In this document: piece by piece, positions 1 to 47,267 of the stretch | Layout of the letters: every line of letters begins with the position of its first letter | How positions within the stretch are numbered: the first letter of the stretch is position 1 | Source: a virus | IMG/VR virus record: IMGVR_UViG_3300009152_003448 | Span: 1-47,267 of that record | Length of the DNA stretch: 47,267 nt | Direction: 5' to 3' (one strand) | Position numbers and translations under genes: made by a program | The notes under the pieces: generated by a model | Told to the model about the DNA's origin: nothing | Databases searched by the model: none | Seen by the model: the letters and a program-made list of their open reading frames with translations, nothing else

Positions 1-14
1 AGTTCTTTCTTATT

Positions 15-403
15 GGGCCCGTACTGGTTTCGATTTTAAGAAAATAAATTGAAATGCAAGTGGAGGTTGAATCGAGGACTCCTAAAAAAGTTTCAATTAT
101 ATTAACTGCCAAAACAGCAAAATATAAAGGTCACATTTCAGCAAGAGCTTCTCTTGTTGAGTTGACCGCTTCTGTAGCCTAAAGTCTACAGCGTGACTAC
201 CTTGACACATCTATTGGATAGTTGCGTAATTAGATGTTTATTATTTAATAGTTTTTCTGTTCTTTAAGTAATAATATTCAAAATAGAATACGCCGAGTAT
301 GTTTGCTCTTTATCTATACAAAGCCAAAGAATAAAAAGAACTAAACTTGTAGTATTTTAATTTAGATTTTTAAAAGACAAGAGTTCAATTCTCTTCGGGT
401 CCA
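15..403 (+). ncRNA. ssrA: transfer-messenger RNA (tmRNA, ssrA), phage-encoded
   Basis: The ends fold into a tRNA-like domain. The 5' GGGCCCG (15-21) pairs with CGGGTCC (396-402), giving a 7-bp acceptor stem with a G3-U70 wobble, the alanine identity pair. The T arm is a 5-bp stem AAGAG/CTCTT around TTCAATT (379-395). The 5' side continues with CTGGTTTCGAT, matching the conserved CUGGnUUCGA of tmRNA. An open tag frame runs from GCC at 108 to the stop TAA at 180-182 and would add 24 residues, beginning AKTAKYKGHI and ending VELTASVA. The bases TAACT just before the GCC match the U-A at -5/-4 expected ahead of a resume codon. The remaining 180-360 region would hold the pseudoknots. CCA is not encoded (discriminator A is followed by AG). 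It is the ordinary one-piece form, not the permuted form of alphaproteobacteria. In the cell it would rescue stalled ribosomes with SmpB, which is not in this window. The resume codon is inferred. Confidence 0.92.
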
Positions 404-421
404 AGTCTAAAATGATTCCCT

Positions 422-450
422 TTATCTCCAATTCGTATTGGATAAGATAA
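422..450 (+). other. hairpin downstream of tmRNA
   Basis: In the 89-nt gap after the tmRNA, TCCAAT (427-432) pairs with ATTGGA (437-442) around a TCGT loop, and TTATC (422-426) can pair with GATAA (446-450) across a 3-nt bulge. No run of T follows, so this is not a classical intrinsic terminator. It could protect or help process the 3' end of the tmRNA, or be incidental. Nothing else is recognisable before the next start codon except a TATATA (482-487) that could be a -10 box. Confidence 0.35.
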
Positions 451-492
451 TACATTTCATAAATTTAAATACAAAATGGTGTATATATTGAT

Positions 493-1890
493 ATGAGTTT
501 AAGTAATCAAGGGACAGATAGTGATTATCATATTTACGAAATAAATGAGAGTAAAATAACTAGCATAGGAACTCCAACTATGGCTGGTTGTGGTAATGAT
601 CCTAATGATGAAGTTTGCGCAACTTATGATTGCGGAGCTGCTATAAGAAAAAATTTCTCCGAACCTGATGGTACAACTGTTACAGTAAACGCTAGCGGCA
701 AACAAACAAATTGTGGGCAAGATTTAGAATCACTCGTAATGATGCAATTGTCGAATCAAACTTTAAAAATAACAAATCCTATATATGGAAACCCAACTTG
801 GGATTATGAATATGTTCTTAAAGGACAAAATACAGCAGCAAAATCAGTAGCTTATTGGATAAATCAACGTTTTGGAGCAGGAGGGCCCTGCCTAAGCTTA
901 GAGCAATCTCATGTAGAGCGAATTGCTCAAGATTATTTAACAATTGCAAGGCTTAATGAAAAATTAATTAATGAAAGAGGAAGACAACTTTTACTTAAAA
1001 AACAAGGGCAAAATAGTCATATATACAAATCTTATGATTTTTTATATCAAAATGTACTTAGAATTTATGGACTTACAAAATTAAAAAATGGAAACAATCG
1101 AGTATCTTATAAATTAAAAAGTCAAATATGGTTAAGACCATTTATGATTTCAACAACAAAAGGAATAAACAGAATAAATCTTGAGGTAACAGCCAATGGG
1201 AAAAAAGAAAAAATTTGTGCTAAAAATGTTATTTTTTATAGCAAATCAGTAGCAAACTCAGTAGGCATAGGAGGATCATCTTTTAATGTTAGAATAGATT
1301 ATTTAATACAACCCGCAGATTTTGACGCTATATCAGATAAAATAAGAGATACAATACCCTCTACTACTGCAGGTTGGGAAACTTGGAAAAATAATCTTGC
1401 ACGAGAACTTACAAATTTATATCAAGGCGGAGGAAAACAACAACTAACTCCATATGTAGAATCAGATGCATCATGCGGATGGGATGTTGGACTTAGCAGT
1501 ACTACCCCAGGAGCGATATTTATAGGTGGAAAGGTAGCAGTTGGGTTAGAAGATGACTCTTTAGCTGTTAAATATAAATCAACACAAATAATTGTTAATC
1601 CAGAGAATACAATATCATGTCTTCCTCAAGTTCAAGCAAACAGAGCTGCAGCAAGACAGTATACTTCATCGCTAGGAGCAGCTTTCAAGGCCCAAGCAGC
1701 AGCCCTAAAAGCAGCAGCAGCAGCATCAATACCATCAACACCAACCACAGATACGCAAATAGATTTAAAAGAGCCAATAGTTACAGATAACACTACAAGA
1801 GATGCAGTAACCGATGCAGTAAGTAATCAAAACAATCAAGGTCAAACAACTGGTGTAGTTGTACCAGGCACACGCATACAACAAGATTAA
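493..1890 (+). CDS. hypothetical protein, possibly virion-associated
   Basis: A 465-aa protein I do not recognise. The N-terminal ~75 residues are Cys-rich (for example GCGNDPNDEVC and DCGAA). The middle is a mixed beta-rich region. Near the C-terminus is an alanine-rich, probably helical stretch (roughly residues 395-420: ALKAAAAAS), followed by a Thr/Asn/Gln-rich tail. There is no signal peptide or membrane span. The ATG at 493 is preceded by a TATATA six nucleotides upstream and by no Shine-Dalgarno sequence. It sits between the tmRNA and the glycan island, on the same strand as both. Size, low-complexity tail and composition would suit a structural protein, but that is only a guess. Confidence 0.6.
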   Translation: MSLSNQGTDSDYHIYEINESKITSIGTPTMAGCGNDPNDEVCATYDCGAAIRKNFSEPDGTTVTVNASGKQTNCGQDLESLVMMQLSNQTLKITNPIYGNPTWDYEYVLKGQNTAAKSVAYWINQRFGAGGPCLSLEQSHVERIAQDYLTIARLNEKLINERGRQLLLKKQGQNSHIYKSYDFLYQNVLRIYGLTKLKNGNNRVSYKLKSQIWLRPFMISTTKGINRINLEVTANGKKEKICAKNVIFYSKSVANSVGIGGSSFNVRIDYLIQPADFDAISDKIRDTIPSTTAGWETWKNNLARELTNLYQGGGKQQLTPYVESDASCGWDVGLSSTTPGAIFIGGKVAVGLEDDSLAVKYKSTQIIVNPENTISCLPQVQANRAAARQYTSSLGAAFKAQAAALKAAAAASIPSTPTTDTQIDLKEPIVTDNTTRDAVTDAVSNQNNQGQTTGVVVPGTRIQQD

Positions 1891-1895
1891 TAATT

Positions 1896-1924
1896 TTGAT
1901 TTTTTATTTTTTTAAGTATATAAT
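1896..1924 (+). promoter_or_regulatory. sigma70-type promoter of glycan island (leaderless)
   Basis: TTGATT (1896-1901), a 17-nt spacer and TATAAT (1919-1924). The TTG start of the first glycosyltransferase begins at 1931, six nucleotides after the -10 box, so transcription would start at or next to the start codon. Confidence 0.7.
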
Positions 1925-1930
1925 GTTTTA

Positions 1931-2896
1931 TTGAATATACTTTGGCCAGACATACATTTAAATTTAACAAAAAATATAGCAAAAGCATTCTATAAGCTTG
2001 GTCACAGTTTAATTCTACCAAGTGATCAATATATTCCGACTAATTTTCCACCTAAAGAATTTAATCAATGGGCATGGAACACAACATGGACCCAAGAAAA
2101 AGCAGATCTTGAATTCCAACATAAAAATGTTAAAGCTTTAAATAAGCAAGAAATATTAGATCTTAAACCAGAAATAATATTCATAACAAGTTTTGAGAGT
2201 CAATTTGAAATATTAAATGAAATTTGGCCCCACTTAAAAGATAATAGCAAATTAGCTTGTTATAGTGGCAATGATTACTGGGATGGAGCTTATCCATTTT
2301 ATATTATTAAAAATTATCTTTGCGCTGATTATGTTGGATATATTTTAGCGAATAAATATAAAGTAAATCATCTATATTACAAGCCTTGGGTAGACTATGA
2401 TAGATGTACCTTTGATGGACCAACAGACGGAAATATAATTGGAATTTATATATCAGAATATGAAAAGAATTTTAATCAAGAATATAACATGAGTAAAAAT
2501 TTACAGCAGATTACTCCATACATAGATTATCATTATCACACAGATAGTTCTCAGGAAAAATTAACTAAAAGCTTAAAATCAAGTATTGCAACTCAACATA
2601 TCAAACATCTTGAGGGTTATGGCATAGCAGTAATTGAAAGCATGGCGTGTGGAAGACCAGTATTTATGCATCGCAAAATGGCGCAAAACAAAAGCTTAAT
2701 GAATTGGAGCATTGAAAATGTAACAACTTTATTTTTTGAAACTGAATATGAATATATTGCTAAATTAAAAGCGCTATACGAAAGCAAAGATTATAGATAT
2801 TTTCTTCAATATACAACAGCTAGTGTTATACGACAAATTATTGATAATGACAAAGAAACCGAAAAGCTTGGATATTTTCTTAATAATTTAGTATAA
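1931..2896 (+). CDS. GT-B glycosyltransferase (GT4/GT1-like)
   Basis: A 321-aa retaining-type GT-B glycosyltransferase. The C-terminal half carries the GT4 signature EGYGIAVIESMACGRPV at about residues 228-244; the two Glu (E228, E236) form the E-x7-E motif that contacts the sugar-nucleotide donor. The N-terminus MNILWPDIHLNL is a typical first beta strand. The start has to be a non-ATG codon: between the in-frame stop at 1913-1915 and 1931 the only usual start is TTG at 1931, which also falls 6 nt after a TATAAT box. It is the first gene of the glycan island and is followed by a GT2-like gene after an 11-nt gap. The sugar donor and acceptor are not readable from the sequence. It lacks the long N-terminal domain of larger GT4 enzymes. 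Confidence 0.82.
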   Translation: MNILWPDIHLNLTKNIAKAFYKLGHSLILPSDQYIPTNFPPKEFNQWAWNTTWTQEKADLEFQHKNVKALNKQEILDLKPEIIFITSFESQFEILNEIWPHLKDNSKLACYSGNDYWDGAYPFYIIKNYLCADYVGYILANKYKVNHLYYKPWVDYDRCTFDGPTDGNIIGIYISEYEKNFNQEYNMSKNLQQITPYIDYHYHTDSSQEKLTKSLKSSIATQHIKHLEGYGIAVIESMACGRPVFMHRKMAQNKSLMNWSIENVTTLFFETEYEYIAKLKALYESKDYRYFLQYTTASVIRQIIDNDKETEKLGYFLNNLV

Positions 2897-2907
2897 TTTT
2901 TTATCTT

Positions 2908-3744
2908 ATGAAGATCTGGCTATGTGGTATAACCCAAAACGAAAAGCAGAATATTGACGATATGACCAAAGATATATATCAGTATTTTGATGGATTAATT
3001 TTTGTAGACGGAGGATCAACAGATGGTACACTGGAAGTATTAAATGCAAGAAAAGGTCAAGGAAAGATCATAAATAGAGAATGGTCAAATGACCACGATC
3101 TTCAAATGAATGGCTTTTTAAGAGCAAATGTAATGCAAAATGGCGATTGGTTTATTATTCGTGATAGTTGCGAAAGATTAGATATAGATTGGGTAAAGAA
3201 TTTGCGTAATTTTATAGAAAATTTCTTAGAAAAGAATAATGTAAATAGTTGCGTTGACAGACAAAAGGCTTTTCTTGTTAAGTACTTTGACGATATGATA
3301 TTTCAAGGAAGTCCGCATTGGGGTCTTCAAGGCATGAGGCCAGGATATCTTGATCTTTATGAGTATTATGGAAAAAATCAAAAAATGTTTGCATGGGAAG
3401 AAAGACCATCTCAAAGAAAGCATTATATTGATAGCGATATGAAATATTATTTTATTTATGGAAGGTCAAACCATTGCGTCCTTCATTACTATGATAACGG
3501 CAAAACTCCAGAAAGATATCATCAACAAGAAGATATTAGACAAACATTCAGAAGATATTGTCAAGACTTAGGAATAAAGTTTAACTTAGATTCATTAAAA
3601 GAATATTGGCGGAATAATGCAATTGATGAAAAAATGAGATTTTTTATTAATAATGAAAGATTAGTGAGAAGATTTTATAGATTAAATATTTTAAATCATT
3701 CGCTAGATCAAATTGACTCTTCAGAAGAGTGGGTATTACAATGA
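2908..3744 (+). CDS. GT2-like (GT-A) glycosyltransferase
   Basis: A 278-aa protein with the GT-A opening of family 2: MKIWLCGITQNEKQNI, then IFVDGGSTDGTLEVL at residues 31-45, which forms the UDP/nucleotide-binding strand. The usual DxD site is less clear; WFIIRDSCERL stands where many family members have a D-x-D-E element, with Cys at one acidic position. It could therefore be metal-poor or use a variant site. The C-terminal half is unassigned. It ends in ATGA, overlapping the next gene by 4 nt, so the two are translationally coupled. Substrate unknown. Confidence 0.75.
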   Translation: MKIWLCGITQNEKQNIDDMTKDIYQYFDGLIFVDGGSTDGTLEVLNARKGQGKIINREWSNDHDLQMNGFLRANVMQNGDWFIIRDSCERLDIDWVKNLRNFIENFLEKNNVNSCVDRQKAFLVKYFDDMIFQGSPHWGLQGMRPGYLDLYEYYGKNQKMFAWEERPSQRKHYIDSDMKYYFIYGRSNHCVLHYYDNGKTPERYHQQEDIRQTFRRYCQDLGIKFNLDSLKEYWRNNAIDEKMRFFINNERLVRRFYRLNILNHSLDQIDSSEEWVLQ

Positions 3745-4640
3745 AGTTAGTTGATTGTTTCATGTATTTTAATGAAAAAGATATAGCTTATCTTAGAATA
3801 AAAGAATTATATGATGTAGTAGATTACTTTGTAATAAATGAAGCCACGAAAACTCATCAAGGCCAAGATAAAGAGTTATCTTTCTGGAAAGATATCAGAC
3901 TAAAACAATTTAAAGATAAAATCGTTTATTCTCCCATAGAACTAGATGAAAGATTTGATGTTTTAATGCCAAAATTTTTTCCAGAAGCAAAAATTGGAGC
4001 TAAAGAGCACGAACAAAGGATAAGACTCTTTGAGCAAATTGAAAAATTAAACTTAGATAATTTAGATACAATAATGATTTCAGATTGCGATGAAATTCCT
4101 AATAAAGACGTATTTCAACAAATGATAAGTTATCCAATCGTTGCATTAAATCAAATGTTTTTTGTTCATTATATTGATATTTATACAAATAAAAATGTTA
4201 CTGGTACTGTAGCTTGTAAATATGAAGGATTAAAACATTTAAATACCCTATGCTTTGGAATGAGTCTTCAAGTTTTAAGACGAGATAAAGATTTTATGCC
4301 AAGAATAGAAAACGGAGGGTGGCATTATTCTTATATGGGCGGAGCAAAATCTGTAAGTCAAAAAGTAGTTTCAACATACGATGGTAATATAGATTCTCAA
4401 TGGAAAACAGAAGAAGCAGCTCAACAATTAATTGATGAAAGCATTAAAAATAAACAAAGCCCATTTTCTCAAGAACCAATTAATATTTTAAATTTTAAAT
4501 CTTCAACAATTGCTGATCTAGAATTTATAACCGCAAAACAAGGCGGTTGGCATAAAGAATCTGCAAAATGTCAATTATATCCAAAACTATTAGATTTAGA
4601 TTTAAATGGAGATTTTAAAAGTTTAAAGTATAATAAATAA
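3741..4640 (+). CDS. GT17 family glycosyltransferase
   Basis: A 299-aa protein with clear GT17 features (the family of eukaryotic bisecting beta-1,4-N-acetylglucosaminyltransferase MGAT3). It opens VDCFMYFNEKD, then VVDYFVINEATKTHQG, and has a metal-binding SDCDEIPN (residues 114-121, D115-x-D117). The frame is open upstream to a GTG at 3729, but the ATG at 3741 overlaps the stop of the preceding gene as ATGA, the junction used throughout this cluster, so I start there. GT17 is known from bacteria and giant viruses as well as animals. Here it probably adds a GlcNAc-like sugar to the cluster's glycan; the exact sugar is inference. Confidence 0.85.
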   Translation: MKLVDCFMYFNEKDIAYLRIKELYDVVDYFVINEATKTHQGQDKELSFWKDIRLKQFKDKIVYSPIELDERFDVLMPKFFPEAKIGAKEHEQRIRLFEQIEKLNLDNLDTIMISDCDEIPNKDVFQQMISYPIVALNQMFFVHYIDIYTNKNVTGTVACKYEGLKHLNTLCFGMSLQVLRRDKDFMPRIENGGWHYSYMGGAKSVSQKVVSTYDGNIDSQWKTEEAAQQLIDESIKNKQSPFSQEPINILNFKSSTIADLEFITAKQGGWHKESAKCQLYPKLLDLDLNGDFKSLKYNK

Positions 4641-4641
4641 T

Positions 4642-5328
4642 ATGGACAACCCTTTTGATTTCTTCGAAAAAATATACTGCATAAATTTGCCCCATAGAAC
4701 TGATAAATGGGAGAAGTGTCAAGAAGAATTTTCTAAATTAAATATACTTGAAAAAGTAACTAGGTTTAATGGTATTCAATTCCAAGGATCCTTTTATCAT
4801 GTTAATGTTAGGGCAGCTGGTTGTTTTTTATCTCATCTAGAAATTATAAATAAATGCAAACAAGACGGTACTAAAAGCGTCTTAGTTTTAGAAGATGATA
4901 TACAATTCGAAAATGATCCAATTAAGAATTTAAGCCTTTCTGTTAACGAACTTAAAGATTTAGATTGGGATATCTTTTACCTAGGAATGAATGTAACAGA
5001 TGAGAAATTTAAAGATCCGTTAAAAAGAGTCAGCCCTAATTTATTAAAAATAACAAGTGCGCTTACAACGCATGCAATAGCATACAACTACACTTGTTAT
5101 GATAAGCTTTTAAATCAAGTGCCATTAGGTTTAGATTTCTTGCCATGGATGCTAAAGAATGAAAGTTTCGATGGATGGTTAATGAGAGAGTTTTTACATA
5201 AAAATAACTGCTTCTGCCCAAATGAATTTCTTGCTACTCAAAGAGATAGTTTTTCTGATATTAATCTCGGTCAAGCAACTTTTGGTAAAGGAATAATGGA
5301 AAATTTTTATAGACTTCGTCCAGAATGA
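4642..5328 (+). CDS. GT25 family glycosyltransferase
   Basis: A 228-aa member of GT25, the LPS beta-galactosyltransferase type (LgtB/LgtE, Pfam PF01755). The N-terminus KIYCINLPHRTDKWEKC is the family opening, RAAGCFLSHLEII follows, and VLVLEDDIQFE (residues 80-90, E84-D85-D86) is the acidic metal/donor site. Length is normal for bacterial members. It starts one base after the previous stop and ends ATGA-overlapping the GT11 gene. Known members add galactose or glucose to lipooligosaccharide; the donor here is unproven. Confidence 0.88.
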   Translation: MDNPFDFFEKIYCINLPHRTDKWEKCQEEFSKLNILEKVTRFNGIQFQGSFYHVNVRAAGCFLSHLEIINKCKQDGTKSVLVLEDDIQFENDPIKNLSLSVNELKDLDWDIFYLGMNVTDEKFKDPLKRVSPNLLKITSALTTHAIAYNYTCYDKLLNQVPLGLDFLPWMLKNESFDGWLMREFLHKNNCFCPNEFLATQRDSFSDINLGQATFGKGIMENFYRLRPE

Positions 5329-6134
5329 TTACTTTTTCTCAATTAGGAAGACATGGAGCAATTGGAAATCAACTGTTTCAATATGCAACTCTTTATAGCA
5401 TTGGCAGAGTAAATGGCTATGAAGTTAAAATCCCCAAAACAGAAGAGCATTTTGACGATGGAACAAAAAGAATTCAGCATTATTTCTTAAATTGCTTTAA
5501 GAATATATCGGCGCAAATCTTCAATCAGGATGATTTAAAAACTTTAAAACATAAAATTAATTGGGGATATCCAGCGGTATTCAATCCAGAAATTTTTAAA
5601 ATACCAGACCATACAGATCTAGAAGGTTATTTTCAATCTTATAAATTTTTTGAATATTTTAAAGCTGATATTATAAATCAACTTCAATTTAAAGATTATA
5701 TCAAAGAATCCGTTCATAGTAAGTATAATTTTGAATTAAAAGACTTCTCTTCAGTACATTTAAGATGTGGTGATTACGTTGGAAGAGACCATCACCACCC
5801 AATAATGAATAAAGAATATTACAAAAAAGCCTTCGAAATTCTCAATGTTTCTAATTATTTAGTTTTTTCTGATACAATTGATTATGCAAAGAGTATTTTT
5901 AGTGAATTTAAAGATATTAATTTTATTTATATGGAAAACAATCATGCTTTTGAAGATATGTATATTATGTCTAATTGTAGAAATAATATTCTAGCAAATA
6001 GTAGTTTCGCTTGGTGGTCTGCATATATAAATATTAATAATAAAGTTATTGCCCCCAAAAATTGGCTTGGGCCAGCATATCAAGGAAGATGGAGATTGGA
6101 AGACTTAATACCTAAAGAATGGATTGTTATATAA
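5325..6134 (+). CDS. GT11 alpha-1,2-fucosyltransferase-like protein
   Basis: A 269-aa GT11 protein. Visible motifs are GAIGNQLFQYATLYSIGR (residues 11-28), VHLRCGDYVG (144-153), LVFSDTIDYAKSIF (179-192) and NNILANSSFAWWSAYIN (220-236). These match the alpha-1,2-fucosyltransferase family (WbsJ, FutC, FUT1/2). The family motif is usually H-x-R-R-G/T-D-Y; here the second Arg is Cys (HLRCGDY), which may alter GDP-fucose binding or donor choice. The donor would be GDP-fucose or a related GDP-6-deoxyhexose, fitting the GDP-mannose dehydratase at the end of the cluster. A separate promoter lies after it. Confidence 0.88.
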   Translation: MITFSQLGRHGAIGNQLFQYATLYSIGRVNGYEVKIPKTEEHFDDGTKRIQHYFLNCFKNISAQIFNQDDLKTLKHKINWGYPAVFNPEIFKIPDHTDLEGYFQSYKFFEYFKADIINQLQFKDYIKESVHSKYNFELKDFSSVHLRCGDYVGRDHHHPIMNKEYYKKAFEILNVSNYLVFSDTIDYAKSIFSEFKDINFIYMENNHAFEDMYIMSNCRNNILANSSFAWWSAYININNKVIAPKNWLGPAYQGRWRLEDLIPKEWIVI

Positions 6135-6139
6135 AACAT

Positions 6140-6167
6140 TTGATAAATCCAATAGATTCAATATAAA
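6140..6167 (+). promoter_or_regulatory. internal sigma70-type promoter (leaderless)
   Basis: TTGATA (6140-6145), a 16-nt spacer and TATAAA (6162-6167), with the ATG of the methyltransferase at 6174, six nucleotides downstream. It could re-initiate transcription inside the glycan island. Confidence 0.55.
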
Positions 6168-6173
6168 GTATAT

Positions 6174-6947
6174 ATGTACCAATTACAAAGCAGTATAAGC
6201 GATACTCATAAATATAAAAACGCATGCCAAATGGCAGCTCTTAACGACTTTTACTTCAATTTTTTTAGAAGTAATCCAGATTATACTGAAATTCTAGAGC
6301 ATGTATCCGAGGATCAGGGGAAATTATACAAGCAATATCTTGATACAAATTTTCCAGAGTATCTTTCTAAATTACAGAATTTTAAAGAAAATGACACATA
6401 CGGATCTCCAGCTATATTCGAATACGAAGGTATTGGTAAAATTTCACCAACCACATTAAGATATATAAAAGTACTATCAGACTTAAAACAATTATGCAGT
6501 TCTTTGGATAATTTTAATATTATAGAAATTGGCGTTGGTTACGGTGGTCAATGCAAAATTATTTCCGATTTTTTTAACATTCAAAATTATTATCTAGTTG
6601 ATCTAGATGAATCATTAAATTTAGCTGAAAAGTATTTGAATAAATTAAATGTAAAAAATGTAAAAGTAGTTAGACCTAATGAGATTGCAAGATTAGATAA
6701 AAAATTTGATCTTATCATAAGTAACTATGCATTTACAGAAATATCCAGAAGTATTCAAGAATTCTATTTAAATAATATTCTTCTTAAATCTACTCATGGA
6801 TATATAACCTGCAATTTCATCAGTAAGGATTGGCGTATTGATTCGTACTCACTACAAGAATTAGAACAAAAATTAAGTAATTTCAATACAAAAAGAGCAG
6901 AAGAGTTTCCTTTAACACATAAAGATAATTTAATTCTCTGCTGGTAA
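6174..6947 (+). CDS. putative sugar O-methyltransferase
   Basis: A 257-aa SAM-dependent methyltransferase resembling the 'putative sugar O-methyltransferase' group in capsule and O-antigen loci. Motif I is IIEIGVGYGGQCKII (residues 116-130), the acidic ribose-binding end of strand 2 is YLVDLDESLNLAEKYL, and FDLIISNYAFTEIS matches motif IV. About 115 residues precede the Rossmann core and probably form the acceptor-binding part. It most likely caps a sugar in the cluster's glycan. It is the first gene after the longest gap in this half of the cluster (39 nt), which holds a promoter-like sequence. Confidence 0.75.
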   Translation: MYQLQSSISDTHKYKNACQMAALNDFYFNFFRSNPDYTEILEHVSEDQGKLYKQYLDTNFPEYLSKLQNFKENDTYGSPAIFEYEGIGKISPTTLRYIKVLSDLKQLCSSLDNFNIIEIGVGYGGQCKIISDFFNIQNYYLVDLDESLNLAEKYLNKLNVKNVKVVRPNEIARLDKKFDLIISNYAFTEISRSIQEFYLNNILLKSTHGYITCNFISKDWRIDSYSLQELEQKLSNFNTKRAEEFPLTHKDNLILCW

Positions 6948-6952
6948 TTCAT

Positions 6953-7774
6953 ATGATAGAAGTTTCACTTAGAGACGGGTGTTTTCCTCATGCTCCTGGA
7001 TTAGGTAACGTATTACCCAGTAAAATTAAATTTAATAGAGATGACAATACATGGCTTGATGTTTGTTTCTTTACAGATGGACAAATTAAACAAAATCTAG
7101 TCTCAAAAAGTAAAAGCAAAATTAATATAGCATGGATTTGCGAGCCTCTTTCTATTAATCATGAAACCTTTAATGCAGCTTATCAGAATATGAATAATTA
7201 CGATTATATATTAACTCATAGTTTAGAATTTATAAATTTAGATCCCCAAAAATGCTCATATTATCCTTTTGGAGGTTGCTGGATTAATCCAAGCGATAGA
7301 CAAATTCATGCAAAAAATAATAATATTTCAATTATAGCCTCAGAAAAAGATTGGACTGTTGGTCATAGGATGAGACATTCAGTTATTAAAAATTTTAAAA
7401 ATCATTTAGATTTAATATGTGGAAGAGGTTATAGCCCCATTGATTCAAAATCAACCGCACTTAAAGATTTCAGATATTCATTTATCATTGAAAATGATAG
7501 CAACAATATTTATTTTTCAGAAAAACTAGTTGATTGCTTGATTACTGGAACAATTCCAATATTTTGGGGAAGTGATATTAGTAAGATATTTGATATGAAC
7601 GGCATAATTAAATTCTCATCTTTAGATGAATTGAACCATATAATTAAAAATTGTAATGAAGATTTTTATAATTCTAAAACAGAAAGTATTAAAAATAATT
7701 TTGAAATTGCAAAACGATATATATGTCCAGAAGATTGGATATATGATAATTTTTTATCTAGAATTATGCGATGA
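6953..7774 (+). CDS. GT10 alpha-1,3-fucosyltransferase-like protein
   Basis: A 273-aa GT-B protein with the C-terminal signature of GT10 fucosyltransferases (PF00852): FRYSFIIENDSNNIYFSEKL (173-192) followed by VDCLITGTIPIFWGSD. Residues around E180-N181 and E190-K191 are the conserved GDP-fucose contacts (family pattern F-x-x-x-x-E-N ... T-E-K-L-x-D-A). The N-terminal acceptor half is divergent. It lacks the heptad repeats and basic tail of the Helicobacter enzymes. This makes two predicted fucosyltransferase types (GT10 and GT11) within 2.5 kb. It ends ATGA-overlapping the next gene. Confidence 0.82.
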   Translation: MIEVSLRDGCFPHAPGLGNVLPSKIKFNRDDNTWLDVCFFTDGQIKQNLVSKSKSKINIAWICEPLSINHETFNAAYQNMNNYDYILTHSLEFINLDPQKCSYYPFGGCWINPSDRQIHAKNNNISIIASEKDWTVGHRMRHSVIKNFKNHLDLICGRGYSPIDSKSTALKDFRYSFIIENDSNNIYFSEKLVDCLITGTIPIFWGSDISKIFDMNGIIKFSSLDELNHIIKNCNEDFYNSKTESIKNNFEIAKRYICPEDWIYDNFLSRIMR

Positions 7775-8424
7775 TACCCAAAGCTATACATTTAATATGG
7801 TTGGGAGGTAAAAGACCAGAAAAATTTGACGTTACATTGAACGAAATCAAAAGAATAAATAACGATTATGAAGTAAAAGAATGGAACGATAATAATATAG
7901 ATTTTGAATTAATACAAAAAGATTTCTACGATAAAACAGAAAATTTTGGATCTAAATCAGATATTTTAAGATTTGAAATTCTTAATAAATATGGTGGTAT
8001 TTATATGGATTATGATTTTATTCAAATTAAAAAATTTGATGAATTACTAGAATATGATTTTTTTATTGGTAGTGGAAACGAAAATGAAACTTGGAATAGC
8101 ATTGTAGCATCTATTCCTAATCATAAAATTTGTAAAGATTTTATTGATGGCCTTTCAAAGACTACACCAGTAGTAAAGAATGATACTGGAGATGAAAAAG
8201 GAATGGTTCTTCTTAAAACTGGTCCATATTATATTCATAAGATTTATGAAGATAATAAATCTCTACCAAATATTAAAAATTTAAATAAAAATTATTTCTT
8301 TTCATTTCCAGGGGCAGAAAGAAATTCAGTTCGAAATTTAGACGAACAATCAATTAATTATATAAAATCTTTCACTAAAGAAGAAACGATCTGCATACAT
8401 TTTAATACTTGCACATGGCAATGA
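7771..8424 (+). CDS. GT32 family (DXD-type) glycosyltransferase
   Basis: A 217-aa protein of the 'glycosyltransferase sugar-binding region containing DXD' family (PF04488, GT32, related to Och1 and capsular transferases). It opens IPKAIHLIWLGGKRPEKF and has SKSDILRFEILNKYGGIYMD (residues 61-80), with the metal-binding D80-Y-D82. The C-terminal TGPYYIHKIYE matches the family's TGP element. The ATG overlaps the preceding stop (ATGA), and its own stop overlaps the next ATG at 8421. Known members transfer mannose, glucose or galactose. Confidence 0.87.
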   Translation: MIPKAIHLIWLGGKRPEKFDVTLNEIKRINNDYEVKEWNDNNIDFELIQKDFYDKTENFGSKSDILRFEILNKYGGIYMDYDFIQIKKFDELLEYDFFIGSGNENETWNSIVASIPNHKICKDFIDGLSKTTPVVKNDTGDEKGMVLLKTGPYYIHKIYEDNKSLPNIKNLNKNYFFSFPGAERNSVRNLDEQSINYIKSFTKEETICIHFNTCTWQ

Positions 8425-9269
8425 ATATTTTAGAGACACCATTTATGGTTAAAACTAACCATGAATACCCACCAAATAATAAAATTATATTTGAAGAATA
8501 TTTTTATAACTGGTTTATAGAAAGTAAACCTCAAACAAGTAAAACATATTTACCAATTTTTTGGACCAACTACTACATCTCAAAAGACTACGCACAACAA
8601 GATATATCCGAAATTAATAGATTTCTAGATACTTTAGATAAAAGCAAAGAATATTTCACAATAATTCAATGGGACGATGGCATAGTAAATCTATTTGAAT
8701 ATAAAAATATATATGTTTTTGGGCAAGGAGGCGGAGGAGGAAGACAAGGATACATTGGAGACTACTCAATCCCACTAATTTGTCAACCAAATCCGAATAT
8801 AAAAATAGAAAATAAAGATATTTTCGCCAGCTTCATAGGAGTTATATATGGAAGAAATAACTCCATTAGAGAAAAGCTTCATGATAATCTTAAAAATAAA
8901 AATGGATATTTATTCAAAAATTCTATAAGTTATGATGCATTTTCCAGCACAATGTCTAGAAGCATCTTTTCTTTATGCCCAAGGGGATATGGAGCAACAT
9001 CTTTTAGAATATGTGAAGCATTACAACATGGATCTATTCCAGTATATATTTCTGATAAACCATGGATTCCATTTAATGATATGATAGATTTTAATGATTA
9101 TGGAGTTTTTATTGATGTAAAAGATATAAACAATATTGACGATATTTTAAATAATATATCACAAGAAGAAATAACCAAGAAAAATAATTTAGGGAAACGA
9201 ATATATAATGAGTATTATACATTTAAAGGATGCGCAGATAAAATTATAACAATAATAAATAAAAAATAA
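8421..9269 (+). CDS. exostosin-like (GT47-type) glycosyltransferase
   Basis: A 282-aa protein with the exostosin/GT47 pattern in the second half: MSRSIFSLCPRGYGATSFRI, then CEALQHGSIPVYISDKPWIPF. The F-x-L-C-P-R-G motif and E-A-x-x-x-G-x-I-P-V are the recognisable family marks. A glycine run, GQGGGGGRQG, lies mid-protein. The frame is open to TTG 8409 and ATG 8415, but the ATG at 8421 overlaps the previous stop as ATGA and is preferred. Eukaryotic members make heparan sulfate, xyloglucan or xylan side chains; bacterial and viral homologues are mostly uncharacterised, so donor and acceptor are unknown. Confidence 0.75.
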   Translation: MNILETPFMVKTNHEYPPNNKIIFEEYFYNWFIESKPQTSKTYLPIFWTNYYISKDYAQQDISEINRFLDTLDKSKEYFTIIQWDDGIVNLFEYKNIYVFGQGGGGGRQGYIGDYSIPLICQPNPNIKIENKDIFASFIGVIYGRNNSIREKLHDNLKNKNGYLFKNSISYDAFSSTMSRSIFSLCPRGYGATSFRICEALQHGSIPVYISDKPWIPFNDMIDFNDYGVFIDVKDINNIDDILNNISQEEITKKNNLGKRIYNEYYTFKGCADKIITIINKK

Positions 9270-9274
9270 AATTT

Positions 9275-9862
9275 ATGCATACAATAGAATCAGTAAAACA
9301 TTTAATGTACTCAGAATCAAGACCATGGAAGATAAATCATGAAAAAGTATTTAATATATTAAATAATATAATTAAAGATCCAATATATGGAGCAGAAATA
9401 GGAGTCGCTTATGCTGGAAATTCTTTTAATTTATTAAATAAATTTAAAAACTTAAATCTTTATTCAATTGATCCATATGTGAAATATTCAGATGAGGATA
9501 AAACTAGCGACTCTGTAGAAGGAGAAAATGGAAATATTCTTTATAAAATTGTATCAAACACCTTAAAAGAAAATTTTAAAGAACGTTCATTCTTTATAAG
9601 AGCAAACAGTAATTGTTTGATTGATTTTCAAGACGAATTCTTTGATTTTATATTTATAGATGGAGATCATACTTATGAAGGATGTTTAAGTGATATTAAC
9701 AATAGTTTTTCTAAAGTAAAAAAAGGAGGAATTTTAATAGGAGATGATTATGGTGTTTTTGAACATATTAATTTTCGAGTACGTCAAGCTGTAGATGAAT
9801 TTTGTTTAAATAATAAATATCAATTAAACACAGACGAGCATATATGGTGGATTGTAAAATAA
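9275..9862 (+). CDS. class I SAM-dependent methyltransferase (MT-24 type)
   Basis: A 195-aa methyltransferase of the Methyltransf_24 type (PF13578). Motif I is YGAEIGVAYAGNSFNLL, the strand-2 acidic residue lies in LYSIDPYVKY, and FDFIFIDGDHTYEGCLSDI followed by VKKGGILIGDDYG form the family's catalytic/metal region. Such proteins commonly modify sugars in surface-glycan loci. The leader is AT-rich with no Shine-Dalgarno sequence. The target, presumably a sugar hydroxyl, is inferred from context. Confidence 0.78.
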   Translation: MHTIESVKHLMYSESRPWKINHEKVFNILNNIIKDPIYGAEIGVAYAGNSFNLLNKFKNLNLYSIDPYVKYSDEDKTSDSVEGENGNILYKIVSNTLKENFKERSFFIRANSNCLIDFQDEFFDFIFIDGDHTYEGCLSDINNSFSKVKKGGILIGDDYGVFEHINFRVRQAVDEFCLNNKYQLNTDEHIWWIVK

Positions 9863-9872
9863 AAAATTAATT

Positions 9873-10580
9873 ATGAAAAAAATTTGTATTAATTATATCG
9901 GACAACCTAGAACTTTTTATAAATATTATAAAAATCATTTTAAAAATTTACCTTTAAATTACAAAGATTTTGATATCCATTTTTTATTTTCTACATGGGA
10001 AGATGAAAATACGGATATATACATTGAAAAAACTCAAGATTTAACAAAAAATGTTTTTATAAAAAAATACGCTCCACCATCAAGAGATGAATTCAATTGG
10101 GATCCAAAATTTCAACATCATCATAGCAACCCACATCTTGGCCCTGGAGTTTTTAATTATTTTTGTCAGTTAAAAATTTGGAATCATTCAAATCAAACTA
10201 TTTTAGAATATGAAAATAAGAATAATATTATCTTTGATTACATTATACAATTAAGACCAGATACATTTTTTGGTTATAATGAATCATGCGAAAACGAAAC
10301 TGCAATAAAAGATATTTCTATTTACGATAATTTAGAAGATAACACCATTTATACTCCTACGGAATGTAGATTTGATGTCTATGGTTATGGATCAGTTCCA
10401 GATCAAGTAAGATGGGGGAAAAGAGATTGTATTTTAAAATTAAATAACGCAGTAGAAATAGCCGAAAAATTACAACCCGTACCTTTTGAGGTTCATCCAG
10501 AAAGCTCTTTGTTTCAAATAATAAAATACTACAACTTTAATTTACAGTACAAAGAAGCTACAACATGCGTAATTAAATGA
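9873..10580 (+). CDS. putative glycosyltransferase, family unassigned
   Basis: A 235-aa protein beginning KKICINYIGQPRTFYKYYKN, with the strand IHFLFSTWED and later DYIIQLRPDTFFGY. The GQPR opening followed by a central LRPD resembles proteins in surface-polysaccharide and giant-virus glycan loci that are usually annotated as putative glycosyltransferases. There is no clean DxD. The N-terminal alternation of strand and helix suits a Rossmann-like GT fold. It ends ATGA-overlapping the GT8 gene. The functional call rests mainly on context. Confidence 0.5.
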   Translation: MKKICINYIGQPRTFYKYYKNHFKNLPLNYKDFDIHFLFSTWEDENTDIYIEKTQDLTKNVFIKKYAPPSRDEFNWDPKFQHHHSNPHLGPGVFNYFCQLKIWNHSNQTILEYENKNNIIFDYIIQLRPDTFFGYNESCENETAIKDISIYDNLEDNTIYTPTECRFDVYGYGSVPDQVRWGKRDCILKLNNAVEIAEKLQPVPFEVHPESSLFQIIKYYNFNLQYKEATTCVIK

Positions 10581-11356
10581 AAGAATTAATCCTGCTAGCA
10601 ACAGATGAAAATTACTTGAATCATATTAAATATAATATCAATAATATCAGAGACAAACACGCACAAATTGATATTTGCATTATTTACGATAAAACTAAAG
10701 AAGATAAAATAAAACCAGCTCTAGAAAAATATAAAGCATTATTTCTTCCAGTTTCATCTCCAAGTGAAAAAAGTTACGATAAAGCGTACCACTTGAAATA
10801 TCACATTTTTGAAACATACTTTAAATCATGGGATAAGATTCTGTATTTAGATTGTGATACAATGATTTTTGATAAACTAGATATTTTATTTAATCTATTA
10901 GATGAAAATAATAATTTATTTGTAGATTTTGAAAGAAATACTATCAAAGATTTTTTTACAACGTGGAGTCCTATAGACCAATCGAACATAAACGACTATA
11001 ATCTTTTAAGCAAAGAAACAGATATAAATAGAAATGGTTTTAATACGGGTATTATGCTTTATAATTCTTCTATTATAAAAGACGATACAGTTAGAAATTT
11101 ATTTTACCTAACTGAGAGATATCAAGAAATCAATAAACATGTAGAGACTGGAACAGATCAACCAATTATAAATTTACAATATATTGACATAGCCAAACAA
11201 ATACCCAATCATTATTGGTCATTTTGGAATGAATACAACGATAATAACTTAATATCTCATTTTTGTAGATGGGATCCACCATGGCATAACGCTACATTAA
11301 ACAATAAAATTAAAATGAGCTATGCAGATTATTATAACAAAATGCTTGCAATATGA
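10577..11356 (+). CDS. GT8-like (glycogenin-type) glycosyltransferase
   Basis: A 259-aa GT-A protein. KILYLDCDTMIFDKLDILF (residues 87-105) has the D92-C-D94 metal site of GT8, and GFNTGIMLYNS is the downstream family motif. GTDQPIINLQY matches the D-Q element that follows it, and the C-terminal ISHFCRWDPPWH matches the usual H-(F/Y)-x-G/x-x-K-P-W position. GT8 enzymes transfer glucose or galactose with retention (LPS core, glycogenin). Length is normal. ATGA overlaps at both ends tie it into the operon. Confidence 0.8.
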   Translation: MKELILLATDENYLNHIKYNINNIRDKHAQIDICIIYDKTKEDKIKPALEKYKALFLPVSSPSEKSYDKAYHLKYHIFETYFKSWDKILYLDCDTMIFDKLDILFNLLDENNNLFVDFERNTIKDFFTTWSPIDQSNINDYNLLSKETDINRNGFNTGIMLYNSSIIKDDTVRNLFYLTERYQEINKHVETGTDQPIINLQYIDIAKQIPNHYWSFWNEYNDNNLISHFCRWDPPWHNATLNNKIKMSYADYYNKMLAI

Positions 11357-12054
11357 ATTTTACATTTGGAATAATCACCCCCCAAAAGGACGCTCTAAAT
11401 AGCCTGAGTTCAATTATTGATTCAATTAAAGATTTAAATATTCCTAATTATGAAATCATTATAATTGGAGGAGATGAGGATTATAAATGTGAAAATATAA
11501 GTATTTATTCTTTTGAAGAAAATCCCAATAACTGGTGGATTACAAAAAAGAAGAATCTAATAACAAAATATGCAAAATATAGTAATATTGTATATTTACA
11601 CGACTATATTATATTCGATAAGGATTGGTACAAAAGTTTTTTAAATTTTGGAGATGATTTCAAAATTTGTACTAACCAAATTTTAAATCCAGATAACTCT
11701 AGATTTAGAGATTGGTGTCTTTGGGCAGAATCAGCTACCGAAATTGGTATATCATATCCAAAATATTTAGTACCTTATAGCTTTAAACACTTATCTAAAG
11801 TAATGTATATATCTGGAACTTATTGGATTGCAAAAAAACAAGTCATGGAAGAGTTCTCATTAAATGAAAATCTTTTTTGGGGGCAAGGCGAAGATGTTGA
11901 ATGGTCAAAAAATGTAACGACAAAATATAATTTTTCAATAAATCCCAATGCCATAGTCAAATTAATGGGACATAAAGATCCACTATTTCATTTATGTGAT
12001 GATTTAGATAAACTCAAATCAATAAATGATTCAAAAAAATTTCATAATACTTAA
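11353..12054 (+). CDS. GT-A glycosyltransferase (GT2/GT7C-like)
   Basis: A 233-aa protein opening MNFTFGIITPQKDALNSL, then NYEIIIIGGDEDY, a GT2-like first half. Near the C-terminus NLFWGQGEDVEWSKNV matches the galactosyltransferase C-terminal (GT7C) element W-G-x-E-D-x-x-x, which supplies acceptor-side residues. IVYLHDYIIFDKDWYKSF stands where the DxD is normally found; only single Asp residues are present. The ATG overlaps the GT8 stop, and its own stop directly abuts the next ATG (TAAATG). Sugar not known. Confidence 0.72.
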   Translation: MNFTFGIITPQKDALNSLSSIIDSIKDLNIPNYEIIIIGGDEDYKCENISIYSFEENPNNWWITKKKNLITKYAKYSNIVYLHDYIIFDKDWYKSFLNFGDDFKICTNQILNPDNSRFRDWCLWAESATEIGISYPKYLVPYSFKHLSKVMYISGTYWIAKKQVMEEFSLNENLFWGQGEDVEWSKNVTTKYNFSINPNAIVKLMGHKDPLFHLCDDLDKLKSINDSKKFHNT

Positions 12055-13431
12055 ATGATTAAACTTATAATTTTTGATTTAGATGGGGTGTTAGTTGATG
12101 CAAGAGAAATTCATTACGAAGCTCTTAATAGAGCTATAACTTTAGTAGGAAAAGATTTTATAATAAATAAAGAAGAGCATTTATCGACATATGATGGATT
12201 ACCAACAAAGAAGAAACTAGAATTACTATCTAAAAATAAAAACCTACCAACAGACAAGCATAGTTTAATTTGGAGTAATAAACAAAAATTCACAATAGAA
12301 GTAATTAACGAAACAGTAGAAGAAGATCAAAGGATAAAATCCATACTTAAAGAATTAAAAAAAAATGGATATAAAATCTATGTTGCTTCAAATTCTATCA
12401 AAGAAACCATAAAAACCATATTACTTAGAAAAGGTTTTATCGAGTATATTGATAATTATTACTCTAATGAAGACGTTAAAAACCCTAAACCAAAAGCAGA
12501 AATATATCTAAGATGCATGATTGATGCTGGAGTTGATCCAGATGAGTGTTTAATTGTTGAAGATTCAATTGTTGGAAGAAAAGCAGCCTTAAAATCTGGT
12601 GGCAACCTACATCCAGTATTAAATACTAATGATATTAATCTAGAGAAAATAATAGATAACATCAATAAAATTAACAATAATAAAATAATGAAGACTAAAT
12701 GGAAAGACGATAAAATGAAAGTATTAATTCCAATGGCGGGCGCAGGAACTAGATTTGAGAAGGCTGGATATACATTCCCTAAGCCGCTTATAGATGTAAG
12801 AGGAAAACCAATGATTCAAGTGGTTATTGATTCTATTGGTATGGACGCCAAACACGTATTCATCGCTCAAAAAAGTCATTATGAAAAATATAACTTAAAA
12901 GATACTTTAAATTTAATTAGCCCAAATTGTGAAATTGCTTTAACAGACGCATTAACAGAAGGTGCAGCTTGCACAACATTATTAGCTAAAGAGTACATAA
13001 ATACAGACCACCCACTTCTTATTGCAAATTCAGATCAATATGTAGATTGGGATAGTAATGAATTTATGTATTCTATGATGGCTGATAATATTGATGCTGG
13101 AATTCTTGTATTTGAATCAACTCATCCTAAATGGAGCTTTGCTAAATTAGATGAAAATGGATTTGTTTCAGAAGTAGCTGAGAAAAAACCTATTAGCAAT
13201 CTAGCAACAGTTGGAATTTATTTTTGGAGAAAAGGTTCTGATTATGTAAAATACGCAGAACAAATGATCTCCAAGAATATTAGAGTCAATAATGAATTTT
13301 ATGTTTGTCCAGTATTCAACGAAGCAATTCAAGATGGTAAAAAAGTAAAAATATTTAAAATCGAAAACAATAAAATGTGGGGAATTGGAACTCCAGAAGA
13401 TTTGAATTATTTTCTAGAAAATAATAAATAA
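12055..13431 (+). CDS. HAD phosphatase-sugar nucleotidyltransferase fusion
   Basis: A 458-aa bifunctional protein. Residues 1 to ~205 are a HAD hydrolase: DLDGVLVDA with nucleophile D8 and D10, YVASNSIKET (motif II), KNPKPKAEIYL (motif III Lys) and LIVEDSIVG (motif IV). From residue 221 a nucleotidyltransferase follows: LIPMAGAGTRFEKAGYTFPK (with PLIDVRGKPMI after it) is the nucleotide-binding loop, EGAACTTLLAKEYI and LLIANSDQYVDWD form the sugar/metal site, and MWGIGTPEDLNYFL closes the domain. It probably dephosphorylates a sugar phosphate and activates a sugar-1-phosphate to an NDP-sugar for the cluster. An ATG at 12715 begins exactly at the second domain and might give a separate nucleotidyltransferase. 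Substrate unknown; heptose or hexose are both possible. Confidence 0.82.
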   Translation: MIKLIIFDLDGVLVDAREIHYEALNRAITLVGKDFIINKEEHLSTYDGLPTKKKLELLSKNKNLPTDKHSLIWSNKQKFTIEVINETVEEDQRIKSILKELKKNGYKIYVASNSIKETIKTILLRKGFIEYIDNYYSNEDVKNPKPKAEIYLRCMIDAGVDPDECLIVEDSIVGRKAALKSGGNLHPVLNTNDINLEKIIDNINKINNNKIMKTKWKDDKMKVLIPMAGAGTRFEKAGYTFPKPLIDVRGKPMIQVVIDSIGMDAKHVFIAQKSHYEKYNLKDTLNLISPNCEIALTDALTEGAACTTLLAKEYINTDHPLLIANSDQYVDWDSNEFMYSMMADNIDAGILVFESTHPKWSFAKLDENGFVSEVAEKKPISNLATVGIYFWRKGSDYVKYAEQMISKNIRVNNEFYVCPVFNEAIQDGKKVKIFKIENNKMWGIGTPEDLNYFLENNK

Positions 13432-13437
13432 CTATAT

Positions 13438-14196
13438 ATGAAATTCAAATACCAAAATTTTGAAGAGGTTGTTAAACAACTTAATGACATCTGTCAAGAT
13501 AAACTAGAAATTATAAATCATGCAGATGGAAATCATATAGGCATAAAACTTGTAGACAAAGGGCTTCCTATATCTATTAACGAAGCTGAATATAACTTCA
13601 TGCAGGAAGCCATTGAAAAGCATAATTTACAATTTGGATTTGAATTGTCCACTGGAATTGGTATATCTACTCTAGCTTTAGCTAAAGGATTTAAAAGAAC
13701 AAGAGGACATCTAATTTCTTTAGATTCTTATTATGAAGAATTAAATTCAAGTATTATCTCTTCTGAAGAACAAATATTCGAATACAACGAAAAAGATATT
13801 GAAAATATTAAATTAAACGGTAAGGCATTTAATAATACTAAAAAAATTCTAGACCATTATGGTTTATCTGATTGTGTTGACTTAGAGGTTGGATGGAGTC
13901 CAATTGATTCAATAAAATTAATAAAAAACAAAAATAAATATCTTGATTTTATCTTTTTAGATTGTCCTAAATCAGATAAAGAATTTGAAAGAGATATAGT
14001 TTCTTTGCGACCCTTTATGTCAGATAAGTATTTAATATGCGTTCATGATACCCATACTTTTACAGAAAAATCTAATAACCTAGTTAAGGACCTTTTTAAT
14101 ACTGAAATCGTTAAAATATACGAATACTTTGAAAATACTGAATTTTATTCAAAAAAACATTATCCATTAGGAATAATTACCAATCTAAAGATATGA
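13438..14196 (+). CDS. class I SAM-dependent methyltransferase-like protein
   Basis: A 252-aa protein with a Rossmann methyltransferase core: FGFELSTGIGISTLALAKGF (motif I region, with S/G replacing part of the usual E-x-G-x-G-x-G), HLISLDSYYEEL (strand 2), YLDFIFLDCPKSDKEFERDI (motif IV) and LICVHDTHTF. The order and the D-x-P/G plus VHDTH elements match methyltransferases of the Methyltransf_24 group. The glycan context suggests a sugar as target. It ends ATGA-overlapping the SGNH gene. Confidence 0.62.
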   Translation: MKFKYQNFEEVVKQLNDICQDKLEIINHADGNHIGIKLVDKGLPISINEAEYNFMQEAIEKHNLQFGFELSTGIGISTLALAKGFKRTRGHLISLDSYYEELNSSIISSEEQIFEYNEKDIENIKLNGKAFNNTKKILDHYGLSDCVDLEVGWSPIDSIKLIKNKNKYLDFIFLDCPKSDKEFERDIVSLRPFMSDKYLICVHDTHTFTEKSNNLVKDLFNTEIVKIYEYFENTEFYSKKHYPLGIITNLKI

Positions 14197-14831
14197 TTTA
14201 CGCAATTGGAAATAGTCACGCTCATTTTTTTACAAATTCACATCCAGCAGATACAGAAGGAAGATTTAAAAATGAATATTTTACATCTTATTCTTTAGGC
14301 CCAACTATTGCTTATAATTTTTACGAACACCATCTACAAAAGATAATTGAATTAATTCAATCAAATAAAATAAATATTTTGCCAAGTGATCACATTTTGC
14401 TTGTGGTTGGAGAAGTAGATTGCAGATGGCATCTACCAAAACAAGCAGAAGAACAAAAAAGAAATGTTCAAGATATAGTGAATGAATGTATAGATAGATT
14501 TTTTAAAACTCATTTATTTTTAAAACAAAATGGTTATAATGTTATAAGTTGGGGTGGTCATCCATCTACTATAGCTGGTCATAACGATGATTCATCTAGT
14601 CCAGTTTATGGAGATTGCTTGTATAGAAATAAAATATCCAAAGAATGGGATTCATATTTAAAATATGTTAGCTTAATTAACTCCATACCAAATATAAGTA
14701 TAATACATGATTTGATAGATGAGAATGGTTTAACAAAAATGGAACACTTTATTGATTATTGTCACTTAGATCATTCTAAATTATTCTCGAATGTTTTAAA
14801 CAAATTTAAAGAAAAAAATTTAATAAAATGA
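14193..14831 (+). CDS. SGNH-hydrolase-like protein
   Basis: A 212-aa protein with the SGNH block layout. Block I is IGNSHAH, with probable nucleophile S8. A block III-like VVGEVDCRWH (residues 71-80) has Glu/Asp where Asn is common. Block V is DYCHLDHS, with D188 and H191 spaced as a catalytic D-x-x-H. Such proteins in glycan loci are O-acetylesterases or acetyltransferases acting on sugars, or lipases. No signal peptide is seen, so it would act in the cytoplasm or on the virion. It is ATGA-coupled on both sides. Confidence 0.65.
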   Translation: MIYAIGNSHAHFFTNSHPADTEGRFKNEYFTSYSLGPTIAYNFYEHHLQKIIELIQSNKINILPSDHILLVVGEVDCRWHLPKQAEEQKRNVQDIVNECIDRFFKTHLFLKQNGYNVISWGGHPSTIAGHNDDSSSPVYGDCLYRNKISKEWDSYLKYVSLINSIPNISIIHDLIDENGLTKMEHFIDYCHLDHSKLFSNVLNKFKEKNLIK

Positions 14832-15265
14832 AAATTATTTCTCATAGGGGAAATTTAAATGGTAGAAATATATCTACAGAAAACTCCATCCCAGCAATCA
14901 ACGTAGCTTTGTACCATGGACTTGATGTAGAAATAGACGTTTGGTATAAAAACAATAATTGGTATCTCGGACATGATAAACCGCAGTATCTTGTAAATGT
15001 ATCTTTTTTAGAGAATAAAAAATTATGGTGTCATGCGAAAAATTTAGATGCATTAAATTTAATGATAAAAAATAAAAAAATACATTCTTTTTGGCATCAA
15101 AATGACGACTTTACTTTAACTTCAAAAAATTATATATGGACATATCCAAATAAAGATACAGGAAGTAATTCTATTATTGTATTAAAAAATTCGAAAGATA
15201 AAATACCTAAAAAATGTTTTGGAATATGCACGGACTTTGCATTATCATATATCAATGAGCACTAA
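14828..15265 (+). CDS. short GDPD-like phosphodiesterase
   Basis: A 145-aa protein with the opening of glycerophosphodiester phosphodiesterases: ISHRGNL (H6, R7), STENSIPAINVAL (E18, N19), GLDVEIDVWYKNN (E35, D37) and YLGHDKPQYL (H49, D50). These are the metal and general acid-base residues of the TIM-barrel GDPD family. It is much shorter than a full GDPD (about 240 residues), covering roughly the first half of a barrel plus a small tail; similar short versions occur in other loci of this type (my recollection). It may be a compact variant or may not hydrolyse glycerophosphodiesters at all. Its stop lies 11 nt inside the gmd gene. Confidence 0.68.
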   Translation: MKIISHRGNLNGRNISTENSIPAINVALYHGLDVEIDVWYKNNNWYLGHDKPQYLVNVSFLENKKLWCHAKNLDALNLMIKNKKIHSFWHQNDDFTLTSKNYIWTYPNKDTGSNSIIVLKNSKDKIPKKCFGICTDFALSYINEH

Positions 15266-16400
15266 TTTTAAAGAGACATATTATGGTAAAAAGATAGATA
15301 CTTCTAATATTTTAAATATCGAAGACGCAAGTAAGCTCATAAATAATAGAAAAACTATTGTAGTAACTGGCGTTACTGGTCAAGATGGAAGTCACATGGT
15401 AGATTTTTTACTTAAAAATACTGATTATGTTATATTTGGTGGAGTAAGAAGATTGAGCGTTTATAATCATGAAAATATTAGACACATTAAATCTGACAGA
15501 TTTCATCTCATTAATTTTGATTTAACTGATTCTCACGCTATATCAAGAACTGTAGAAAAATTGCAACCAGATTATTTTATTAATTTTGCTGCGCAAAGCT
15601 TTGTCGCAAGTAGTTGGGATTTCTCTAAACAAACTTGGCATACGAATTCAACAGCTGTTTTAGATATTCTTGAAGCAATTAGATTATATAAACCATCTTG
15701 CAGATTATATCAAGCTGGCTCTAGTGAAGAATTTGGTAATGTAGAATATTCTCCACAAGATGAAAATCATCCTTTAAAACCAAGAAGTCCCTATGGAGCA
15801 AGTAAAGCTGCTTCTAGACAATTAGTAAAAGTTTATAGAGAATCCTATGGAATATATGCGATTCAAGGTTGGCTATTTAATCATGAAGGTACAAGAAGAG
15901 GAGAAGAATTTGTTACGAGAAAGATTAGTAAAAATGTAGCTCGTATTTATAATGCAATTAAAAACAATGAAGACTTTCAACCGCTTGAATTAGGAAATAT
16001 TGAAGCAAAAAGAGATTGGAGCGATGCAGAAGATTTCGTAGAGGGCGTTTGGATGATGTTAAATCAAGATAAATATAATTCAAATTATTCTGGAGAACCA
16101 AAAGAATACATTTTCTCATCTAATGAAACTCATACAATCAGAGAATTTGCAGAAAAAGCTTTTGCATATGCTGGAATTAATGGCGAATGGATTGGTGAAA
16201 AAGAACATGAAGTATATCTATCTACAGATAAAAAAGTATTGCTTCAAATTAATTCAAAATTCTATAGACCAGCAGAAGTAGAACTTCTACTTGGAGATTC
16301 TAATAAAGCTAGACAAGAATTAAATTGGAAACCTAAAATTTCATTTGACAAACTAATAGAAAAGATGGTAAACTGGGATATTGAAAATCTCAAATCATAA
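15255..16400 (+). CDS. gmd: GDP-mannose 4,6-dehydratase
   Basis: A 381-aa short-chain dehydratase converting GDP-D-mannose to GDP-4-keto-6-deoxy-D-mannose, the branch point to GDP-fucose, GDP-rhamnose and GDP-perosamine. Features: NAD(P) loop VVTGVTGQDGSHMVDFL (residues 36-52), catalytic SSEEFG (156-161), Y180-x-x-x-K184 in RSPYGASK, and the GMD-specific LFNHEGTRRGEEFVTRKI (207-224; usual form NHESPRRGETFVTRKI). Most GMDs have Thr or Ser at the active site; here SS precedes E-E. The ATG at 15255 is preferred over an upstream TTG at 15219. No GDP-fucose synthase (fcl) is visible, so the pathway must be completed by the host or by genes outside this window. Confidence 0.93.
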   Translation: MSTNFKETYYGKKIDTSNILNIEDASKLINNRKTIVVTGVTGQDGSHMVDFLLKNTDYVIFGGVRRLSVYNHENIRHIKSDRFHLINFDLTDSHAISRTVEKLQPDYFINFAAQSFVASSWDFSKQTWHTNSTAVLDILEAIRLYKPSCRLYQAGSSEEFGNVEYSPQDENHPLKPRSPYGASKAASRQLVKVYRESYGIYAIQGWLFNHEGTRRGEEFVTRKISKNVARIYNAIKNNEDFQPLELGNIEAKRDWSDAEDFVEGVWMMLNQDKYNSNYSGEPKEYIFSSNETHTIREFAEKAFAYAGINGEWIGEKEHEVYLSTDKKVLLQINSKFYRPAEVELLLGDSNKARQELNWKPKISFDKLIEKMVNWDIENLKS

Positions 16401-16713
16401 ACTTTGCCAATTAATAGTTAAAAAGTACGTCAAAGGAAATGTAAATTGGCCAAGAGAAATCAAGATTGCTCAAAGACTTATTAAGAAATTTAAATCTTTT
16501 GAGTTTTGGGATAATCTTAAAGAGCTAGGTAGTCCTCCACCATCGTTAGCTTGGTTCTTGAAAGCGGAAGGAAAGGCTTTCCTATTAAGAGAATACGAGA
16601 GTTTTAACATAAATCTAAATATACCTAAAATAGAATTAAAAGAAAATAAAGTAGAACATGATAAAAAGATTTGCAAAAAGCCAAAAACACTGCTAGACTT
16701 TATAAGGAAATAA
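16381..16713 (+). CDS. hypothetical protein, small basic
   Basis: A Lys-rich protein of about 110 residues that I do not recognise. The first 75 residues look helical and contain NWPREIKIAQRLIKKF and PSLAWFLKAEGKAFLLREYE; the C-terminal third is charged (KVEHDKKICKKPKTLLDFIRK pattern, split here by position). No ATG lies in the frame; TTG at 16381 (or ATA at 16378) is the best start and overlaps gmd by 20 nt, so the true N-terminus is uncertain. It precedes a glycosyltransferase and the RecA gene. A nucleic-acid-binding role is possible but not shown. Confidence 0.55.
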   Translation: MKISNHKLCQLIVKKYVKGNVNWPREIKIAQRLIKKFKSFEFWDNLKELGSPPPSLAWFLKAEGKAFLLREYESFNINLNIPKIELKENKVEHDKKICKKPKTLLDFIRK

Positions 16714-16714
16714 A

Positions 16715-17422
16715 ATGAAACATATAGCTCTTACTTCTGCAATCAATTATAATGATTATTTAAAAATTTTTAAAAAACATAATTATTATTTTTTTGATGA
16801 AATACATGTGGCCACAGATACAAGAAATGATAAAGAACTAGAGTCTATATGTAGTGATTCAAAATTTAAATTAATTAAAACTGATAAATTTTATACTTAT
16901 CAAAATAAACCAGCTAAATTCAATAGAGGTGCAGCTTACACATATGCTATGTCAAAAATGGAAAATCCAGAATTAATAACCATAATAGACGCAGATACAA
17001 TACTGCCAGACGATTATTTAAATATATTTAATGAATTAAAAAATAGCGGACCATTCGATCAAATGATAAGTGCTAGGAGATTCGTATTAGAAGATTATCA
17101 GGACTACGAAAAAGTCTTTATAAATAAAGATTCAAATTACAAACCAGAAATAAAAAGTCTTGATTGGGGATGGGGATATTTACAAATTTTTCACGCTAAA
17201 AGCAAATGGCTAAAACAAGGCTTGCAATATCCAGAAAATTATGATTGTGGAACTTCAGATTTTTTCTTTAGGAGACAATTTGGATGGCATATTTTTAGAA
17301 ACGATACAGAGGAGCATTATTGGGACCCCTCAGCACAAGTATGCTTGAGAAACTATACAGTTTATGGTTTAGGTCCAAATAATATAAACGCAGAAGGTAG
17401 ACGAGCTAAAGAGTTTATTTAA
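16715..17422 (+). CDS. GT-A-type glycosyltransferase
   Basis: A 235-aa protein with a GT-A core: FFDEIHVATDTRNDKELESI in the N-terminal part, then LITIIDADTILPDDYLNIF (residues 87-105), with a clear D92-A-D94 metal site. The C-terminal half has SLDWGWGYLQIFHAKSKWL and DCGTSDFFFRRQF, an acceptor-side acidic motif of GT2/GT7C type. It is the last gene of the island and lies directly before RecA. The ATG is preceded by AAGGA at a 6-nt spacing, a weak ribosome site. A surface-glycan role is likely by position; DNA-base glycosylation cannot be excluded. Confidence 0.68.
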   Translation: MKHIALTSAINYNDYLKIFKKHNYYFFDEIHVATDTRNDKELESICSDSKFKLIKTDKFYTYQNKPAKFNRGAAYTYAMSKMENPELITIIDADTILPDDYLNIFNELKNSGPFDQMISARRFVLEDYQDYEKVFINKDSNYKPEIKSLDWGWGYLQIFHAKSKWLKQGLQYPENYDCGTSDFFFRRQFGWHIFRNDTEEHYWDPSAQVCLRNYTVYGLGPNNINAEGRRAKEFI

Positions 17423-17424
17423 AC

Positions 17425-17452
17425 TTGCATTTTTTAAAATTTACATTATAAT
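17425..17452 (+). promoter_or_regulatory. sigma70-type promoter of recA-like gene (leaderless)
   Basis: TTGCAT (17425-17430), a 16-nt spacer and TATAAT (17447-17452), then AATAAT and the ATG at 17459. The -10 box through the ATG is identical to the one ahead of the minus-strand gene starting at 33284. Confidence 0.7.
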
Positions 17453-17458
17453 AATAAT

Positions 17459-18601
17459 ATGGCAAAAAAATCTAAAGAAGAAATCATCGAATCATCTGGC
17501 CCAAGCGCATCAGATAGACTACTTTCATTTTTAAAGGAAAACAAAGAAGATCATTATAATTTTGAAGATGAAGTATATTACAAGGTGTCAACTGGTAGTT
17601 TAAACCTGGATATCGCTACAGGCGGTGGTTTATGTCCAGGTTTGCATAGATTTATTGGGATGAATGAAGGAGGAAAAACGTCAGAAGCACTCGAAGTAAC
17701 AAATAACTTTCTTAAAACAGTAGATAATTCTAGAGCTTTACTTTTTAAAGCAGAAGGAAGATTGAGCAAGGAAATTAAAGATCGTTCTGGCATTAAGTTC
17801 GTTACCGATGCCAAAGAATGGGTCGATGGAACATGCTTTGTATTTGAATGTAATATTTTTGAAACAGTTTCCGAATTGATGAAAGATCTTATTCAATCAA
17901 ATGATGAAAATAAAAGATATATCTTTATTCTTGATTCAGTTGACGGATTGATGACAAAAGGCGATTCTCAAAAGAGCATGACCGAAGCAACAAAGGTTGC
18001 TGGCGGAGCAGTTATCTCTTCGATGTTAATGAAGAGAATTTCTCTTGCACTTTCCAAGCGTGGTCATATGGCGATCTTTATTAGTCAAGTTCGATCTGAT
18101 ATTAAGCTTGATCCTTATGCAGCAAACAAGGATATTCGTCAAACTACCGCAACTGGTGGAAATGCATTACTGCATTTCGCTAATTGGATTCTTGAATTTG
18201 AACCAAAGTTTAACAAGGATCTTATTCTTGAAAAACCAAATGAAAAATACGATCAAGTTAAGAACAAGATTATTGGACACAATGTTAAGATTGTGATTAA
18301 AAAATCTACAAATGAATCTACAAACTCTAAGATTCAATATCCAATTAAATATGGTCGCAAAGACGGCTCTTCAGTTTGGAGAGAATACGAGATCATTGAT
18401 CAAATCTTATCTTGGGAATTTGCAACAGCAAAAGGAGCATGGGTTACTTTTTCTGACGAAATCATTGATGAACTTAAAAAAGTAAATCTAGAGCTTAAGA
18501 AACAACACCAAGGAATAGACAATCTAAGATCTTATCTAGAAGAAAATAAACCAATCGTAGACTATTTCTATAATAAATTCATTAATACTCTTGCATCATG
18601 A
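17459..18601 (+). CDS. RecA/UvsX-like recombinase
   Basis: A 380-aa strand-exchange ATPase that would form filaments on single-stranded DNA for recombination-dependent replication and repair. The Walker A is GMNEGGKTS (residues 67-75; E. coli has GPESSGKTT), Walker B is RYIFILDSVDGL with D159, the ATP/DNA-contact strand is MAIFISQVRSDI, and DNA loop L2 is TTATGGNALLHFAN (229-242). The N-terminal ~40 residues and the C-terminal region from ~300 are divergent from bacterial RecA, which is usual for phage proteins. It has its own leaderless promoter and ends ATGA-overlapping a nuclease gene. Confidence 0.9.
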   Translation: MAKKSKEEIIESSGPSASDRLLSFLKENKEDHYNFEDEVYYKVSTGSLNLDIATGGGLCPGLHRFIGMNEGGKTSEALEVTNNFLKTVDNSRALLFKAEGRLSKEIKDRSGIKFVTDAKEWVDGTCFVFECNIFETVSELMKDLIQSNDENKRYIFILDSVDGLMTKGDSQKSMTEATKVAGGAVISSMLMKRISLALSKRGHMAIFISQVRSDIKLDPYAANKDIRQTTATGGNALLHFANWILEFEPKFNKDLILEKPNEKYDQVKNKIIGHNVKIVIKKSTNESTNSKIQYPIKYGRKDGSSVWREYEIIDQILSWEFATAKGAWVTFSDEIIDELKKVNLELKKQHQGIDNLRSYLEENKPIVDYFYNKFINTLAS

Positions 18602-19017
18602 GATTATTGAATATTAACGGCAAGCTCGTTAATAAGAATGTAACAAATTACGAAATAGATTGGGATGCAAAATCTAGAAGCAAATTGCAATTTAAATTCA
18701 AGCAATTTTTCTATCCTTATTGGAAAAATCATATCGTTTATGAAGAGTTTCCAGTTTATGGAAGCATGCTTAAAGTAGATTTATTAAATGCAACAAAAAA
18801 GATAGCAGTTGAAATACAAGGCGATCAACATGAGAGCTTTAATAAGTTCTTTCACGACAATTCTAGATTAAAATATCTTCAAAGTATAAAAAGAGACGTT
18901 AAAAAAGAAAAATGGTTAGAAATGAATGGATTTAAGTTTCTAGAACTCTACGAAAATGATTTAAAAAATTTATCACCACAATATATAGAAGAAAAGTGCG
19001 GAATATTAATTATTTAA
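18598..19017 (+). CDS. VSR/DUF559-like PD-(D/E)XK endonuclease
   Basis: A 139-aa protein with the core of very-short-patch-repair-type endonucleases. VDLLNATKKIAVEIQGDQHE (residues 60-79) gives D61 and the E72-x-Q74 metal site (the Q replaces the usual K, as in many VSR-like proteins). DVKKEKWLEMNGFKFLELYE (100-119) is the helix-strand region following the site in this fold. It is ATGA-coupled to the RecA gene, so a role in recombination, nicking or junction processing is plausible. The specificity is not deducible. Confidence 0.7.
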   Translation: MRLLNINGKLVNKNVTNYEIDWDAKSRSKLQFKFKQFFYPYWKNHIVYEEFPVYGSMLKVDLLNATKKIAVEIQGDQHESFNKFFHDNSRLKYLQSIKRDVKKEKWLEMNGFKFLELYENDLKNLSPQYIEEKCGILII

Positions 19018-19032
19018 GTGTAAAATTTTGTG

Positions 19033-19293
19033 GTGACAAATAAGAAAAAATTCAATTTTCCAGCATCTCTTTTAAAACAAATTGATGAATGTAGTTTCGG
19101 CGGATATATACTTTTTAATTTTTCAAGTAAAGGTGAACCCCAAGTATATACAAAATTTGATAATCAAATAAACGCTATGGCTCTTTTATATTATTTAAAT
19201 ACATGGGGACAAAGCATAGATCAACTTAATTTAGAGGCAACTACGGATTTAATAGCTAGAAAAAACGAAAACGAAGATTCAGAAGAAGATTAA
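19033..19293 (+). CDS. hypothetical protein, acidic C-terminus
   Basis: An 86-aa protein not recognised. It has one globular-looking segment (FGGYILFNFSSKGEPQVYTK, then INAMALLYYLNTWG) and an acidic tail ending ENEDSEED. GTG codons occur at 19030 and 19033; a TAAAAT box ends at 19026, six nucleotides before 19033, so I choose the second GTG as a leaderless start. It lies between nuclease and helicase genes. An acidic tail on a small phage protein could serve protein-protein contact, but that is speculation. Confidence 0.55.
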   Translation: MTNKKKFNFPASLLKQIDECSFGGYILFNFSSKGEPQVYTKFDNQINAMALLYYLNTWGQSIDQLNLEATTDLIARKNENEDSEED

Positions 19294-19296
19294 AAC

Positions 19297-19325
19297 TTGA
19301 CTTTTAATTTCTAGTTTGGTATCAT
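19297..19325 (+). promoter_or_regulatory. sigma70-type promoter of helicase operon
   Basis: TTGACT (19297-19302), a 17-nt spacer and TATCAT (19320-19325). The helicase ATG is at 19335, nine nucleotides after the -10 box, so the leader would be only about 2-3 nt long. Confidence 0.72.
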
Positions 19326-19334
19326 ATATAAAGG

Positions 19335-20819
19335 ATGATTTATTCTTTACAAGTAGAAAGACACGTATTAAGCGGTCTATTAAAGCATCAAGATTTATTT
19401 GCAGATGTTGATGTATTTTTAACAGAGAATGACTTCTATAATGATGTTCATTGTACTATTTATTCTATATTCAAGAACATTAAACATAAAGGTGAAAACG
19501 TAGATAAAGTACTATTAGCGGAAAAAATTAAGAATCTTGGAATCTCATTTAAAGACGAGATTAATATCTTTGATTACATTGATAATTTAAGCTTCTCACA
19601 AATAACTCAAGAAGCCACAATGGAAGCATGCAAAGAACTTATTAAACTACGAGTCAGAAGAGAGATTTCTTCAACAGCAGATAAACTTAAAGAATATGTC
19701 ACAAAAAACTCGGATGAATCTCTTGATTCTATTATTACTAAAATAGATCAGATTTATAATAAAAAAATTTCATCTTATTCAGAAAATGATATGCCAATTA
19801 ATATTTTTGAAGGGGTCGAAGATCTTATCGAAGAAATTGGTAATAGCCCCAAAGAAGATACTGGATTAATAACTCCATATTCTGAATTTAACAGAATGTA
19901 TGGTGGTTTAAAAAATGGTAATATCTATGCCATCGCTAGTAGACCTGGAGGCGGTAAATCGACTTGGGTCAATGACATCTGTTTCAAAACCTCTATTAAT
20001 CCCAAGAATAAAACTAAAACTCTTATTCTTGATACTGAAATGCAAACTGTAGATATTCAATTAAGAATGGTTGCATCTTTGAGTGGTGTTCCAGTTTGGT
20101 ATCTTGAAACTGGTAATTGGCGCAAAAATGAAGAAATGACAAAGAAAGTAAGAGAAGCTTGGGATAAAGTTAAAAAATACGAATACTTTCATTATCATGT
20201 AGGAAATAAAAATATTGACCAAGTATGTTCCATAATTCGCAGATGGTATCTTTCTAAAGTCGGAAGAGGAAATCAAGCTATGATTGCTTATGATTATATT
20301 AAACTAACTGGAGAAAAAGTAGGTCAAAATTGGGCAGAGCATCAAGCAATTGGAGATAAGATTGATAAACTAAAAAGAATCTCAGAAGAAATTCATTGTC
20401 CAATTATTACAGCTATGCAATTAAATAGAACTGGCGAAAGTTTTAATAGAAAAGGTTCAGAAGTCGTGGATGATAGTTCTGTAATTTCACTTTCAGATCG
20501 ATTACAATGGTTTGCATCATTCGTAGCAATCTTTAGAAGAAAAACTTTAGATGAGATTACTCTCGATGGTCAAGCCTTTGGAACTCACAAGCTAATCCCT
20601 ACTAAAACTAGATTCCAAGGAAAAGATGCAGCTGGTCATCAAGATTTAGTTAGAAGGCTAGATTGTACTGGCAAAGAAATCTGGTCACAAAACTATTTAA
20701 ACTATAATGTTCAAAACTTCAATATCGAAGAAAGAGGATCACTCGCAGATGTAGCAGAGCATCAAAGAGAACAATACGAACTCAACGATGCAAATGCAAA
20801 TGATGGAGAACTATTATGA
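19335..20819 (+). CDS. dnaB: DnaB-like replicative helicase
   Basis: A 494-aa hexameric 5'-3' helicase. The N-terminal domain begins with the family pattern VERHVLSGLLKHQDLFADVD. The RecA-like core has the linker YGGLKNGNIYAIASRPGGGK (Walker A at about residues 202-210), then KTLILDTEMQTVDIQLRMV, Walker B-type MIAYDYIKLTGE (Tyr replaces the usual V/I-D context: A-Y-D-Y), and HCPIITAMQLNRTGE, the arginine/DNA-loop region. Its near-leaderless promoter lies immediately upstream. It is the head of an overlapping run with thyX, primase and nuclease genes, which would be co-expressed as the replication module. Confidence 0.93.
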   Translation: MIYSLQVERHVLSGLLKHQDLFADVDVFLTENDFYNDVHCTIYSIFKNIKHKGENVDKVLLAEKIKNLGISFKDEINIFDYIDNLSFSQITQEATMEACKELIKLRVRREISSTADKLKEYVTKNSDESLDSIITKIDQIYNKKISSYSENDMPINIFEGVEDLIEEIGNSPKEDTGLITPYSEFNRMYGGLKNGNIYAIASRPGGGKSTWVNDICFKTSINPKNKTKTLILDTEMQTVDIQLRMVASLSGVPVWYLETGNWRKNEEMTKKVREAWDKVKKYEYFHYHVGNKNIDQVCSIIRRWYLSKVGRGNQAMIAYDYIKLTGEKVGQNWAEHQAIGDKIDKLKRISEEIHCPIITAMQLNRTGESFNRKGSEVVDDSSVISLSDRLQWFASFVAIFRRKTLDEITLDGQAFGTHKLIPTKTRFQGKDAAGHQDLVRRLDCTGKEIWSQNYLNYNVQNFNIEERGSLADVAEHQREQYELNDANANDGELL

Positions 20820-21472
20820 ATGTAGATTTAGTATCAATTACAAAACCAGAAATTAAAGGAATTAAAAATCCAGAAGACTTGGTGGCATTTTGCGCTAGAG
20901 TTAGTAATCCATCTAATCAGATGAATATCGAAACTGCTCCAAAGCTATTAAAATTTTTAATTAAACACAAGCATTGGAGTCCATTTGAGCTTGTTGATAT
21001 GTGTGTTGAAATTAAAACTAGTAGAGGAATTGCGGCTCAAATTCTTAGGCATAGATCATTTAGTTTTCAAGAATTTAGTCAAAGATATAGTGTTGCAAAT
21101 GAGTTTGAAGATATCGAACTCAGATTGCAAGGAGATAAGAATAGACAAGTAGGCGAAATTCTTATGAAAACAAATACCGATGCATACGATAAAGTTAATG
21201 AAGTTCTAATAGAGTCTCTATCGCTTTCTCAACATTGTTATGATACAATGATTGAAAATGGGATTGCGAAAGAAGTAGCAAGAATGATATTACCTTTAAC
21301 AACTCAAACTACAATGTATATGAAGGGTTCATTAAGAAGTTGGATTCATTATATCGAGTTAAGAACCAAGCAAAATACTCAAAAAGAACATAGATTAATT
21401 GCGGAAAAATGTAAAAAGATTTTCATTAAAGAATTTCCTACAATAAGTGAGGCTTTAGAATGGAAGAGTTAA
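20816..21472 (+). CDS. thyX: flavin-dependent thymidylate synthase ThyX
   Basis: A 218-aa enzyme making dTMP from dUMP with FAD, NADPH and methylenetetrahydrofolate. The ThyX signature R-H-R-x7-S is present as RHRSFSFQEFSQR (residues 78-90). The N-terminal SNPSNQMNIETAPKLLKFLI and HWSPFELVDMCVEI precede it, and KGSLRSWIHYIELR supplies the second substrate-binding region. Length is normal. The ATG overlaps the helicase stop, and the primase ATG lies 13 nt before its end. It secures thymidine supply for an AT-rich genome. Confidence 0.96.
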   Translation: MNVDLVSITKPEIKGIKNPEDLVAFCARVSNPSNQMNIETAPKLLKFLIKHKHWSPFELVDMCVEIKTSRGIAAQILRHRSFSFQEFSQRYSVANEFEDIELRLQGDKNRQVGEILMKTNTDAYDKVNEVLIESLSLSQHCYDTMIENGIAKEVARMILPLTTQTTMYMKGSLRSWIHYIELRTKQNTQKEHRLIAEKCKKIFIKEFPTISEALEWKS

Positions 21473-22365
21473 ATGTATATCAAATCTTAACAGATCTTGG
21501 TTACCAATTAAAAGATTGCGGGAAAGAGTTTAGAGCTAAACCTTTATATAGGGATAGCGACAATGACTCTGTATTAAGAATCTATAAAGATACTGGTAAA
21601 TGGGTAGATTTCAAACAGAACATGAGTGGAGATATAAATTCATTAGTTAAATTAACACTTAAATTAGAAAACCCAAACGAAGCCCAAGAATGGCTTAAAA
21701 ATAAAAACTTTGCATTTAAAAACCCAACAGAACCACAAAAACCATTGATAAAATCTTCTAAAAAATTTGACATAGAAATTCTTTCTAGATTAGAAGACGA
21801 TCAAAGTTATTGGGTAAAAAGAGGGGTTGATACTGAAATCTTAAAAATTTTTAAAGGTGGAGTTGCAAAAATGGGAAAGATGAAAAACAGATATGTATTT
21901 CCTATTTTTAACGCTAAGAATAATATTATAGGATTTTCTGGAAGAGACGTTACCAATTTATCTAAGATAAAGTGGAAACATATTGGTGAAAAAACAGAGT
22001 TTGTTTATCCATTATTTATTAATTCACAAATCATACAACAGCAAAAAGAAATAATCTTGGTCGAAAGTATTGGAGATATGTTGAGTTTATGGCAAGCTGG
22101 AGTTCAGAACGTTCTTGTTACATTTGGAACTAGTTTAAGTTTAGCGATTTTAAATTACTGTTTAAAACTTGATCCAAAAAAGATTTATATCAGTTTAAAT
22201 AATGATTCCAATAAAAATAATGCTGGAAATATTGCAGCAGAAAAAACTCAAAGCAGATTAAGTAGATACTTTGATAAAAGTCAACTAAAAATAGCTCTAC
22301 CACCTAAAAAAGATTTTGGCGAAATGACAAAAGAAGAAATAGTTCAATGGAAAAACAATCTTTAA
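21460..22365 (+). CDS. DnaG-type Toprim primase, zinc-site-free
   Basis: A 301-aa primase-like protein. The N-terminal ~65 residues resemble the CHC2 zinc-binding region in order (CGKEFRAKPLYRDSDNDSVL, then WVDFKQNMSGDINSLV) but lack the Cys/His ligands, so no zinc is expected. A core strand YVFPIFNAKNNIIGFSGRDV (residues 145-164) follows. The Toprim metal site is EIILVESIGDMLSLWQAG, with E202 and D206, and the second acidic cluster is ISLNNDSNKNNAG near D249, where Asn replaces one usual Asp. It would prime Okazaki fragments for the DnaB-like helicase encoded just upstream. Comparable zinc-less primases occur in phages. Confidence 0.82.
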   Translation: MEELNVYQILTDLGYQLKDCGKEFRAKPLYRDSDNDSVLRIYKDTGKWVDFKQNMSGDINSLVKLTLKLENPNEAQEWLKNKNFAFKNPTEPQKPLIKSSKKFDIEILSRLEDDQSYWVKRGVDTEILKIFKGGVAKMGKMKNRYVFPIFNAKNNIIGFSGRDVTNLSKIKWKHIGEKTEFVYPLFINSQIIQQQKEIILVESIGDMLSLWQAGVQNVLVTFGTSLSLAILNYCLKLDPKKIYISLNNDSNKNNAGNIAAEKTQSRLSRYFDKSQLKIALPPKKDFGEMTKEEIVQWKNNL

Positions 22366-23312
22366 AAGTATTATCAGCTTCTAGAATTAAAACTCTTGAG
22401 ACTTGTTCTTGGGTATACTGGAATAACTATCATACTAAAGTTCCTCAAAGTCAAAATGATGGAGCATTAAGAGGAACAATTTGTCATACAATTTTTGAAT
22501 TGCTTTTAAATAAAAGACATCTTAAAAATTATAAAAGAATAATAAAAAAGAATGCTATCGATGGAGATGAAGGAGTAAATAGACTAGTTAAAAAATTATC
22601 CGTGAAAGTCAAACTAGACGAAAGTAATTATAAACTATTAAATGATATGATTTTAGTTGGTCTTAAAAACGACTTCTTTGGAGAAGGTGGAAAAATAGTT
22701 AAGCCAGAGTATGATTTTAATATTCAAAACGATGAACCAAAATATCATATTCGTGGTTTTATAGACAAGCCTATTAAAATCAAAAAAGAAATGCATATAA
22801 TCGACTATAAAAGCTCCAAATACAAGTTTAGGGGTGACGACCTTGAAGCTAATATTCAAGCTATGATGTATAGTCTAGCGAGTAAAAAATTATGGCCAAA
22901 ATTAAAACCAATAGTAAAGTTCTTGTTTCTTAGGTTTCCTAAACAGCCAATTCAAGAGTTAGTATTTGATGATAATCAAATTAAGGGGTTCGAGCATTAT
23001 CTTGAGCATATTAATCATTATGTTAATAAGTTTGACGAAGAATCCGCTAGATCAAACTTTGCAATAGATAGTGTTAAGAATAAATGGATGTGTCAAGTTG
23101 GTGGATGGAAATGCCCCTATAAAGATCCATATAAATATTATGTAAAAGTAAATGATAAAGGCGAAGTTATAGAAACTAGTCTAGAAGATAATTTTAAAGA
23201 TATAGAAGGATTTAAAGTAGAAACTCGAACATATGAAGGATGTCCAAAATTTCAAACTAGTTCTGATAAAAATGAGTTTCTTGATGACTCAAAAGACGAA
23301 TTTTTAGATTGA
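22347..23312 (+). CDS. Cas4/AddB-like PD-(D/E)XK nuclease with Fe-S cluster site
   Basis: A 321-aa RecB-family nuclease. Motifs: SASRIKTLETCSWVYWNN (first Cys, C20), GTICHTIFELL (H47), IRGFIDKPI (D140), MHIIDYKSSKYK (D153-Y-K155 of the catalytic D-x-K) and EANIQAMMYSLA. Three Cys follow at C249, C256 and C299 (MCQVGGWKC ... EGCPKF); with C20 they make the four ligands of the 4Fe-4S 'iron staple' of AddB/Cas4 proteins. It probably acts in phage recombination or DNA end processing. No other CRISPR protein or array is nearby, so it is not CRISPR-linked. The ATG overlaps the primase gene by 19 nt. Confidence 0.85.
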   Translation: MEKQSLKVLSASRIKTLETCSWVYWNNYHTKVPQSQNDGALRGTICHTIFELLLNKRHLKNYKRIIKKNAIDGDEGVNRLVKKLSVKVKLDESNYKLLNDMILVGLKNDFFGEGGKIVKPEYDFNIQNDEPKYHIRGFIDKPIKIKKEMHIIDYKSSKYKFRGDDLEANIQAMMYSLASKKLWPKLKPIVKFLFLRFPKQPIQELVFDDNQIKGFEHYLEHINHYVNKFDEESARSNFAIDSVKNKWMCQVGGWKCPYKDPYKYYVKVNDKGEVIETSLEDNFKDIEGFKVETRTYEGCPKFQTSSDKNEFLDDSKDEFLD

Positions 23313-23337
23313 TATTTTTATAAACTTCTGTTATATT
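23309..23337 (+). promoter_or_regulatory. sigma70-type promoter of polymerase III operon (leaderless)
   Basis: TTGATA (23309-23314), a 17-nt spacer and TATATT (23332-23337). The ATG at 23345 is seven nucleotides beyond the -10 box. This placement also argues for starting the gene at 23345 rather than at the TTG inside the -10 box. Confidence 0.68.
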
Positions 23338-23344
23338 GGTAAAA

Positions 23345-24091
23345 ATGATACCTTTATTTAAATCTCATTATTCTTTAGGAAGATCTATTCTTACCCTAGA
23401 GGATAAGTCTGAAAGAGATGAATATCCAGACTCTATTATTCAAATAGCTAAACAAAATAAATTAAAAGAGATATTTCTAGTAGAGGATAACATGTCTTCA
23501 TTTCTTGAAGCTTATACAAATTGCAAGAACAATAATATTAAATTGAATTATGGATTAAGAATTTCAGTTACAGAGTCGATTGTTGATAAAACTGAAGAAT
23601 CAAGAGTTAAAAACTCAAAACTTATACTTTTCTTTAAAAATAAAAAAGGCTATGAATCTTTAACTAAACTATTTAGTATTGGCGCAAAAGATGGTTTTTA
23701 TTATGAACCTAGATTAGATTATACAACAATAGAGAACAACTGGTCAGATGATCTAATTATGGGTATTCCATTTTATGATTCTTTTATATTTAATAATACT
23801 TTAAAAAATAGCATATGCGTTCCTCAAATAGATTTTACTAAACCAGTGGTATTCATTGAACAGAACGAACTACCTTTTGATTTTCTTATTAAAGATAAAA
23901 TGCTATCATTTGCAGAAAAGAATAAACTAGAAATTTTTAATGCAAAAAGCATTTATTATACTGATAGAAAAGACTTTAAAACATATTTAACCTTTAGATG
24001 TATCAATAAAAGAACTGTTCTGAATAAACCAGATCTTGAGCATATGAGTAGTAATGAATTTTGTTTTGAAAGCTGGAAAAATAAAAAATGA
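23345..24091 (+). CDS. DNA polymerase III alpha, N-terminal PHP domain (split DnaE, part 1)
   Basis: A 248-aa stand-alone version of the PHP domain that normally begins DnaE. The opening IPLFKSHYSLGRSIL matches the DnaE H-S-x-Y-S start, and NNIKLNYGLRISVTE matches the 'I-K-P-I-I-G-x-E' strand. LILFFKNKKGYESLTKL is the L-L-A-x-N-x-x-G-Y-x-N-L motif, and SIYYTDRKDFKTYLTFRCIN is the final 'x-H-Y-L-x-x-x-D-x-x-x-x-x-x-L-x-C-I' segment. The first His of the HxH metal motif is replaced (K-S-H), so PHP phosphatase/exonuclease activity is probably lost. It ends exactly where a normal DnaE passes into its polymerase domain; the polymerase half is encoded at 25438. The two would need to associate as proteins. 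Confidence 0.85.
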   Translation: MIPLFKSHYSLGRSILTLEDKSERDEYPDSIIQIAKQNKLKEIFLVEDNMSSFLEAYTNCKNNNIKLNYGLRISVTESIVDKTEESRVKNSKLILFFKNKKGYESLTKLFSIGAKDGFYYEPRLDYTTIENNWSDDLIMGIPFYDSFIFNNTLKNSICVPQIDFTKPVVFIEQNELPFDFLIKDKMLSFAEKNKLEIFNAKSIYYTDRKDFKTYLTFRCINKRTVLNKPDLEHMSSNEFCFESWKNKK

Positions 24092-24585
24092 AAACATTAG
24101 AAATACCTAAAAAAACTAATTCCTATGGTTCGAAGTGTCGTCAAATAGAGGGTAACGAAGAAAGAACTAGAGACTACAAAGATATGCTTTATTCATATCA
24201 AAAACTTTGGGCGCAGGATGCAGATTTAATAAATTTTCATTACTTAGGTTCAGAAAGAATCCTCGATTCAATTTTAGAATTAACTAGAATAGATAGCGAA
24301 ACGATACCAAAGGATTTATATTTTGATAAAATATTACATAGATTCAAAGAAAGAGATGCTCAAAGAGCTAATATCGTAGACATAGGTAATAAGCTTAACA
24401 CAACTGTTTACATTGTTGCTTTCTTAAAAAATTTACAAAAATATAAAATATATAATCTTACAAAAGATGATGGAATTTGGATAGAGATGAATCAAGCAGA
24501 ACACATAGCATGGCATCATAAAATGAGAGATTATGATTTTGATGAATTTTTAGATTTTAAACCTTACTATCCAAAATATATTTAA
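24088..24585 (+). CDS. hypothetical protein between split polymerase genes
   Basis: A 165-aa protein not recognised. It is mostly helical by composition, with segments YKDMLYSYQKLWAQDADLIN, RFKERDAQRANIVDIGNKLN and a C-terminal aromatic/His region (AEHIAWHHKMRDYDFDEFL). There are no membrane spans and no obvious catalytic motif. The ATG overlaps the PHP stop (ATGA) and its stop is one base before the exonuclease ATG, so it is made together with polymerase III parts. A structural role bridging the PHP and polymerase halves is attractive, but only by position. Confidence 0.6.
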   Translation: MKTLEIPKKTNSYGSKCRQIEGNEERTRDYKDMLYSYQKLWAQDADLINFHYLGSERILDSILELTRIDSETIPKDLYFDKILHRFKERDAQRANIVDIGNKLNTTVYIVAFLKNLQKYKIYNLTKDDGIWIEMNQAEHIAWHHKMRDYDFDEFLDFKPYYPKYI

Positions 24586-24586
24586 T

Positions 24587-25225
24587 ATGGACGAACATCT
24601 ATTAAGATACGATAAGAAAAAAACTTTAGTCTTTATTGACTGTGAGACATTTAACCTTTGTCTTAATTTCTGTCATAATATTCCATGGCAAATAGCTATG
24701 CTAAAAGTCCAAGGAGATAAAAAAATAGATCAAAAAAATTTCTATTTAAAATGGCAAACAGACTTAAAAATCAGTCAAGACGCAGCTAGAATAACAAGAT
24801 ATGATCATAAGAAAGTTCAAAAAGAGGGACACGATCCAAAAGAAGTATTTGCAACTATTAAAGATTGGCTAGATAATGCAGATTATATTATTGGCCATAA
24901 TACCCTTGGATTTGATATTTATCTTATAAAAGAGTATTATAAATATATGGGTTGTAATTGGAGTCATCTTGTAAATAAATTTATTGATACAAATGCAATA
25001 GCAAGAGGTATAAAATATGATATGCCTTACAATTCAAAAGATAACTTAACTGAATATCAATATAAAATTCTTCATACTAGAAAAAAGAACGTCAAGAGCT
25101 CTTTGACTTTCCTAGGAAAAGAAAATGGAATAGAGCATGATTACGAAAAACTTCATGATGCTATTAATGATCTTGATTTGAATTTAAAAGTATGGAATAA
25201 ATTGAAATGGCAATTAGAGGTATAA
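24587..25225 (+). CDS. DnaQ-like DEDDh 3'-5' exonuclease
   Basis: A 212-aa proofreading-type exonuclease. ExoI is LVFIDCETFN with D18 and E20, ExoII is YIIGHNTLGFDIYLI with D110, and ExoIII is HDAINDLDLNLKVW with H190 and D195 (H-x4-D), so all DEDDh residues are present. It resembles the epsilon subunit of polymerase III and lies between the PHP and polymerase genes, supporting a proofreading job and compensating for a PHP domain without a full metal site. It is longer at the C-terminal side than the bare exonuclease domain (an insert FIDTNAIARGIKYDMPYNSK between ExoII and ExoIII). Confidence 0.88.
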   Translation: MDEHLLRYDKKKTLVFIDCETFNLCLNFCHNIPWQIAMLKVQGDKKIDQKNFYLKWQTDLKISQDAARITRYDHKKVQKEGHDPKEVFATIKDWLDNADYIIGHNTLGFDIYLIKEYYKYMGCNWSHLVNKFIDTNAIARGIKYDMPYNSKDNLTEYQYKILHTRKKNVKSSLTFLGKENGIEHDYEKLHDAINDLDLNLKVWNKLKWQLEV

Positions 25226-25226
25226 C

Positions 25227-25445
25227 ATGGCATCACTAGACGACATTTATGACATAATTCAAAAATTAGAAGATGGCGGAATAGAGTATTTACTTATTAC
25301 TGTGCAAAAAGGTAAGAAACAAGGTAAAGCAGACGTATTCTTTAGTTTAAAGGATAAAGCATCTATGAAAATATTAGCAACTGGATTAGATGCCTTTAAT
25401 AAAGAAATAGATAACATTGATAAAGAAGATCAAGACGATGAATAA
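25227..25445 (+). CDS. hypothetical protein, small acidic
   Basis: A 72-aa protein not recognised: IYDIIQKLEDGGIEYLLITV, then KADVFFSLKDKASMKILATG, ending in an acidic IDKEDQDDE tail. Probably one small alpha/beta domain. It sits between the exonuclease and the polymerase gene, whose ATG (25438) lies within its last codons, so the three are coupled. It could be a small accessory subunit in the manner of theta, but no sequence similarity supports this. Confidence 0.6.
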   Translation: MASLDDIYDIIQKLEDGGIEYLLITVQKGKKQGKADVFFSLKDKASMKILATGLDAFNKEIDNIDKEDQDDE

Positions 25446-28020
25446 TATCCTAAAAGACGAAGCTTTATATAGTAAATTTACTACTACTGATCTTGGATTA
25501 CATGGAGTAAGACTTCCAGAATTTAATATTGATGCATCCTTAAAAAGACATCTTAATATTAGCGAAGATGTTTCTAATTATGATTTTCTCAGAGCATTAG
25601 CCTTAAATGGTTTTAAGGACTTAAAAATAGAAAAAAACAATAAAGATTATAACAAATATATTGATAGAGCAAAACATGAACTAGAAACATTAAAAGAATT
25701 AGGATTTACGGATTATATTTTACTAGTATGGGATGTTATTAATTTTTGTAAGACAAGTAACATACCAGTTGGATTAGGTAGAGGTTCAGCAGCTGGCTCA
25801 CTTATTCTTTATCTAATCGGCGTAACTAGAATTGATCCAGTTAAATATGACCTTTATTTCGAAAGATTTATATCCAAGATTCGAGCTAAAAAGCAGGTTA
25901 TTGATGGAATAACATATCTTGACGGTAGTTTAATGTGTGACGTTGATTTGGATATTTGTTATTATAATCGTCAAAAAGTATTACAATATTTAGAATCTAA
26001 ATTTAAAGGTAAAACTAGTAAAATCTTAACTCTTAATACTTTGAGTGGAAAACTCTTAATCAAGGAATGTGGCAAAATCGTTGGAGAAAAGACAGAAGAA
26101 GAAATGACAAATATTTCATCGTTGATTCCGAAAGTTTATGGTCAAGTTAAAGATATTAATACTGCATATGAAGAAGTAGAAAAATTTAAAGATTGGTGTG
26201 ATGAAAATAAAGAAACATTTCAAATCGCCTTAAAGCTAAGAGATCTTATCAAAAATAAAGGAGTTCACCCGTCTGGAGTTCTTCTTTCTTACTATGATTT
26301 AGAAACAGTATGCCCAACAGAATTCTCTTCTGATAAAGAGCCAGTTTCAAGTTTTGATATGAATTGGGTTAGTCTATTTAATATTAAACTTGATATCTTG
26401 GGCTTAAGAAGCGTTTCAGTTGTAGATGATGTTTGTAAAAATATTGGTATTAAAGTCGAAGACATTGACTTGAATCATGAATCTATTTATAGAAATCTAC
26501 AAGACCTAAAATCTCCTCATGGACTCTTTCAAATCGAAGCAGAAACTAACTTTAGAGTTTGTCAAAAAGTAAAACCAAAGAATCTAGAAGAACTTAGTGG
26601 GGTATTAGCTCTAGCAAGACCTGGAGCATTACAATTCGTAGATAAGTACGCTGCCCATACAAATTATCAACAATCAGAAAGTATTCATCCATTCTTTGAT
26701 GATATTCTAAAACAAACTGGCGGAGTAGCATTGTATCAAGAGCAATTGATGAAGATGGCTAATAAGATTGGATTCACTTTGGATGAAGCAGAAATCTTAA
26801 GAAGAATAGTTGGTAAAAAGAAAACCGAAGAAATTAAAGCTTGGAAAAAGAAGATTGAATCAAAGATTAAAGAGAATAAAATACCCAAAGAAGTAGGAGA
26901 GATTCTGTGGAAGATCCTTGAAGATTCAGCAAATTATTCATTTAATAAAAGTCACTCGTTGGCTTATGCAGCTTTAGCAGCAGTTACAATTTATTTGAAA
27001 TTCAATCATCCTCAACAATTCTTTTTATCTTTATTAAAAATGAGCAGAAACGAACCAGATCCAATTGGTGAAATTTCTAAGATTCAAAAAGAAATGCATG
27101 AATTCGATATCAAACTCCTTCCTCCACACATTATCAAATCAGAAATGGATTTTTCAATAGAAGATAAAGATATTAGATTTGGCTTATTATCTATCAAGGG
27201 AATTAGTGATAAATCTATCGAAAAGCTAAACAGCTTCAGAAATAAGTATTCTAATAAGTTTGAAATTTTCCAAGCAGCAGAGGAGGCCGATCTTAATATT
27301 GGAGTATTATCATCCTTGATTCAAGCTGGAGCATTGAGTGGTTTTAATCAATCTAGAAGTAAAATTGTACTAGAAGCTCAATTATGGAATATTTTAACAG
27401 CTAAAGAGAAAAAGTATTCAATTTTATTCGCAGATAAGTTTGATTATGATTTAATTAAAATTATCAAGCATCTCAATAAATTTACTGATGAAAAGAACCA
27501 TTTAGTAATTAAAGATAATAGATTAAATACTATTAAAGCAAAATATGCGCCATATCTTGAAATCTATAATCAGAATAGTAAAAGTGAAAGCTTTGCTAAT
27601 TGGTATTATGAAAAGAAACTGTTGGGATATACATATAACAAAAATTTAAGAGACATCTTCGCAGAAAAAAGAGAAAACCTTAAATATGTTAGTGATATTA
27701 TAGATGAACCAGTTAATAGTAAAGTTGCATTTGTTGGTCAAATAGAAGAAGTATATACTGGCGTATCTAAAAATGAAAAGAAAACTAGATATGTAAGACT
27801 AAAAATATCAGATGAAACCAGCTCAATTAGCGTACTAATATTTAATGATAATATTGAAAATAATAAATTATTAAATAATAAAGCTTTTGAAGAAGGAAAT
27901 ATTGTTATTGCAAAAGGTTCAAAGAGGGACGATTGTATATTTGGAGACTTAATAGCTATTCAAGATCATCAAATTTATATGAAATTAAATGATTTAAAAA
28001 AGACAGATAAAAATAATTGA
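25438..28020 (+). CDS. dnaE: DNA polymerase III alpha, polymerase part (split DnaE, part 2)
   Basis: An 860-aa C-family polymerase catalytic chain without PHP. Residues 1-60 are the usual linker after PHP (VRLPEFN, FLRALALNGFKDL). The palm begins with IPVGLGRGSAAGSLILYLIG (109-128), and the catalytic Asp pair lies in CDVDLDIC (D170, D172; E. coli D401, D403). The fingers contain LARPGALQFV, GGVALYQEQLMKMANKIGFT and SFNKSHSLAYAALA. An OB-like domain (VAFVGQIEEVYTGVS, RYVRLKISDETSSISVLIF) lies near residues 750-830. Upstream in-frame TTG (25417) exists, but the ATG overlapping the previous stop is preferred. The PHP part is encoded 1.3 kb upstream. No clamp or clamp loader is seen here. Confidence 0.93.
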   Translation: MNNILKDEALYSKFTTTDLGLHGVRLPEFNIDASLKRHLNISEDVSNYDFLRALALNGFKDLKIEKNNKDYNKYIDRAKHELETLKELGFTDYILLVWDVINFCKTSNIPVGLGRGSAAGSLILYLIGVTRIDPVKYDLYFERFISKIRAKKQVIDGITYLDGSLMCDVDLDICYYNRQKVLQYLESKFKGKTSKILTLNTLSGKLLIKECGKIVGEKTEEEMTNISSLIPKVYGQVKDINTAYEEVEKFKDWCDENKETFQIALKLRDLIKNKGVHPSGVLLSYYDLETVCPTEFSSDKEPVSSFDMNWVSLFNIKLDILGLRSVSVVDDVCKNIGIKVEDIDLNHESIYRNLQDLKSPHGLFQIEAETNFRVCQKVKPKNLEELSGVLALARPGALQFVDKYAAHTNYQQSESIHPFFDDILKQTGGVALYQEQLMKMANKIGFTLDEAEILRRIVGKKKTEEIKAWKKKIESKIKENKIPKEVGEILWKILEDSANYSFNKSHSLAYAALAAVTIYLKFNHPQQFFLSLLKMSRNEPDPIGEISKIQKEMHEFDIKLLPPHIIKSEMDFSIEDKDIRFGLLSIKGISDKSIEKLNSFRNKYSNKFEIFQAAEEADLNIGVLSSLIQAGALSGFNQSRSKIVLEAQLWNILTAKEKKYSILFADKFDYDLIKIIKHLNKFTDEKNHLVIKDNRLNTIKAKYAPYLEIYNQNSKSESFANWYYEKKLLGYTYNKNLRDIFAEKRENLKYVSDIIDEPVNSKVAFVGQIEEVYTGVSKNEKKTRYVRLKISDETSSISVLIFNDNIENNKLLNNKAFEEGNIVIAKGSKRDDCIFGDLIAIQDHQIYMKLNDLKKTDKNN

Positions 28021-28045
28021 CATTTCTAAATATAGATAGTAATAT
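28017..28045 (+). promoter_or_regulatory. sigma70 consensus promoter of SSB-like gene
   Basis: TTGACA (28017-28022, overlapping the dnaE stop codon), a 17-nt spacer and TAATAT (28040-28045). The ATG is at 28054, eight nucleotides after the -10 box. This is the closest match to the consensus -35 in the window. Confidence 0.75.
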
Positions 28046-28053
28046 TAAGTAAT

Positions 28054-28596
28054 ATGATATCATTCTATAAACCAAACAGTAAGAATACAGGCACAGCTTG
28101 TAGTTTCAGCGTAAACTCAAAAGATAATTCAGTATGGGGATCACTAATAAAGCAGAGTTCTTGGAATGACGCTAAAAAGATCGGCTCTTTCTCTGAAAAT
28201 CAAAATAATCCTAATAAAAGTGTTAAGGTTAAATTTTCACTAACAGAGGCAGCTGGACTACTTGATTCTTTAGAAAGAAATACAGAATTTTCCGCGTATC
28301 ATACTTCAGAGAAACAAATTACAAAAATTAAGCTAGCTCCTTATATTAGGGATGAAAAACAAGTTGGGTTTTCATATAGCGTAAACAAAGAGGACAAGCA
28401 AAATGTTGAAAATAAACAATCATATTTGATTGGTTTTTATTTTAATGAAGCAAGACTATTAAAAGAATTTTTGACTTATTCTTTAAATTCTGTTTTTGAA
28501 GCTCAACGAATCGAAGCTATAAAAAAAGCAAAAAATTCCACAAAAGAAACTAAAGAAGTTGGCGAAGGTAATCAAGAAGATAGCGAACTTTGGTAA
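28054..28596 (+). CDS. putative single-stranded DNA-binding protein
   Basis: A 180-aa protein with a beta-rich N-terminal two thirds (TACSFSVNSKDNSVWGSLIK, KSVKVKFSLTEAAGLLDSLE, QVGFSYSVNKED) and a flexible charged tail ending EGNQEDSELW. An acidic tail ending in an aromatic residue is the SSB hallmark (E. coli ends DDDIPF), used to recruit partners. Its own strong promoter and its place after polymerase, primase and helicase genes fit a highly expressed ssDNA-binding protein. The fold is not a clear OB by eye, and FSLTEAAGLL recalls PC4/Whirly-like phage SSBs. The call is therefore tentative. Confidence 0.45.
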   Translation: MISFYKPNSKNTGTACSFSVNSKDNSVWGSLIKQSSWNDAKKIGSFSENQNNPNKSVKVKFSLTEAAGLLDSLERNTEFSAYHTSEKQITKIKLAPYIRDEKQVGFSYSVNKEDKQNVENKQSYLIGFYFNEARLLKEFLTYSLNSVFEAQRIEAIKKAKNSTKETKEVGEGNQEDSELW

Positions 28597-30512
28597 TGGA
28601 ACGAAAAAAGAAAGTTTTAATACAAACAGATTTCTCTCTAGCCAAAACTGGCTTTGGGAGAAATGCTAAAACCTTACTTAAATATTTATACTCTACAAAT
28701 AAATATGATTTAGTTCATTATTCATGCGGAATGACTTATGATCATCCAGAATTCAAGAAAACTCCTTGGAAAACCGTAGGCTCTTTACCTAATACCCAAC
28801 AAGAACTTGATCAATTAAATAGAGACCCTAATTTAGCTAGAATGGCTAGTTACGGAGCACATCTTTTAGATAAAGTTATTAATGACGAAAAACCAGATGT
28901 TTATATTGGTGTTCAAGACATTTGGGGAGTTGATTTTGCTATAGAAAAGCCTTGGTTTAATAAAATTGCATCAGTAATTTGGACCACTTTAGATTCACTT
29001 CCTATTCTTCAATCTGCTGTGACTAATGCTCCAAAGATTAAAAACTACTGGATTTGGAGTAATTTTGCTACAAAAGCTTTGCATAAACTTGGATATAGCC
29101 ATGTTAAGACCATGCATGGCTCACTCGAAGATCAAGAATTTTATCGTTTATCGGATTTTGACAGAAATCAACTTAGAAAAAAACATAACATTCCACAAGA
29201 TGCATTTGTAATTGGATTTGTTTTTAGAAATCAATTAAGAAAAAGCGTTCCAAATTTATTACAAGGCTACGCTTTATGGAAAAAAAATAATCCAGAAATT
29301 AAGAATACATATCTTCTTTTGCATACTCATTGGGGAGAAGGATGGAATATTCATAAGCTTGCTGGTGAATTTGGAGTAAACCATAACGAAATATTAACCA
29401 CATATGTTTGTAAAAACTGTGGAGAATATGAAATTAAACCATTTACTGGGCCAGATACTAATTGTAAATTTTGTAATGCGCAAAAAAGCCAAACCACAAC
29501 AAATGTATCGCTTGGAGTTACAGAAGATCAATTGAATCAAGTTTATAATTTTATGGATGTTTATTGTCATCCATTTACAAGTGGTGGACAAGAAATTCCA
29601 ATTCAAGAGGCAAAATTAACTGAACTTATTACCCTTGTTACGAATTATAGTTGTGGAGAAGAAATGTGTGAAGTAGAAGCTAATTCTCTCCCATTGGAAT
29701 GGAATGAATATAGAGAGCATGGCACGGAATTTATTAAAGCTTCTACTTATCCAGAATCAATAGCTAAACAATTAAGCATTGTATACAAAATGCCACAACA
29801 CAAAAGACTTGAAATGGGTAAAAAAGCTAGAGAATGGACCATTAAAAATTTCGGCATCCAAAACGTAGGAAAATCTATAGAAGAATTTATAGATAATCAA
29901 CAACTAGCCGATTGGACCAAAGTACTAGAGAACTCTCAAGATAAGAAGGATCCATATTTTCAAATACCCAATATTCTAGATGATGGCGATTGGATATTAT
30001 CAATGTATCATAATATTCTAAAAATGAAGAATATTGACAAAAATGATTCTGGCTATCAATACTGGATGGGCGAATTGGCTAAAGGTGCAAAAAGACAAGA
30101 TCTAGAAAATTATTTCAGAAATGTAGCTTTAAAAGAAAGCGGAGAAGACAAACAAGTAAAATTCGAAGATCATTTAGATAAAAATGATAAAGGCAGAGTA
30201 ATTTATGTTATGCCAGAAAGCGCTGGAGACATCTTCCTTAGTACGTCGTTATTTAAATCTATTAAGAATAGATATCCAGATTATAGTTTATATGTTGCTA
30301 CAAAACCACAGTACAAAGAGATTCTAGAAGGCAATCCATATGTTCATAGATGGATTGAATATAATCCAATCATGGATAATCTAATTTGGTTAGAAGGCAA
30401 TAATCAACATGATGGATATTTTGATATTGCTTATTTGCCATATACTTGCACTCAAAGAAATTTAAATTATCTTCACAATGGTTTAGATAAAGTAGAATTT
30501 CAATTAACTTGA
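28596..30512 (+). CDS. GT4 glycosyltransferase with zinc ribbon, DUF4214-like domain and N-terminal half of GT9
   Basis: A 638-aa multidomain protein. Residues ~5-435 form a GT-B GT4 transferase (KKVLIQTDFSLAKTGFGRNA; FVIGFVFRNQLRKSVPNLL; DVYCHPFTSGGQEIPIQEAK with the catalytic-site Glu), interrupted by a zinc ribbon C272-x2-C275 ... C290-x2-C293. Residues ~465-515 resemble DUF4214 (LSMYHNILKMKNIDKNDSGY then QYWMGELAKGAKRQDL). Residues ~535-638 are the N-terminal half of a GT9 heptosyltransferase-like domain (PESAGDIFLSTSLFKSIKNR, YKEILEGNPYVHRWI). The GT9 C-half is the next gene. The ATG at 28596 overlaps the SSB-like stop by one base; an upstream TTG is less likely. It lies away from the glycan island, inside the replication block. 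Confidence 0.82.
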   Translation: MERKKKVLIQTDFSLAKTGFGRNAKTLLKYLYSTNKYDLVHYSCGMTYDHPEFKKTPWKTVGSLPNTQQELDQLNRDPNLARMASYGAHLLDKVINDEKPDVYIGVQDIWGVDFAIEKPWFNKIASVIWTTLDSLPILQSAVTNAPKIKNYWIWSNFATKALHKLGYSHVKTMHGSLEDQEFYRLSDFDRNQLRKKHNIPQDAFVIGFVFRNQLRKSVPNLLQGYALWKKNNPEIKNTYLLLHTHWGEGWNIHKLAGEFGVNHNEILTTYVCKNCGEYEIKPFTGPDTNCKFCNAQKSQTTTNVSLGVTEDQLNQVYNFMDVYCHPFTSGGQEIPIQEAKLTELITLVTNYSCGEEMCEVEANSLPLEWNEYREHGTEFIKASTYPESIAKQLSIVYKMPQHKRLEMGKKAREWTIKNFGIQNVGKSIEEFIDNQQLADWTKVLENSQDKKDPYFQIPNILDDGDWILSMYHNILKMKNIDKNDSGYQYWMGELAKGAKRQDLENYFRNVALKESGEDKQVKFEDHLDKNDKGRVIYVMPESAGDIFLSTSLFKSIKNRYPDYSLYVATKPQYKEILEGNPYVHRWIEYNPIMDNLIWLEGNNQHDGYFDIAYLPYTCTQRNLNYLHNGLDKVEFQLT

Positions 30513-30514
30513 TA

Positions 30515-30520
30515 TATCAT
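30515..30520 (+). promoter_or_regulatory. possible -10 box of GT9 C-terminal gene
   Basis: TATCAT lies six nucleotides before the ATG at 30527, the spacing seen at the other leaderless promoters, but no good -35 is found 16-18 nt upstream. The gap between the two GT9 halves is only 14 nt, so a translational or transcriptional restart is possible. Confidence 0.35.
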
Positions 30521-30526
30521 AAATAA

Positions 30527-31678
30527 ATGAGACTCTTGGACACATACGCAACAAATACAGGATCAAAAATAGATAAACCATTTATATATACAAAATATTT
30601 TCCACTTCCTCAACAAGAATATATAACAATTCAAAGCCAAACTCCTTATGATTCTAGAAATTATTCATATTGGCAAGAGGTTATTAATTTACTACAACCG
30701 TTTTTATCAAAAGCTAATATTTGCATAGTCCAAGTAGGAACAAAAGATGAAAAACAATTAGGTGGAGTAGTTAATTTATTAGGACAAACTAATATAAATC
30801 AATTAGCTTATATTGTTCAAAATTCTAAATTACATTTTGGCGCAGATAGTTTTTGTGTACATTTAGCTTCAAGCTTCGATCTTCCTATTGTTTCATTATA
30901 TAGCATTAGTAATCCTAGTGTCGCTGGCCCACATTTTGGAAGCAAAGATAAGCATATTCTACTAAAAGGATATGAAAGAATTGGAAATAAAAAACCATCC
31001 TATTCACAAGTAGAAACCCCTAAATCTATTGACACTATTAAACCAGAAGAAATTGCAGAAGGCGTATTAAAATTATTGAATATTGAATTTCCTAAAATGC
31101 CAGAAACAGTATTTATTGGTCAAGATTTTAATGTTAAAAGTTTTGAAATTATACCAGATCAACCCATGGATCTTAGCTCCATACCAGTTGAAAACCCAAT
31201 CATTAGACTAGATTATTCTTTTAATGAACAAGCTTTAGAGTCAATTTTATCACAAAGAAAAAGCATAATTTTTACTAATAAGCCTATTAAAAAAGATATA
31301 ATTGAAAAATACAAACAAAATATCAATCAATTAATCTATATTCTTGAAGAAGATAATAGCGTAAATTTTGTTAAATTATTAAAGAGTAATTCTATTAATT
31401 ATGTTTTATTATCATTTCTTCCAGAAGAGGTTTTAAATAAATTTAAAATTGATTATTTAGATTATAATTTAATTGTTAATAGAAAGCACAAGACTAAAGA
31501 AGAAACAAAAATATCAAATATTGATAATCTTTACTACAATTCTTCAAGAACATTATATTCTTCTAAAGGCAAAAGCGTATCTAGATACGACTGGTTAAAT
31601 GGAACTGGTAATAAAGTAATCGATGATATTGAATTTTGGAAAGAAGCAGATAATTTTTATATTTTTAAGTTGACTTGA
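30527..31678 (+). CDS. GT9-like glycosyltransferase, C-terminal half
   Basis: A 383-aa protein. Residues 1 to ~185 are the second Rossmann half of a GT9 (heptosyltransferase-type) enzyme: EYITIQSQTPYDSRNYSYWQ, then LAYIVQNSKLHFGADSFCVH followed by LASSFDLPIVSLYSIS, corresponding to the family's (I/L)-G-x-D-S-G-x-x-H-x-A-x-A donor-site region. The first half is the C-terminus of the preceding protein, in another reading frame (offset, with a 14-nt gap). Residues ~190-383 are an unassigned extra region with Ile/Lys-rich segments. The clean break at the interdomain linker, a fresh ATG and a -10-like box argue for a true two-gene arrangement rather than decay, though an ancestral frameshift cannot be excluded. 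Confidence 0.7.
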   Translation: MRLLDTYATNTGSKIDKPFIYTKYFPLPQQEYITIQSQTPYDSRNYSYWQEVINLLQPFLSKANICIVQVGTKDEKQLGGVVNLLGQTNINQLAYIVQNSKLHFGADSFCVHLASSFDLPIVSLYSISNPSVAGPHFGSKDKHILLKGYERIGNKKPSYSQVETPKSIDTIKPEEIAEGVLKLLNIEFPKMPETVFIGQDFNVKSFEIIPDQPMDLSSIPVENPIIRLDYSFNEQALESILSQRKSIIFTNKPIKKDIIEKYKQNINQLIYILEEDNSVNFVKLLKSNSINYVLLSFLPEEVLNKFKIDYLDYNLIVNRKHKTKEETKISNIDNLYYNSSRTLYSSKGKSVSRYDWLNGTGNKVIDDIEFWKEADNFYIFKLT

Positions 31679-31698
31679 TCTATAATCCATAGTATCAT
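31670..31698 (+). promoter_or_regulatory. sigma70-type promoter (leaderless)
   Basis: TTGACT (31670-31675, ending just before the preceding gene's TGA), a 17-nt spacer and TATCAT (31693-31698). The ATG is at 31705, six nucleotides on, so the mRNA should begin at the start codon. Confidence 0.75.
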
Positions 31699-31704
31699 TA
31701 CTAA

Positions 31705-32529
31705 ATGAGCCCTAAAATTAAATCAGAAGAAAATACAGTTTCAATTGGCAGTTCAGAGTTATTCAATGTTGTGAATAAAGGATTAGATATTCAAATTGAA
31801 AATACTCCAACCCCAACATCTCAAGTCACTCCTCCAAAACTAGTGACTAGAAATCAATATGGTCTTATTGAAGATCAAACCTTGAACTATGTATTTAATG
31901 ATGATGGAACTATTAATTGGCGTAAAATGGTTAAAATCGAACATCTAGTCCCCAATAGACAAAAGACTCAAGAAACAGATGTTTCAAAACTTCAAGATAA
32001 AGATTTACTAATTCTTTTGGGTGGGATTAAAGAACTTGCTCAAATTCGCGGATACACAAGCGTTGAATATAAAGTAGTAGCAGCTTCTGAAACCTATTTT
32101 GCAACAAGCTGTAAGATTACTTGGCTACCAAATTATGAAACTGGTGGAAAAGAAGTAGTTTTTGAATCTCTTGCCGATGCTACAGTAAATAATACAAAGA
32201 GTTTCGCCAGATTCTTTTTAGCTGCAATCGCCGAGAATAGAGCGTTTGTGCGCTGTGTTCGTAATTTCTTAAAGATCAATATTGTCTCTCAAGAGGAATT
32301 AGGTGACGCAAAACTTCTTGATGATTCTTCTTCTGTAAATGAAAATCCGACCTCTCCTCAATCACTACTTGAAAAAGTTATGAAAGAAAAGAACGTTAAT
32401 TTTGAAACCCTGAAGAAAAGATTAATCAAAGATAAATTTGATAACGCAGAAAATTTAAACTCTATCTCAGATATACCTAAAGTTAAGTTATTCGAACTGA
32501 TAGATAGAATTAAAAAAATTAAAGATTAA
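31705..32529 (+). CDS. hypothetical protein, possible ssDNA annealing/recombination factor
   Basis: A 274-aa protein. Residues 1-50 are low in structure (Pro/Thr-rich). The core has NWRKMVKIEHLVPN, ELAQIRGYTSVEYKVVAASE, TSCKITWLPNYET and a conserved-looking helix pair ADATVNNTKSFARFFLAAIA then ENRAFVRCVRNFLKINIVS. The last 60 residues (LLEKVMKEKNVNFETLKKRL ... VKLFELIDRIKKI) resemble a small SAP/HeH-like helical DNA-binding unit. The arrangement of a core plus a C-terminal helical unit recalls Rad52/Erf/Sak-type phage annealases, but I see no diagnostic motif. It has its own strong leaderless promoter and ends the replication block. Confidence 0.5.
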   Translation: MSPKIKSEENTVSIGSSELFNVVNKGLDIQIENTPTPTSQVTPPKLVTRNQYGLIEDQTLNYVFNDDGTINWRKMVKIEHLVPNRQKTQETDVSKLQDKDLLILLGGIKELAQIRGYTSVEYKVVAASETYFATSCKITWLPNYETGGKEVVFESLADATVNNTKSFARFFLAAIAENRAFVRCVRNFLKINIVSQEELGDAKLLDDSSSVNENPTSPQSLLEKVMKEKNVNFETLKKRLIKDKFDNAENLNSISDIPKVKLFELIDRIKKIKD

Positions 32530-32537
32530 TAATCTTT
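32521..32537. terminator. inverted repeat at convergent gene ends, possible bidirectional terminator
   Basis: AAAGATTAATAATCTTT is a perfect inverted repeat (8-nt arms about one base) centred on the overlapping stop codons of the plus gene ending at 32529 and the minus gene ending at 32526. The stem is A/T-rich and would be weak. It may stop transcription from both sides. Confidence 0.35.
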
Positions 32538-32822
32538 GTACTTTACTAATTGGTTTCTAACAAAGTAAAGATTAATAAAAAATCCACAAAAAGCACTTAA
32601 TAAATTGCTAAAATAAGAATAAGTTAATAAATCAAAAGGATTAACGAAAAAACTAATAGCTAAGGATATCCAAAAGCTAGAGCATTCATGACAAAGCAAG
32701 GGCTTGTGAATATAAGGGATCTTAGCTATAAAATTTCTAAAAGGTCTAGCAATTTCAGTATCGCTCCAAGCATAAGTTACTCCCAAGCAAACAAACAAAT
32801 ACGCTAAGAATTGATAAAACAT
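32526..32822 (-). CDS. small membrane protein, DUF1360-like
   Basis: A 98-aa hydrophobic protein. FYQFLAYLFVCLGVTYAW begins the first membrane span, FWISLAISFFVNPF the second, and LLSAFCGFFINLYFV the third. Between spans 1 and 2 is LLCHECSSFWISL, close to the L-x-C-x-x-C-x-x-F-W pattern of DUF1360 proteins found in phages and spore-formers. The function of that family is not known; lysis or membrane modification are possibilities only. Its ATG directly follows the stop of the upstream minus-strand gene (TAAATG), so it is translated from the same message. Confidence 0.65.
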   Translation of the reverse strand: MFYQFLAYLFVCLGVTYAWSDTEIARPFRNFIAKIPYIHKPLLCHECSSFWISLAISFFVNPFDLLTYSYFSNLLSAFCGFFINLYFVRNQLVKYKDY

Positions 32823-33284
32823 TTAAATAAAATAAACAACTAATTTATCTTCTTTTTCAACTACAGAAAATGATTTAAAACTAATCTTTTCTTCACTTAA
32901 TTTCTTAGCAAGATTTTTCCAATCTTCTTCTGTTTTACCAATTTCAAATATTCTTCCGCTACTATTTCTAAACATATTTTGTTGCATCATTTGCATATGG
33001 TTCTCGATTGGGTTAATTGGTATTTGTGTTTTTTTAATTTCTTCTGTTAATTTCTTAACCTCTTCATTATTGATAAGATTATTGAAATAATCTTGTTCAG
33101 TAGTGATTTTCCCTTGAAGATGAGCTTTTACTCTACCTTTACAAGAGCAATTTGGATTATTTCTAGAACTAGTAAGATCAGCTAAAATTTCTGGAAATTT
33201 ATCCTTTAAAGAATTAAACAATGTATCATTCTTAATGAAAGTACTAAAAAATACTGGAGAATTAAGCAATTCTTGAAATGTCAT
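32823..33284 (-). CDS. hypothetical protein
   Basis: A 153-aa protein not recognised. The N-terminal half begins FQELLNSPVFFSTFIKNDTL and holds a CSCKGR motif after NNPN. A lysine/glutamate-rich helix follows (VKKLTEEIKKTQIP), then a Met/Gln-rich linker (HMQMMQQNMF). The C-terminal ~50 residues look like a small alpha/beta unit (WKNLAKKLSEEKISFKSFSV). It has its own sigma70-type leaderless promoter and is co-transcribed with the membrane protein gene downstream. It is next to the virion genes, but no role can be read. Confidence 0.6.
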   Translation of the reverse strand: MTFQELLNSPVFFSTFIKNDTLFNSLKDKFPEILADLTSSRNNPNCSCKGRVKAHLQGKITTEQDYFNNLINNEEVKKLTEEIKKTQIPINPIENHMQMMQQNMFRNSSGRIFEIGKTEEDWKNLAKKLSEEKISFKSFSVVEKEDKLVVYFI

Positions 33285-33290
33285 ATTATT

Positions 33291-33319
33291 ATTATAATTA
33301 ATACAATGATATATTTCAA
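33291..33319 (-). promoter_or_regulatory. sigma70-type promoter on minus strand (leaderless)
   Basis: Read on the minus strand: TTGAAA (33319-33314), a 17-nt spacer and TATAAT (33296-33291), then AATAAT and the ATG at 33284. It fills most of the 41-nt gap between the two minus-strand genes. Confidence 0.72.
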
Positions 33320-33325
33320 TTAATT

Positions 33326-34132
33326 TTATACGCCACTTAAGATAAAGGTTTGTAAGGTAATATTTAATTTAGCATCATCAGAAACACTATAATTTAACTG
33401 AGTTTCATTTGTTATTAAATTAGATAGATTAAATGATAACAATGATTGATTGGTATTATATTTTCTAAAAGAAAGATTTAAGTTTCTTTGAGATATTCCT
33501 GTTAATATATTTGTGACTTTTTCTTGAGTATAATTACTTGCAGAAAATGAAAAATTCAAAGATATAGAAATAGGATACTTTATAACTACATTTGTTGGTA
33601 AATAATTACCAATAGTATAAACTCCTTCTCTTGGAATATCTATGTTTATATTAAAAGAATCTAATCTATTATTATTTGCTTCTGTTAAATTTAAATCCAC
33701 ATAACAATTATCACCAATATCGAAATTATTTAACGTTTTTGGTTGATAATTAAATGTCCCATTTGTATTACCTAATTCACCCAGTATAAGACTTTTAACA
33801 TTAACTTGAGGATAGTCATTTAATTTATAATTTAAAGAATAATTTGTTAAATAACCGCTAGAAAAAGTAAAAAAATTATTACCATATTCTATTTTACCGC
33901 TAAACGAACTAGAGCCAGTATAGTTAATAAACCGATCATTAGAACTCAATAAATAGCTTAAGTCAATATTAGCTATAACTGGTTTAGAAACAAAGTAATT
34001 TAAGTTAGAGTCATCAATAGCCAAAGAAGTATTTATATTATTATCATAACTAATTCCTAAATTTTGAACCCCACTTACTAAAGAATCATTTAGATAAAAG
34101 TTCTGATTTTCTATAGTATATACATTAAACAT
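33326..34132 (-). CDS. beta-rich probable virion (tail) protein
   Basis: A 268-aa protein composed almost wholly of short beta-type segments rich in Asn, Ser, Tyr and Leu, with no Cys-based or enzymatic motif. Alternating stretches such as FSGKIEYGNNFFTFSSGYLT and FNINIDIPREGVYTIGNY, and a closing strand KLNITLQTFILSG, are typical of tail tube or baseplate-type structural proteins. It is divergent from the tail-tip gene gpM, with a 51-nt shared promoter region. A tail tube role would fit the absence of another candidate here, but it is unproven. Confidence 0.5.
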   Translation of the reverse strand: MFNVYTIENQNFYLNDSLVSGVQNLGISYDNNINTSLAIDDSNLNYFVSKPVIANIDLSYLLSSNDRFINYTGSSSFSGKIEYGNNFFTFSSGYLTNYSLNYKLNDYPQVNVKSLILGELGNTNGTFNYQPKTLNNFDIGDNCYVDLNLTEANNNRLDSFNINIDIPREGVYTIGNYLPTNVVIKYPISISLNFSFSASNYTQEKVTNILTGISQRNLNLSFRKYNTNQSLLSFNLSNLITNETQLNYSVSDDAKLNITLQTFILSGV

Positions 34133-34183
34133 TAACTATAATTACACTACTTTTAAGTGTAAAATATAGGAGGTAAAAGGTAT
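34133..34183. promoter_or_regulatory. divergent promoter region with the only strong Shine-Dalgarno
   Basis: This 51-nt gap serves genes on both strands. On the plus strand it holds TATAAT (34137-34142), TAAAAT (34160-34165) and a full AGGAGG (34168-34173) ten nucleotides before the ATG at 34184. On the minus strand a TAATTA (34144-34139) lies six nucleotides before the ATG at 34132. No strong -35 boxes are seen. TTTTAAGTGTAAAA (34151-34164) is an inverted repeat with TTTTA/TAAAA arms and could be an operator. Confidence 0.5.
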
Positions 34184-34726
34184 ATGGCAAGTATTTACGA
34201 TACAGTTCCAGCTTGGAGCGGGAGTACTACTTATAATAAGTATAGTATAGCGCTAGGTAGCGACGGTAGATATTATTATTCTGTAATCGATTCTAACATT
34301 GGAAATAATCCAATTACGCCTTCTAATTTAGGAGTGTCTTGGGATGGATATGTTTCTTTAAATGGAACTCTCGTGCCTGATTTTTGGTGGAAACCATCAT
34401 ACAATGCTAAAATAAATTTAAAACCAAGAATTAAAATCAATAGATTTGGGAATGGATACGAACAAAGAGTAAATGATGGAATAAATAATAATTTAATAGA
34501 ATTAACTTTAAATTTCGATAATAGAAGTGAAATAGAAGCGGTATCTATTTTGCATTTCTTAAACGCAAGAAATGCTCAACAAGCTTTTATTTATAATCTT
34601 CCAACTATATACGCTAAATCAAATACTAATTTAAATACAGAATTTGTTTGTCCAGAATGGTCTCCAACTTATATATCTTATAATAATTACTCTATAGAAG
34701 CTACATTCATAGAAGTACCAGCATAA
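34184..34726 (+). CDS. tail tip protein gpM-like, with N-terminal carbohydrate-binding-like module
   Basis: A 180-aa minor tail protein. The C-terminal ~105 residues match lambda gpM (Phage_min_tail): RFGNGYEQRVNDGINNNLIE, then LHFLNARNAQQAFIYNLP and FVCPEWSPTYISYNNYSIEA. The first ~60 residues have the Trp/Tyr pattern of CBM5/12-like chitin/sugar-binding modules: VPAWSGSTTYNKYSIALG, GRYYYSVIDSNIGNNPITPS and a closing W. Lambda gpM has no such module. It begins the plus-strand tail-tip operon M-L-K-I-J and has a canonical Shine-Dalgarno (AGGAGG, 10-nt spacing), unlike other genes in the window. Confidence 0.8.
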   Translation: MASIYDTVPAWSGSTTYNKYSIALGSDGRYYYSVIDSNIGNNPITPSNLGVSWDGYVSLNGTLVPDFWWKPSYNAKINLKPRIKINRFGNGYEQRVNDGINNNLIELTLNFDNRSEIEAVSILHFLNARNAQQAFIYNLPTIYAKSNTNLNTEFVCPEWSPTYISYNNYSIEATFIEVPA

Positions 34727-34730
34727 AATT

Positions 34731-36098
34731 ATGCCTACATCATCTGAAGTTTATAATTTAATAGTAAGCGGTAATCAATCCTTAAATACTGAAATAAGTT
34801 CTTTAACTCCATCCACACAAGTTATTTTATACGAAATTGATTTGTCAGAAATTGCTCCAACAATGATCAATTACAATTACGATGGACAACAACCAATTAA
34901 TAATGGTATTTTTAGAGTTTATAATGATTACAATGTATTTAATATTGTAGATAATCCATATGGAACAATAAAATGGCAAAATAATTTCTATTATCCATTT
35001 CCAATTTTTGCTGAAGGATTTGAATATTCTTCTGCAGGAACATTACCAACTCCAAAAATTTCAATATCTAATCTTTCTCCAGATAATTCTTCTAATTCCT
35101 TTTATAGATATATTAGAATGCAAATGCAAAGTTTAGGAGACATCGTTGGTGCAAAATTTACTAGAATCAAAACATTCTTAAAATATCTAGATGGCGCAAA
35201 TTTTTCTGGTAGATATAATCCATATAATCCAAATACTGGTTTATATGAAGTAGAATTACCAAGAGATATTTATTATATAGATAGAAAAACCCTAGAAAGT
35301 AACAATGTAATTGAGTATCAATTAAATACAATTCTTGATATAGAAAATTTAACTCTTCCAGCTAGAACAATTTATGCCAAAAAATGTCCATTTCAATATA
35401 GAGGAGAAGGATGTATTTATGAATACGATAGTAGATTAACTTATTTGCATAGTGGAATTTACGCTAATACAGTTAATTCTCCTATTAGTGTTCAAGGTCT
35501 TTTGAGAGCTCCTCCTGTAGCTACAGATAATGATCAATTATTTGTTGGAGGAGTTTTTGCTACTGGAATAGCTGGAACATCTACAAATACTGCTATATTT
35601 AGATTAACTGGTACTCTTGGCAATTCTGGAGTATGGTTAGAAAGTGCAAATTATGTTTCTGGTGATTTTGTTTATCTTCAAAATAGAGGGTTAAAATTTT
35701 ATTATGTTTGTATAAATAATAATACTGCAGATCAATTTAATGCTCCTCCTAATACAACTTATTGGGCATCAGATTCTTGCTCTAAAAGTTTAAATGCATG
35801 TAGATTAAGATGGTTGAAAAATCCAGCTTTTAGACCTGTCATTTGGCCAACTAACAGAGGTGGAGAAACTTTTGATGAAACTAGAAGAAGAATAGAAGGC
35901 ATAGTTGCTAGCGGAGCAAGATCTCTTTGGGTAACAGGAATTAATGGTTCTCCAGTTTATTTTCCAAGAAGACCTGGATGCGAAGATCCTTCTTCACCAC
36001 GAGCCCATGGAATTCCAAAAGACAAAGATGGAAATTATCTAAACGGTTTTCTTCCGTTTGGTGGTTTTCCAGGCACAAATAAACCCCAACAAAATTAA
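34731..36098 (+). CDS. tail tip protein gpL-like, Fe-S type, with inserted carbohydrate-binding-like module
   Basis: A 455-aa homologue of lambda gpL. The family segment VELPRDIYYIDRKTLESNNV (residues 174-193), then EYQLNTILDIENLTLPARTI, leads to the first cysteine pair C219/C228 (CPFQYRGEGCIY). The second pair is C350/C357 (DSCSKSLNACRLRW). In lambda gpL four such Cys bind a 4Fe-4S cluster. Between the pairs, about residues 295-346, is an inserted CBM5/12-like module (GVWLESANYVSGDFVYLQNR then FYYVCINNNTADQFNAPPNT and TYW). It would sit at the tail tip next to gpJ, and the insert may contact host glycans. Ends one base before the gpK-like ATG. Confidence 0.87.
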   Translation: MPTSSEVYNLIVSGNQSLNTEISSLTPSTQVILYEIDLSEIAPTMINYNYDGQQPINNGIFRVYNDYNVFNIVDNPYGTIKWQNNFYYPFPIFAEGFEYSSAGTLPTPKISISNLSPDNSSNSFYRYIRMQMQSLGDIVGAKFTRIKTFLKYLDGANFSGRYNPYNPNTGLYEVELPRDIYYIDRKTLESNNVIEYQLNTILDIENLTLPARTIYAKKCPFQYRGEGCIYEYDSRLTYLHSGIYANTVNSPISVQGLLRAPPVATDNDQLFVGGVFATGIAGTSTNTAIFRLTGTLGNSGVWLESANYVSGDFVYLQNRGLKFYYVCINNNTADQFNAPPNTTYWASDSCSKSLNACRLRWLKNPAFRPVIWPTNRGGETFDETRRRIEGIVASGARSLWVTGINGSPVYFPRRPGCEDPSSPRAHGIPKDKDGNYLNGFLPFGGFPGTNKPQQN

Positions 36099-36099
36099 A

Positions 36100-36822
36100 A
36101 TGATTGATAAAAAATTAAAAAACTTTATCCGCAATCAATCTTTAAAAGATTATCCAAATGAAGCTTGTGGATTTATAGTAGAAAATAATAAGAATTTTGA
36201 ATGTATTCCATGCGAAAATATTTCAGATAATCCTAAAGAGCATTTTAAAATTTCTTCTAAAAGATTTTTAGAAATTAAAAAAAATTATAATATATTTTAT
36301 ATTTATCATAGTCATACGAACGATAATGAAAATTTTAGTGAAACAGATACAAATTGCTCTGATAATCTCAACTTACCAATTATATTATATAGTATAAAAA
36401 ATGATATTATTAAAGTATATGAACCAGTTAATACTAAAAAAGAATATATCGGAAGATTTTATGAACATGGAAAGTATGACTGTTTTAAATTGATAGAAGA
36501 ATTTTATAAAAAAGAAAAATCTATAGAACTTAAATATAATCAAGAATTTTATTCAAAATCATTGCAACAAATGGATATTAAAAGTGAAGTTTATAAATTA
36601 TATACAAATAATAATTTTGAACTTATAGATCATAAAAACCCTTTGGAATTGCATGATATACTACTAATCGATGCTTTTGGAGAAAATAAACCAAAACATT
36701 TCGCCCTTTATCTTGGAAATGACAAGATATTACATCAACCGATGTTTGGTTTCTCAAAAATTGAAAATTATTGTAATTTTTATAAAAGGCATACAGATTC
36801 AATATTTAGGTTTAAAAAATGA
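36100..36822 (+). CDS. tail tip peptidase gpK-like (JAMM + NlpC/P60)
   Basis: A 240-aa two-domain protein like lambda gpK. Residues 1 to ~110 form a JAB/MPN (JAMM) domain: E21 in YPNEACGFIV, then H70-S-H72 and S80-x-x-D83 (H-x-H-x7-S-x-x-D), a complete zinc peptidase site. Residues ~115-240 form an NlpC/P60 domain with C128 (GKYDCFKLI), H200 (KHFALYLG) and H212 (ILHQP) as the likely triad, for cleaving peptidoglycan stem peptides during DNA entry. The frame is open to a TTG at 36058 within the gpL gene; the ATG at 36100 right after the gpL stop is preferred. It ends ATGA-overlapping gpI. Confidence 0.9.
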   Translation: MIDKKLKNFIRNQSLKDYPNEACGFIVENNKNFECIPCENISDNPKEHFKISSKRFLEIKKNYNIFYIYHSHTNDNENFSETDTNCSDNLNLPIILYSIKNDIIKVYEPVNTKKEYIGRFYEHGKYDCFKLIEEFYKKEKSIELKYNQEFYSKSLQQMDIKSEVYKLYTNNNFELIDHKNPLELHDILLIDAFGENKPKHFALYLGNDKILHQPMFGFSKIENYCNFYKRHTDSIFRFKK

Positions 36823-37583
36823 TAACAGTAAACTTACATGGTAAATTAGGTCAAGATTTAGGTGAAACATGGGAATTAGATGTTTCATCAGTTTCAGAAG
36901 CTTTACACGCTATAGATATAAATACTAAAAAATTAAGACAATGGCTTATAACTTATAAGGACGAATATGAATATGAAATTTTAGTTGATCAAAATAATCT
37001 TTTCAATGAAACTCCAGATTATAAAAATATAGATGAATTAAAAAACTCTGAATTTTGCTTAAATATTAAAGATAAAATAAAAACAATAGATATTGTTCCA
37101 TCTATTATAGGCTCTGGTGGATTTGGTAAAATTGCTCTAGGAGCAGGTGCTATAATTGGAGCTGTAGCATTAGGAGTATTTACTCCATTTCTTTTACCAG
37201 CAGTATCTTTAGGTTTTGCTGGATTAGGTTTAATTGCAGCTGGAACAAGCGAACTACTTTCTAAACCACCGCCAAGTGTTCCATTTACCGCTCAACAAAC
37301 TAATCCAATAGATGGTCAAGGGCAAGCTGGTGGAGCTGTATCTTATCTTTTTAATGGTCCAGTTAATACAGTAGGAGAAGGTGGGCCAGTTCCAGTGGGC
37401 TATGGACAACTTCTAGTTGGTGGGAATAATGTATTCAGCAATTATGATATTATATATAGAGCTTATACTTCTGATTTTTCAGATGCTACCCTACAAGTAG
37501 AGAATCAAGGAGATAGTCAATATTTATTTAACAGTAAATGTCAATTTCAAGAACAAACTCCATTGAGTTCATTACCATTTTAA
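36819..37583 (+). CDS. tail assembly protein gpI-like
   Basis: A 254-aa homologue of lambda tail assembly protein I. The first ~90 residues are a ubiquitin/ThiS-like beta-grasp unit (ITVNLHGKLGQDLGETWELD). The middle is glycine/alanine-rich and hydrophobic (GGFGKIALGAGAIIGAVALG, then GFAGLGLIAAG), a likely membrane-interacting helix pair. The C-terminal part has the family motif FNGPVNTVGEGGPVPVGYGQ, then LLVGG. It lies in the standard order K-I-J. In lambda gpI is needed to assemble the tip and is not found in the finished tail. Confidence 0.87.
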   Translation: MITVNLHGKLGQDLGETWELDVSSVSEALHAIDINTKKLRQWLITYKDEYEYEILVDQNNLFNETPDYKNIDELKNSEFCLNIKDKIKTIDIVPSIIGSGGFGKIALGAGAIIGAVALGVFTPFLLPAVSLGFAGLGLIAAGTSELLSKPPPSVPFTAQQTNPIDGQGQAGGAVSYLFNGPVNTVGEGGPVPVGYGQLLVGGNNVFSNYDIIYRAYTSDFSDATLQVENQGDSQYLFNSKCQFQEQTPLSSLPF

Positions 37584-37586
37584 TTT

Positions 37587-40500
37587 ATGGCAAATGCAAA
37601 TAAATATGCAGACGGTTTGAGTTATCTTTTATTTCCTGGAAATCATGGTCTTGGTACATGCGGATATAATTTTCCAGAAAGCACAGCTCAAGATGATGGT
37701 GGTGGGGCTGGAGGAAATTTATCTTTAAGTTTTAGTGGCTCTAGAATACCTTTTAATACTGACCCTCTTGCTCCTCAACAAGCATTAAGAGGTCCAAGTG
37801 GTTATTTTGGTAGGTATACAGTTATGGCAACAATAACTGGTGGACCAATTCAAGATTGGCTAGGTGGTCCAGTTTTTCGGCCTATTTATTATAATGCTCC
37901 AAATTTAAGAACTATTTATGGAGTTCATACGAATATTAATGTAGAAGACGGAACTCAACGACAAGATAATGGAACATTTATAACTGAAAGATTTAAAAAT
38001 GGCAGAGCTTTCAACTCTATTTCTCAAGTAAATATATTAGATCTAATTTCTGAAGGACCAATAGAAGGATTTATTTCTGGTATTTATGTTTACAATGCAA
38101 GCGGTAAAACTACTGGAGATATAGGTTATAATAGTGCAATTTTTCAACCATTTGAACAAACTTATAGTAATCCAGAAACAAGATCTATCTTTTGGGATGA
38201 TGTACCAGTAACAGATTTAGCAGGATTTTATAATTTCCAATACGCAAATTATAGATTTACTTATGGAGAAAAAACTAACGATCATACTATATACAATCCA
38301 TATATCAATCTATATGAAGAAAGAAGAGATTATGGGGCACGAAAAGTAGATATAAATAAATATCCAATTCAAACATCTGTTACAAAAAGTTATGGTGATA
38401 CTTTATATGGTTTTTACTTGATAAGTGGAAACAATCAAGTACTAACTCCTAAAACGTATTATATATATAATACAGATATTTCAGCTTTAAAAATAAATGT
38501 AAAAATTAATAGTTTATATGAACAAATATTAACTGGGTCAAACGCAGGAGATGTAGAAAAACAAAATTTAACATTAAGATTTATAATTTATAGAATTTTA
38601 TCAAATGGAGAATTAGTGCTTTTAGATACATCTAAATATTTTCCATTTATTAGTGATTATTATTCTAGAGATGATATTGGAATTCAAGGTAAAGTAGCTA
38701 ATAGCCCAACAATGATAACTTATGAATTTACTTTAAAACCTTATTCTGAAAATTCTCCTTGGTATGATCTTTTTCCTAATCAAATTGGATGGGCAATGGA
38801 CATAGTTAAAATGACAAGAGAAGGCGCTGGCGGAGGTTTATCAAATTCAACATCTATAGATAGCATAACAGAAGTTTATAGCGATAGATTTGTTTACCCA
38901 GACACAGCTATGGTTTTATCAAAATTTGATGCAAGATACTTTAATAATATTCCCACTAGAACATATGAAGTTAGATTATTAAAAGTTAAAATTCCAGTAA
39001 ATTATGATCCAATATTGAGAACATATACTGGCTCTTGGAATGGAAAATTTAAAGTAGCATGGACAGATAATCCAGCTTGGTGTTTTTATGATTTAATAAC
39101 TAACAATAGATTTGGATTAGGAAAATTCATTGATGCAGGTTTAACAGATAAATGGACTTTATATGAAATCGCTCAATATTGCGATCAATTTGTATCGGAT
39201 GGAGTTGGAGGATTAGAACCAAGATTTAGATGCAATCTTTACATGGCAAATAAAGAAGAAGCCTATAAAGTTTTAAATGATATGGCTAGTGTATTTAGAG
39301 CTATAGTTTATTATTCCGCTGGACAAATTACATTATCTCAAGACTCTTTAAAGGAACCAATTTATTTATTTAACAATAGTAATGTTATTGAGGGTTCATT
39401 TAATTATTCTGATGCTTCTAAAAAATCAAGAAAAACAGTTGCTTCTGTAAGATATAATGATCAAAATGATAACTACAAGCCAGCCATAGAATATATCGAA
39501 GATAAAACTTCTATATTAAAATATGGAATACGAGAAACAGAAATTGTCGCCTTCGGGTGCACAAGTCAAAATCAAGCCAGAAGAGTAGGAAAATGGCTTT
39601 TAACAACTCAAAATACTGAAACCGAATTAGTTGACTTTCAAGTTGGTTTAGAAGGTAATTATATAAAACCTGGAGATGTTATACTTATATATGATCAATA
39701 TAGAAAGAATCAATCCTACGCTGGAAGAACGATGGAATTAACTACTGGATACGCTATATTAGATACTCCTTATAATTTTACTAATACATATGCAATCACT
39801 GGTGCTAACGCAAATAATTCATTTATATTTAATGTATTAACTCCAACTTACAATTTAAATTTTGGAACACAACTCGGTGATCTTTATGCTACTGGTTTTT
39901 CTGATATTACATCTTCTGGAGTTACAGGATTAAATAGTTCGTTCTTAAGAAGAAGCCAATTACAATCAATTACAATAAACAATCCACAAAACTATTTAAC
40001 AAGTGGCTCTGGAATATACTCTAATAATATAAGAATTAATTTTCCAAATCGCTTGACAGTTAGTGGTTACAGTTTTCCACAAAATACAGTATGGAGTATA
40101 GATATAAATACCTCTGGATACGCAACTCAAGGAATTAATACTAGGTCTCAAATAAATAATCCAACTAACACTTTATATCCAGGATACTATTTAGAATCAT
40201 ATCTGAATAAGCCTAAAAAATATAGAATTCTAAATATATCAGAAAAAGAACCATCACTATTTAATATTAATGCTCTTGAGTATAATGATCAAAAATATGC
40301 AAATATAGATAATGTAGCAACACTTGTTAATGTGCCTGTTCGACCAGCTTTACCAGTTGCTCCTACTTTATTCTTGAGCGGTATATTTAGAAATTCTTCT
40401 GATTCTTATTGTGCAACTAGTCCTTGTAATGGAACAATTTATACAACTAATCAAGGTGGAATTAATAGCATCATGTATAATATACAACCTCCAGCAGATA

Positions 40501-40811
40501 ATTCTGCAAATAGTCTATATTATGTTTACGTTAAACCATTTAGTAATTTTACTAGCACCACTCAAACTCCAGAAGTATATTTGAACGATGTAATATCTCC
40601 AAACAATTTAAAAACAGGAATGAGTCCAACAAATTGGTTATTGGGCACAATACCTCCATTCTTAACGCCAACTGGTGCAGGTAATTATTTTTTCAGAATA
40701 TTCGCTGAAAATTCTTTTGGAGAAAGAAGTACGCCCGCTACTGGAGCATACAACTTAACTGCTCAAGCTTCTGTGTTTAGCGTAATAGCAAGTGGACGCA
40801 ATATATATTAA
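37587..40811 (+). CDS. tail tip/central fibre protein gpJ-like (host specificity)
   Basis: A 1074-aa gpJ homologue. Early conserved parts are SQVNILDLISEGPIEGFISG and the long beta region after it. The gpJ hallmark is KVAWTDNPAWCFYDLITNNR then FGLGKFID, followed by CNLYMANKEEAYKVLNDMAS then VFRAIVYYSAGQITLSQD, and the Y-N-D-Q-N-D and VAFGCTSQNQARRVGKWLL segments. The C-terminal ~140 residues look like an FN3-type domain (YYVYVKPFSNF ... FFRIFAENSFGERS). A Gly/Ser-rich N-terminal stretch (about residues 30-65, DDGGGAGGNLSLSFSG) is unusual. It forms the hub and receptor-binding tip. Short for gpJ (lambda 1132), so the receptor part may be compact or supplied by the next gene. Confidence 0.92.
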   Translation: MANANKYADGLSYLLFPGNHGLGTCGYNFPESTAQDDGGGAGGNLSLSFSGSRIPFNTDPLAPQQALRGPSGYFGRYTVMATITGGPIQDWLGGPVFRPIYYNAPNLRTIYGVHTNINVEDGTQRQDNGTFITERFKNGRAFNSISQVNILDLISEGPIEGFISGIYVYNASGKTTGDIGYNSAIFQPFEQTYSNPETRSIFWDDVPVTDLAGFYNFQYANYRFTYGEKTNDHTIYNPYINLYEERRDYGARKVDINKYPIQTSVTKSYGDTLYGFYLISGNNQVLTPKTYYIYNTDISALKINVKINSLYEQILTGSNAGDVEKQNLTLRFIIYRILSNGELVLLDTSKYFPFISDYYSRDDIGIQGKVANSPTMITYEFTLKPYSENSPWYDLFPNQIGWAMDIVKMTREGAGGGLSNSTSIDSITEVYSDRFVYPDTAMVLSKFDARYFNNIPTRTYEVRLLKVKIPVNYDPILRTYTGSWNGKFKVAWTDNPAWCFYDLITNNRFGLGKFIDAGLTDKWTLYEIAQYCDQFVSDGVGGLEPRFRCNLYMANKEEAYKVLNDMASVFRAIVYYSAGQITLSQDSLKEPIYLFNNSNVIEGSFNYSDASKKSRKTVASVRYNDQNDNYKPAIEYIEDKTSILKYGIRETEIVAFGCTSQNQARRVGKWLLTTQNTETELVDFQVGLEGNYIKPGDVILIYDQYRKNQSYAGRTMELTTGYAILDTPYNFTNTYAITGANANNSFIFNVLTPTYNLNFGTQLGDLYATGFSDITSSGVTGLNSSFLRRSQLQSITINNPQNYLTSGSGIYSNNIRINFPNRLTVSGYSFPQNTVWSIDINTSGYATQGINTRSQINNPTNTLYPGYYLESYLNKPKKYRILNISEKEPSLFNINALEYNDQKYANIDNVATLVNVPVRPALPVAPTLFLSGIFRNSSDSYCATSPCNGTIYTTNQGGINSIMYNIQPPADNSANSLYYVYVKPFSNFTSTTQTPEVYLNDVISPNNLKTGMSPTNWLLGTIPPFLTPTGAGNYFFRIFAENSFGERSTPATGAYNLTAQASVFSVIASGRNIY

Positions 40812-40813
40812 TT

Positions 40814-42238
40814 ATGAAAGTTAAAAATTTAAATTTAACACTAGAATGGTTAACATTAAGAAATATACCTGATTTTCTAGAAGTAGATCAAGAATTTCCA
40901 TCCTATAATATTAAAGTAAAGAACGAAAATGATTATCTAATAGATCAATATTTAAATTTAAAAGATTACGAAATAATTGTTAATTATGGTTGGGATAATT
41001 CGGTAGATCAAAGATGGACAATGAAAACTAAATTTAAAGTCGATCTTTTAAAAAATCAAGCAAAAAATATATTTAAATATAATTTTGAAAACAATTATTC
41101 TAAATACAAAAAATTGAATAACAAATTAGGTTATTTTAAAAAAATAAAATTTGAAGTAGATTACAATAACGATGGCAAAGGCGATTTTGAACAAGAAGCG
41201 GAATATGCTGAAATTGAAAATTTAGACAAAAATGTTTTATTTAATAAAATTTACCGCAGTAGTGATTATCTTACTGTGAAATTACTTATAAATAAAGAAT
41301 ACTTTAAACAGCAAGAAGTCTATTCATTGCTTGTATTGAGTGAAGTTTCTAATAAATTAGTTAAAAACAAAAAGTTAACAAATCTATTTACTGAAAAAGT
41401 TGAAGAAAAATGGCTTGACGTAAATGATTCAACAGCACTACTAACAATACCTTTTATTGAAAGTGACATTGTTGAGATATCTGAAAATTTAAACATTAAA
41501 GTTATTCCTCTTAATTATCTTCAATCCGAATTGTATAACTTTTTAAAATCAAGAGAATCTCAAGAAGATATTAATAATCTATATGAGGAATACTTCCCTA
41601 ATCAAACGTTTAATATTGGCAAAATATACAAGCAATCTGTAAATAATGAAACCGTAGTCTTTTATCAAAACTATTTATATCTATTCAATAATCAAAGTTT
41701 AACTTCAAATAGTTTAACCTCAGATTTATCAATTAATGATATGGTATTTAATAGTTATTTTCCGCTTTTAAATAAAAATCAAGATAACAAAACTATATGC
41801 TTATCTAATGATTTAAATACAGATGATGTGCTTGATAATACTTATAACCTACAAAAAGGATATTTAGGTTTTTATGGTAAAGACTTAGCTTCTTATGAAG
41901 ATGTGGCTATTGATCTAGATTACCTTCAAAACCAAGGGGTACTTCAAGCCAAAATCATTGAAATCGAAGAAAATGGCGATACTTGTAATATTTATATTGA
42001 ATATATAACCACTTTTTATAACAATGAGAAGTTCTATATAGAAACTAGTAATAATCTGAAATATAGTGAAAAATATAAGACAAATATTGATAACAAGGAT
42101 TATATCACATTATTATTCAAATATTCATATGACTTACAAAATTTAAATGAATTCTTAAATGAAAATTCTTCTGTTAATAAATCACAAATTATATCAGATA
42201 AAGACTTAATTAATTTCTCTGCAAAATTAATACTATAA
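40814..42238 (+). CDS. hypothetical protein after gpJ, probable tail-associated
   Basis: A 474-aa protein not recognised. It is acidic and rich in Asn, Lys, Leu and Tyr, with no membrane span. A possible calcium loop DYNNDGKGDFE lies near residues 115-125 (D-x-N-x-D-G-x-G-D-x-E, an EF-hand-like acidic pattern). The C-terminal half has repeated short beta segments. It starts two bases after the gpJ stop in the same operon and ends the tail-tip module, a position where receptor-binding or fibre-attachment proteins often lie. Its stop is one base from the convergent stop of the tape measure gene. Confidence 0.6.
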   Translation: MKVKNLNLTLEWLTLRNIPDFLEVDQEFPSYNIKVKNENDYLIDQYLNLKDYEIIVNYGWDNSVDQRWTMKTKFKVDLLKNQAKNIFKYNFENNYSKYKKLNNKLGYFKKIKFEVDYNNDGKGDFEQEAEYAEIENLDKNVLFNKIYRSSDYLTVKLLINKEYFKQQEVYSLLVLSEVSNKLVKNKKLTNLFTEKVEEKWLDVNDSTALLTIPFIESDIVEISENLNIKVIPLNYLQSELYNFLKSRESQEDINNLYEEYFPNQTFNIGKIYKQSVNNETVVFYQNYLYLFNNQSLTSNSLTSDLSINDMVFNSYFPLLNKNQDNKTICLSNDLNTDDVLDNTYNLQKGYLGFYGKDLASYEDVAIDLDYLQNQGVLQAKIIEIEENGDTCNIYIEYITTFYNNEKFYIETSNNLKYSEKYKTNIDNKDYITLLFKYSYDLQNLNEFLNENSSVNKSQIISDKDLINFSAKLIL

Positions 42239-42239
42239 A

Positions 42240-45200
42240 TTAGTTTTGTTTTTTGTAAACTGCTGAACTTAGTAGGCCGCCAGGTCTTTGCTGTTCGGTA
42301 ATTACTCTGATTACTTGAGCTTTTACTCTTTCTGCCAAATCTTTCGTTCTTTGAGCTTCTGCTCTTTTTTCATCATTAACATTACTTACATTTTCATTTG
42401 TATTTTGATTTGGAGCAGCTTCTTGATTTAAGTTAACAACAACGCTGACATTGTTTGTTGGAGAATAGCTGCTAGAACCTGCTCCATCAATACTACCAAC
42501 TTGTCCACCGTCTGCAAATTTTTTAGCTCTTCCAGAATTAAGATCATCAAAGAATTTTTTGCCATACATATTAACTGCTTCTTTTCTCATTACAAATTCT
42601 CCACCCATCAAAAGAGCTGGAATATCATCTTTGCCACTTGAGCCACCATTTGCAAAACCTTGAATATATCCCCCGCTAGCTTTACCTAATTTTAATCTTC
42701 CTCCAGAGTATGGAGTAGGTTGAGTAGGCGTGTAAGCGCTACTACCATAAGCAGATCTTAAATTTACATCATTTACAGCGGTAGCTCTTCTTACCTCTTG
42801 AGAGCCCAAGGGAGATCCAGCGCCAAATATACTTTTAAATCCTCCCATTGAAGAGAATTGACTTGCTGCTGCTCCTGCAACACCAAGACCAAAACTCATA
42901 TATGCCCCTCTACTTCTTGCTCTTTTTTGTTGATTATATTCATCTTGAATTTTTTTGTTTAAAGCTATATTTTCTTGTAATGCTCTTTCGTTTTCTAATC
43001 TAACTCCTTCAACATAATTTAAATAATCATAAAGGCTCTGCTCTCTTTCTTGTCTAATTTTATTTTGAGGATTATTTGGATCAATAATAGCTTGTAAACT
43101 TAGCCTTGGGTCAATAACATTTTCACCAGCGGTTGGGTAAAGAGGATCATTGTATCTATAACTATTTGCTCCTAAAAATTGAGCTTCTCCACCACTAGCA
43201 AATCTTTGAACTCCTCCACCATATTTAAAATAATCACTTTCTCTGTTGTACATACTTCTGCTCATGGCCGCTGGAGAAGCGCTAGCAGAGGTATTTGTAT
43301 TAGAGGTATTCATTGATTTCTTTTGATTTAAAGCCTCAACAGCATACGGCATAACCATTTTCATGGCTTTAGGTACAGCTACTGAGTTAAAGAAAGTCTG
43401 AAGTTTACCACCATCAAAAAATTTTTGAACTCTTCCACCGTATTTAAAATAATTATCTCTTCTGTCCCCCTGTCTTGTGCTCATGCCTACGCTAGAAGTT
43501 GGAGAAGTGTTGGTAGAAACATTTTTATTACTTCTTTTGCTGTTGCCTAGATTTACACCAAATACTGGAGCTATATTTTGAAACATAGAAGGATTGCTTT
43601 GAGCAAGTCCTGCCATAGCTAAACCCATCGCTCCTCCCAAAAAGCGTTTTTCAACTTTTCCTTCATTTAACATTTGCAAATATTCTGAGCCATATTTATT
43701 AACAGCGCTCTTTCTTATAACATATTCTCCACCGCTCAACATAGCTGGAACATCATCCTTATTTCCTGATCCACCAACTACATTTCCACCAGTAGAATAT
43801 CCCTTTATCATGCCACCTTTTGATTTTAATAATGAACCAAAGAAATCTGCAATTCCTCCACCTCCACTATTACCACCAACTATATTACTAGTCGTACCAA
43901 AGAGAGCTCCAAAAATTTGATTAGTACTAAATTCAAGAGCTAATTGTTGTATTTTATCACTAACATTAAGGGCCATTTTTGTAAATGCATCACTAGCAGT
44001 AGCTGTTCCATTAGCAAAAGATAAGAAGGCATTATTAAATTCACTTTTGATTGTATTTGCGGTATCTTTAGCGCCCAGTTGAGCTTGGCGATAAGAATCA
44101 GCAGCGCTATTATCAAATTCATCAAAAAATGCGCCAGCAAAATCTTCTAGTTTTGGGCCTTCTTTACTTAATAATCTTGATTCTCTAGCAGTTTGTCTTC
44201 CGCCTCTAAAATCTTCTGCAAATAATTTATTATCGCGTCTTTGCTGTAATATTATTTTATCTTTTAAACCTTCAAGAGCTTTAGCATAATCATCCTCTGT
44301 TATTTGTCTTTTTGCTAATTTTTGTCTTAGTTTGTCTTCTTCTATTGTTAATTCTTTCATTACTTTATTTCTACTATCTTCATTTAATATAGTAGTTGCA
44401 ACAGACATATTAAGATCATTTTGAGATTTTCCTAACATTTTTAATGGATCATTTTGTAATGCAAACGTATTTTTATAAAATTCTTGAGCATCTTTTGCAT
44501 TTAATGTTCCATTTTTAAAAGCAAGAATATACTGATCAACAGTCGAAATTCCACTTTTTAATAAAGCTGCAACTTTTTCTTGCGTATCACGAATATTGTC
44601 TAAGTATTGTTTTGTATCTTTGATTACTTTATCTGCGGCTTCTTCGCTTAAAGTAACGCTTTGAGCTATTTTACTTAATCTTTCAAATTCTGCTCTTGTT
44701 TCGTCTGTAGCTTGATATAAAGGTTCTACGCTATCTAAAATATTTTGTAAATTTGTTTTTAACAAAACTGAATTTTGCGCAATTTCTTCTCTTATTTTTT
44801 TAGATTGTTGTGATTCAAGGCCTGAATCTCCACCAAAAAGAGTTCCAACGCCATCAGCAAGATCATTAAGTAAACTTTGTTGTTTAGCTTGTTTCTCTTT
44901 TAAAGTTCCTCTTAATGTATATAAACCACCTAATTGTTCAGATACTGCTGAGATTTTTTCCTTACCGCCTGGTTGAGTTGCTAATTCTTGTATTATATTT
45001 TTTCCTGATGGAGTTTGTAGTCCAGTTAAAGCTTTTGAAATACCTCCCGCGGCATTTTTATCTTCTATTGTTTTATTTTTTATACTTTCAAATACAGCTT
45101 GTGAAGCTAAATTTGATAATTGAGCAGATTTTTGAGTTAATGCTTTATTTATAATAAACCCAACTTCATCATAATTTTGATTTTTTATAGCATTAATTAT

Positions 45201-47267
45201 TGCATCTCTAAAATCTGGACCAATTTTGCCTAAGTTATCAGTAATTTGATTTTGAATATTAGTTAAAGCTTCAAGTTTACTATTATCTGGTAGAGCAGAG
45301 GCTTGAACTTCTTTGTATTTTTCAATCAATGGTAAAATTTGATTTACAGATGTTGAAGTATTATTAAATTCATCTTGAAGATTTTGTATATCATTTTTAA
45401 GTTTTTCAAGATTAATACCTTCTAATCCCTTAAAATATTGAAATATACCTAATCCACCTCCAGCAATTGCACCACCAGCAGCTCCATATGGCCCTAAAGT
45501 TGCTCCAGCAGCAGTAAGACTTAAAAATGTACTAAATGCATCTATACCAACTTGTAGTTTTTTATTTCCTTCGTTAAATTGACTTATCGTTTGAAGAGCT
45601 ATAGGCAAAACTAAAGACAAGGCTAAACCCGCGCTACTCAATTTTTCAAATCCTTTTTTTGTATTATCTATTGCAATTGTAGCATTTTTTGCACTTGCTG
45701 CATATTGAGATGATCTACTTTGAAGAATTTGATTAAATCTGTTTTGACTGTCAGCAGCTAATCCATATGTAGAACTTAATTTTTTAAGACTTAAATTAGC
45801 CTGATCAATTGTTATTTCTTGAGTTTTTAATTTTCCTAATATTTTTCCAAATTGCGCTCCAACTTCTCTATTTGCAACTGCTGGATCAAGTGCGCCCAAA
45901 CCTCCAGGATTAAATGATAATCCTGCAAAATTAGGAATAAATCCAGCTGCTGCTCCTGCCATTTTAGCTTTTGATCCATATCTTTGAATACCTTGACCAA
46001 GACCCTTGGGTTCGTCTTTTGTATTATAGACCCCCAAACCAAGTGGATTTGCCGAAGATGTTAATCTTGCATCTTTACCGACTCTTATTCTAGAACTAGA
46101 TGTTCCCGCTGCAATTTCTCTTCCAATTGCATTATCTAATGCTGTAAAATTAGGAACAAATCCACCAAAAGCTTTTCTGCTTTTAACTGTACTCCCCTTT
46201 TTGTTGATTTGTAACATACCCTCTTCTTTATATATTTTATTTGCAAAACTTTGTAAATTACCTTCAGATAATCCACCTTTAAAATCAGCAAGAGAAGTAC
46301 TAAACCCAAAAAGTGTTTGTAAATGCTTTAAATTTTTTCCTCCTCTAACGTCAAAATCTCCAAATCCCTTTAGTTGATCTTCTCCAGTATATTTTAGCGC
46401 TGTTTTTATTCCAACCTCAAAAGCAGAACCAATTGCACCACGAACTGCTCCATATGCGCCTTTTTCTCCAGAACGTTGAAACTCTCCAGCTAAAGTTCCT
46501 CTGGTTACGCTTTTTCCTAAAGGTTTTAATGTATCAATAAAATTACTTGTATTATCTAAAATGCTATTAGTTATACTTGTGCCTAATTTAGCTTTATCAT
46601 CAGCTGTGTCTCCTTCTATCGCGCTTTTTTTCATTCCATAGACTGGAACATTTTTAATTGCAAATTCTGCAGATTTACCTTTTGGTGAAAATGGTCCAGG
46701 CAATATTCTCGAAGACCCAATAAATGGTAATAATATACTAGCAATATTACTAACATCTAATTCTTTTCTAGTTGATTTTGCGGCTGCAGATCTTTTTAGA
46801 ATATTGTCTTTTTCAGCTTCAGACAAAGTTAAAGGTTTTCCTTGTGAATCTAAACCATATTGAAAAGTTTTAGTTCCTGGAATTCTTTTTAATTGGTTAT
46901 TTTGGGCAGCTAATCTAACTGCGTCTGCTCTTCCTAATACAAAATTTGGAATAAATCCATCATTTGCGTAAGGATTAAATCCATGAGCATTAGAAAATTC
47001 TTTTTGATAATTTTTTCCAGCCTTACTGCCTTGAGGTGGCATAATAGCTGGTTGAGTCATTCCTGGAAAATTCTTAACTGTTTCTGCGCTATTATAAGTA
47101 ACGTTTCCTTGACCTGGAATATTCATTTTTCGAATATTTCCTGGCATATATCCTCCAGCTAATGCACCATAGATTTCTTGAGCACTAAAATTAGGAACGA
47201 AACCAGCACTTTTTACTTTTAATGATCCACCTTTAGATGTTACTCCTCGCGTAACTAAATTACCAGC
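42240..47267 (-). CDS. tape measure protein, partial (N-terminus beyond window)
   Basis: At least 1675 residues; the frame has no stop up to the right window edge, so the N-terminus is missing and the ATG at 47147 is internal. Four copies of a GFxPNF motif lie in the first ~450 visible residues (near 47195, 46950, 46155, 45937). A hydrophobic region (residues ~500-570 counted from the ATG at 47147, SLVLPIALQTISQF and AAGGAIAGGGLGIF) would cross or insert into the membrane. Long helical stretches follow. Near the C-terminus are two paralogous blocks, KDDVPAMLSGGEYVIRKSAV (near 43710) and KDDIPALLMGGEFVMRKEAV (near 42583), a type seen in lambda gpH-like proteins, and a tandem YFKYGGxVQ repeat (near 43430 and 43210). 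In lambda this gene precedes gpM on the same strand; here it lies after gpJ and on the opposite strand. Confidence 0.9.
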   Translation of the reverse strand, partial: AGNLVTRGVTSKGGSLKVKSAGFVPNFSAQEIYGALAGGYMPGNIRKMNIPGQGNVTYNSAETVKNFPGMTQPAIMPPQGSKAGKNYQKEFSNAHGFNPYANDGFIPNFVLGRADAVRLAAQNNQLKRIPGTKTFQYGLDSQGKPLTLSEAEKDNILKRSAAAKSTRKELDVSNIASILLPFIGSSRILPGPFSPKGKSAEFAIKNVPVYGMKKSAIEGDTADDKAKLGTSITNSILDNTSNFIDTLKPLGKSVTRGTLAGEFQRSGEKGAYGAVRGAIGSAFEVGIKTALKYTGEDQLKGFGDFDVRGGKNLKHLQTLFGFSTSLADFKGGLSEGNLQSFANKIYKEEGMLQINKKGSTVKSRKAFGGFVPNFTALDNAIGREIAAGTSSSRIRVGKDARLTSSANPLGLGVYNTKDEPKGLGQGIQRYGSKAKMAGAAAGFIPNFAGLSFNPGGLGALDPAVANREVGAQFGKILGKLKTQEITIDQANLSLKKLSSTYGLAADSQNRFNQILQSRSSQYAASAKNATIAIDNTKKGFEKLSSAGLALSLVLPIALQTISQFNEGNKKLQVGIDAFSTFLSLTAAGATLGPYGAAGGAIAGGGLGIFQYFKGLEGINLEKLKNDIQNLQDEFNNTSTSVNQILPLIEKYKEVQASALPDNSKLEALTNIQNQITDNLGKIGPDFRDAIINAIKNQNYDEVGFIINKALTQKSAQLSNLASQAVFESIKNKTIEDKNAAGGISKALTGLQTPSGKNIIQELATQPGGKEKISAVSEQLGGLYTLRGTLKEKQAKQQSLLNDLADGVGTLFGGDSGLESQQSKKIREEIAQNSVLLKTNLQNILDSVEPLYQATDETRAEFERLSKIAQSVTLSEEAADKVIKDTKQYLDNIRDTQEKVAALLKSGISTVDQYILAFKNGTLNAKDAQEFYKNTFALQNDPLKMLGKSQNDLNMSVATTILNEDSRNKVMKELTIEEDKLRQKLAKRQITEDDYAKALEGLKDKIILQQRRDNKLFAEDFRGGRQTARESRLLSKEGPKLEDFAGAFFDEFDNSAADSYRQAQLGAKDTANTIKSEFNNAFLSFANGTATASDAFTKMALNVSDKIQQLALEFSTNQIFGALFGTTSNIVGGNSGGGGIADFFGSLLKSKGGMIKGYSTGGNVVGGSGNKDDVPAMLSGGEYVIRKSAVNKYGSEYLQMLNEGKVEKRFLGGAMGLAMAGLAQSNPSMFQNIAPVFGVNLGNSKRSNKNVSTNTSPTSSVGMSTRQGDRRDNYFKYGGRVQKFFDGGKLQTFFNSVAVPKAMKMVMPYAVEALNQKKSMNTSNTNTSASASPAAMSRSMYNRESDYFKYGGGVQRFASGGEAQFLGANSYRYNDPLYPTAGENVIDPRLSLQAIIDPNNPQNKIRQEREQSLYDYLNYVEGVRLENERALQENIALNKKIQDEYNQQKRARSRGAYMSFGLGVAGAAASQFSSMGGFKSIFGAGSPLGSQEVRRATAVNDVNLRSAYGSSAYTPTQPTPYSGGRLKLGKASGGYIQGFANGGSSGKDDIPALLMGGEFVMRKEAVNMYGKKFFDDLNSGRAKKFADGGQVGSIDGAGSSSYSPTNNVSVVVNLNQEAAPNQNTNENVSNVNDEKRAEAQRTKDLAERVKAQVIRVITEQQRPGGLLSSAVYKKQN

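Follow-up and report, generated by a model that had tools for sequence, protein, structure and literature searches.

The window analysed here, 47,267 nt in length, is a metagenomic fragment deposited as IMG/VR record IMGVR_UViG_3300009152_003448. The region 23345–28020 contains five intact ORFs on the + strand in the order PHP, X, EXO, Y and POL, and all of the further genes described below lie on the same strand. PHP (23345–24091; 248 aa from ATG 23345 or 251 aa from TTG 23336) is a PHP domain of the DnaE type that stands alone and has lost its metal site, as indicated by matches to Pfam PHP (3e-14) and to the phrog_405 profile, by its best curated models, which are those of DnaE, and by the loss of the ligand positions across 185 loci. 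It shares a 4-nt ATGA overlap with X (24088–24585), which encodes a protein of 165 aa. EXO (24587–25225) encodes a DEDDh 3'–5' exonuclease of 212 aa that is similar to epsilon/DnaQ (Pfam RNase_T, 1e-12; phrog_192, DNA polymerase exonuclease subunit, 3e-25), and Y (25227–25445) encodes a protein of 72 aa with an acidic tail, the 3' end of the gene overlapping POL. POL (25438–28020; 860 aa from ATG 25438, with TTG 25417 as a possible start) is a DnaE-type polymerase alpha subunit without PHP, consisting of palm/thumb, fingers, HhH and a C-terminal OB fold (Pfam DNA_pol3_alpha, 2e-56; finger, 1e-33; HHH_6, 1e-17; phrog_405, 1e-155; NCBIfam DnaE, 4e-137); no tau-binding CTD was recognized in it.

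These genes belong to a replication module, the order of which is kept in relatives from the gene for a RecA/UvsX-like recombinase onwards (17459–18601; TIGR02012, 3e-16). The module continues with a DnaB-type replicative helicase (19335–20819; Pfam DnaB_C, 3e-25; phrog_19, 2e-58), ThyX (20816–21472; Pfam Thy1, 1e-47), which lies between helicase and primase in the subclade of the window, a DnaG-type primase (21460–22365; Pfam DNAG_N and Toprim; phrog_47, 3e-31) and RECB, a conserved PD-(D/E)XK nuclease of the Cas4/RecB-like type (22347–23312; Pfam PDDEXK_1, 2e-15), which directly precedes PHP, at a distance of up to 50 nt, in 146 of 165 loci. Downstream of POL, within 50 nt of it in 99 of 113 loci, is a conserved gene (28054–28596) with a weak Pfam Gp10-like match (0.008, below the cut-off), for which putative SSB is at most a working label. 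A promoter-like site is present just upstream of PHP (23309–23337). The scan returned 30 such sites in total, compared with 35.9 ± 6.4 in shuffled sequences, which is not above chance, and the single promoter that had been proposed for the five genes is therefore not upheld.

The proposal that the five proteins form one unit is not supported either, as neither X nor Y is a core component. X, which is found in 26 of the 185 loci and always in the slot between PHP and EXO, is an optional, fast-moving cassette, the divergence of which does not follow that of POL (Spearman 0.12). A structure search with its predicted model (pLDDT 78) gave two significant matches to unnamed viral proteins and many weak ones to PD-(D/E)XK proteins, and a PD-(D/E)XK-like fold is probable for X. 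Y, which is small and lineage-specific, lies between EXO and POL in 80 of the 185 loci and 5 kb downstream of POL in one relative; it has a dN/dS of 0.08, and its AlphaFold model (pLDDT 79) is a helix–strand–strand–helix. Neither protein gave a significant match in fold searches of the PDB or in comparisons with Pfam and PDB sequences.

Position and distribution of the break

Focusing on phrog_405, a profile of one phage family, PHP and POL correspond to its successive parts, at positions 62–290 and 322–1090, respectively. When aligned with E. coli DnaE, PHP extends to about residue 246 and conservation in POL sets in at around residue 273, so that the missing piece is the PHP–palm linker, in agreement with the break point that had originally been predicted. 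The sample consists of 185 distinct phage loci with all three genes, from IMG/VR and MAG contigs and among the matches listed, within which the identity of POL reaches down to 38%. PHP, EXO and POL are separate and in that order in all 185 loci, with none fused, and a further scan found PHP–EXO–POL in 77 of 80 loci among the matches listed, some of which are on contigs of the earlier loci. Wherever a locus extends far enough in the upstream direction, PHP is present, and it invariably precedes EXO–POL. In 54 of the 185 loci the three genes directly adjoin one another, no gap being longer than 50 nt and 4-nt stop–start overlaps being frequent (for example L196 and L348), and in 39% of loci more than 300 nt of other genes separate PHP from EXO. 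The separation is thus a feature of a large group of uncultured bacterial viruses and not a one-off.

Twelve relatives with records of 100–203 kb each contain a single POL and no more than one PHP, which is detected at E 1e-3 in 11 of them and by a custom model in the twelfth (L229); a second, fused polymerase copy was not found in any of the twelve. The search of related phages for fused versions that had been suggested with the original prediction returned none in the clade among the matches listed (the best 80 per list); it consisted of five scans of IMG/VR and one of genomes, which could have missed fused relatives if these form a rare sister group. The literature searched, in which few subscription journals were included, contained no account of such an arrangement.

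The catalytic residues of EXO (D18, E20, D110, H190 and D195) and the catalytic aspartates of POL (D175, D177 and D326, numbered from TTG 25417) are conserved in 185 of 185 loci, and the nuclease between the halves is therefore a complete DEDDh exonuclease, as had been proposed. Essentially all of the metal ligands of PHP are lost across the 185 loci: the columns of the HHDHEH[C/H]DH ligand set are now K, E/D, D, R, K, S/T, Y/F and others, the alignment of the N-terminal HxH being uncertain. Judged from these residues, PHP appears to be catalytically dead. The median dN/dS values of 0.062 for PHP, 0.033 for EXO and 0.036 for POL correspond to purifying selection on all three genes. The window being a metagenomic fragment is the sole point in favour of a sequencing or assembly artefact, or of a decaying pseudogene. 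However, the same separation with intact frames in 185 distinct loci, together with the further loci in the PHP–EXO–POL order, excludes chance, a frameshift and an assembly error, and the low dN/dS values and the invariant catalytic residues of EXO and POL also argue against this explanation, the probability of which we regard as negligible; the earlier judgement that a sequencing error was unlikely is thereby confirmed.

The two halves could in principle be rejoined, either by intron splicing with removal of X–EXO–Y or by a split intein. Split inteins do occur elsewhere in the POL of three relatives (L105, L199 and L231), so that trans-splicing probably exists in the group. However, none of these is at the PHP/POL break, where the median distance is five residues from the conserved core of PHP to its end and eight residues from the start of POL to the core of that protein, leaving the break without intein sequence, as noted originally. 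This differs from the intein-split DnaE of cyanobacteria, in which the intein halves are located at the break. Moreover, no Rfam intron matched within 22300–28700 at E 1, and the gene in between, EXO, is conserved and functional. Rejoining is accordingly highly improbable.

Relationship to DnaE and PolC

In a maximum-likelihood tree, the split polymerases all lie on one side of one branch with a support of 100/100, and the other side contains 21 fused rows of phage and bacterial DnaE; the tree is unrooted and is made up of DnaE-type rows, with no PolC row. The pattern suggests that the alpha subunit was split only once, and long ago, in the ancestor of a large group of uncultured phages. The gene would have been cut once at the PHP–palm linker in this ancestor, with EXO placed between the halves, and X, other cassettes and, in one lineage, Y would have joined after the split.

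From the gene order, it had been suggested that the genes may be a PolC intermediate or a PolC in dispersed form. PolC from Firmicutes also combines PHP, a DEDDh exonuclease and a polymerase in one replicase (a combination inferred here from the genes), and the PHP–EXO–POL order superficially resembles the location of the PolC exonuclease in the PHP region. However, in PolC a single chain carries an N-terminal OB fold and a PHP domain into which the exonuclease is inserted, whereas the phage system has three chains, a continuous PHP ORF with no exonuclease inserted in it, and an OB-fold match at the C-terminus of POL, as in DnaE (residues 756–835, below the curated cut-off). With 459 bits (4e-137), POL matches the DnaE model, whereas PolC models are absent from its matches at E = 1; the matches of EXO are likewise to models of stand-alone DnaQ and not to those of PolC. 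Alternatively, the genes may be a relic of an ancestral multi-chain polymerase older than the fused enzymes, for which the unrooted tree without a PolC row leaves room, and an ancestral-like character has been proposed for a different split Pol III, that of jumbo phages (PMC7824862). Against this, the loss of the PHP ligands is a derived state, and PHP, Pol3 and HhH are fused in both DnaE and PolC, so that their common ancestor was most simply fused. An origin from PolC or as such a relic is very unlikely, and the split forms one branch in the DnaE-type tree. Of the original prediction, the linker split, the intervening DEDDh exonuclease and the missing intein therefore stand, and the PolC intermediate and the five-protein unit are not supported. 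POL has the Pol3 core with the three aspartates of the C family, a C-terminal OB fold and a closer match to DnaE than to PolC models; as PHP, Pol3 and HhH are not on one chain in any of the 185 loci, it is filed as a variant rather than as a plain DnaE-type member.

A proposed three-chain replicase

According to published surveys, the catalytic core of C-family polymerases nearly always shares its chain with PHP. Mutations in PHP destabilize E. coli Pol III, in which PHP still serves a structural purpose, modulating the stability and activity of the enzyme (PMC3666897), and carries the epsilon-binding site (PMC3919608), although its non-enzymatic role is unsettled. The metal sites of PHP are lost where a separate exonuclease proofreads (PMC3666897), and the loss of the ligands beside an intact, separate EXO fits this published rule. 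We therefore consider it likely that the genes encode a three-chain DnaE-type (C-family) replicase derived from the single ancestral split. In this replicase of a large tailed phage, expressed from adjacent genes, POL would carry out synthesis, and the inactivated PHP would dock non-covalently on POL where the covalent PHP sits in other alpha subunits and stabilize it as a scaffold. EXO would proofread, probably held at the PHP–POL surface; the DEDDh residues assign it to the DnaQ/epsilon type, and its binding to alpha and its proofreading are predicted from gene linkage only. The host sliding clamp may be used: neither a bacterial-type nor a PCNA-type clamp was found in the 12 long relatives. 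As the records are fragments, a partner from host or phage could have escaped notice.

PHP may instead have left the polymerase for another job, such as binding a host or phage partner, with POL working without PHP and with EXO alone. Such a change would suit the status of PHP as a chain of its own, its faster evolution compared with POL, its frequent separation from EXO by other genes and the loss of its catalytic site, which means that its role is not enzymatic. However, its constant presence upstream of EXO–POL, the strong purifying selection on it and the near-universal occurrence of PHP in C-family polymerases, where it stabilizes Pol III, make this alternative unlikely. The pairwise identities of PHP, EXO and POL are correlated (Spearman 0.90–0.96); such co-divergence is expected for any linked genes. 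The residue coupling between PHP and POL (mutual information with APC) was not above that of controls such as PHP–DnaB in 118 loci, which correspond to around 42 effective sequences and are too few.

Returning to the three-chain replicase, the similarity to the E. coli Pol III core of DnaE (alpha) and DnaQ (epsilon) extends to the catalytic chain with palm, fingers, HhH and a C-terminal OB fold, the separate DEDDh exonuclease and the degenerate PHP metal site. However, the phage PHP is a separate protein with essentially none of the ligand residues, several of which E. coli PHP keeps, and POL lacks a recognized tau-binding CTD. EXO, the profile of which matched no PDB sequence at 1e-3, stops just past the nuclease core and thus lacks the long C-terminal tail that E. 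coli epsilon uses for PHP, so that docking on PHP, if any, must differ from that of epsilon. In Bacteroidetes DnaE1 an exonuclease is likewise tied to a DnaE polymerase, but is fused N-terminally to PHP in one chain (PMC3919608), whereas the phage EXO is encoded by a separate gene between PHP and POL. It is an evenly balanced possibility that PHP is a dead replisome subunit acting in trans as an adaptor that places the tail-less EXO by the PHP-less alpha, which would be a third proofreading link besides PolC and the Bacteroidetes fusion. PHP has been detached, inactivated and kept under selection throughout a whole virus group and, as it is otherwise found on the polymerase chain, these viruses offer a natural way to ask what PHP does: a reconstituted reaction can be run with PHP, without it or with another PHP in its place, and no folded chain has to be cut.

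The fission is distinct from PolC and from the other phage C-family polymerases that are divided into separate proteins. The split minimal Pol III alpha of jumbo-phage group 2.2 lacks PHP and occurs alongside a family B polymerase; its break falls within the catalytic module, and its genes are far apart (PMC7824862). The present POL, in contrast, is complete and retains HhH and OB, with the cut between PHP and palm and the genes close together. In Cellulophaga phage phi13:1, Bacillus phage KLEB27-3 and Rossellomorea phage phiT1, alpha is also annotated as two genes, but the break is inside the polymerase part, where KLEB27-3 has an HNH gene, and in KLEB27-3 and phiT1 PHP is still fused to the N-terminal half.

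Position of the break in a divided DnaE polymerase

The window carries five intact genes on the plus strand at 23336–28020, and the split architecture of PHP (the detached PHP domain, 23345–24091), EXO (a DEDDh exonuclease, 24587–25225) and POL (the polymerase, 25438–28020) is confirmed and conserved. On the phrog_405 profile of 1190 positions, PHP covers 62–290 and POL covers the consecutive 322–1090; curated models label both chains as DnaE, and POL matches the palm/thumb, fingers and HhH regions, with an OB-fold match at its C-terminal end. In E. coli DnaE numbering, the PHP chain stops near residue 246 and conserved POL sequence restarts at about 273, placing the break at the linker as originally predicted, and neither chain shows an obvious equivalent of the E. 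coli helix at about 255–267. The accompanying suggestion of a PolC-like form fails, as neither POL nor EXO has a PolC model match at an E of 1, the OB fold is C-terminal and PHP is uninterrupted. A short motif at the very C-terminus of POL (27960–28000), KIYMKLS[DE]LK, is conserved group-wide and is possibly a candidate partner-binding site.

IMG/VR scans with POL and one genome-contig scan, annotated with profile HMMs and with duplicates dropped, yielded at least 185 distinct loci with full PHP, EXO and POL among the matches listed, with POL identities as low as 38%. The order PHP–EXO–POL in separate genes was kept in 185/185 loci, and a fused version was found in none. Among the best 80 loci of a scan with EXO, some of which share contigs with loci found before, 77 showed this order and three lacked one gene. 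Twelve relatives of 100–203 kb each carry one POL and no second, fused polymerase copy. The literature searched held no prior description of this architecture, which is a variant of the DnaE replicase that is new as far as that literature extends; a split Pol III of another kind, cut at another position, is known (PMC7824862). Pol III splits at other positions were also seen in cultivated phages.

Predicted roles of the three chains

All five DEDDh residues of EXO and the three aspartates of POL are kept in 185/185 loci. The PHP ligand columns are occupied by K, E/D, D, R, K, S/T and Y/F, and PHP is predicted from these to be catalytically dead throughout the group. Median dN/dS is nevertheless low for PHP, at 0.062, beside 0.033 for EXO and 0.036 for POL. 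Loss of PHP ligands is a known pattern where a separate exonuclease is present, and PHP serves structurally in E. coli Pol III (PMC3666897), where it also bears the epsilon-binding site (PMC3919608). PHP is most simply read as a structural subunit acting in trans, and its assembly with POL is quite likely. The EXO chain ends 17 residues after the last catalytic aspartate and so lacks a tail like that of epsilon. A search of the twelve long relatives for a phage clamp found neither the beta nor the PCNA type, so a host clamp is likely to be used.

The PHP–EXO gap and the small genes X and Y

The original prediction counted the small genes X (24088–24585) and Y (25227–25445) in a five-protein unit, but they are not core. 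X occurs in 26/185 loci, always between PHP and EXO, and its divergence shows no relation to that of POL (Spearman 0.12, versus 0.91 for PHP and POL in the same loci), with a dN/dS of 0.31; Y occurs in 80/185, with its sequence under constraint (median dN/dS 0.080). The model of X (pLDDT 78) gave two significant matches to unnamed viral proteins and many weak PD-(D/E)XK matches, and X is probably a cassette that encodes a nuclease, perhaps a homing one.

In 39% of loci more than 300 nt separate PHP from EXO, compared with 6–10% at other junctions except DnaB–primase, where ThyX sits in many loci. The PHP–EXO slot (24088–24585 in the window) is an insertion hotspot for many unrelated cargo genes, including GMP reductase, cupin, SET, glycosyltransferases and a LAGLIDADG endonuclease. 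Several other proteins encoded there carry motifs that by eye resemble PD-(D/E)XK, without a match in Pfam. PHP, EXO and POL are directly consecutive in 54/185 loci, typically with 4-nt overlaps, and this adjacency is taken as the ancestral state. The widest separation was seen in the related locus L239 (945–8517), with POL about 3.4 kb downstream of PHP and EXO.

Origin of the split and genomic setting

Wherever the gene is intact, the outgroups (DnaE of phages and bacteria) encode a single chain of 1029–1250 amino acids, and no cultivated-phage POL above about 33% identity was found. The bacterial outgroups L288, L294, L295 and L296, from the phages collection, look like bacterial chromosome contigs with a host dnaE. 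One branch of length 1.6 and support 100/100 parts 27/27 split rows from 21/21 fused rows. The tree is unrooted and PolC is not among its rows; origin by fission is favoured over ancestral separation on grounds of parsimony, since both DnaE and PolC are fused enzymes (PMC3919608).

The predicted absence of an intein at the PHP/POL break held, and no Rfam intron was found there. Split inteins lie inside POL in three relatives, L105, L199 and L231, and exemplify how an intein break would appear. In L105 (7490–7920) and L199 (7600–7890), naturally split inteins, with N-parts beginning CLSEDT or CMSLDT and C-parts ending VTSN, divide the conserved motif SFN[KR]|SHS, within a few residues of where the intein sits in cyanobacterial DnaE. 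In L231 (5995–9042 and 4590–5384), POL has a second split-intein site, GRG|S, and the PHP–EXO gap carries the LAGLIDADG gene.

The conserved module runs RecA, two small genes, DnaB, (ThyX), primase, RecB-like nuclease, PHP, EXO and POL. The two small conserved genes between RecA and DnaB (window 18598–19293) keep a constant order across the group, and in L039 (831–2510) ThyX is interrupted by a complete intein that bears an HNH endonuclease domain. Relatives reach 203 kb, and the window, which spans an entire IMG/VR record, is probably a fragment of a genome. Its tail genes are lambda-like (central fibre J and tape measure), and a long run at 1931–17422 comprises genes that, as read from their sequence, resemble glycosyl- and other sugar-modifying transferases. 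A tmRNA gene, unusual for a phage, lies at the start of the window (15–403), with the tag AKTAKYKGHISARASLVELTASVA.
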